From a virus: DNA of 33,228 nt. The stretch's first letter is position 1; each line of letters starts with the position of its first letter. Positions 1-33,228 of the stretch are shown here, one piece after another. The notes below the pieces were generated by a model. That model ran no database searches, was not told where the DNA came from, and saw only the letters and a program-made list of their open reading frames with translations. The stretch lies in the IMG/VR virus record IMGVR_UViG_3300025759_000365, positions 1-33,228 of that record; one strand, 5' to 3'. The position numbers and the translations under genes were made by a program.

Positions 1-159
1 TCGGTCGCCCGGCCCGGTCGGGTCTGGAAGAACCTACCCGGGGGGGGTCTCCCGTCTGCGACCCTACCCACAGAATCGGCACGAAGGCCGTTTTCATCGC
101 CGCTGAGACGTTTTGCGTGGCATAGCCATACCGAAGCTAAGGTCTGGTGATGAAATGCG
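1..159. other. Non-coding left end, possible genome terminus
   Basis: No convincing gene is seen here. The stretch lies downstream of the last gene of the leftward early operon and contains an 8-G run near 41-48 in GC-rich sequence. If the molecule is circular or circularly permuted, this stretch would join the right end and form the leader upstream of the gene starting at 33210. A minus-strand frame opens with ATG at 97 and runs off the edge, but it has no supporting homology I recognise. A cos or packaging end is possible but not demonstrated. Confidence 0.35.
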
Positions 160-879
160 TTAGAGCCTAAGTAATTTTTTCAGCACGTGAGCGATGCCAG
201 GGCCAGGATAGAACGAAACGCCGCGCAAATCTTCGTGACTTTCAATCTTTATCGGTTCCGCGGGCATAGGTTCACCATCCCGATACCTGCGCGCGATTCC
301 CACGCCATGGTCGGTGTTTGCGATCTCTGAGCGCCAGTGTGACTCTTGGTGCAAAACTTTATCGCGCCAAGCGCGCCAGACCTCACCGCACCACGGCTTG
401 CCGTTGTTTGGTTTCGTGGGTGCAGCTTCGTTGTCGTTTGCTGGCAATAAATCGTGCGCGACCATCACGCCACCAGGCGAAAGCAGGTCATAGGCCAAGT
501 CAAAATCTGCCACGGCGCCGGCGTAGGTATGGTCGCCATCAATGAAAATCACGTCATACTGGCCTGGTTTTGGTGCTGGTACGGTGCCTCGCCCGGCGGG
601 TCTATATCGCTTTCGGCTGTGGGCGGCTTTCGTCAGCGCTGCGCAAAAGTCATGGGAAGTCTCGCGAACGAATGCCCGGACAGGTTGGGTGTCTTTCGTG
701 CCTTTGTGTTCGCGTGGGCCGAAAGTAAGCGGCCCACGTGGGTCAATACCCCATCGCTGCGGAATTGCGATTCGGTCAAAGCAGTCAGCGGGATTGCGCA
801 CGCCAATTTCGAGGTACGTCTTGGCGTCGATAGATTCTGCCACTGCGTTAATAATTTCGATTCGTGTGATGGTGTTCAT
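160..879 (-). CDS. Class I SAM-dependent methyltransferase (Methyltransf_24-like)
   Basis: Predicted 239-residue cytoplasmic methyltransferase. A SAM-binding motif I (YLEIGV, residues 22-27) and an acidic motif (FIDGDHTY, about 113-120) followed by a hydrophobic strand ending PGGVMVAHD match the Rossmann-fold methyltransferases often found beside glycosyltransferases. The ATG at 879 has an AAGGA ribosome site and overlaps the end of the upstream glycosyltransferase-like gene by 4 nt, so the two are probably translationally coupled. The context (two glycosyltransferase-like genes directly upstream) suggests O-methylation of a sugar or glycan rather than of DNA, and no DNA-methylase SPPY-type motif is present. 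The substrate is unknown. It is the last gene of the leftward operon. Confidence 0.75.
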   Translation of the reverse strand: MNTITRIEIINAVAESIDAKTYLEIGVRNPADCFDRIAIPQRWGIDPRGPLTFGPREHKGTKDTQPVRAFVRETSHDFCAALTKAAHSRKRYRPAGRGTVPAPKPGQYDVIFIDGDHTYAGAVADFDLAYDLLSPGGVMVAHDLLPANDNEAAPTKPNNGKPWCGEVWRAWRDKVLHQESHWRSEIANTDHGVGIARRYRDGEPMPAEPIKIESHEDLRGVSFYPGPGIAHVLKKLLRL

Positions 880-1562
880 GGTGTCGGTTCCTTTTCTGTG
901 TGTTTTGCGTCATTGATGATTTGCCAGAACGCGGCAAAGTCTCCTAATTCAGGATGGTGCGTATGTTGCGCGGTGCGATCGCCTGTATAATTGTTGCCGT
1001 GCCGGATGTCGATCACCGGAACGCCCGGGTATTTCAGTAGCGCCGCGTTCCCTGGGTCCCGGGGGGCATTCCCTGGTTCGTCTACGGTTTGTCTCTTCCC
1101 GGCTTCTAGCGTTTCGCAGCGGCGACGCGAGATTTGCCTGAGATATCCAGCGCGCGCGCAGCAAGTCGAAGACAGCTCCTGAGCGGTGCCCCAGCCTGTG
1201 CGCGTTAGCCGCACGGCGGGCATGTAAGTAGCCACGGTGGGGAGGTCGGGGCGGGGGCGTTTCGCGTAGTCGTCTGGGTAGTATACGTCGTGTTCGAGCA
1301 GGTGTACCGGATGCGCTCTGCGTATGCCTTGCAGGCCGGTGTCTATCCTATGCCAGCGATCCAGTAGGCACGGGCGTACGCATTCCTGATCCACCATGTG
1401 TATGGCGCTGGACGGCCATCTGTCGGTGATTTCTGATCTGAGGTGTGCCGGTACCACGAAGATGACCAGGTCAAAACCTGCTTGGGTAAGTTGATCTAGG
1501 CAAGCCGCGCGAATGGTTTCCGGCACCCCTGAGCCATGCGATACATACAGCCCGAGTCTCAT
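876..1562 (-). CDS. Glycosyltransferase-like protein
   Basis: A 228-residue soluble protein. The sequence LLEHDVYYP (about residues 88-96) resembles the acidic metal/nucleotide-sugar motif of GT-A-like proteins, and a later RHGNNYTG segment (about 187-194) is reminiscent of other phage and bacterial glycosyltransferase-like proteins. I recognise no full classical domain, so the family call rests on these motifs and the neighbours. The ATG at 1562 follows a GAGGTG ribosome site and overlaps the end of the preceding glycosyltransferase by 4 nt; the 3' end overlaps the methyltransferase. The middle part (about 125-180) is rich in Arg and Cys and poor in known motifs. Expected to act in the cytoplasm on a glycan, virion protein or modified base. 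Confidence 0.5.
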   Translation of the reverse strand: MRLGLYVSHGSGVPETIRAACLDQLTQAGFDLVIFVVPAHLRSEITDRWPSSAIHMVDQECVRPCLLDRWHRIDTGLQGIRRAHPVHLLEHDVYYPDDYAKRPRPDLPTVATYMPAVRLTRTGWGTAQELSSTCCARAGYLRQISRRRCETLEAGKRQTVDEPGNAPRDPGNAALLKYPGVPVIDIRHGNNYTGDRTAQHTHHPELGDFAAFWQIINDAKHTEKEPTP

Positions 1563-2521
1563 TGCGCCACCTCGACGAATCGGGCGCGAATTGCGGCGGC
1601 GTCTTCGCCGTCTGGGTGGTAGAGCTGCCGAAGTCGGGCGATTTCGTCCGCGGGTAGTCGCTGCGCAGCTTTAGCGGCTTCGTGTGGCTTGTACTGGCTG
1701 AGCCATCGCGCGGCTGCGTCTTCTTCGTCCTCTGGCAGGAATAGGTGCGCCAATAGTAGCGAATTGTGCAGCACGCGCCATAGCCTCTGCGGGTGTGGGG
1801 ATTGATCGCGGTACATGTGGCATGCGGGTACGGGTATAACGCGGCATCGGTACCCGAGATACCAGCAGGCCAGCGCTACGAGTTGCTCGGAACACCCCCA
1901 TCCAACATGCAGCCGCCAGGGTTCGCCGATAGCCGCATAAGTCGAGATTCGCAGCACGTAAGCGCCGCCGAGCGGGCACGCGACATCGCGGGCATACGAT
2001 ATGTCGCGATTATCCGACCACCGGCGGGCGAAGATTTCGCGGCGGCCTTCGCTGTTTGTCTGGCGGTCGATCAATCTGGCGCCGCATTCAACGCGACCGT
2101 GCGCCAGGTGGTGGGCTGCTAGCATGTTGTTTGGGCGACCGCGCAGCGAGATGGCGCAGGCAAACGTATCGGGGTTGTCTTGGCCGTATTGGTGCATACG
2201 TGATAGCCAAGCAGACCCGCAAAAAAAGGACATGTGCGCATCTAGCAGAATTGCGACATGATGGCCTGAGGCTTCTGCTGCTTTGAGCGCTAGGTGCCTC
2301 GCGTACGATAGGCCACGCCCGCGGCTGGCTAGGTGAATGACGTCTACGCAGGCAGGCGCTTTTCGCGGCAGCGCTGGCACGTGGCCGCAGTCTGGTTCGT
2401 CGTTCACCAGGTAAAGCCGGTATGGGTGGTCTGCGGTTTCTGCGATGTTGGTCAGAGTGGTTTCTAGGTAGGGTTCGCGGCGATACGGAATTATAATCGC
2501 GGGTATAGTGGCTGCGTTCAT
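1559..2521 (-). CDS. GT-A fold glycosyltransferase (GT2/GT27-like)
   Basis: A 320-residue protein with the layout of a GT-A glycosyltransferase: an N-terminal strand and early loop (IIIPYRREPYLETTL), LVNDEPD at about 38-44, a DxH metal motif in ILLDAHMSF (D94, H96), and a C-terminal acceptor region with PLGGAYVLR, GWGCSEQ (207-213) and a late His (VPACHMYR, H235). DxH together with a GWG..E segment and a C-terminal His is the pattern of polypeptide GalNAc-transferases and related GT2 enzymes. No membrane segment is seen. The ATG at 2521 has AAGGA upstream and overlaps the resolvase gene by 4 nt. It likely transfers a sugar to a protein, glycan or modified base; donor and acceptor are unknown. 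Confidence 0.7.
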   Translation of the reverse strand: MNAATIPAIIIPYRREPYLETTLTNIAETADHPYRLYLVNDEPDCGHVPALPRKAPACVDVIHLASRGRGLSYARHLALKAAEASGHHVAILLDAHMSFFCGSAWLSRMHQYGQDNPDTFACAISLRGRPNNMLAAHHLAHGRVECGARLIDRQTNSEGRREIFARRWSDNRDISYARDVACPLGGAYVLRISTYAAIGEPWRLHVGWGCSEQLVALACWYLGYRCRVIPVPACHMYRDQSPHPQRLWRVLHNSLLLAHLFLPEDEEDAAARWLSQYKPHEAAKAAQRLPADEIARLRQLYHPDGEDAAAIRARFVEVAQ

Positions 2522-2991
2522 TGCTTGGTGTGTCCTTCGGTGAGAGTTGAAATTTGAACAAAAATGCCAGGGGGCGCCGTGTCGCTGTAGAACTTCTCTA
2601 CCACCAGGCTAGCTATCTGGGCATCATCACACCAGTACCCGGCCTTGGTCATGCAGTCGATCAGCGCTTTAGCTAAGTTGTCCACGTCCGGCCTAGTGGT
2701 TCGGTAATGGGTGCCTGGCGGGTATGCTTTCGGGGAGGGCCATATCCATTTTTGCACAACTTGAATAGCTTGGCCTTTTGGTTTTTGTTTTTCTGCGGGT
2801 GGCAAGTGGGCTTGGAGTTTGGCGCGTGCTTCTTTTAGAGCCGGGGAATCATAAGCGATCGTTTTAGCGCCGCGTTTTACAAATTGCTTTTGTTGAGCTG
2901 TCGCAGTTGGGGGAATTATTGGCACGAAAAATTTTATGGTATCATCTCCCTGCTCCCCTTCGCGCGGGGTCGTCGTATCATCGTCCGTCAC
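2518..2991 (-). CDS. rusA: RusA-family Holliday junction resolvase
   Basis: A 157-residue endonuclease predicted to resolve four-way junctions made during phage replication and recombination. The C-terminal half holds the RusA signature: TTRPDVDNLAKALID (acidic residues near 102 and 104), then YWCDDAQI (near 119-126) and a conserved VVEKFYSD strand. The start was placed at GTG 2991 because GGAGGG lies 7 nt upstream; the frame stays open further upstream but crosses repeats that look non-coding. The GTG lies inside one arm of a 13-bp inverted repeat, so translation may be structure-controlled. The 3' end overlaps the glycosyltransferase start by 4 nt. The first 20 residues are acidic and not part of the known fold. 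Confidence 0.85.
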   Translation of the reverse strand: MTDDDTTTPREGEQGDDTIKFFVPIIPPTATAQQKQFVKRGAKTIAYDSPALKEARAKLQAHLPPAEKQKPKGQAIQVVQKWIWPSPKAYPPGTHYRTTRPDVDNLAKALIDCMTKAGYWCDDAQIASLVVEKFYSDTAPPGIFVQISTLTEGHTKQ

Positions 2992-3053
2992 GGTCTGCCC
3001 TCCGCAAGCGGGGCCGAGTTGCCCGCTTGCGGGTAACGAGCCGTGACGGACGA
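2981..3053. repeat. Nested inverted repeats over the rusA start
   Basis: Outer arms TCGTCCGTCACGG (2981-2993) and CCGTGACGGACGA (3041-3053) are a perfect 13-bp inverted repeat. Inside them CCGCAAGCGGG (3002-3012) pairs with CCCGCTTGCGG (3022-3032), giving 11 bp and a 9-nt loop. In the minus-strand mRNA the outer stem contains the rusA GTG codon and the inner hairpin abuts its GGAGG ribosome site. It could act as a translational control hairpin, a protein-binding cruciform, or part of an origin. Confidence 0.8.
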
Positions 3054-3068
3054 ATGACGACAGTACGG

Positions 3069-3086
3069 GTATATCTTTAGATATAC
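3069..3086. promoter_or_regulatory. Perfect 8+2+8 palindrome (operator-like)
   Basis: GTATATCT, a TT spacer, then AGATATAC form a perfect dyad in an AT-rich patch between the rusA start and the repeat array. The size and symmetry fit a dimeric DNA-binding protein site. The binding partner is unknown. Confidence 0.5.
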
Positions 3087-3101
3087 GCTGTGTAAATGTC
3101 G

Positions 3102-3189
3102 GACAAAAGCCGTGTTTTGTCCAAATGCCGGCATCGTGACAAATGCTGTTTTTGTCCAAATGCCGGCATCGTGACAAATGCTGTTTGTC
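3102..3189. repeat. Alternating half-site array with two 35-bp direct repeats
   Basis: Two direct repeats of 35 bp (3115-3149 and 3150-3184) lie next to the primase gene. Six half-sites alternate in direction: GACAAA at 3102, TTTGTC at 3116, GACAAA at 3138, TTTGTC at 3151, GACAAA at 3173 and TTTGTC at 3184. The 3101-3122 part is also a perfect GGACAAAA/TTTTGTCC hairpin. The period is not a multiple of three and the two copies read differently in every frame, so the array is most likely non-coding. It is a candidate set of iterons or operators for replication. Confidence 0.7.
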
Positions 3190-3226
3190 TGGGTTGTCGC
3201 GATGTGTTTTAAGTAGTTCACTTTGT

Positions 3227-5536
3227 TCATTTTTTACTCTTATCCAAAGGTAGTATTAGCGAATTTTTTAGCTCATAATCTTTATTGAAAGCTAAAACTC
3301 TTCGGTGAATTGTTCTCTCGCTTTTGCCCAGCACTTTTGCCATTTCTTGTTTTGATGGCGGTACCTTTCCCGGGTTGCCTGGGTCGTTTATGAATTGATC
3401 GAAAGCCTCGTCGAACATGGCTTTAGATATTTCGTCGTTTTTCGCCTTGCTTCGACCCTTGCTTTGACTTTGGCTTTGCTTAGGTGCGTAGTAACCTTCG
3501 GGCGCGGCTGATTTCAGCACGCCAACCGTATCGACTTCGTGCACTGGAAACTTGAACCAAAGGTTTATAGGCTTCATGGTAGGAAATTCACGCAGCGTCG
3601 TTTCAATTCGCCAAGCGCTAAGAGAATTACAATCCTCGAAGATTTGCGCTACCTTCGCGGCGGCTTGATCTTTCAAGTCTTCATCCTCAAGCATTCCCGG
3701 TTCTTGAGTGACTCCAAGCAAGCTGATGGCTGATTCTATATCTTCCTCTGAAATCATGGCCCGCCACTTGATCTGTGTTGCGTGTTCATCCAGCAAGGCG
3801 GTCAGGGCGTGGCATTGTAGCTCATTGCAAATCTGTTGGCGTTTTGTGTCGCTTAACTCTAGCTCCACCATGTCAACGATTGCGTCGGGATCGCGGGAGA
3901 ATACGCCAGAACCGCTCGATCTATCGCGACTAGCCTTTTGCCCTTGCGCGCCCTTTGAATGGTGATGCGCGAAAACTACAGCGGCTTGCAGCGTCACTGC
4001 TATTTTGTCGAACTGGTTGGTAAAGTGCGCCATATCTGCCGCGCTGTTTTCGTCGCCCGTCAGCACCTTATAGATCGGGTCTATCACTATTAGGGTATAC
4101 CCTTTCTGTTGCGCTTTCCGTATTAGTTTGGGCGCGAGCTTGTCCATTGTGGTGGCGTGGCCGCGCAGTTGCCATATGTCGATATTGCCTGTCGTTTTGA
4201 TGCGCTCTTGCGCCTTGTAAATGTCCCACAACCGGCAATGGCTCGAATCCTTGTCAAGCTCAAGGTTCACGTACAGAACGCGGCCTTGCGCACATTTTAG
4301 CCCAAACCAATTCGACCCTTCAGCGACCGCAACGCAAAGCTGAATCAATGCAAAGCTCTTTCCTGCTTTTGACGGGCCAGCTAACAGCATCTTGTGGCCG
4401 AATCGCAATATACCCTGGATTAGCTCTGGTTTTGGCTTCGGTCGTTCTTTGCCAATTTCCCACGGTACGATCTCGGGTAGATCGTCCTGCCCGTCAGCGA
4501 CCCAATCATCCCACGCTTCCCATGATTTCATCCCGATATCAGTAGCGAGTAGAAACTGAGGACGGCCATCACGTAAAACGCCAGGCATACGCGAGAGCCT
4601 GGACGGATTGCGGTTTTGTCGGTCCATCCTGAGTCCGTGCGCCTCGCATACATTGTATAGATGGTCTACCCTTTTGCGGTATTCTGCGTAGTCGCGCGCG
4701 TCTATTTTTACCACGGCATGAATTGACTTGCCCGCGCTGTGAACGAGCGCTGCGATAGGTAGCCGAAGAGCCTTGATTAGCGCAAGTTGGATGCCGGTCG
4801 TCTGCTCGTCGCTCTCAACTAGCGCGTACCTGTACGCCGTGACGTTTGCATCTTTCACGCCTTGGCCATCCACCGGGTTGAAGCGTATCCACGCGCCCGC
4901 GCTCGGGTGCCAATCGCCCACCACATAGGACATGTCGCGAGCGGTGCGCGTTTTCTCGATCAATTCCCCGGCGGTGCGATGGTACACGCCTTTTTGTGGG
5001 TATATCCTGTCTTCGTTCTCGTGGCATTCGGTAACGTAGCCTACGAACTCCTCTGGTTCAAAAATCGCCGTCAGGTAGTCACGGAAATCTTTCAATCCGT
5101 CCCAGGCTTTGCCAGGTGGGTATATGGTTTCTTCGTCTACAATTTCTGGATCGAAAACAAGACGCATAGCTTCGGCGTTATCTTGCTTTCTTTCCAGCGT
5201 CGCGACCTTTACGGCAGGCGCCGCGTACGATCTGTCGTAAATAATCTCTCCTTCAACCGCTAACACGCGGCCAGTGCTGCGCCAGCCTTTTCGCTGTGCC
5301 AGGTGATAAATGGTGCTGGCGGTCACTTCTTGTCCAGGTCCCTTCGCCTCAAAACTTTTCCATTTCGCCTCACATACCCCGGCGCGAAAACGAGCCGGGT
5401 CTTTTTGTGACCAGGCGACCCAATCTCGGCAACTGCCCCACGAGTGATGTAGGGCCATGCCGACTTGTAGCCACTCTTCGTAGCTGCATGAGCTTGCGGG
5501 CAAGTGGTCAAGCGCTTCTTGTAGTTCTGTTTGCAT
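3227..5536 (-). CDS. Phage replication primase-helicase (PriCT-2, AEP-like and RepA-like AAA ATPase)
   Basis: A 769-residue replication protein that probably opens the origin, makes primers and unwinds DNA. The N-terminus (about 1-85) resembles PriCT-2 (EEWLQVGMALHH, then W and F residues). The middle contains an archaeo-eukaryotic primase-like part (YALVESDE about 237-244, a SIHAVVKI strand with H273, and NPSRLSRMPG). The C-terminal half is a RecA-like helicase with Walker A AGPSKAGKS (about 386-394) and Walker B LIVIDPIY (about 482-489), as in RepA/AAA_25 proteins. The end has a helix-turn-helix (KQEMAKVLGKSERTIHRR). ATG 5536 was chosen for its GAGGAG site; it overlaps the SF2 helicase gene by 29 nt. 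The repeat array just downstream may be its target. Confidence 0.8.
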   Translation of the reverse strand: MQTELQEALDHLPASSCSYEEWLQVGMALHHSWGSCRDWVAWSQKDPARFRAGVCEAKWKSFEAKGPGQEVTASTIYHLAQRKGWRSTGRVLAVEGEIIYDRSYAAPAVKVATLERKQDNAEAMRLVFDPEIVDEETIYPPGKAWDGLKDFRDYLTAIFEPEEFVGYVTECHENEDRIYPQKGVYHRTAGELIEKTRTARDMSYVVGDWHPSAGAWIRFNPVDGQGVKDANVTAYRYALVESDEQTTGIQLALIKALRLPIAALVHSAGKSIHAVVKIDARDYAEYRKRVDHLYNVCEAHGLRMDRQNRNPSRLSRMPGVLRDGRPQFLLATDIGMKSWEAWDDWVADGQDDLPEIVPWEIGKERPKPKPELIQGILRFGHKMLLAGPSKAGKSFALIQLCVAVAEGSNWFGLKCAQGRVLYVNLELDKDSSHCRLWDIYKAQERIKTTGNIDIWQLRGHATTMDKLAPKLIRKAQQKGYTLIVIDPIYKVLTGDENSAADMAHFTNQFDKIAVTLQAAVVFAHHHSKGAQGQKASRDRSSGSGVFSRDPDAIVDMVELELSDTKRQQICNELQCHALTALLDEHATQIKWRAMISEEDIESAISLLGVTQEPGMLEDEDLKDQAAAKVAQIFEDCNSLSAWRIETTLREFPTMKPINLWFKFPVHEVDTVGVLKSAAPEGYYAPKQSQSQSKGRSKAKNDEISKAMFDEAFDQFINDPGNPGKVPPSKQEMAKVLGKSERTIHRRVLAFNKDYELKNSLILPLDKSKK

Positions 5537-7148
5537 GCTCTCGGTTCTCCTCTTTTCTTTTTTCCGGTCGGTATTCACTCGGCACGATATCAGTAGGTAT
5601 CCGCCAACCATTGATTGAAATTCGGTCTATCATCTCGCTCGCTGCTGCGATCGGCCACTGTCCTACCTGCTCAAAGCCGTACCGTTCGAGTAACCTTATT
5701 TGCTTTGGAGTAGACAATCCAGCGGCGCGGCGCTTGCCTAGACGCGTTAGAATCGCGCTAGCCATCCCTGCGGACTCTATCCGGTCGGCTTGTATCCCTG
5801 CATTCATCAGCGCCGTTTTTTGCTTATCTGATGCGGGGGCCATTTCCCAGCCGAACGACGGCACGTAGTTTTTTAGATCCTGATCTGCAATCGCCAACTC
5901 AAATTGCAGAGGGTCTATTAGCTTTTGTTTTCTGCTTTTGAAACTGGCCAACTGCTGCGCCAGCTTTTGCTCTATCTCTGCCACCCGGTCTTTTGCTTCT
6001 TCCATTGCCTCCTCTAGGCTTGCAGCCTTGCCGGGTGTTTTTTCAGATATTTCGATCATTTTTTTTGCTACCTTTTCGCTTTCGGCGATAAGGTGCGCCG
6101 GCCTGCAAAGGTCGTGGCGTTCTGAGTTCCATAGGAAATCTAGCAGCAGTAAATCTTTTTTACCTGGCGCAATCCTGGTTCCTCTTCCCACTATTTGCGC
6201 ATAGAGGCTCCGTACTTTAGTGGGACGAAGACAAACGATACAATCTACATCGGGACAATCCCAACCCTCAGTCAGCAGCATTGAATTACATAAAACATCA
6301 TATCTTCCGTCCTGGAAATCCTGTAGAATCTCGCCGCGTTCCTTCGTTTGTCCGTTTAGTTCTGCCACGTTGAGACCGCGCCTTTCGAGTATAGCTTTCA
6401 TTTTTTTACTAGTCGATATCAGAGGCAAGAAAACAACGGTTTTGCGCCCTCGGCAGTGTTTTACCATCTCGGTTGCAATATCTTCGAGATAAGGTCCCAG
6501 AGCACAACCAATATCCGATGACTTGAAATCTCCGGCCTGCGTTTTTACCTTTGATAGGTCAATCTTGAGCGGGATAGTCAGGGCTGATATAGGCGCCAAG
6601 AATCCTTGTATAATTGCTTTGGGCAAAGTGTATTCGTAGGCTACACATTCAAAGAACTCACCTAGATTTTGACTATCTCCGCGGTCTGGCGTAGCTGTTA
6701 CGCCTAATACTTTTGAGTTATCAAAGTAGCCTAAAATTCTTTGGTAGCTGCCTGCCAATACGTGGTGCGCTTCGTCCACAATGATTGCATCGAAAAACTT
6801 TGAATCGAACCGCTCTAGCCGTTTTTTACGGGACATGGTTTGGACCGACCCTACGACGATTCGGTACCACTGAGAATCACCCTCCAAGCAACTGCGTTCC
6901 GCCTTTTCGACTGCACATCCTAGTCCGGTAGATACTTTCATTTTATCTGCTGCCTGGTCTAACAGCTCGCCCCTATGCGCCAGTATTAAAACCCTTTTGC
7001 CTTGCGCCACTAGCTGTTCGCATAGCTTGCAGAAAACAATAGTTTTGCCACACCCTGTGGGCAAAACTAACAGCGTCCGCCTTACTCCCCTGGCCCAGGC
7101 TGCCACGATTGCAGCCTGGGCCTCTTTTTGGTATTTACGTAGCTCCAT
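5508..7148 (-). CDS. SF2 DEAD/DEAH-box DNA helicase
   Basis: A 546-residue superfamily 2 helicase. Visible motifs are the Q-like N-terminus (RKYQKEAQ), Walker A PTGCGKT (30-36), DEAH (124-127), motif III VTATP (149-153), and motif VI QIVGRGTR (317-324), followed by a coiled C-terminal extension with a Lys-rich end. This matches phage DEAD/DEAH helicases of the UvsW/RadD-like group that remodel forks and recombination intermediates. It sits between the SSB-like gene and the primase-helicase, in keeping with a replication/recombination operon. There is no clear ribosome site: the ATG lies 9 nt after the upstream stop, behind an AT-only palindrome, so translational coupling is likely. Confidence 0.88.
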   Translation of the reverse strand: MELRKYQKEAQAAIVAAWARGVRRTLLVLPTGCGKTIVFCKLCEQLVAQGKRVLILAHRGELLDQAADKMKVSTGLGCAVEKAERSCLEGDSQWYRIVVGSVQTMSRKKRLERFDSKFFDAIIVDEAHHVLAGSYQRILGYFDNSKVLGVTATPDRGDSQNLGEFFECVAYEYTLPKAIIQGFLAPISALTIPLKIDLSKVKTQAGDFKSSDIGCALGPYLEDIATEMVKHCRGRKTVVFLPLISTSKKMKAILERRGLNVAELNGQTKERGEILQDFQDGRYDVLCNSMLLTEGWDCPDVDCIVCLRPTKVRSLYAQIVGRGTRIAPGKKDLLLLDFLWNSERHDLCRPAHLIAESEKVAKKMIEISEKTPGKAASLEEAMEEAKDRVAEIEQKLAQQLASFKSRKQKLIDPLQFELAIADQDLKNYVPSFGWEMAPASDKQKTALMNAGIQADRIESAGMASAILTRLGKRRAAGLSTPKQIRLLERYGFEQVGQWPIAAASEMIDRISINGWRIPTDIVPSEYRPEKRKEENREHANRTTRSA

Positions 7149-7163
7149 TTTTTAAGTTAAAAA
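7149..7163. repeat. AT-only palindrome at a stop-start junction
   Basis: TTTTTAA, G, TTAAAAA is a perfect 7-bp dyad spanning the stop codon of the DUF669 gene and ending beside the ATG of the SF2 helicase. No Shine-Dalgarno sequence is visible there, so the A/U-rich leader may itself help ribosome entry or re-initiation. Confidence 0.45.
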
Positions 7164-7642
7164 TCGCCTAGCGTGAAACCTTGGTCTTGCGGCGCGGCGT
7201 AGGCCGACTGCTTCGGGGCTTGCTCCGCCCGCAAGAATCGCTTTATTTCGTTGTAGCTTTCGCCTTCGTACTGCCTGTGTTTCGTTTCGCACAGCCCGGT
7301 CGCTCCGGCAATCTGGCTCCAGTCAATTTTCAGCGTACCGCCTGGCTGCATGATGCCGATAGCGGTGAAGAAGTCGACGAGAAACCCGATGCACCGCCCG
7401 TGCATAAAAAAGGTGTACTTTATCGCCGCCTTGCCTTGTTCTCCGCCGTCGACTTCGCAGGCCACTATCACCTTTGGGCAGCTAGGCAGGTTGGCGCTTC
7501 CTGCGTGCTGTGCCTTCGTGTGTCCTGTCACCTTGAAGGGGTACTTACCCGGCTTCAGCAGGCAATACGCGCGGGCGCCCGTGTCCTCAATGGTGGGTTC
7601 AAAGTCAAGGGCAACGTCAAGAGAGTTGAGATCGTTACTCAT
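7157..7642 (-). CDS. DUF669-like, putative single-stranded DNA-binding protein
   Basis: A 161-residue protein resembling the DUF669 family found in phage recombination operons, next to Sak4-like ATPases. Features are the N-terminal DVALDFEPTIEDTG segment, a CLLKPGKYPFKVTGH strand, and a C-terminal Gln/Ala/Pro-rich linker ending in DQGFTLGDF. The acidic, Phe-terminated tip recalls the C-terminal tip that SSB proteins use to recruit partners. Start ATG 7642 follows an AAGGA site and overlaps the ATPase gene by 8 nt. Family assignment is by recognition of pattern and context; DNA binding is inferred. Confidence 0.7.
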   Translation of the reverse strand: MSNDLNSLDVALDFEPTIEDTGARAYCLLKPGKYPFKVTGHTKAQHAGSANLPSCPKVIVACEVDGGEQGKAAIKYTFFMHGRCIGFLVDFFTAIGIMQPGGTLKIDWSQIAGATGLCETKHRQYEGESYNEIKRFLRAEQAPKQSAYAAPQDQGFTLGDF

Positions 7643-8639
7643 TTTCTTTTCCTTCGTTTTGTTCGATGGTTTCAAGTACCCTAGGCCAGGCGGCCACCAG
7701 AACACCTTCTATGAACTTTTGGTCATATAGATGAATTGGCGTACCTTCTGGGTAGTACTCCTTTGCCGCTACTGCGCGGCGTATTTGCTCTTCGGTCACT
7801 TGGTGTCGATCCATCAGATCCCACAACGCCGGGCAAAAGCTGGCCGGGTCAGTTTTGAGCTTTCTCAGCTTCGGCGCTGTGTCGGGTTCGGTTTCTGGTT
7901 GTGCTTTTTCTTTGGGTGTTCCCTCCTTTTGTAAATGCGGAATACAACTGGCGATTTGCTCAAAGTCAAAAGGCAACTCTTGCGGCAGATCGTGGCGATT
8001 CTTGGCGTCCCAACATGGATGGTGCGTCGTATGAATGACCCTTTTGCCGCCTTGCGCTTTCTTCTTACCGTCCACGTCTAGCACGTGTGTTTTGAAATTC
8101 GCGAATAAAACCAAATCGGCCCATTCTTTGGTTAGCGGTGCGCACCTTTTCGAAAGTTTCAGCTCCCATCGATCATAGGCGCCTAATTCGTCAGGCTGCT
8201 CAAATTTCCTCATGTGGGCGTGAGCGAGTAAAACGACATTGATGCCGCCTTCAGAAATTGCAGTAAGGTAGCTCAGGAATTTACCCCAGGATTCAGCTAC
8301 GAAGACGTAACCCTTTCCGTAGCCAAATTCTTCTATCCCAGCCTTCCCCTGCTCTGCGCATACTTTTTGAATGCACAGCGCCTCAAGTGCGTCCGCGGTG
8401 TCAATCACCAGAGTACCAAAACCCATCGGGTTCTTTTGGAACTCGACCAACATATCAGCGAACATTTGCCAGCTCTGCGGACACTCGGTACGGGAAACGT
8501 CAATATGGTTGCTTCCTTTTTCCACGTCAACAAAAAGGGGATCCGGGAACTTGCTTGCGAAGGACGTCTTGCCAATTCCTTCGGGGCCGTACAGAACTAC
8601 CCGTTGTGCTTTGATTTGCTTTCCTTTTGTAATCTGCAT
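7635..8639 (-). CDS. RecA-fold ATPase, Sak4-like (AAA_24)
   Basis: A 334-residue ATPase related to the phage Sak4/AAA_24 group, proteins that help single-strand annealing or act as RecA-like recombinases. Walker A GPEGIGKT is at 18-25, with the conserved SFASKFPDPLFVDVEKG following; Walker B TLVIDTADAL is at about 76-85; VVLLAHAHM is a likely sensor strand. The C-terminal part (about 235-334) is a charged linker plus a small helical domain of unknown role. ATG 8639 has a GAGAG site and lies just past the nuclease stop. The order nuclease, ATPase, SSB-like protein is typical of phage recombination modules. Confidence 0.8.
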   Translation of the reverse strand: MQITKGKQIKAQRVVLYGPEGIGKTSFASKFPDPLFVDVEKGSNHIDVSRTECPQSWQMFADMLVEFQKNPMGFGTLVIDTADALEALCIQKVCAEQGKAGIEEFGYGKGYVFVAESWGKFLSYLTAISEGGINVVLLAHAHMRKFEQPDELGAYDRWELKLSKRCAPLTKEWADLVLFANFKTHVLDVDGKKKAQGGKRVIHTTHHPCWDAKNRHDLPQELPFDFEQIASCIPHLQKEGTPKEKAQPETEPDTAPKLRKLKTDPASFCPALWDLMDRHQVTEEQIRRAVAAKEYYPEGTPIHLYDQKFIEGVLVAAWPRVLETIEQNEGKENE

Positions 8640-8640
8640 T

Positions 8641-9630
8641 TTACAGCTCTCTTTTTGTTTCTGCTTTGTTTGTTGCTTCGGTGGTGTCATCGCTTTCGTT
8701 CTTCCAGTACACGTGAACTGGTTGGATGTCCGCGAGGTTCGCAGGGCAATATCCAGGAAGGCTCTCATGGTCAGCCAGTTTAAGGCTCGCCACGGCATGG
8801 AGCGCGTTTTCATAGCGCCTGCGGCCTTCTACCCTGTCTTCTTCTCTCATTGCCCATATTGCCTGTAGATATGGCGCGGCCATTTCGATGGCGTGCCAGT
8901 ACCACGTCTGACGCGGGTAGCCTATGGCCTCCAGGACGTCGCAGTATAGGGCGCCTTGAACTGGGTATTGGAACGCTCGGCAGGAGCGCGCGAATGAGAG
9001 GCGGTCACAGCGATTACTTGAGCCATTGACCGTTTTTACGTCAATGATTCTGTTTTGCTCGTCGTCCCAAAAGTCGAGGCGAATTTTTACGCGTAGCGGC
9101 CTTGCCAGAGCCCCTATTGAAGTGTGCGTGACTTCCACTATCACCACATGTTCGACACGCGCCGTATCTGCCTGGTACATATCATGTATCAGACTATGCC
9201 GGGGCGCCTTGAGGCTTGCGGCCACGCCTTGTGCAATTACTAGGTGCGCAGGCTCGACGATGCGGACAGATGGGAGCAATACGCTTGCGAGGTCTGTTCG
9301 CTTCACCTTGCGCGCGTCATCGGACGTTAGCTCTCGGCTTAACTTCCCTTCTCGCCCGAGGTTTAGGAGCCATTCTGCCCACGCGTCTTTGCCTTGCGAG
9401 GTGTTTAATTTGACCTCTGGCGCCGCTCTTACCGCTGCAAATGCTTCCGGCTCAAGAACCGCCTCATGGCAGAGCGTGCCAAGATTGAGATGGCCTCCTT
9501 CTTTTTGCGGCGTTAAAATCCTGGCAGGACAATCCGCTATCAGCTTGAGGCGAGAAGACGAAAGCGCATCGTGAGCCAAATAGCGTTCCATCGGCATTGG
9601 CCCTACTGTGATATTTCTGGAAACCTTCAT
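8641..9630 (-). CDS. PD-(D/E)XK nuclease, RecB/exonuclease VIII-like (PDDEXK_12)
   Basis: A 329-residue nuclease of the phage RecE/Cas4-like group, predicted to resect DNA ends for recombination. The N-terminal LSSSRLKLIADCPARI segment and GTLCHEAVLEP (51-61) are the conserved His motif and helix of this family. The catalytic core is RLDFWDDEQNRIIDVKT, with D186 and the D-x-K pair at 197-199, followed by the QxxxY motif YPVQGALYCD (Q225, Y229) of RecB-type nucleases. The ATG at 9630 has GAGG upstream and overlaps the small membrane protein gene by 4 nt (ATGA). The partner ATPase and SSB-like protein are encoded directly downstream. Confidence 0.82.
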   Translation of the reverse strand: MKVSRNITVGPMPMERYLAHDALSSSRLKLIADCPARILTPQKEGGHLNLGTLCHEAVLEPEAFAAVRAAPEVKLNTSQGKDAWAEWLLNLGREGKLSRELTSDDARKVKRTDLASVLLPSVRIVEPAHLVIAQGVAASLKAPRHSLIHDMYQADTARVEHVVIVEVTHTSIGALARPLRVKIRLDFWDDEQNRIIDVKTVNGSSNRCDRLSFARSCRAFQYPVQGALYCDVLEAIGYPRQTWYWHAIEMAAPYLQAIWAMREEDRVEGRRRYENALHAVASLKLADHESLPGYCPANLADIQPVHVYWKNESDDTTEATNKAETKREL

Positions 9631-9800
9631 TTTGCCTCTTTCTTTATCAACTTTGCCATCTCTTCGGCGTCCTCCCTGGCACGGCTCCGCTCGTCGAGCC
9701 AGCACCGCACCGCGTACACAGTAAGGAACACGTATGCGGCGAGGGCTACGGCCAGGCCAGCGATCAGCAGCCGCCCGAGGTGTTCAGCTAGATGATGCAT
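9627..9800 (-). CDS. Small single-pass membrane protein
   Basis: A 57-residue protein with one hydrophobic segment (about residues 11-30, LLIAGLAVALAAYVFLTVYA) and a charged C-terminal tail (RSRAREDAEEMAKLIKK) likely to be helical. A perfect AGGAGG site lies 6 nt before the ATG. It overlaps the HTH gene upstream by 17 nt and the nuclease downstream by 4 nt, so it belongs to the early operon. The function is unknown; small membrane proteins at this position may affect the host envelope or exclude other phages, but nothing in the sequence shows that. Confidence 0.75.
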   Translation of the reverse strand: MHHLAEHLGRLLIAGLAVALAAYVFLTVYAVRCWLDERSRAREDAEEMAKLIKKEAK

Positions 9801-9984
9801 TTTCGGCCTCCTGCTGTTCTGGTTTTTCTGTCAATCCTTGCCGGATTCGCTCAATCTGTTCTGCGGACACCTTGCGGGTTCCCGGGTAGGTCGTTACGCT
9901 ACCCGCCGCAATCATTGCCGTTAAAGTCGGCAATGAAATTTGCAGACGTTGCGCTGCTTGGCGCTGTGTGATGAGTCCTTCCAT
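9784..9984 (-). CDS. Excisionase-like helix-turn-helix protein
   Basis: A 66-residue DNA-binding protein. Residues 6-27 form a MerR/excisionase-type HTH (TQRQAAQRLQISLPTLTAMI), followed by a wing-like GSVTTYPGTRKVSAEQIERI. It is the first gene of the leftward early operon, so it may regulate its own promoter. An upstream in-frame extension exists but is Arg-rich and runs through the promoter region, so the start was placed at ATG 9984, 9-12 nt after AAAGGAAG. No integrase is present, so a role in excision is not supported by context and a regulatory role is more likely. Confidence 0.75.
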   Translation of the reverse strand: MEGLITQRQAAQRLQISLPTLTAMIAAGSVTTYPGTRKVSAEQIERIRQGLTEKPEQQEAENASSS

Positions 9985-10028
9985 TCTGTTTCTGCTTCCT
10001 TTGTGTTCGTTCGTTTCGGTGTGGCGGT

Positions 10029-10057
10029 ATCCTATCCGCCGCATCCTGTGCTTGCAA
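10029..10057 (-). promoter_or_regulatory. Predicted sigma70-like promoter for the leftward early operon
   Basis: Read on the minus strand, TTGCAA (10052-10057) and TAGGAT (10029-10034) are separated by exactly 17 nt and lie 45 nt upstream of the HTH gene start. Each hexamer matches 4 of 6 consensus positions. It is divergent from the plus-strand promoter at 10106-10134. Confidence 0.5.
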
Positions 10058-10076
10058 GCTGAAAACGCAAGAAAAC

Positions 10077-10100
10077 AAAAAAGATCAAAAAAGATCAAAA
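10077..10100. repeat. Phased A-tract tandem repeat between divergent promoters
   Basis: AAAAAAGATC is repeated twice in tandem (10077-10086, 10087-10096) and then begins again. A-tracts spaced at 10 bp are expected to bend DNA, and each unit carries a GATC site. The position between two divergent promoters suggests a regulatory role. Confidence 0.6.
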
Positions 10101-10105
10101 AGCGT

Positions 10106-10134
10106 TTGCGTGCTTTACGTCTCATGTATATACT
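10106..10134 (+). promoter_or_regulatory. Predicted promoter for the plus-strand regulator genes
   Basis: TTGCGT (10106-10111), a 17-nt spacer and TATACT (10129-10134) form a sigma70-like promoter with a good -10 box. The expected start near 10141 is about 38 nt before the first gene. Confidence 0.5.
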
Positions 10135-10178
10135 ACCTACATCGATCAACACAACAACGACGGAGACGACTGAACCTC

Positions 10179-10379
10179 ATGAAAACATCTACCATGAACA
10201 ACACCAACACAACCCTGCCACTGTTGAGCCCTTCCGGTCAGCTCTACAATTACGACAGCGGCGAATATATCCGCGAGGCTACCAGCGATGAGCTGCTAGA
10301 GAGTCTTGAAGCTGCCTCATGGGATGGCGGCGCCGGAGTCATCACGGTTGACGGCGCACGCTGCTACGTGACAGCATGA
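10179..10379 (+). CDS. Small conserved phage/plasmid-type protein (DGGAGVI motif)
   Basis: A 66-residue soluble protein of unknown function. The pattern YDSGEYIREAT.DEL followed by DGGAGVITVDGARCYV resembles short proteins I recall from plasmids, phages and archaea, but no activity is known to me. It is the first gene of the only plus-strand operon. ATG 10179 was chosen over an in-frame ATG at 10194; the ribosome site is weak (GGAG 13 nt upstream). The stop codon overlaps the next start (ATGA), indicating coupling. Confidence 0.7.
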   Translation: MKTSTMNNTNTTLPLLSPSGQLYNYDSGEYIREATSDELLESLEAASWDGGAGVITVDGARCYVTA

Positions 10380-10555
10380 ACACCAAACAGCACAAACCGC
10401 GCCAAGCGCGCGATAGAATGCTGCTCGTGCGCATCACGAGCAGCGAGCAAGCGCAATTGAAAGAACTGGCCGAGGCTCACGGCTTATCAGTCAGCGCATA
10501 CGTGCGCTGTAAATGCTTCGAGCTGCCCCATGCGCTGGTTTCGAGTCCGAGGTGA
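10376..10555 (+). CDS. Ribbon-helix-helix protein, MobC/CopG-like
   Basis: A 59-residue basic protein. MLLVRITSSEQAQLKELAEA followed by HGLSVSAYVRCKCFE has the strand-helix-helix pattern of ribbon-helix-helix DNA-binding proteins, close to plasmid MobC or CopG-type regulators. It overlaps the preceding gene by 4 nt (ATGA) and its end carries the ribosome site (GAGGTGA) of the following gene. A repressor of the divergent promoter region or a DNA-tethering role is plausible. No relaxase is encoded in the window, so mobilisation is not indicated. Confidence 0.75.
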   Translation: MNTKQHKPRQARDRMLLVRITSSEQAQLKELAEAHGLSVSAYVRCKCFELPHALVSSPR

Positions 10556-10559
10556 GACC

Positions 10560-11129
10560 ATGCCTACAATTGACGAAATGAACGAATGGCCTGTGGAAGG
10601 CCGCAACGGCTTCGGAATCCTGCACGTGGCCCCCAACCGGCGGCACTGCGCGGTCTTTCGTCGCGACGTGATCGAGCTGTACGAGGGCACTACGCCTTCA
10701 GGCGGATCGATTGGCACCCACAGAAGGCAGATTCTGGACGATCGAGAATGCCACTGGGCCAACGAATGCGATCGGATTATGAGGAGGCTGCCTGGCCTTT
10801 ATGACGACCCGGATTCACTCAATTGGGGCGAGGGTCTGAGCTGCGACGAGATAGCCCATCGGACTGGTCTAGGTCGCGCGCGATACCTGCGCACGACGCT
10901 CTGCACGCTGGGCATCGAGCCTACAGGACGCCGACGCACTGCGCGCCGTGGTGGAGCGCTCAAATTGTACACGCTCGACCACATCGAGCGCCAATGCCTG
11001 GCGCTGATCGCCCGGGGGCAGCAGTCCTTGAAGGCTCGGGGGGTACTGGCCGCAATCGGGCGACCTGCGCGCGGGGACAAGGCTGCTAAGCGGCGCGTGA
11101 TCCGAAAACGAGGACGACAAGGGGGATGA
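10560..11129 (+). CDS. Uncharacterised putative DNA-binding regulator
   Basis: A 189-residue protein that I do not recognise. Residues about 1-90 form an unknown domain rich in Trp, Arg and His. Residues about 95-120 (LSCDEIAHRTGLGRARYLRTTL) look like a helix-turn-helix, and the last 40 residues are strongly basic, ending in many Lys and Arg. ATG 10560 was chosen because GAGGTGA lies 5 nt upstream; a longer frame starts at 10530 within the upstream gene. It is the last gene of the plus-strand operon and is followed by a terminator. It may control the early/late choice, but that is inference from position. Confidence 0.65.
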   Translation: MPTIDEMNEWPVEGRNGFGILHVAPNRRHCAVFRRDVIELYEGTTPSGGSIGTHRRQILDDRECHWANECDRIMRRLPGLYDDPDSLNWGEGLSCDEIAHRTGLGRARYLRTTLCTLGIEPTGRRRTARRGGALKLYTLDHIERQCLALIARGQQSLKARGVLAAIGRPARGDKAAKRRVIRKRGRQGG

Positions 11130-11146
11130 TTCACGCAGGGTGAACG

Positions 11147-11180
11147 AGCCCGCGGTCTACCGGATCGCGGGCTTTTTCTT
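11147..11180 (+). terminator. Intrinsic terminator for the plus-strand operon
   Basis: AGCCCGCG (11147-11154) and CGCGGGCT (11166-11173) form a perfect 8-bp stem with an 11-nt loop, followed by TTTTCTT. It lies 18 nt after the regulator stop and overlaps the 3' end of the converging lipase gene, whose stop codon is in the loop. Only the plus strand has the U-rich tract. Confidence 0.85.
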
Positions 11181-11891
11181 GCCCGGGTCGAGCGCGGCGC
11201 AATAGTTGCAGATCGCATGCTGCGCCATCCACCAGGCCGCGACGCCGACGCCGACGGGCCGGGCAATCCGATTGACTGAAATCCGGTCGTGTGGCGACCG
11301 CGACCCGACGCCGCCCAGGAGCGGCACGCGGCGCGGGAGCCAGGTCACCGGGTCAAGCGGCGACTCGTAGCGCTCACCGCTGGCAGCGTCCTCGATCTCT
11401 GCGCGCTGCAGATCTGTACAGCCACGCGGCGCCCCAAAGGTCACCACGTGAGGGCGCACAAATAGCTGATTCGCAAGCGTGAGAGCCGCCATCCTGGCGA
11501 GCTGTCCGCCCAGGCTATGCCCCGCGATCCGAATGCAGACGCTAGACCGACGCGGGATCGCATCCAGTACGCGCTCCTCGACCTCTTCCCAGAGTCCCAG
11601 CCAGCCGCGCGGCGAGAACCGAGATCGGACATTGGCGCGCCAGTCCTGCAGGCTATCAGTGCCGCGCGCGACAATCTCGACGGTAGGCACTGACCGCCAG
11701 CGAAATACGGCTACCTGCGTACCGCTGTCATCGTCGATCCAGTCGAGTACATCTACCCCGAGGCGCTCACAAATTGCCGGATCTGGGCCGGTTCCTCGTA
11801 CGGACTGAGCCTTGCCAGTGCGGACCTCGTAAGGGTAGACTGCTGCGGCCAAGCGTGCAGAGTGGTACGCGCTCGGGATTGAATTGAGCAT
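11157..11891 (-). CDS. Class 3 lipase (alpha/beta hydrolase), candidate lysis enzyme
   Basis: A 244-residue esterase of the fungal/bacterial lipase class 3 family. The oxyanion segment VARGTDSLQDW (74-84) matches the family RGT..DW motif. The nucleophile elbow is GHSLGG (124-129, Ser126), and the triad is completed by Asp180 in SPLDPVTWLP and His201 in SPHDRIS. There is no signal peptide. The gene is the last of the rightward-placed late block and follows a one-pass membrane protein, where lysis genes usually lie, so it may break down membrane or envelope lipids at lysis. A virion-associated role in entry is the alternative. No amidase, lysozyme or other peptidoglycan hydrolase was seen in the window. 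Confidence 0.8.
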   Translation of the reverse strand: MLNSIPSAYHSARLAAAVYPYEVRTGKAQSVRGTGPDPAICERLGVDVLDWIDDDSGTQVAVFRWRSVPTVEIVARGTDSLQDWRANVRSRFSPRGWLGLWEEVEERVLDAIPRRSSVCIRIAGHSLGGQLARMAALTLANQLFVRPHVVTFGAPRGCTDLQRAEIEDAASGERYESPLDPVTWLPRRVPLLGGVGSRSPHDRISVNRIARPVGVGVAAWWMAQHAICNYCAALDPGKKKPAIR

Positions 11892-11894
11892 CCG

Positions 11895-12209
11895 CTACTG
11901 AATCCGGTCCAGCTTCGCGTCAATGATTTCGAGGCGTCGAATTACTTCGATATTGTGTTTCATCACGCCTTCGCACGCTACCGCGTTTGTCAACAGTGCG
12001 TCGCGTAGGTCGCGCAACGCCTCATTTGACTCTGCTTGTAGCCCGTGGCAACGCTCGATCCGTTGCGAGGCAACCAGATCATCGCGCTTGTTTGCTGTGA
12101 CTAGATAGCCCAAAAACAGCGCAACGATAATCAGATAGCCTCCCCAATGTGGTACGCCTGATAGCTTGAGATGGCCTGCCTCAATGGCGTCAATTTTAGC
12201 ACTGCCCAT
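11895..12209 (-). CDS. One-pass membrane protein with coiled coil (holin/spanin-like candidate)
   Basis: A 104-residue protein with a short N-terminus, a single transmembrane segment (about 24-39, GYLIIVALFLGYLVTA), a basic-acidic border (NKRDD) and a long helical, heptad-rich tail (about 48-104, with MKHNIEVIRRLEIIDAKL). The shape fits an inner-membrane spanin-like protein or a small holin, but no family motif is certain. It lies 3 nt upstream of the lipase gene and downstream of the fibre cassette. Two Cys residues occur in the tail. A virion assembly role cannot be excluded. Confidence 0.65.
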   Translation of the reverse strand: MGSAKIDAIEAGHLKLSGVPHWGGYLIIVALFLGYLVTANKRDDLVASQRIERCHGLQAESNEALRDLRDALLTNAVACEGVMKHNIEVIRRLEIIDAKLDRIQ

Positions 12210-12232
12210 AGTGCGCCCTTACTTCTTAGAGT

Positions 12233-12739
12233 CTATCGCAGGTCGTCTACGCGCTTCGTCACGAGGCCAAAGCCTGAGACCTCAGCGCCTCCCCAGTACG
12301 CCACGTGCTGGCCGTTTTGGGTAAGGCTCACTAGCTGGATTTGCTTGCCCCCCAAAACGAACGATTTAGTCGACGGGCTCCATCCATTTACGTCGTCAAA
12401 CGTGCCGATGACCGCCGCAAGTGCAGCCATGACTTGCTGCTGCTCGCTTGGGCCAGGTGTGGTGTAGTTTGCGCGTACAGAATCAAGCAACCGGTAGGTG
12501 TCATCTGCTGCCACGTATAGAAAATTTTGGGTAGAGATTTTTGCCACGCCTTCAGCGTTGAGAACGTATTGTACTTCGACTGAGTAGACGCCTGCGCGCT
12601 TGGTGGCGGTGATATCGCCTGCATGTAGGACGTTTGGCGAGATGGCCGAGGCGACGAAAGCCGCTCTGGCTTCTGGTGTGTCTGCCGCCCAAGTGCTAAC
12701 GACGAGAGAGATAGCGAGAAGAATTGTGCTGATTTTCAT
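12233..12739 (-). CDS. Secreted protein of unknown function (Sec signal peptide)
   Basis: A 168-residue protein whose first 18 residues look like a signal peptide: Lys2, a hydrophobic core ILLAISLVV, and a likely cleavage after STWA. The mature part has no motif I can name; it shows repeated beta-type strands and ends in GFGLVTKRVDDLR. It is the last of four consecutive genes with signal peptides and precedes the membrane protein and lipase. The ribosome site is weak (GGAAC). It may be a fibre, an adhesin cap or a periplasmic lysis or exclusion factor. Confidence 0.65.
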   Translation of the reverse strand: MKISTILLAISLVVSTWAADTPEARAAFVASAISPNVLHAGDITATKRAGVYSVEVQYVLNAEGVAKISTQNFLYVAADDTYRLLDSVRANYTTPGPSEQQQVMAALAAVIGTFDDVNGWSPSTKSFVLGGKQIQLVSLTQNGQHVAYWGGAEVSGFGLVTKRVDDLR

Positions 12740-12767
12740 TGTGTGTTGTTCCGTTTTTGGTGGTTAC

Positions 12768-13889
12768 TTAGAAGAAAATGATAATTTGCGCGGCGCCACC
12801 GCCAGCAGCAGCAGCGACCCAAGCGCCAGCAGTTTGGAAGTTTGCCTCGGCCTGATTGTTATACATTGTGGCTATCCAGTCTGCATCCATCACAGTCGTA
12901 TCATTCGACGCCCAGACCTCATCGACTAGCCCTTGCGTGCCATCCTCTGCCTGGAATGTGCCAATCGTGTCGTTGGCAATCGCGCTCTGATAATCAGTAT
13001 TCCCTGTTGTGCTTAACGTCCCTTCCTCAACGCCATTTATAAACACCTTTTGAGTCGAGCCATCCCAGTACCCTACAATGTGGTACCACTGGTTCGCGCT
13101 GATATGGCTAGACCCTGACTCTGCAATTTTCCACGATCCAGAATGTCTGTGTAATTGCATATTTGTCCCGAGACGTTTAACTTTATAGCCGCCGCCTGGT
13201 GAGCGATTGCCCATCAGCCCGAACGGTGCGTCGTTGCCAGCCGTCGTGTCAAACCATACCCACATTGAGACAAAACCAGCGCTTCGATAGTCAGGAGTAA
13301 GGCTAAAATCGGCAATCTCTAGGCGCTGCCCTGCTCCTGTAAAATCGACGCAATAATCCCACGGCCCTGCCTGCTCGTAGGTGCCCTGATTGATCTGGTC
13401 TGCGTGATTGTCGTAGGTGGTAGAATCTGTCATCTCAGTATATGTCGAGCCTGACAGGTGATATATCCCAGTGTATGTGGTATCCCAGACTGCTTCAGCA
13501 CCATACGTGTCTGACTCAGCGTAGGCGGTCGCCGCGCCATTGCCAACCCAGATCCGATACTCGGTGTCTGCGCTCGTCGACACGTCCAGGCGGACCCACA
13601 GTAGCCCGTCCTCTGCGACTGTATCAATACGATCCAGCTCGTGTGGGACCTCAGCATCGGCGTCAGTAGTCACGCGGATATCGCGCCCAGTGCTATGCAC
13701 GCTACTCCACCATGTCGCATCCGTGATTTCGCTGAGCAGCAGGCCTACCGCAAAAGCGCTGTGCGTGCCCGAGCCACTCACATAGGTATTGTCGATCGTG
13801 ATCGGGACATATCCCGACCAGCTCGAGCCGTCGAAGGTGTTGGCCACCGCTAGGCTGGCCGCCAAGAAGAGGGCTAAGCGCATCATCAT
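12768..13889 (-). CDS. Secreted DUF2341/LamG-domain protein, putative fibre or adhesin
   Basis: A 373-residue protein with an N-terminal signal peptide (MMMR, hydrophobic core, cleavage after LAVA). Residues about 20-115 resemble the DUF2341 domain (SGYVPITIDNT... with DIRVTTDADAE), and about 175-345 a LamG/concanavalin-like jelly roll (FVSMWVWFDT, QWYHIVGYWDG, KVFINGVEEG, GLVDEVWAS). Such pairs bind glycans in secreted bacterial proteins. The C-terminus ends in a glycine-alanine run and IIIFF. Three ATG codons in a row overlap the stop of the upstream fibre gene, indicating coupling. The position in the tail module suggests host recognition; a signal peptide on such a protein is unusual. Confidence 0.7.
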   Translation of the reverse strand: MMMRLALFLAASLAVANTFDGSSWSGYVPITIDNTYVSGSGTHSAFAVGLLLSEITDATWWSSVHSTGRDIRVTTDADAEVPHELDRIDTVAEDGLLWVRLDVSTSADTEYRIWVGNGAATAYAESDTYGAEAVWDTTYTGIYHLSGSTYTEMTDSTTYDNHADQINQGTYEQAGPWDYCVDFTGAGQRLEIADFSLTPDYRSAGFVSMWVWFDTTAGNDAPFGLMGNRSPGGGYKVKRLGTNMQLHRHSGSWKIAESGSSHISANQWYHIVGYWDGSTQKVFINGVEEGTLSTTGNTDYQSAIANDTIGTFQAEDGTQGLVDEVWASNDTTVMDADWIATMYNNQAEANFQTAGAWVAAAAGGGAAQIIIFF

Positions 13890-15400
13890 TGCCGCGTAAA
13901 CTCCAGCGTGATCGATAGCCCTTGCGCCGCCGCTGTACTGCCCACTGCGTCGATGTCTACCCGGATCACATCGCCTCCGGCCAGGTCGTCGTTTGCCGTG
14001 TCGATCACGTAGGCCGCGGCGGCGTCATCGCTAGAGACCTCGGTCGCATCGACCGTGACGACTGTCGATAGCATATCCGCAAACGTACGGGTATCGCCTC
14101 GCCCCCGGGCGAGCTGTATATCTGTCGTCGAGCCCGTGCCAGCGACGTATACTACAGCCTCGACGCCTGTCAGATCCCAGCTCCCCGCCTTGGCGTGCGG
14201 GAACGTGTAGAAGACGCCGCCTGCTGCATCCTCGACCGCGGTCGCCGTCGTCCCGCCATACACGACTACCTGAACATAAAATCTGCCAGTGTTTCCCGTG
14301 CCCAAAGCGGTATCAATGCCCGCCAGATGCGCGGTCAGGTCGTCTGTGCTGTCTGCCTCGGCTGGCGACGTGGTGGGCGTGTAGTCGCTCGCGGTGTAGG
14401 TGATCTCTAGTTTATCGCCGTCGATTGCATCGCTCCCCCCGTCAATATGGCTAGCCGCGTGCGTCGTGCTGGCCTTCGTTGTGTCGAGGTTGCCGAGCGC
14501 TGTATCTATTCCCTCCAGGTGTGCGGAGAGTTGGTCTGCGGCGTCTACCTCCGCAGGCGTGACTGAAGGCGTATAGGCCCCGTGGTCCGTGTACGTGATC
14601 TCGATTTTGTCGCCGTCTACTACATCGCTCCCACCATCGATGTGGGTGCTTGCGTGCGTGCCAATGTATCCGGCAGCAATCGCGGTTCCCTGCCACGTCC
14701 CTGTGGCTACCGTTCCCAGCGTGGTTATGCTCGTGCTTCCTGCGTAGGTGCCTGCTGTGACTGCGTCCAGTGTGCCGCTAGCTAGCTGCGCGCTGAGTGC
14801 TGTACGCGCCCCGCTAGCCGTCGTCGCTCCGGTGCCACCTGCACCGATGTCGATCACGCTATTTGCGTCGGTGTCATAGGTCGCCTTCAGCATGTCTCCG
14901 CTGCCTGCTGGGCTAGACCATTGCGGATTTGCCCCGGCGCCTTGCGTCTCCAGGTATTCTCCGGTAGTTCCTGGCGTAAGCATCACCCACGCGCTGCCGT
15001 CATAATACAGGATGTCGCCTTGTGCTGGCGTCAGGCTCTCAGCGATCCCCACCAGCTCTTGCACCGTTGCACCGTCGTGAAATTGCAGCGTTCCGGTATT
15101 TGATATCAGGTATAGGTCACCGCCCGCGGGCGTCAGCAGGTCGCGTTGTGCATCGGTCAGCGTAATGACCTCAATTCCTGCGTGATTCGTGCCGCTAAAA
15201 TCAATTTTACCAGTAAAGGTTTGGCCATCAATTATGTTGTTTACTAAGTCTTCGTCTAGGGTGAGCGCCCCAACGGTTACCGTGCCCGTAAAGTCGATAT
15301 CTTGCGGGCATTCATCCGTGGCAATATCGCGTTTCAATGTTTCATATTGCGCCGCGCTCAATACAAAAGCGAGCAGGAAAAAAGAAAAAAACCGAACCAT
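13886..15400 (-). CDS. Secreted repeat-containing tail fibre-like protein
   Basis: A 504-residue protein with an N-terminal signal peptide (MVRFFSFFLLAFVLSAA, likely cleavage before Gln18) and a phage fibre body. LTDAQRDLLTPAGGDLYL and TLQFHDGATVQEL (81-116) match modules common in tail fibres. GAGGTGATTASGARTALSAQ (186-205) is another typical fibre segment. Two repeats at about 248-307 and 313-368 share HxxxHIDGGSD and HLxGIDTALG, a motif seen in trimeric fibres. The C-terminus is a beta-rich domain (370-504) that may bind the receptor. A strong AGGAGG site precedes the ATG. The mature start QYETLKRDI matches the mature start of the small secreted protein encoded just upstream. Confidence 0.75.
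   Translation of the reverse strand: MVRFFSFFLLAFVLSAAQYETLKRDIATDECPQDIDFTGTVTVGALTLDEDLVNNIIDGQTFTGKIDFSGTNHAGIEVITLTDAQRDLLTPAGGDLYLISNTGTLQFHDGATVQELVGIAESLTPAQGDILYYDGSAWVMLTPGTTGEYLETQGAGANPQWSSPAGSGDMLKATYDTDANSVIDIGAGGTGATTASGARTALSAQLASGTLDAVTAGTYAGSTSITTLGTVATGTWQGTAIAAGYIGTHASTHIDGGSDVVDGDKIEITYTDHGAYTPSVTPAEVDAADQLSAHLEGIDTALGNLDTTKASTTHAASHIDGGSDAIDGDKLEITYTASDYTPTTSPAEADSTDDLTAHLAGIDTALGTGNTGRFYVQVVVYGGTTATAVEDAAGGVFYTFPHAKAGSWDLTGVEAVVYVAGTGSTTDIQLARGRGDTRTFADMLSTVVTVDATEVSSDDAAAAYVIDTANDDLAGGDVIRVDIDAVGSTAAAQGLSITLEFTRQ
14297..14659 (-). repeat. Two divergent 65-codon repeats within the fibre gene
   Basis: Codons for residues about 248-307 (14480-14659) and 313-368 (14297-14464) encode the same pattern: THAxxHIDGGSD, DGDKxEITYT, TPxxxPAEx, then HLxGIDTALG. 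The period is about 195 bp. This is an internal duplication with divergence, typical of fibre shafts. Confidence 0.8.
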
Positions 15401-15410
15401 TTAAAGCCTC

Positions 15411-15599
15411 CTAATCTGTTAGAATGTCAAGTTTGAGCGACTGCCAAGTGTTGTTGACGCTGGTCAAAATTACAGCGTCTCCAGTGGTCATAGAGAATGT
15501 ACGTATGGCGCTCGAATCAATCGCGCGCTTGACCGTCTCTTTTTGCTCAGCGAGCGCCAGGCTTGCAAGCAACAATGTAGTAAGTAAATGTCTGATCAT
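15411..15599 (-). CDS. Small secreted protein with fibre C-terminal motif
   Basis: A 62-residue protein with a clear signal peptide (MIRH, core LLTTLLLASLALA, cleavage A-L-A before EQ). The mature protein begins EQKETVKRAI, close to the QYETLKRDI that opens the mature fibre encoded next. It ends in TGDAVILTSVNNTWQSLKLDI, a motif shared with the C-termini of the two upstream tail proteins. Start ATG 15599 has an AGAGG site, and a longer upstream frame lacks support. It may be a secreted single-domain subunit of the fibre. No known family is recognised. Confidence 0.7.
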   Translation of the reverse strand: MIRHLLTTLLLASLALAEQKETVKRAIDSSAIRTFSMTTGDAVILTSVNNTWQSLKLDILTD

Positions 15600-15610
15600 G
15601 ATTGAGCCTC

Positions 15611-15958
15611 TTAGAGCGTTGATATGTCGAGAGTTTGAGTTCGCCAGGTGCCGCCAGGTACAAGGATCGCCGCTTGGCCTTTTGTCAGCGTGATTGTGGT
15701 GAGAGGGCTGCCATTGATCGCTGGCGCGATCAACCTGCCATTTCTGAGCGTGAGGCTCCCTCGCATTTCGACCGTGTTGGTAGAGTCGACGCATAGCAGG
15801 ATGATGATTGCCGTCTCGGTATAGTCGGGGGCATACAGACTGATCGGCGTATATGATGCATCGAGCTGATAGATGTTAATTCCGTTTGTGAGCTTGAGCG
15901 TCGGGCGATAGCTAGTTATCCGCTGGACGGTTATCGGTAATCCTGCAAGGTCAGCCAT
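15611..15958 (-). CDS. Tail or fibre-tip protein with conserved C-terminal motif
   Basis: A 115-residue beta-rich protein without a signal peptide. The core TYRPTLKLTNG-like strands and the C-terminal LTKGQAAILVPGGTWRTQTLD recall the neighbouring tail proteins. Its start shares one nucleotide with the stop of the preceding gene (TGATG), implying coupling. Related C-terminal endings in proteins at 15411 and 15958 suggest one domain reused in consecutive genes, possibly an oligomerisation or attachment domain. No enzyme motif is present. Confidence 0.6.
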   Translation of the reverse strand: MADLAGLPITVQRITSYRPTLKLTNGINIYQLDASYTPISLYAPDYTETAIIILLCVDSTNTVEMRGSLTLRNGRLIAPAINGSPLTTITLTKGQAAILVPGGTWRTQTLDISTL

Positions 15959-16881
15959 CAGTCTAGCACCACGTCGAGATTGAAATTTTGCCAGGCTGAA
16001 TCTGTAGCGAGGTACTGCAGCAGCGCTGCCTTTTTTCCGCCATTGGTCAAGATCAGGTCGGTCGTGTCGTTGATCGTGCCGGTCAATTTGGCCGCGTTGG
16101 TGTCGTTGATGCAGCTCGCCAACAGCAGCGGCTCACCTGCGCTCGCTGGTAGCGCCACGTCTACGTCAGTTACAAAGGTATCGATCTGTAGGGTCAGCAA
16201 CCCGATCCAGTCGTCGATCGCCGATACCGCAGTCCAGACCGCGGCGCCTGCTGTGCTGTCATCGCATCGGTAAAGCTGCTCGCCGGTGTCGTCCCAGATG
16301 TAATCGCCGACCTCGTGCCCGTCGTTGATGTCGTCGCCTACGCCTGGCGCAGCGGTGAGCCCGCGGGCTACGACTGTAGCCACGGGGATATCAGAGCTAG
16401 TCAGCGTTGCCCCGCCGTCGCCCTCAACCGCCAAGACTTTTGTGGCCCAAAACACGTGCTGCTTTTCTGTGCCAGACGTGATCACAGCGTATAGCAGGCA
16501 GTCCTGATCGCCAAAGTAGCTCGTGATCTCGTCGGCCTCGATCGTCCAGGTGATCTTGTAGTAGTTGCCGGATCCGCCCACCTGTGCGATCGTGCCAGCA
16601 GCGTCGAGCGTGACCGGCGTCTCTTCTGAGTCCGCGCGTCTGATATAGAGCGCCGCCGTCGCGCCGCTTCCCCAGTCCTGTGTAGCTTGGCCGTCCTGAT
16701 AATTTGCGAACGCATACAGCACCAAATCAAACGAGTCCCCTACGACGAGCTCTGGCAAATCCTCGATGCGGTTGCCCTCGGTCACCGCGCTATCAAGCGG
16801 CGTGTCGATCCGCGCTTTGCCCGCCTGCGCGTATGGCGATGCGGCCAGGTCGACCGCGGTGTAGTAGGTGGTATCTGCCAT
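15958..16881 (-). CDS. Tail/baseplate protein with BppU-like N-terminus and C-terminal domain
   Basis: A 307-residue structural protein. Residues about 40-150 (VGDSFDLVLYAFANYQDGQATQDWGSGATAALYIRR onward, in outline) resemble immunoglobulin-like upper baseplate domains. About 185-225 (DDINDGHEVGDYIWDDTGEQ and a short Asp-rich loop) is typical of phage fibre linkers. The final 80 residues, ending AWQNFNLDVVLD, match the C-terminal domain of the next two proteins. There is no signal peptide. A GAGG site precedes ATG 16881. It probably builds the tail tip or anchors fibres. The family call for the N-terminus is uncertain. Confidence 0.6.
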   Translation of the reverse strand: MADTTYYTAVDLAASPYAQAGKARIDTPLDSAVTEGNRIEDLPELVVGDSFDLVLYAFANYQDGQATQDWGSGATAALYIRRADSEETPVTLDAAGTIAQVGGSGNYYKITWTIEADEITSYFGDQDCLLYAVITSGTEKQHVFWATKVLAVEGDGGATLTSSDIPVATVVARGLTAAPGVGDDINDGHEVGDYIWDDTGEQLYRCDDSTAGAAVWTAVSAIDDWIGLLTLQIDTFVTDVDVALPASAGEPLLLASCINDTNAAKLTGTINDTTDLILTNGGKKAALLQYLATDSAWQNFNLDVVLD

Positions 16882-16892
16882 GTTTGGCCTCG

Positions 16893-18362
16893 CTAAATAA
16901 ATGACATAGAGGAAGATGTAACGGGGATCATAACGCCAGTGTTGTACACATTGACATTCAAAGTGCCGCCGCCATCCTCATCGAGTGTAAGTCCCACGCT
17001 CGCGGTCGCGGGGGTGCGGCTCGCCACGGTGTATAGGTCGTCACCGATCATAGTCAGGCGTAGACGATCGCCATTGTTTGCAAATACATCAACCGTTTCA
17101 TCAGGCGTCGTGGTATCCTCGTCCTCCTCAACAAAGTACAGCCGACCAGAGTTGCCATCAAAGGTGAGCGATGATAGCTGGCGATTGCCTGCGTCGTTAA
17201 GGTGGACGTGCGCTAGAGTGTACGCCCGCATGGATGTACCATTAGTAGTGCCTTTCCCGACAATCCCCGGATGCCACTCGTAATTTGCCCCCTCTTTTAT
17301 GTGGGTAATTTCGCCATCTACGAGCTCGAAGTTGACAAGGTTGATATGCGGAGCTGATTGATTCGGGACCACTCCTATCTTGAGCGTTCCGGCGGCGTCA
17401 TCATAGTATAGGCCCACACTAATTCCTGGCGGGTTAGTCGTGGTCGCGTTTGGGGCGCTGAACGTATATGCATCCACGATATCGGGAATTGCGGGCCTGG
17501 TTGGGAAGAGTCTGGAAATCAGGGACCAGTTATATGAGTGCCCTTGTCCTATTGAGAGCGTGAGCGTGCTGGGGTTCCAGGTAAAGCCTAGATAATCCCG
17601 CTGGATTGTGCGAGTCTTTCCATGGTGCCCAAACAGCCAAGAATTTACTGGCGTGCCTGCAATAAGCTCAATATCCGTGACCATCGAGCACAGGTAATGG
17701 TGCCCAGTACTAAACGCGTCGCGCCCATTTCGATAAGCCTCTAGTGCATGCTCGCCGAACAGGGTATGCGAGTTCTTGTGCCGCACACTTACCGGCTCGT
17801 CGACTGTCTCGACGCCGTCGACGGTGTAAGTACGCGTGGCAACAATACCCGTGCCATCCGTGTAGTTGTCGACCAAAATCAAAGGCCCACTATCGAAATT
17901 AGGCACCCCCCATGCCTGATTCCCGTTCAGGTCAGTATGGTAATTCGCAATGTAAAAAGAGATTGTCCCATACTGCGCAGCTGGCACGCCTGACAGGTCA
18001 ATTTTATACTTCCCTTGGAGGCTGTGCGCTGTTGCGTTTTCCAGGATTACACCGCCATCATCTAGGGTGCTCTGGTAATCATGCGAGTCGAGCCGTCGCG
18101 TTGTCCCCGTCGGGAGGATCAGGCGGTAATCAAAATTAACCGTCGCAATTTTAGTATCTGCGTCCCAGACCATAGACGCGACTACATCATTGGGGATGTT
18201 CGCCCTAATCGCGGTCCCGCGCGCGGTCGGGGTCACCACAACGCTGTCATCTTCTGCAAACACATTAGCTCGGGTCTCCATCTCGCGACGCACGCGCGGC
18301 GTGAGTGCCGCGGGGCCAGTTGCGCGCCCCTGTAGACGATTGCTCGAATCCTGTCCCGTCAT
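16893..18362 (-). CDS. Large virion protein, putative tail tip or adsorption protein
   Basis: A 489-residue protein, mostly beta-strand, with no known enzyme motif. Its N-terminus (TGPAALTPRVRREMETRANVF) is a short polar segment; the rest alternates Asn, Thr and aromatic residues as in trimeric beta tail proteins. It follows the tape measure region and overlaps the previous gene by 4 nt. It takes the place where a lambda-like phage would encode tip proteins, so it may form the tail tip or a side fibre. No homologue is recognised. Confidence 0.55.
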   Translation of the reverse strand: MTGQDSSNRLQGRATGPAALTPRVRREMETRANVFAEDDSVVVTPTARGTAIRANIPNDVVASMVWDADTKIATVNFDYRLILPTGTTRRLDSHDYQSTLDDGGVILENATAHSLQGKYKIDLSGVPAAQYGTISFYIANYHTDLNGNQAWGVPNFDSGPLILVDNYTDGTGIVATRTYTVDGVETVDEPVSVRHKNSHTLFGEHALEAYRNGRDAFSTGHHYLCSMVTDIELIAGTPVNSWLFGHHGKTRTIQRDYLGFTWNPSTLTLSIGQGHSYNWSLISRLFPTRPAIPDIVDAYTFSAPNATTTNPPGISVGLYYDDAAGTLKIGVVPNQSAPHINLVNFELVDGEITHIKEGANYEWHPGIVGKGTTNGTSMRAYTLAHVHLNDAGNRQLSSLTFDGNSGRLYFVEEDEDTTTPDETVDVFANNGDRLRLTMIGDDLYTVASRTPATASVGLTLDEDGGGTLNVNVYNTGVMIPVTSSSMSFI

Positions 18363-18787
18363 GGCGTCACCGTCGTCTCGGTGACGGGATCCTCAACAAT
18401 GATACACTGAGCAGTCAGCACACCCTTAGGCCCTTCGATTTGCACGTCGAGGCTCTCCACCTGCCAGGTGTTTGCTGTGACAGCAAAGTACTCAATTGCA
18501 CCGCCACCGGCTCCGACGCTAAGGCGCTCTGAGCTCGGCAAATGCGTCCAGTTCCGGATTGCGGCGAATCCGGAATCATTGAAATCCTCGGCAACAAAAT
18601 CACACCATAAGGTTAAGTGTCGCGTAGTTTGTCGCGTGACTTGTGTGCCTTGATTTGTCCGACGATGGTGTATCGAATAGGCTTGCACTTTCCAGACGCG
18701 GGCCCCTAGCGATGGCAGGCCGCCACCGGTCCCCGGAGGATTTGGGATCGAGGATGCAGATTGCTGCGGTAGTTCGTTAATCGCCAT
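18359..18787 (-). CDS. Putative tail-tip protein of unknown family
   Basis: A 142-residue protein directly after the tape measure gene, where distal tail proteins usually lie. The N-terminus is rich in Pro, Gly and Ser (IPNPPGTGGGLPSLG), and the rest looks beta-rich. The segment GGGAIEYFAVTANTWQVESLD resembles the C-terminal motif of the downstream tail proteins. Start and stop share one nucleotide with the neighbours or overlap by 4 nt, so it belongs to the same operon. Function unknown beyond a probable virion role. Confidence 0.6.
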   Translation of the reverse strand: MAINELPQQSASSIPNPPGTGGGLPSLGARVWKVQAYSIHHRRTNQGTQVTRQTTRHLTLWCDFVAEDFNDSGFAAIRNWTHLPSSERLSVGAGGGAIEYFAVTANTWQVESLDVQIEGPKGVLTAQCIIVEDPVTETTVTP

Positions 18788-20199
18788 TACTGCGCGCCCT
18801 CCAGTAATGGCATCATCCGCTTGTCGAAGATATCCAAAATGGTCCGCAGAACTGCGGATTCATCGCCTACGGTTCCCGCGATAAATCCCGCCTTTCCTAT
18901 GCCGAGATCGCGAAAATCATCACGCATCACTGGTGCCGGGCCTAGATGTTTAAGTAGCCCGCGGCGCGGATCCGCCTTGGGATGCGAGAATGGCAAGAGC
19001 GCAAGAACATCGGAGAGTGGCTCCGAAGCCTGATCCATTGCATTGGCGATAGCCGCGCCCACAAAGACGAATGCTCCGGGGATGCTCGCAATGAATTTCA
19101 TGACCTTGCCCACAGCAGCGATGCCATCCGCAAGCTCAACGACGATATCTCGGAAATTGGCGACATTCTCAGGGGTAAATGCCTCACGCAGGCTAGCCGC
19201 TAGAGCAGGGATATTGCCCCCGAATTCTTCTGCCTTGGCGATCATCGAGTCGATTGTGTCTGAAAATAGCCCGGCCACCGGCTCCAGCGCTACGCGAAAA
19301 TCCTCCATAGCTTGCGGAGTGAATCCCGCCATTATGGTTTCAGCCATCCGCTTAAGCCTCGGCGTAATCCCCTGCACTTTCGTACTCACGCCATCTATTG
19401 CAGTTTTGAACGCTGGCAAAAACACATTGCCAACGGTGGCTTTAGCAGACTTAAACGCATCGTTCATAGTCGATAGCTTGCCGGTCGCTGTCTTTGACAA
19501 GCGATCCATTGCGCCCTCGACTTGCTTGGATTTGCCCGCCGCGACAAAAAATTCAAGGATTCCATCCTTCGTGTCGATCCCCTCTTTGCGCACGCCAGTA
19601 AATGCGTTCGTCAGCGTGAGCGCGCCCTTCTCAGCCTTGCCAGCCAGCCCCACAAAATTGTCTACCATCGCCGCCTGCCCGCGCCCGGCTGAAATCATAG
19701 CATCAGCCAGTTCTGCCAATGGCTTATTGGACGCGGCCGCCACGTCGCCCAGGCTGCGGAATTTCTCAAGGTCGATATCAAACCCTGCGGCCTTCAAGCG
19801 AATAAACGCATCTGCGATATCTTCGAGTTGAAACGGCGTCGACGCGGCCAGTTGTTGTAGCTCAGTGAATTTGGCGTTGGCCAAATCCTGCGCGCCGAGA
19901 ATCTGCGTCAGTCGCGCCCTTAAAGTCTCATAGCTGGCCGCGGCAAAGAGTACATCTTTACCGACCCCGATTGCCTTGCGCGCAGCAGCCGCTGCCTTCC
20001 GTATCCCGACGTACCCCACCACTACGCCAGTAATACTCTGGGCCAGGCGCCGCATTGACGCAGTACTCCTGTCGATCCGCTTGCCCATCCGGGCCATCTT
20101 GCCCGACATTTTGGCAACCTCAAGATTGCTGCGATGGATTCCCCGAAGCAGCCCGCGCGTATCCGCGTCAATGACCGCGACTAGCTTTTCAGTGGCCAT
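18787..20199 (-). CDS. Tail tape measure protein
   Basis: A 470-residue protein that sets tail length and is ejected during DNA delivery. The N-terminal 150 residues are helical and Ala/Lys/Arg-rich, with the tape-measure pattern ASYETLRARLTQILG, followed by FTELQQLAASTPFQLEDIADAFIRLKAAGFD and LGDVAAASNKPLAELADAMISAGRGQ, matching PhageMin tail domains. Hydrophobic Gly/Ala segments (SITGVVVGYVGI; IPGAFVFVGAAIANAM) are typical membrane-insertion regions. At 470 residues it is short, suggesting a tail of roughly 70 nm (about 0.15 nm per residue). A GGAGG site precedes ATG 20199, and the chaperone extension overlaps its first codons. Confidence 0.88.
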   Translation of the reverse strand: MATEKLVAVIDADTRGLLRGIHRSNLEVAKMSGKMARMGKRIDRSTASMRRLAQSITGVVVGYVGIRKAAAAARKAIGVGKDVLFAAASYETLRARLTQILGAQDLANAKFTELQQLAASTPFQLEDIADAFIRLKAAGFDIDLEKFRSLGDVAAASNKPLAELADAMISAGRGQAAMVDNFVGLAGKAEKGALTLTNAFTGVRKEGIDTKDGILEFFVAAGKSKQVEGAMDRLSKTATGKLSTMNDAFKSAKATVGNVFLPAFKTAIDGVSTKVQGITPRLKRMAETIMAGFTPQAMEDFRVALEPVAGLFSDTIDSMIAKAEEFGGNIPALAASLREAFTPENVANFRDIVVELADGIAAVGKVMKFIASIPGAFVFVGAAIANAMDQASEPLSDVLALLPFSHPKADPRRGLLKHLGPAPVMRDDFRDLGIGKAGFIAGTVGDESAVLRTILDIFDKRMMPLLEGAQ

Positions 20200-20432
20200 A
20201 AATCATTTGCCTCCATCCAGATCCGGCGCCACTTCTGTAGGACGTCGAACTTTGCCCGCCTGGCTGATCGATTCAACATTTTCACGCCTACCAGGCCGCC
20301 CATGAACGCGCTCTGCGCCCAGGCGATCGCCATCGCGTGCAATAGGCCGCACGGCGTAGAGGCGATTGTATCGATTGGCATATGTAGGTGCGTTGAATAC
20401 CACGCGTAGACCTCAGCTATGTTGTAGGCGTT
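20181..20432 (-). CDS. Tail chaperone T-like extension made by -1 frameshift
   Basis: After the 9-A run the -1 frame is open from 20432 to 20181, adding residues NAYNIAEVYAW... and a Trp-rich helix (FDVLQKWRRIWMEANDLWPL) to the G-like protein. The fused product would be about 261 residues. In lambda and many siphophages the G and GT forms chaperone the tape measure protein. The extension ends 19 nt into the tape measure gene. A separate ATG at 20381 in this frame lacks a strong ribosome site, so frameshifting is more likely than independent translation. Confidence 0.7.
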   Translation of the reverse strand, partial: NAYNIAEVYAWYSTHLHMPIDTIASTPCGLLHAMAIAWAQSAFMGGLVGVKMLNRSARRAKFDVLQKWRRIWMEANDLWPLKS

Positions 20433-20965
20433 TTTTTTTCAGCGAGGGCATCCGGATACGGATGATCCGACATGATCAGAACAACCAAATTGCAAGCGTC
20501 CTGAATCGTCGCGCCTGTCCCCTCAAACCATTCATCGGCAGCGATATCAATCTCGCCCAACGCATCCGCGATTGCCTCAGAGCCCTTACGCCGTGCCATC
20601 GTGTAGGGGCGCAGCCCGGCAGCCCCATGTTCCAGCAGGTAGAGCGCGGTGCAGATGTCGGCATCTGTCAGCGATGCCTCGACATTGTCTGCGTAGTCGC
20701 CTGGCTGGGTCGCCGCCAAAATGAAAGGTGAGCCGATCCGGTACAGGCGATTATACCAGGCCGGTGGCGGCGCGGGGAGTGTGGCCCCCCCTAGCGTGTA
20801 CTCAGTCGGGCTTTCAGCCGTGTCGGTATCCTGCTCGCGGTCCGCATCCTTGCGATCAGCCAGGAACCCGGCATACGCAGGGTCAGCTTGCAGCTCGCGC
20901 ATGCAGCGGCGGCGCTCCTCATCAGGGAGCGCCGCAAACTGCTCTTTGATTTCGCTGGGTGTCAT
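20417..20965 (-). CDS. Tail assembly chaperone G-like protein
   Basis: A 182-residue protein between the tail tube and tape measure genes, the usual place of the tail assembly chaperone. It opens with MTPSEIKEQFAALPDEERRR and contains an acidic linker and a helical core (ASLTDADICTALYLLEHGAAGL; GATIQDACNLVVLIM). A GGGGGAG site precedes ATG 20965; a longer frame upstream is basic and overlaps the tail tube gene. The last codons contain nine A residues, which allow a -1 shift into the T-like frame. Without a shift the protein ends KKTPTT. Confidence 0.75.
   Translation of the reverse strand: MTPSEIKEQFAALPDEERRRCMRELQADPAYAGFLADRKDADREQDTDTAESPTEYTLGGATLPAPPPAWYNRLYRIGSPFILAATQPGDYADNVEASLTDADICTALYLLEHGAAGLRPYTMARRKGSEAIADALGEIDIAADEWFEGTGATIQDACNLVVLIMSDHPYPDALAEKKTPTT
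20431..20440 (-). promoter_or_regulatory. Slippery sequence for programmed -1 frameshift
   Basis: On the coding strand the codons read GAA AAA AAA ACG; the nine consecutive A (20431-20439) contain the heptamer A AAA AAA in frame. Slipping back one base leads into a frame that stays open for 84 more codons. The zero-frame stop is only 12 nt downstream. Confidence 0.75.
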
Positions 20966-20984
20966 TATCTCCCCCTCATACAGC

Positions 20985-21338
20985 CTACGAGTAGTACGCC
21001 ACCGCGACGACTTCAGCCGTATCAACTTCTTCGCCGGTGATGTCCGACGTCGGCTTGGTCGACTCGACCAGAAAAGTCTGTGAGCCATCCGGGGGGATCG
21101 TGGCCGCAAACGTCTCGTTCGGCTTGGGAAGGCTTGCGTAATCATCGACCTCAAGGCCAAACGTCACACGTACACCGCTCTCACCTGCTGCATCGGTCGC
21201 GTTGACCGCCCCAGCTGCATTGTGCCCCTTTGCATGTGCGCCAAAATACTCGACATCCATTTTTGTCACTACGCCAAAATCGGTGATATCCGCGGGGATA
21301 GTGGCGCCTGAAATCCCCTTACCAATTGCTACAGCCAT
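20985..21338 (-). CDS. Putative major tail tube protein
   Basis: A 117-residue protein with a beta-rich, Gly/Ala-rich sequence and a strong AAAGGAGG ribosome site, as expected for an abundant structural protein. It lies between the tail terminator-like gene and the chaperone, the normal place of the tail tube gene. The length is short for a tube protein, but small tubes exist. I cannot recognise a specific family. An alternative is a small head decoration protein, but the position argues against it. Confidence 0.55.
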   Translation of the reverse strand: MAVAIGKGISGATIPADITDFGVVTKMDVEYFGAHAKGHNAAGAVNATDAAGESGVRVTFGLEVDDYASLPKPNETFAATIPPDGSQTFLVESTKPTSDITGEEVDTAEVVAVAYYS

Positions 21339-21351
21339 GATGTGGCCTCCT

Positions 21352-21813
21352 TTATCCTGTGGTTCTCAAAACGACTTCTCGAAGCAAAATTCTGCGTCGA
21401 ATCCGGCCAGCGTCCTGCCTGCGGGTATCTGTGACGGTTGACGCGGGCTTACGGATTAGCTCGACGTCGATGCCGCCGATGCCTTCAAAAGTGGCGATAA
21501 ACGCCGCCCCCGTGGCAATGGCGTCGCGTGTCGCAGCCAGCGCACTGTTTGCGATGTCGCCGTCTGCGTCTGCGCTCTTGCGCGTTTCTGCGATAATTTC
21601 CAGGTGCGCGGTATATGCGCTCGCGTCATTGTGTGATGGCGTCACTACCTCTGCACAACGCACCAGCAGGACCGGGTACGTTTTGGTTTCGTCCGCGTCC
21701 TGAAATCGCCGGATCTGCCCGGACGGAATTACCTCGGTCAGGTCTGCGTGGGCCTGCAGGGCTGCGACCATTCCTTGCTCGCTGAGGGATTCGACGCTGG
21801 CTGAAATGGCCAT
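21352..21813 (-). CDS. Tail terminator-like protein (gpU-like)
   Basis: A 153-residue protein after the gpZ/HK97 gp10-like gene and before the tube gene. A helix-strand pattern (GMVAALQAHADLTEVIP, TYPVLLVRCAEVV, YTAHLEIIAETRK, GDIANSALAATRDAI) matches phage tail terminators, which cap the tube and join it to the head. It overlaps the gene before it by 1 nt. The function is inferred mainly from order and general fold. Confidence 0.65.
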   Translation of the reverse strand: MAISASVESLSEQGMVAALQAHADLTEVIPSGQIRRFQDADETKTYPVLLVRCAEVVTPSHNDASAYTAHLEIIAETRKSADADGDIANSALAATRDAIATGAAFIATFEGIGGIDVELIRKPASTVTDTRRQDAGRIRRRILLREVVLRTTG

Positions 21814-22373
21814 TACTTGCCTTGCCTCCAGGCTTTGCGCAGCCGCTTTGCCGTGATTTCGGACTGGTTTCGCTTGGCCGCGCGGCGGGCTGCCCGGATG
21901 CCACCTGCGAGCATGTTGGCGGATTGAACGGTGTGCTTTTCGGCAATCGGAGGCAGTGGAGGCAGTGTTCCGCCTTGATCCAGCGTCTGAATATAACTGG
22001 TGTGATTCTCGAGGCGGGCCCGCACGATCGTAGTGCCCTTTTCCATCTTGATCGAAGCCTCACCCTGCTTGTAGCCGCCTGCATGAGGCGCAAAAAATGA
22101 TACGCGCACACGCCGCGCAGCGGCCTTCCATCCCGAGACGCTGTACCCATAGTCTGGCGTCGCGACCGGTGATTCGTGCTCGATAATGCCGCCGCTCGGG
22201 TCCCACGTGTGCGAAGTAGTGGGGCCTGCAAGCGGAGTGCGCTTGATCGCTTCCTCGACAAACGCGGCGCCGTTGGCCTCGGCGAGCTTGCGAGCCATCT
22301 TGCGCCGATCTTTTTCCAGCCGCGAAAGCTTTTGACGGAAGCCTTTGGTTTTGAGCTGGATGCCGGACGCCAT
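21813..22373 (-). CDS. Neck/tail completion protein, HK97 gp10 or lambda gpZ-like
   Basis: A 186-residue basic protein. The N-terminal KGFRQKLSRLEKDRRKMARKLAE helix, the AIKRTPLAGPTTSH segment, and VSFFAPHAGGYKQ with a polar core fit the HK97 gp10/minor tail Z family, which joins tail to head. The C-terminus is a Lys/Arg-rich helix. It lies between a head-tail joiner and a tail terminator-like gene and overlaps both by 1 nt. Confidence 0.7.
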   Translation of the reverse strand: MASGIQLKTKGFRQKLSRLEKDRRKMARKLAEANGAAFVEEAIKRTPLAGPTTSHTWDPSGGIIEHESPVATPDYGYSVSGWKAAARRVRVSFFAPHAGGYKQGEASIKMEKGTTIVRARLENHTSYIQTLDQGGTLPPLPPIAEKHTVQSANMLAGGIRAARRAAKRNQSEITAKRLRKAWRQGK

Positions 22374-22678
22374 CAGTCAGCCCCCAGGTGTACCAGGTAA
22401 CCGACTCCAGGGCCGTCAAGCTCATAGTCAAGAATATAGTAATCTATGCCCGCGTAGGTCGCTAGCGTGTCCGTTTCTGGTAGGCTACTCTCTGCGAGAG
22501 TCTCCGCGGAAATACGTAGAGAAAAAAGGTAGTCTTCTAGCTTGCCAGCATCTACCCGCAGCGTCTCGCGGCGCACCATAGTCCGAGCGCACGGGTACGA
22601 TGTCCCGCCAATCGTGACGGTCTGGCCGTCCTGCTGGAGGAGTCTGGTAAAATGCTGCTGGCGAATTGCTAAAGACAT
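22373..22678 (-). CDS. Head-tail joining protein (gpFII-like candidate)
   Basis: A 101-residue protein directly after the capsid gene. Its length and position match the lambda FII type joiners; segments RQQHFTRLLQQDGQTVTIGG and DYYILDYELDGPGVGYLVHLG suggest a small beta barrel. The ATG comes only 2-3 nt after the U-rich tract of the capsid terminator and no Shine-Dalgarno sequence is visible, so expression should be low or depend on read-through. Confidence 0.6.
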   Translation of the reverse strand: MSLAIRQQHFTRLLQQDGQTVTIGGTSYPCARTMVRRETLRVDAGKLEDYLFSLRISAETLAESSLPETDTLATYAGIDYYILDYELDGPGVGYLVHLGAD

Positions 22679-22680
22679 AA

Positions 22681-22731
22681 GAAAAAGGCCCGGGAGCGCA
22701 GAAAGAGGGAGGAGAAAACTGCGCTCCCGGG
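22681..22731 (-). terminator. Intrinsic terminator after the major capsid gene
   Basis: A perfect 13-bp stem, CCCGGGAGCGCAG (22689-22701) and CTGCGCTCCCGGG (22719-22731), with a 17-nt loop starts 6 nt after the capsid stop. On the minus strand it is followed by CCTTTTTC. The loop transcript contains CUCCUCC, complementary to a ribosome site. It likely lowers transcription of the tail genes relative to capsid. Confidence 0.9.
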
Positions 22732-22737
22732 GTGGGG

Positions 22738-23694
22738 TTAGATCGTCGTTGTGGTCGTGGTAATCGCGTTATCCTCATCGATCCCGTCGAGGATATAAAG
22801 CGCGCCAGCATTCAGAGTTTGAAGCTGGTACCATGCGGACGCGTCATAGTTGTTCACGTACACGTCGTGATCATAGTGCGACTCGACCACAAACGGCTGT
22901 TCCCCATCTGGAAGGTACAGCATGTTCTTGCCCAAGACGGGATCCATTTTGTGCGAGAACTCGGCACGGTCAGGCAATACGACCAGCGCGGCGCGGTCTT
23001 GCTTGGCTGCGTCGCTGTCGTACCACTGGTCGTCGTCGCCAACCAGGACTTTATCTACGCCCAGGATGCCAGCCAGCACCATGCGCAGCGCTTCGGGACG
23101 ACGCCCAACCACGGCTTCGGCGCTGGCGCCGCTGATTGCCAGGCTTGACAGGTTGAACCGGCTGGTGATTTCGCTGTACCGCATGATTCGGTTGAAGACC
23201 GTGTGCGAGCACACCAGAGCCTTTTCTCCAGGATACCGGCGGATAGCTTCTAGGCCGATCTGAGCGCGCTCAATGAAAGAATCGAGGATATCGGCAACCG
23301 TCGCGCTGGCATTCAACAAAACGGCATCTGCAATGGCTTCTTCAATCGCACGCTGAACGCTGCGCTTGGAGGCCATGCCGCCGAGCGCGTCAGCCTGAGC
23401 AATGCCGCCCATTTGCTTCACTTCGTCGCGGACGACGCCGTACCGCTTGATGACTTCGGCGGTTGTGAACGTGGTACTGCTATCAGTGAGTAGCGTACGA
23501 GTTGGCGCGGCGCCTGCTGATCTGCCAGTTTGCGCGGCGCCGTCGGCTGTCAGGGTGCGATAGTAGATCGTACCCGTCTTTTCGCGTGTGTTGACGGTGG
23601 GATAAATTTGATCCCCGATGAATCCCAGAACGGGGTTGGTTTCAAGCGCCTCGAGGTCTTCGCGGCGGCCTGCGGTAGTCTGGTACTGTTCCAT
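22738..23694 (-). CDS. Major capsid protein (lambda gpE/HK97-fold type)
   Basis: A 318-residue protein that forms the head shell. It follows the protease/scaffold gene, has an AAGGAG site and is followed by a strong terminator, all expected of the capsid gene. The pattern GFIGDQIYPTV.TREKTGTIYYRT, AEVIKRYGVVRDEVKQM, and a late YLPDGEQPFVVESHYDHDVYVNN is typical of major capsid proteins of phage_cap_E or related HK97-fold families. The C-terminus ends in repeated Thr. No separate decoration protein gene is seen between protease and capsid. Confidence 0.85.
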   Translation of the reverse strand: MEQYQTTAGRREDLEALETNPVLGFIGDQIYPTVNTREKTGTIYYRTLTADGAAQTGRSAGAAPTRTLLTDSSTTFTTAEVIKRYGVVRDEVKQMGGIAQADALGGMASKRSVQRAIEEAIADAVLLNASATVADILDSFIERAQIGLEAIRRYPGEKALVCSHTVFNRIMRYSEITSRFNLSSLAISGASAEAVVGRRPEALRMVLAGILGVDKVLVGDDDQWYDSDAAKQDRAALVVLPDRAEFSHKMDPVLGKNMLYLPDGEQPFVVESHYDHDVYVNNYDASAWYQLQTLNAGALYILDGIDEDNAITTTTTTI

Positions 23695-23724
23695 GACTGT
23701 TGCTCCTTTGTTTGCGTGTGCGGG

Positions 23725-24711
23725 CTAGTTGCCGCGGTTCTTGTGGTTAAATTTTTCCCATATTTCCGGGTGTGCCAAACGGGCGGCCACATAATCACCT
23801 CCGTGAGCGGCGAGCGCTGCGCGAAAATTATCTGGCGTCGGTGCTTCTAGCTCTGGTGTCTTTTGGCCTGGCGCTAATCGGTCAATGCGGGCCTGCATTT
23901 CCAAGCGCGCAGCTTCGGCTGAGGTTTGCGCATTCTCTGCTTCTGCCAATTTCGCTTGCAGTTCTTCCAATTTTGCTGCGGTTTCAGCCTCGGCGACTGC
24001 TGTGCGTGCTTCTAGCTCCGTGTGGCGTGTGACCAGAGAAGCAACCGCCTCGTAATCCGCTGCGAGCGTTTCCAGGCTCTTTTCTGCCGTTGGCTCGGTT
24101 TCCGCTGCGGTGAAATGCGCAGCGGCGTCCTCGTGTACAGCGAATCGCGGAGTACGCAGTTGGGCGACCGCTTTCAGCTCTTCGCCGACCTGCATGCGCC
24201 ACCCAAGACCGGTTGCATCCGCACCAGTCATCCAGGTCTCAGCATCCATCCAGCCGCTGATCACGTCTGCATCTTCGTCTACGTGGCGCTGGTATGCTGC
24301 GATTGCGTGAGCCTTCATGCCGTCCATGACATCCGCCATAGTGCGCAAGTCGTCCGCTTCGCCAAAGGCGACCGTAGCGGGATTGTGAATCATAAACCAG
24401 GCATTTTCGGCTATGTGGATCTCATCAGCAGCACAAGCAATAATACTCGCCATACTAGCAGCGATGCCGTCTACGTGCGCGATGATTTTGCCCTCATGGC
24501 GCCGCAAGGCGTTGTAGATTGCGAACCCGTCGAGCACGTCACCGCCGCCAGAATTAAGGCGCAGCGTGATTGCTTCGACCGGGCCAAGCGCTTGCAGGTC
24601 GCGCAAGAAATCCTTAGCAGTGACGCCCCAAAAGCCAATTTCATCATATATGGAAACTTCAGCCGCGGTATTTTGCGCCTGCATGGTATACCAACTATTA
24701 TGCTTGCTCAT
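23725..24711 (-). CDS. ClpP-like head maturation protease fused to scaffold
   Basis: A 328-residue protein with two parts. Residues about 15-190 are a ClpP/S49-like serine protease: LNSGGGDVLDGFAIYNAL (52-69), GIAASMAS with catalytic Ser86, and WFMIHNP with His109. Residues about 215-275 form an Ala/Glu-rich coiled coil typical of a scaffolding domain, followed by a short tail. Such fusions assemble the procapsid and then cleave the scaffold. The ATG at 24711 has GGAGAC upstream and overlaps the portal stop by 14 nt. It matches the lambda gpC/Nu3 position. Confidence 0.88.
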   Translation of the reverse strand: MSKHNSWYTMQAQNTAAEVSIYDEIGFWGVTAKDFLRDLQALGPVEAITLRLNSGGGDVLDGFAIYNALRRHEGKIIAHVDGIAASMASIIACAADEIHIAENAWFMIHNPATVAFGEADDLRTMADVMDGMKAHAIAAYQRHVDEDADVISGWMDAETWMTGADATGLGWRMQVGEELKAVAQLRTPRFAVHEDAAAHFTAAETEPTAEKSLETLAADYEAVASLVTRHTELEARTAVAEAETAAKLEELQAKLAEAENAQTSAEAARLEMQARIDRLAPGQKTPELEAPTPDNFRAALAAHGGDYVAARLAHPEIWEKFNHKNRGN

Positions 24712-26350
24712 CGTTGCCGTCTCCGTTTTCGTTTTCGTTTTCGTTTTCGTTTTTTAGTTCCAGTTCTGCGCCTGCGACTGTCTCGAAAATCGAGAAAGGT
24801 AATTGATCCTCTCTAGCTACCGCAAGCTGCTGCTTGAGCCGGGCGAACGCGCGACGCCATTTTGAGCCGTGCAGGTTTCTAAAATTGAGTTTACCCAGCT
24901 TCATGCCTACGGCCTGCGCGCGGTATTGCTTTTCTTCGTCCACCACTGGCATAGTTGGCATCGTCCATTCGAGTTTCCTTTGCCAGTGCCGCGGCAAATC
25001 TGCCGCGGTTACAATTTCGCCGGTTTCGGTTTCGATTAAACGATTGCGCAAGCCGTATTCAATGGCTCGGATTGCGGCCCAGTCTAAGAATCGATCGCGC
25101 AAACCGAGCTGCTCGGCCTCGAATGCGACCCAGGTCATAATCAGCTCACCACGGAACGCGGTGTAGCTCGCCTTTGCGTGAAGCAGTGAATAGCTTTCGG
25201 CCATGCCGAGCGCGGCGCCCGAAGACTTGGAAAAGCCGTCTAAAAATGGCATGGCGTCGCGATTCGGGCGCGGGTTGTCGTGGATTTCAACGGTATCATC
25301 TTCGTCCACGTAGTCAGTATATCCACCCGTGAGCGCTTCTAGCGCTTCGCATGGTGTAGGCTCAGTCGCTGTGGCCTGCGTGGTAGAAATTCCCGGATCG
25401 TCGAGAGTAGCAAAAGCGCCTTCTTCGTCAATGAGCAGTTCATCCTCTTTACGCTCACTTTTCACAGTCGCGTAAATCTTTGCAGCCTTTTTAGCGCTTT
25501 GAATCTCAGACGTCCGAAACTCGTAGGCATCTTCTTGATCCGCGACCATCGGCAGGTAGGACGGAACTGGAACGAACTGATTGTGCCTCTTTGGTCGCTT
25601 AATCAGCCGCGCGTTTTCGCGATGCCAAACTGTATACTCTCCGCTCGCTGCGTCGCCGCCGTTGCGCTTCCAAGTGACCACGTAGGCAACGATTCGGCCT
25701 AACGCGTCTCGAACCTGGCCGCGGTCGATCACGTAGGCTTGGCCGTTTGCGTCCCGGCAGTAGTCCGGCGCTTCGGCTTGCCAAACGCTTTCCTGCACGG
25801 TGCAAAGCTGCTCAAGCTCCCAGTACCATAGTCTGCCGTCGTTCTGCAGCGTATCGTCGAACGCCACTAGAATGCCGCCATCCGTTCCGATGGCTGACAC
25901 TGTACATTGTAGCTGTTCCGCCCAAGGCGTTTCGTCGCGGGCGTCAGACTTTGGCGCCCAGTCATAATTGAACCATTCCGCGATTGCGCTTCCTATGGCT
26001 TCGGTCGCTGAATCTTCACCGTCAAAATCGAGCGAAAGTTCAGCAAACCCAGCGACATTCAGGCGCCGCTGTAAGTCGTGGCCGGTCGCAACGGTGTAGT
26101 TTCGCAAAAGATCTCGGGTAAGATTCTCGGCGTGACGCTGCTTCAGCCGGTCGTATACTTTTGCCTCTCCCTGGCGCTCGACTACTGGCGTGCGTCGGCG
26201 TTTCGCTGCGCCTATCGAAACTGCATCATAGCCCATGCGAATCGAGCGGCGTTGGAGCTGCTGCAATTTAAGCGATAGCTCTTCTTCTCTAATTTTAGAT
26301 TGCAGGATTTGGGCCTGCGTGCGGCGCTTGCGGGGCTTCCGGTCGCTCAT
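24698..26350 (-). CDS. Portal protein (lambda type, Phage_portal_2)
   Basis: A 550-residue dodecameric portal protein through which DNA is packaged and ejected. The N-terminus is basic and helical (RTQAQILQSKIREEELSLKLQQ in outline). The core has RDLLRNYTVATGHDLQRRLN, the wing/crown region (WELEQLCTVQE and IYATVKSERKEDELL), and FSKSSGAALGMAESYSLLH with FRGELIMTWVAFEAEQLG, recognisable as lambda gpB-like. It sits between the gpW-like gene and the protease. The C-terminus is an Asn-Glu repeat from a hexanucleotide tandem repeat. The start overlaps the gpW-like gene by 4 nt. Confidence 0.88.
   Translation of the reverse strand: MSDRKPRKRRTQAQILQSKIREEELSLKLQQLQRRSIRMGYDAVSIGAAKRRRTPVVERQGEAKVYDRLKQRHAENLTRDLLRNYTVATGHDLQRRLNVAGFAELSLDFDGEDSATEAIGSAIAEWFNYDWAPKSDARDETPWAEQLQCTVSAIGTDGGILVAFDDTLQNDGRLWYWELEQLCTVQESVWQAEAPDYCRDANGQAYVIDRGQVRDALGRIVAYVVTWKRNGGDAASGEYTVWHRENARLIKRPKRHNQFVPVPSYLPMVADQEDAYEFRTSEIQSAKKAAKIYATVKSERKEDELLIDEEGAFATLDDPGISTTQATATEPTPCEALEALTGGYTDYVDEDDTVEIHDNPRPNRDAMPFLDGFSKSSGAALGMAESYSLLHAKASYTAFRGELIMTWVAFEAEQLGLRDRFLDWAAIRAIEYGLRNRLIETETGEIVTAADLPRHWQRKLEWTMPTMPVVDEEKQYRAQAVGMKLGKLNFRNLHGSKWRRAFARLKQQLAVAREDQLPFSIFETVAGAELELKNENENENENGDGNDEQA
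24725..24748 (-). repeat. GAAAAC hexanucleotide tandem repeat in the portal 3' end
   Basis: Four full copies and a partial copy of the hexamer encode alternating Asn-Glu. They end 14 nt before the next gene's start. Changes in copy number would preserve the frame, so the tail length can vary. The codons CTA AAA AAC just upstream form a possible A AAA AAC slippery site. Confidence 0.8.
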
Positions 26351-26577
26351 ACCGTGACGCCTTCGGAGCCTGGTAGACTGCGAGACGGAATACCGCGAAA
26401 CGCGCGGATTTGCGCTTTCAGGCGAGTTTCCCGGGCTTTGAGCGCTTTGAGAGATTGGGGCGTCACGGCTTGACTGCCAGCGATAGAATACTGTGCGCCT
26501 AGTTTTACCGCGTCGCGTTGCGCTTGGCGTACGTCTTCAAGGTCAGTCTGTAGTTGCTCTAGTGTTAGTGCTGCCAT
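26347..26577 (-). CDS. gpW-like head-tail joining protein
   Basis: A 76-residue helical protein. The pattern MAALTLEQLQTDLEDVRQAQ..., LGAQYSIAGSQAVTPQSLKALKARETRLKAQI (helix, beta-hairpin, helix) matches the lambda gpW family, and the gene lies between terminase and portal exactly as in lambda. It probably plugs the portal channel after packaging. It is the first gene after the predicted promoter at 26608-26636, and the ATG at 26577 has a weak GGGGAAC site. Confidence 0.75.
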   Translation of the reverse strand: MAALTLEQLQTDLEDVRQAQRDAVKLGAQYSIAGSQAVTPQSLKALKARETRLKAQIRAFRGIPSRSLPGSEGVTV

Positions 26578-26607
26578 GGTTCCCCGTTTCTTTTGTGCGG
26601 TTGTGGG

Positions 26608-26636
26608 AGTATACGCACGATATAGCGCGTTTACAA
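26608..26636 (-). promoter_or_regulatory. Predicted late promoter for the head operon
   Basis: On the minus strand TTGTAA (26631-26636), a 17-nt spacer and TATACT (26608-26613) form a good sigma70-like promoter with a predicted start near 26601, about 24 nt before the gpW-like gene. A 17-bp dyad is centred about 62 nt upstream of that start. Confidence 0.6.
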
Positions 26637-26654
26637 CGTGTGTTTGCGGGTGGG

Positions 26655-26671
26655 TGTTCTAAAATAGAACA
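26655..26671. promoter_or_regulatory. Dyad operator TGT-N11-ACA, possible Ogr/Delta-type activator site
   Basis: TGTTCTAAAATAGAACA is a perfect 7-bp inverted repeat with a 3-bp centre. It resembles the TGT-N12-ACA dyads bound by P2 Ogr and P4 Delta at late promoters, but with one base less. It lies 3 nt after the stop of the zinc-protein gene and about 20 bp upstream of the predicted -35 box. Confidence 0.6.
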
Positions 26672-26674
26672 TTA

Positions 26675-26881
26675 CTAGGATTCTCGCGCAATTCGCGAAG
26701 AGTGACGCCGCGGCTCCCGGCAGATAGAACGAAAGGCGATCCGTTTAGGTTCGTCAGGATGGCAGCCTCTACACGCATGATAACGGACGCGGATAGAGCC
26801 AGCCAAGCGCGAGGTCTGAACCGGAGTTTCAATGCTGCCGCAATCAGGGCAAGCCGTGGCGCGATACTCGGTCTGTCTCAC
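26675..26881 (-). CDS. Small zinc protein, Ogr/Delta-like activator candidate
   Basis: A 68-residue protein with four Cys in the order C11-x2-C14 and C37-x2-C40. CPDCGSIETPVQTSR followed by RVRYHACRGC closely resembles the CPxC...ARTSR...RYHQC core of P2 Ogr and P4 Delta late transcription activators, though the second pair is spaced C-x2-C rather than C-x4-C. The C-terminus is basic. The GTG start overlaps the terminase stop by 1 nt. A dyad and a promoter follow directly, so it could activate the head operon. A general zinc ribbon without such a role is the alternative. Confidence 0.6.
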   Translation of the reverse strand: MRQTEYRATACPDCGSIETPVQTSRLAGSIRVRYHACRGCHPDEPKRIAFRSICREPRRHSSRIARES

Positions 26882-28953
26882 TATTCGCGTCGAATTTTTG
26901 ACGACCGGCGGCGGGATATTTTTTTTGCCTGCGCTGTAATCGATGGCGTTACCGCTGCCGCGGAAAAGTCAGCCCCGAGCATACAGCAGCAAACCCACGC
27001 CCCCACCGTCGCATCTAGCCAATCGTTTTTTTCTCCAGTGATGCGCCCCCATTTGTAAAACTCTGTCCCCTCTTTTGTTTTTACGTACTCTTGGAGGTAT
27101 TCTGCTGTGATTTGTCGGGCGTAGTCGTCATGTATCCGCGCTTCGTCACCCCAGAGCGAAAGTGAGCCGGGCGAGCCTACGGCAGTCAGGAACGCCTCTT
27201 GAGTTTCCCGCCGCCACCAATCGGAATTATGCTCGACGAGCTGTCCCTTTTTCTGGTACTCGGTCAAATGGCAGTTATTTCTCGGCTTCCCTATTGATCT
27301 GCGCGGGCTGAATTTCTGACTACCGACACCACGAGAAGGCAGCAGCCGGAACCGTGGCCGTAGATTTCCGCACAGCCTAAAAACAGTTTCCATTGTATAC
27401 CCGCCATCGATCAGCATGGCGTCTATGCCTTGTCGATTGCCTGTCCGTTTTATTTGGTATTGATCGAGCAGTTGAACGAGCTGTGCTAGCCCTTCATAAA
27501 TCGCGGTTTCGGTCTCAGTTTTGCTCGAATCCTTCGGCACTAGGCGCCCCGTTGCCGGGTAACAGCCGTAATCGACTATATGGCCAGTCATATCGCCACG
27601 CGCCGCGATAATCACCCAATGTGCGCCATAATTGTTTACGTCAGCGAATGCGCCGACAAATGCCGCGTCGGGCGCCGTGCGAACCGGTAGGCCGGACGTT
27701 TTCGCGGCTACTTGCCGAGCAGTAAGGACGCGCACTTGGCGCTTCCGCGCCTCCGCCGGGTTGTTCTGGTATTCCGAATAGAACGAATCTGGGCCTCTGT
27801 CAATGTACAGGTTCATCGCATGTTGAAGCGCTGAGACCTCCGCCGCTGTATAGCGATCCGGCCAAGACATCTCAGCGCCTGCGTCCATCGCTTCCCGGTT
27901 AGCTGTGTAAAAATCAGTCGCGGCTTGACCGTCGTCCCCTGCTGCCAGTCCATCCCGGCGCAGTTCAGCGTACCGGCGCCATAGTAACCGGCTGGCGGGT
28001 ATTTCGTCGCTAGGTTTGTCGTCTGGGCGCCCGCATCGCGGCCAACTGACCACCAGCGACCGACGAACGCCGCGCCATTCAGGCCGCTCGAGTATCCGCT
28101 CCGATAAGTCGTCAGGCTCGATAACGGTACAGGCCATCACCGCCGCGATTCGCGTTTTTGGCCCGGCGAGTCCTAGTATACTGCTGGTGATTAGATCTTC
28201 GCGCGTCGCGCATTGTGTGGGGCTTTTCGCGCTTTCGTCGGTCTGAGGGTCGTCCAGAAACACAAAGTCGGGACGTTGTACGCTGCCGTCCGGCATTTTT
28301 CGTCGGGCGCCTCGCAGGTTCCCAGTAAGCCCTAGCGCGTCGATCATCGCGCCCGAGCTATCGCAGCGAATGGCCGCGAGGTCGAGCCGCGACTTGGTAA
28401 ATTTGACCTTGGTAGTCCTGCCTTCACATAGTTGCGCGCGCGCGCGTGCTGGCTTTCCTTCAAGCAAAGAAATAGGCACCGCCATACCTGGAAAGTCAGC
28501 CAGCAACAAGGGATTATCTTCCAGCTCCCTGCGAACTGATGCGAGAATACTTTCAGCAGCTTCTTTGATCGCGCCCACTACGACCACATACCGCCGATGG
28601 CCGTAACCTATCGCCCAACAGAGCGCGCCTTCCATGATTGTTGTTTTGCCCGAGCCGCGCGGCATTGCCACGGCTGCTTGGCCGCCATGCAGTATTGCGC
28701 TTTCCAGGCGATCAATAACCACCATGTGATCGGAAGACCAGGCCAACGGGAACGCCTGAGGCATATAGGTTTTTAGAAATCCGGCTAAATCCCGTTTGCA
28801 GGCGAGCCAGCGCGCGCGGTCGCGGGGCCGTGGCCTTCCGTCTGTATATTGCCCTGCTGCGAAGATTTGCGGCCCAATCTCGTTCTCCGCAATGGCTTTT
28901 CTGCGCTGGCGAAGCACGGCGGCGGCCCTGCCGCCAGTGTACGGTCTACCCAT
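26881..28953 (-). CDS. terL: Terminase large subunit
   Basis: A 690-residue DNA-packaging motor. The ATPase has Walker A MPRGSGKTT (97-105) and Walker B FVFLDDPQ (about 230-237). The C-terminal RNase H-like nuclease has FADVN (D438), LIDGGYTMETV near 505-515, and DWLDATVGAWV near the end as the three acidic positions. The enzyme translocates DNA into the procapsid and cuts concatemers. It precedes the head genes in lambda order. The ATG overlaps the ribbon-helix-helix gene by 8 nt. No standard small subunit was recognised; the upstream small protein is a candidate. Confidence 0.92.
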   Translation of the reverse strand: MGRPYTGGRAAAVLRQRRKAIAENEIGPQIFAAGQYTDGRPRPRDRARWLACKRDLAGFLKTYMPQAFPLAWSSDHMVVIDRLESAILHGGQAAVAMPRGSGKTTIMEGALCWAIGYGHRRYVVVVGAIKEAAESILASVRRELEDNPLLLADFPGMAVPISLLEGKPARARAQLCEGRTTKVKFTKSRLDLAAIRCDSSGAMIDALGLTGNLRGARRKMPDGSVQRPDFVFLDDPQTDESAKSPTQCATREDLITSSILGLAGPKTRIAAVMACTVIEPDDLSERILERPEWRGVRRSLVVSWPRCGRPDDKPSDEIPASRLLWRRYAELRRDGLAAGDDGQAATDFYTANREAMDAGAEMSWPDRYTAAEVSALQHAMNLYIDRGPDSFYSEYQNNPAEARKRQVRVLTARQVAAKTSGLPVRTAPDAAFVGAFADVNNYGAHWVIIAARGDMTGHIVDYGCYPATGRLVPKDSSKTETETAIYEGLAQLVQLLDQYQIKRTGNRQGIDAMLIDGGYTMETVFRLCGNLRPRFRLLPSRGVGSQKFSPRRSIGKPRNNCHLTEYQKKGQLVEHNSDWWRRETQEAFLTAVGSPGSLSLWGDEARIHDDYARQITAEYLQEYVKTKEGTEFYKWGRITGEKNDWLDATVGAWVCCCMLGADFSAAAVTPSITAQAKKISRRRSSKIRRE

Positions 28954-29107
28954 TGACTAAGTCTCTTAAATAGAGAGCTAAGGGCTTGCCGCGGGCGGCC
29001 TTTTTGATTGTCGCCAGCTCTGCATCAGTGAAACGCAGTGAAACGCAGTTTGTACGGCGGTCTTCTTTCGCAAATGCAGGGCGCCCTGCCTTTTTGCGCT
29101 TACTCAT
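28946..29107 (-). CDS. Ribbon-helix-helix-like protein, possible small terminase or regulator
   Basis: A 53-residue basic protein. A Lys/Arg-rich N-terminus (SKRKKAGRPAFAKEDRR) is followed by NCVSLRFTDAELATIKKAA and a second helix LALYLRDLVN, the strand-helix-helix pattern of RHH DNA-binding proteins. It overlaps the methyltransferase and the terminase genes by 8 nt each. The place upstream of TerL is where a small terminase subunit is expected, but RHH proteins also act as repressors. No weight beyond motif and position is available. Confidence 0.75.
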   Translation of the reverse strand: MSKRKKAGRPAFAKEDRRTNCVSLRFTDAELATIKKAARGKPLALYLRDLVNG

Positions 29108-30071
29108 CGAAGATAAACTCCATCTGATCGCGACCGTTGGCTAAATCATGTATAGCCGCTGCGCAATTCTTGACCGCCTGCGAATAATAGCTGCTCTTCA
29201 ACTCGGCGCCTACTGCCTTGCGGCCGTTGATTATCGCGCCGTATGCTTCAGATCCGACGCCCAGAAATGGCGTGAGCACGGTTTCGCCAGGATTAGTGCG
29301 CAGGATGATGCCACGCTCGATCACGTCAAGTTGCAACGGGTGGACGTGCTTCTCGTCTTCGGGGTCTTTGCTTTCCTTGTACGGCACGACGCGCCCCCAT
29401 CTTACGTCATCCCATATACAAGAAGCATAGCGGCGCCAGATCCAGTGCGAGAAGCGATTCTTTTTCTGGTCGCCTTCCATGCCTTTGTAGTGCAGCAGGT
29501 CACGCGGCATAGTTGTCTCGCCTGCGTAGCTGTGCAGCCCGGTAGGGTGCTCTACTGCTACTTCGCTCTGACCTTTCTTGCGAAATTCGAGCAGGTAATC
29601 AGCTACCGCCACGCCCGTAAGCAGCGAATCGTCGCAGATTTGACGATGAGCCAGCGCCTTGGCCATAGTGCGATTTCTTACGCCTAGCGGCTCCTTCCAG
29701 ATAGTGCGCCGCGCCCATAGTTCCCAGCCCAGCCGTTCGTGCAGGCGAATGATGTCACCTGGGAAATCGTAGTAGGCACCGATGTTGCAGCCATTCTTCG
29801 GAATGTCAGTGCAATGGACTGACGTGAAGCGCCCCGGTTTTGTGATCCTGGTTTTTTCGCGCACGCAGAACTCGTAGTGCTCGAAAAATTCGTCACGATC
29901 GCGGCAGTTCGACATATCGCGGTAATCGCTGCTGTAGTTGTATAGGCCACCAAATGGCGGGCTATAGATACTCATGTCGATGCATTCGTCCGGCAGATTG
30001 CGCATGACCTCCACGCAATCTCCGTTATATATCGCGTAGTTGTCGGTGATGCTTTGATTCTTTACAGCCAT
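29100..30071 (-). CDS. Class beta N4/N6 DNA methyltransferase
   Basis: A 323-residue DNA methylase of the N4-cytosine/N6-adenine type. The catalytic motif SPPF is at 37-40 after NGDCVEVMRNLPDECID, and the SAM-binding FLGVGSEAYGA lies near 275-285, giving the class beta order (catalytic motif first). Target recognition is probably in the middle. It is likely to protect phage DNA from host restriction or to alter regulation. It overlaps the SNF2 helicase gene by 10 nt and the RHH gene by 8 nt, so all three are coupled. No restriction endonuclease is encoded nearby. Confidence 0.85.
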   Translation of the reverse strand: MAVKNQSITDNYAIYNGDCVEVMRNLPDECIDMSIYSPPFGGLYNYSSDYRDMSNCRDRDEFFEHYEFCVREKTRITKPGRFTSVHCTDIPKNGCNIGAYYDFPGDIIRLHERLGWELWARRTIWKEPLGVRNRTMAKALAHRQICDDSLLTGVAVADYLLEFRKKGQSEVAVEHPTGLHSYAGETTMPRDLLHYKGMEGDQKKNRFSHWIWRRYASCIWDDVRWGRVVPYKESKDPEDEKHVHPLQLDVIERGIILRTNPGETVLTPFLGVGSEAYGAIINGRKAVGAELKSSYYSQAVKNCAAAIHDLANGRDQMEFIFDE

Positions 30072-31453
30072 GATGGGACCCCTTGTTTTTTTGTGTGATC
30101 GTTTTCGCGCATTATCGCCAGTTCATCTCGCATATTGGCCACGAGTTCGGCAAACATCTTCTCAGCCGCGCGCGCTTTGTTATTCATGTTGGCGAGTACT
30201 CGTGACTCACATTCGCTAGTAATGACATCGACGGTAACTGGTCGAGTTTGGCCGAATCGCCATGAGCGACGAATGGCTTGATACCATTGCTCGAAGCTAT
30301 GCGACGGGAAAAAGGTCTGGTGCGCGCAGTGCTGAAAGTTTAACCCGAATCCTCCTATCTTGGGCTTTGTCACCAGTACGCGCAGATTTCCGTTTATGAA
30401 GTCGTTAAATACCTCCTCCTTGTGATAGTCATCGTGTCGCCCGGCAACTTGTGCCGCATCCGGTATCATATCCTCCAGAGCGTCGCCTTCTTCGTTTAGG
30501 TGGCACCATGAAATAACCGGCTGATCGGTGCCGTTCGCGATTTCCGCAGCCATCTCGCACCGTTGCCCGATTGTGCGGCGCCGTTCGTGCCGTTGTTCTT
30601 CGAGCGTCACCGCTGGCAGGTCGAATAGCATGCCTGGCAGGCTTTCCCGCGCGGTCACGACGTGGGCCCGGGTGATGAGTTCAGGTAGTTTGTATTTGCT
30701 GTCATCAAATCCGAGGTCGGCAGGCGTTCGCACTGCGCGCGCCCATGAGCACACCCATCTCCAGAAGTGCTTTTCAGCGTGGCCGCGAAATCTGAATTTG
30801 TTAGACTTGCCTCCTTCACCGAATCGGTATGTATCATGCCCTGATCTGCCGATAGCGGCGCGCCCGTCGTCGGCTTTGAAAAACTTCGTGATCATGTCCA
30901 TATAGCCGAGCTCGCCAAGCGCTTCGCTCGACGTGCCGAGCTCAATGTAATCGTTAGGCGCGCAGGTTGCCGAGCATAGCAGCCGATACTTGAGCTTTGA
31001 CATAAAGCGGGTGACGTCGTGCTTGATCATGCCTTTGAAGTTCTTCAGAATGCTGGATTCATCGCAGACAACGCCGGCAAAGTCGCCCGCGTTGAACTTT
31101 GCTAGCTGCTCGTAGTTCGTGACGGTGATTGCGCAATTGATCGAGCCGTCACGGCTTTGCTTTGCTTCGATTCCGAATTTCCCCGCCTCGCGCACGGTCT
31201 GCGATGCGACCGCGAGTGGCGTGAGTATTAGCACCCGGCCGTTCGTCTTCCGCACGACGTTATCAGCCCAGGCAAGCTGCATAGCGGTTTTGCCTAGCCC
31301 GCAATCGGCCAGGATAGCCGCCCGCCCTTTCAGCGTTGCCCATTCAACGAGGGCCCGTTGAAAGTCGAAGAGGAACGGGTGATCGCATATCGGCTGGAAT
31401 CCGTGATTGCCGCCTACGTTTGTCTTCTCATATAGGAACTCTTTGTAATGCAT
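30062..31453 (-). CDS. SNF2-type DEAD-like helicase/translocase
   Basis: A 463-residue SF2 protein of the SNF2 type. It has Walker A ADCGLGKTA (50-58), the DESS form of motif II (VVCDESSILKN, D131), motif III CSATCAPND, and the C-terminal motifs VTKPKIGGFGLNFQ and QAIRRSWRFGQTRPV (motif VI). The enzyme should use ATP to move on double-stranded DNA or remodel bound protein. It is paired with a DNA methyltransferase downstream, a pairing seen in other phages. Start ATG 31453 has GAGGGAG upstream. It lacks an HNH or nuclease domain. Confidence 0.88.
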   Translation of the reverse strand: MHYKEFLYEKTNVGGNHGFQPICDHPFLFDFQRALVEWATLKGRAAILADCGLGKTAMQLAWADNVVRKTNGRVLILTPLAVASQTVREAGKFGIEAKQSRDGSINCAITVTNYEQLAKFNAGDFAGVVCDESSILKNFKGMIKHDVTRFMSKLKYRLLCSATCAPNDYIELGTSSEALGELGYMDMITKFFKADDGRAAIGRSGHDTYRFGEGGKSNKFRFRGHAEKHFWRWVCSWARAVRTPADLGFDDSKYKLPELITRAHVVTARESLPGMLFDLPAVTLEEQRHERRRTIGQRCEMAAEIANGTDQPVISWCHLNEEGDALEDMIPDAAQVAGRHDDYHKEEVFNDFINGNLRVLVTKPKIGGFGLNFQHCAHQTFFPSHSFEQWYQAIRRSWRFGQTRPVTVDVITSECESRVLANMNNKARAAEKMFAELVANMRDELAIMRENDHTKKQGVPSWL

Positions 31454-31479
31454 TTTTTTCTCCCTCTAATGCGGTTTGG

Positions 31480-31590
31480 TTATTTATAGCGCTGCCGATC
31501 CCATTCGTTCCAGGCGACCAGCGCGAACGCCAGCAGGATAGGCGCAAGTACGACTGCGCCACATAGGTTGTTGTAGGCTTCTACGCTCAT
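31480..31590 (-). CDS. Tiny single-pass membrane protein
   Basis: A 36-residue protein with the sequence segment LCGAVVLAPILLAFALVAW as one transmembrane helix, a polar N-terminus and a charged C-terminus (NEWDRQRYK). A strong AAAGGAG site lies 6-8 nt before the ATG. It sits between the dyad at 31634-31654 and the SNF2 gene. Function unknown; such peptides can be holins, antiholins or membrane toxins. Confidence 0.7.
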   Translation of the reverse strand: MSVEAYNNLCGAVVLAPILLAFALVAWNEWDRQRYK

Positions 31591-31633
31591 GCTTTTCTTC
31601 TCCTTTGCTTAATGACTCCGACAATATGAATCC

Positions 31634-31654
31634 AATTTGCGGACACTGCAAATT
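31634..31654. promoter_or_regulatory. Dyad operator-like site with a weak promoter candidate
   Basis: AATTTGC, a 7-nt spacer and GCAAATT form a perfect inverted repeat in the 68-bp gap before the SNF2/methylase operon. Read on the minus strand, TTGCAG (31646-31651) and CATATT (31623-31628) are spaced by 17 nt, so the dyad would overlap the -35 box, as repressor sites do. The promoter match is weak. Confidence 0.4.
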
Positions 31655-31658
31655 ATTT

Positions 31659-31952
31659 TCAGCAACTATTTATTGCAGAGATGCAGCGACCGCCTCGGAA
31701 GACAGATACTGCATTCGCTTCGCTCATTTGCTCGGCATCGGTCAACGCCTCAGAACACCATTGCAATCCCGAGTCATTGTCAGGCGGCACATTGCTAATC
31801 AGATGCGACTCGAACTGCACTGATCTCATTATCCGCTTTCGCCACTTCTTGCGAATGCGGCGTTTCTTCGACTTGGGCTTGCGCGGAATCGACATGGATA
31901 TCCGCAATGACACCCGATAACCATTCGGTGCAGTCAGTTCGCTATCGCTCAT
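31659..31952 (-). CDS. Basic hypothetical protein
   Basis: A 97-residue protein with a strongly basic stretch (about 22-41, PRKPKSKKRRIRKKWRKRI) and a polar C-terminal half. The basic segment suggests nucleic acid binding. The ATG at 31952 has GGAGG upstream and overlaps the previous gene by 11 nt. An upstream in-frame extension overlaps that gene more and lacks support. No family recognised. Confidence 0.6.
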   Translation of the reverse strand: MSDSELTAPNGYRVSLRISMSIPRKPKSKKRRIRKKWRKRIMRSVQFESHLISNVPPDNDSGLQWCSEALTDAEQMSEANAVSVFRGGRCISAINSC

Positions 31953-32214
31953 GGCTGACCTCCGCGTTCTGCATTGCCCGGTCAATGGCCTCTTGGTTCT
32001 GCTCTGGATTCTCGCCCATAGCGTGCTGACAGTGCGCCATAAGCAGCCCATCGAAGTACCCTTCACGGTACGCGGCGAGACGCTGCATTTTGTACGAGGT
32101 TTGCTTCGGGCGCTTCTTTTGAGCTTCGTCCAGTAACGAGTCTATGACCTTTGCCGCAGCGCGATACCCACGCAGAGCAGAACGAACAGATGCATCGGAT
32201 TCACTAACGTTCAC
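31942..32214 (-). CDS. Small helical hypothetical protein
   Basis: A 90-residue protein, mostly helical, starting VNVSESDASVRSALRGY. GTG 32214 was chosen because AGGGAG lies 7 nt upstream; a TTG at 32235 is an alternative. It overlaps both neighbours. The segment KMQRLAAYREGYFDGLLMAHC looks like an amphipathic helix. Function unknown; early phage genes of this kind often target host functions. Confidence 0.65.
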   Translation of the reverse strand: MNVSESDASVRSALRGYRAAAKVIDSLLDEAQKKRPKQTSYKMQRLAAYREGYFDGLLMAHCQHAMGENPEQNQEAIDRAMQNAEVSHER

Positions 32215-32479
32215 CGCTGATCTCCCTGTTATCAAGTGAGCATAAACCAGGCAAGCTGGTCATAAGCATCTTGCTGGCTGCCTGAGACGCGATTATCTCC
32301 AGCTCTTGCCTAATCATGCCAAAGCAACGACGGCGAGCTTCATCCGGCGTATTGAAAGGGGTTCGACTGCGCAATCCAATCCCGCGAACGGGGGAGGCTA
32401 TCTCCGACCAATACCCGTCCACAGTCTGCGTGATGCGCAATTGATAGTTATTCCAGTGGTGATCCCATATCAACTTCAT
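32204..32479 (-). CDS. Hypothetical protein
   Basis: A 91-residue protein with an N-terminal beta part (MKLIWDHHWNNYQLRITQTV) and a helical C-terminal half (DEARRRCFGMIRQELEIIASQAAS). A GGAGG site lies 6 nt before the ATG, and the start overlaps the upstream stop by 4 nt. No known motif. It is part of the overlapping right-end operon. Confidence 0.65.
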   Translation of the reverse strand: MKLIWDHHWNNYQLRITQTVDGYWSEIASPVRGIGLRSRTPFNTPDEARRRCFGMIRQELEIIASQAASKMLMTSLPGLCSLDNREISGER

Positions 32480-32706
32480 GATACGTCCTCCGCTACATAA
32501 CCATCACATGCTACCGACTCGCTCCGCTCGCGGCAGATGTCGGCGTTATCCTGCTTCCATTTTGCCGAACGGCGGCAGTTCTTACAGGTCACATCTGAGG
32601 CGAGGGACGAATGGGCTTTGCCCGCGGTAGGAATGCTGCACTCAGTAAGCGCAAGGTTTCGTATCTTGCCGCCGATCTGGCGATACGGCGTGAAATGGAT
32701 AACCAT
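32476..32706 (-). CDS. Small Cys-containing phage protein
   Basis: A 76-residue protein. A TCKNCRRSAKW core and an earlier Cys (LTECSIPTAGK) match the pattern of short phage proteins with VTCxxC near the middle, which may bind zinc. A GAGGAG site precedes ATG 32706. Function unknown. The gene starts 2 nt after the upstream stop and overlaps the next start by 4 nt. Confidence 0.65.
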   Translation of the reverse strand: MVIHFTPYRQIGGKIRNLALTECSIPTAGKAHSSLASDVTCKNCRRSAKWKQDNADICRERSESVACDGYVAEDVS

Positions 32707-32708
32707 CG

Positions 32709-32999
32709 TTAATCTCCTCTATTGCGATCGTTAGCCTGTGGGACTTCGCACCACTGGGCGTGTGTATAATTAGGGCGGAACACGGTTGCGTCCCCGTCGG
32801 ACCAGCCGCCCTCATCATCCGACCAGCGAACTCCCCAAATATCGCCATCCACATCAAACCTCATCAACAGTTGGCGGTCGCGGGGCGTATCGACGCCGAT
32901 CTTTTGCCAAACGGGGTAACCCGGCCCATGCTCGGCATCCGCCGAGATGGCCGCGTTTGCTCTATCCTCGATGAATCGCAATGCCGACAAGCGTCTCAC
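32709..32999 (-). CDS. Hypothetical protein, DUF551-like pattern
   Basis: A 96-residue protein. The part VWQKIGVDTPRDRQLLMRF..., WGVRWSDDEGGW and a final THAQWCEVPQ resemble the DUF551 pattern of small phage proteins (WxxV near the start, thWxxxP near the end). The start is GTG 32999, which overlaps the preceding gene by 38 nt and has no good ribosome site, so the true start is uncertain. Confidence 0.55.
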   Translation of the reverse strand: MRRLSALRFIEDRANAAISADAEHGPGYPVWQKIGVDTPRDRQLLMRFDVDGDIWGVRWSDDEGGWSDGDATVFRPNYTHAQWCEVPQANDRNRGD

Positions 33000-33210
33000 C
33001 TGAGGCGTTGGATTCTATAAAATACTCGCACTCAAATGCGATGATCGCCGGGGGCTGCATGTGGAATCGCCCGGCTGGCGAAAGCCGACGCAAGCAGGTT
33101 TCACAGCCCTCGCGCCAGCCTTCCGCGTCACTCCCGACGCCAGCACACCGTGCCACGTCGTCTGGCAGCCCTGTTCCATGAGTACTCATTCTCCCACCTG
33201 TTAAAATCAT
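32962..33210 (-). CDS. First gene of the right-end operon, hypothetical
   Basis: An 82-residue protein starting near the right edge of the window. GWREGCETCLRRLSPAGRFHM resembles short phage proteins with CxxC pairs. ATG 33210 follows AAGGA with ideal 6-nt spacing; an in-frame ATG at 33189 is an alternative. The promoter region would lie outside the window, or on the left end if the molecule is circular. Function unknown. Confidence 0.6.
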   Translation of the reverse strand: MILTGGRMSTHGTGLPDDVARCAGVGSDAEGWREGCETCLRRLSPAGRFHMQPPAIIAFECEYFIESNASGETLVGIAIHRG

Positions 33211-33228
33211 AAGAATTCCTTTTTTGAC

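Follow-up and report, generated by a model that had tools for sequence, protein, structure and literature searches.

Standard teaching holds that tailed phages assemble entirely within the cytoplasm. The window analysed here, a stretch of 33,228 nucleotides (positions 1 to 33,228 of the IMG/VR virus record IMGVR_UViG_3300025759_000365), belongs to an uncultured phage in which the outer end of the tail operon consists of four proteins, P0001 to P0004, each with a bacterial export leader. Are these proteins exported, and if so, do they still belong to the virion?

The four open reading frames lie on the minus strand, as do all features given below, and are packed closely into a single late operon: two of the junctions are gaps of 10 and 28 bases, and at the third the genes overlap by 4 bases. 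Leaders were called with a purpose-written rule-based scorer (basic n-region, hydrophobic core, small residues at -3 and -1; cut-off 9). On a control stretch of E. coli K-12 the scorer called 9/11 exported, 0/23 cytoplasmic and 2/7 membrane proteins, and the last figure means that cleaved leaders and membrane anchors are incompletely separated. The cut-off was passed by all four cassette proteins and by 0/37 of the remaining genes (41 genes in the window), in agreement with the sequence-only reading of this DNA, which had proposed four consecutive Sec leaders. The predicted leaders are MIRHLLTTLLLASLALA in P0001 (ALA|EQ, residues 1-17, 15549..15599), MVRFFSFFLLAFVLSAA in P0002 (SAA|Q, residues 1-17, 15350..15400), MMMRLALFLAASLAVA in P0003 (AVA|N, residues 1-16, 13842..13889) and MKISTILLAISLVVSTWA in P0004 (TWA|A, residues 1-18, 12686..12739). 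At a base rate of 2.6% (99/3817 genes in the fetched loci, nearly all from viral contigs), the chance of at least four leadered genes among 41 is p ~0.02, and that of four consecutive ones ~2e-5. Shuffled N-termini passed the scorer in 3.3% (P0001), 0.2% (P0002), 0.7% (P0003) and 6.5% (P0004) of cases, so the calls for P0001 and P0004 are the weaker ones. We found no Cys, as a lipobox would need, in any of the four leaders and no second strongly hydrophobic stretch after the leader in any of the four proteins (top 19-residue hydropathy 0.84-1.57), while Gln at +1, the residue of the Bacteroidota Q rule, was present in one of the four (P0002). Leaders of the Sec/signal-peptidase-I type, and hence predicted export, are well supported for P0001 to P0004 by their sequences.

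Scorer and sequence comparison divide P0001 (62 aa, 15411..15599) into its leader and a C-terminal domain of about 37 residues shared with the neighbouring leaderless tail proteins. By sequence, the C-terminal domain of a leaderless 115-aa tail protein (15611..15958) is a homologue of mature P0001, and a leaderless 307-aa tail protein (15958..16881) has a related C-terminal domain; the leaderless tape measure protein (18787..20199) anchors the tail module upstream of the cassette. P0001 and P0002 have a QxETxKRxI start in common. A DNA-level duplication of their leader regions was considered and rejected as not significant (p=0.36).

P0002 (504 aa, 13886..15400) is made up of the leader, fibre modules and a tip domain. 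It has the fibre motif GSGDMLKATYD (14873..14905) and two copies of a HIDGGSD ... HLxGIDTALG repeat (14300..14647), and the fibre modules expected in one of the leadered proteins, HIDGGSD and GAGGTGATT, were both found here. The C-terminal tip domain (13889..14296) is predicted to be a phage tail fibre beta-sandwich (AF2 pLDDT 89.6); phrog_5073 (tail fiber) matches 27/64 members of this domain, and BFVD gave matches with E down to 6e-12. Foldseek against the PDB returned nothing below 1e-3, and sequence searches of solved structures returned nothing useful. P0003 (373 aa, 12768..13889) carries, after its leader, a DUF2341-like region and a Laminin_G_3 domain (12900..13328, E=2.9e-12), and ends in AAQIIIFF; both domains had been reported earlier, and the DUF2341 match is sub-threshold. 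P0004 (168 aa, 12233..12739) joins its leader to a small protein with a weak match (E=4e-5) to the leaderless L117:10285-10755; its single-sequence predicted structure had pLDDT 45 and was set aside.

The same contig, L117 (IMG/VR contig 3300025674_000451), groups a fibre tip, a small protein and a DUF2341-LamG protein, each related to its window counterpart, in a single cassette, and P0003 matches the last of these (L117:10755-11822, leaderless, same domains) over its full length with 32% identity across 358 columns (E=2e-29). However, all three L117 cassette proteins are leaderless and their window counterparts are all leadered, the order is fibre-small-LamG rather than fibre-LamG-small, and the upstream genes of L117 differ, with no tape-measure tail. 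Indeed, a leaderless phage homologue is present for each of P0001 to P0004, and the sequences identify these proteins as tail or fibre parts that carry an added leader. Such a cassette is unusual, as had been supposed: leaders were absent in 79/80 other loci with the P0002 tip domain and in 12/12 other pairs of tip fibre and LamG protein, while P0002 itself begins with one.

Leaderless homologues would also be expected if there were no export, the N-termini being hydrophobic by accident or translation starting downstream, and the sequence-only reading had named leaderless homologues with a conserved downstream start as one observation that would speak against export. The homologues exist; a Shine-Dalgarno-supported downstream start was sought for the window leader genes and none was found. 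Possible downstream start codons are a GTG in P0003 (codon 15) and a TTG in P0002 (codon 22), and 3-7% of shuffles reach the leader scores of P0001 and P0004. However, neither downstream codon has a Shine-Dalgarno site, a near-perfect AGGAGG precedes the P0002 ATG, and no alternative start occurs in the 60 codons searched in P0004. Together with four consecutive leaders, the recurrence of the pattern in many unrelated phages and the enrichment of Gln at +1, this makes the absence of export highly improbable.

The recurrence was seen in a sample sharing one P0002 motif, in which 12/92 complete GDMLKA-motif fibre ORFs had leaders (one false call discarded), spread over many unrelated contigs. 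Runs of 3-6 leadered genes occurred in L004, L005, L006 and L021, leader character was kept between diverged homologues (for example L004 and L020, at 44%), and in G009 both the fibre and the DUF2341-LamG protein were leadered; the fibre of the crAss-like phage cr10_1, beside a reverse transcriptase, had no leader. Export for O-glycosylation was rejected as an explanation, with 59 D[ST][AILVMT] motifs observed in leadered proteins and 60.7 expected. Of the leadered cassette genes, 11/42 had Q as the predicted +1 residue, and so did 4/4 fibre genes of G006 and G007, two prophages in isolate genomes, a pattern that agrees with the Bacteroidota Q rule at the signal-peptide cleavage site (PMC10367356). 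These +1 residues bear on the possibility that the leaders are membrane-targeting tags, by which outer parts would be held at the inner membrane and particles completed there, with no full export before lysis. The scorer does confuse N-terminal anchors with leaders, as the membrane controls showed, and the outside/inside split of leaders described below would fit such tags too. However, most leaders have a clear AxA site, which with Q at +1 points to signal peptidase I cleavage, and translocation is the normal fate of a Sec-targeted fibre; we therefore regard membrane tagging as improbable.

Phage genes with host-adapted signal peptides, like those of the window, are also found in Porphyromonas gingivalis Nixviridae prophages, where the function of the Q-rule genes was given as unknown, with potential outer-membrane modification, and their fibre identity was not recognised (PMC10367356). 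With this precedent of potential envelope modifiers, and with their LamG and DUF2341 domains, the leadered proteins could be lysogenic-conversion genes, adhesin-like surface proteins built from phage fibre domains that alter the host surface. However, the window genes belong to the late tail-lysis operon, in which their starts overlap or nearly do so, and form no separate moron unit, and leadered nozzles would not fit, which makes conversion distinctly improbable.

These nozzles provide the strongest argument that leadered proteins are virion parts, and it is one by analogy, coming from other phages than that of the window. In the podophage G008 (IMG/VR 3300033148_003903) the sole tail nozzle (phrog_376, tail nozzle / tail tubular protein B, as in epsilon15 and HTVC010P; E=2.5e-195) is leadered, AAGGAG precedes its start, no downstream start is present, and the stretch homologous to leaderless nozzles starts immediately past the leader, whereas leaders are missing from the portal, capsid, adaptor and internal proteins. 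Like the window proteins, it is an outer virion protein with an acquired N-terminal leader, although the window has no nozzle and the HTVC010P nozzle is leaderless. G011 and G013 show the same split: leaders are present on a virion structural protein (phrog_3287), on the fibres and on the product of a gene that follows the capsid gene, and absent from the portal, scaffold, capsid, adaptor and internal proteins. Virion proteins with Sec leaders are familiar from filamentous phages (Ff pIII and pVIII), but these are membrane-extruded ssDNA phages and not tailed dsDNA phages.

The main rival is that the leadered copies are non-virion, exported fibre-derived proteins. On an infected cell or a lysogen they would occupy or coat the receptor; alternatively they would be shed as soluble decoys, and in this way they would block superinfection or shield released virions from debris. 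The leaders are real by the evidence above, binding to a surface would suit the fibre tip and LamG domains, and P0001 duplicates, with a leader, a domain that the window phage also has in leaderless form, as expected for a soluble copy. Exported exclusion products are moreover encoded beside tail-fibre genes in lambda (Lom), T5 (Llp) and phi80 (Cor). However, those are small lipoproteins or barrels without fibre modules, and P0001 to P0004 have neither a lipobox nor an obvious membrane anchor. A leader on the only nozzle of G008 would make no sense in a decoy, and entire sets of parts are leadered together, so we consider a decoy or exclusion role unlikely. The sequence-only reading had named display, a block on superinfection and joining of the particle during or after lysis without ranking them; the comparison favours late joining, because the single-copy G008 nozzle is leadered and the interior parts are not.

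Therefore, we tentatively favour a two-compartment assembly, in which the external virion components pass through Sec late in infection and are added to the particle when the cell lyses or afterwards. The leaders, the leaderless interior proteins and the fibre and tail ancestry are read directly from the genes. P0001 to P0004 would be peripheral outer components of the tail or its fibres, with genuine Sec/signal-peptidase-I leaders as additions; we infer that they are translocated, cleaved, stored and joined late. Late in infection they would be expressed from the tail-lysis operon and pass through SecYEG with cleavage of the leaders, and the mature proteins would be kept outside the cytoplasm (for a diderm host, in the periplasm), while leaderless proteins would form the DNA-filled head and tail tube in the cytoplasm. 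At or after lysis both halves would meet and the fibres snap onto the tail. The next gene after the cassette encodes a 104-aa protein with one membrane segment (11895..12209), likely holin/spanin-like by position and sequence, with no family match, and is followed by a class-3 lipase (11157..11891), likely a lysis enzyme. The leaderless 307- and 115-aa distal tail proteins alone could bind the receptor, which would free the leadered set for another job.

Exact peptide patterns revealed no close relatives of P0004, the 307-aa tail protein, the portal or TerL in viral contigs, and the major capsid protein had no match among GenBank phages. A protease scan gave only distant matches (Clostridia, Sphingomonadaceae and others, 35-41%), and because of this and the widely shared replication module we assigned no host.

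The literature that we searched held no description of Sec leaders on tailed-phage fibre or nozzle proteins. Their presence on outer parts across unrelated phages suggests that some tailed phages complete their particles outside the cytoplasm. Further, and with more reserve, we propose a class of tailed dsDNA phages in which heads, DNA and interior proteins are cytoplasmic, nozzle, decoration, fibre and lectin-like parts are Sec-exported and the virion is completed outside the cytoplasm, a trait that siphophages and podophages may have gained, or passed to one another, through the addition of leaders to ordinary structural genes. If the outer parts are exported, the order of assembly, the timing of lysis and the evolution of host range would change for such phages.

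Four consecutive minus-strand genes, P0001 (15411-15599), P0002 (13886-15400), P0003 (12768-13889) and P0004 (12233-12739), had been credited with Sec signal peptides in the sequence-only reading, and we found both the ORFs and their leaders (predicted N-termini of the Sec/signal peptidase I type) at 12233-15599 as described. Leaders were called with a purpose-written rule-based scorer, which in an E. coli control stretch called 9 of 11 exported, 0 of 23 cytoplasmic and also 2 of 7 membrane proteins. Only these four of the 41 window genes scored above the cut-off, the base rate was 2.6% (3817 genes, 191 fetched loci), and the chance expectation of four leadered genes in a row was about 2e-5. 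P0001 and P0004 were the weakest calls (3.3% and 6.5% of shuffled N-termini passed, respectively). The annotated start codons are credible, since AGGAGG precedes the P0002 start, P0004 has no alternative start within 60 codons, and no Shine-Dalgarno site was found at the possible internal starts TTG22 (P0002) and GTG15 (P0003).

The window (33,228 bases) is an entire IMG/VR virus record and represents an HK97-type siphophage encoded on the minus strand, with TerL (26881-28953), portal (24698-26350), ClpP-like protease (23725-24711) and tape measure (18787-20199) all on that strand. The leadered genes are flanked by distal tail proteins on one side and on the other by two probable lysis genes, for a protein with one membrane segment (11895-12209) and then a class-3 lipase (11157-11891), at the expected lysis-cassette position (11157-12209); among the proteins tested, none was recognised as a peptidoglycan hydrolase. 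The replication module (2518-9705) has close counterparts in many IMG/VR phages, with a helicase at 62% identity, and its primase is close to those of Streptococcus, Faecalibacterium and other phages, whereas no close relative of the structural module was found, which indicates strong mosaicism. Methyltransf_24 and glycosyltransferase-2 genes occur both at 160-2521 and in G002, another leadered phage (L106 9693-11925).

P0002 carries the fibre modules GSGDMLKATYD, GAGGTGATT and two HIDGGSD repeats, and ends in a confidently folded tip domain (pLDDT 89.6, predicted from 64 sequences) that matches tail-fibre proteins in a predicted viral structure library as well as phrog_5073. P0003 is DUF2341-like with Laminin_G_3, and P0004 is weakly related (E=4e-5) to a small fibre-cassette protein of the IMG/VR contig L117. 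Mature P0001 corresponds to the C-terminal domain of the adjoining leaderless 115-aa tail protein (score reached by 0/2000 shuffles), itself related to a 307-aa protein; these three adjoining genes (307, 115 and 62 aa; 15411-16881) have in common a C-terminal domain whose end reads W..(F/L)xLD, and only the shortest has a leader. Directly after the predicted cut, both P0001 (~15520-15550) and P0002 (~15320-15350) show QxETxKRxI, either a motif shared for attachment or the trace of a duplication, the latter not significant at the DNA level.

Among viral loci with the P0002 tip domain, 1/80 had a leader (the contig of L005), and in 12/12 other loci where a tip-fibre gene adjoins a LamG gene, neither was leadered. 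In L117, leaderless counterparts of the P0002 tip, P0004 and P0003 adjoin one another, and a stop codon four codons 5' of the start leaves the P0003 homologue no room for a leader. Judged from these comparisons, the predicted leader is an addition to genes of the P0001-P0004 type. All window counterparts of the L117 cassette genes are leadered, as are the fibre gene and the DUF2341-LamG gene of another phage (G009), so that leaders seem to come as a set.

A search for the GDMLKA fibre motif that took no account of leaders yielded 92 distinct complete ORFs, of which 13 were flagged as leadered and 12 kept (13%), L215 being rejected by eye; in an earlier count of 80 ORFs, at least 11 at the base rate had p ~7e-6. 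Runs of 3-6 adjoining leadered genes occurred in L004, L005, L006 and L021, and a leader is retained on the second cassette gene (~185 aa) of L004, L020 and L293, whose products are 44-52% identical. The fibre-like gene of L333 (crAss-like cr10_1, 14931-18056) is leaderless and adjoins a reverse transcriptase gene, an arrangement known from diversity-generating retroelements. Q stood at the predicted +1 position in 11/42 leadered cassette genes and in 4/4 leadered fibre-region genes of two prophages in isolate genomes (G006, G007); the latter predicted cuts fit the Q rule for Bacteroidota signal peptides (PMC10367356), and the isolate hosts are, by this residue, probably Bacteroidota.

The podophage G008 encodes one tail nozzle (phrog_376, E=2.5e-195), whose N-terminus reads VAKRAWLILFLCSAVWG and, after the predicted cut, QG, with AAGGAG upstream and no later start ahead of the conserved FNAGEVSP. 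Homology to the epsilon15 and HTVC010P nozzles starts directly behind the G008 leader; in HTVC010P, unlike in G008, the nozzle has a leaderless start. In two further phages, G011 and G013, leaders stand on a phrog_3287 virion structural protein, on fibres and on the gene that follows the capsid gene (by position a putative decoration protein), whereas portal, scaffold, capsid, adaptor and internal proteins are leaderless. For G008 and G011, several of the portal, scaffold and adaptor assignments were made by gene position only. Two GenBank-phage relatives of the phrog_3287 protein are leaderless. Because of the nozzle leader and this split between outside and inside, both seen in phages other than that of the window, we read leadered proteins as virion parts; the window's own set may alternatively be decoy or exclusion proteins. 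A leadered LamG protein of G008 (L328:13534-14358) ends AAQVIIINM, and P0003 ends AAQIIIFF (12768-12800), the sole such C-termini among 5919 called proteins and possibly a shared attachment strand.

We found no description of Sec leaders on tailed-phage fibre or nozzle proteins in the open-access papers searched. For T4 and P22, it is a classical result that fibres or spikes can be added to completed particles in vitro. Taking the leadered proteins as virion parts, late transcription of the tail-lysis operon would yield outer parts with leaders, which would be exported by Sec and cut by signal peptidase I, while filled particles lacking them would build up in the cytoplasm; at lysis, the exported parts would meet and join these particles. 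Leadered outside and leaderless inside parts, as called from sequence, are the pattern that such two-compartment assembly would predict.
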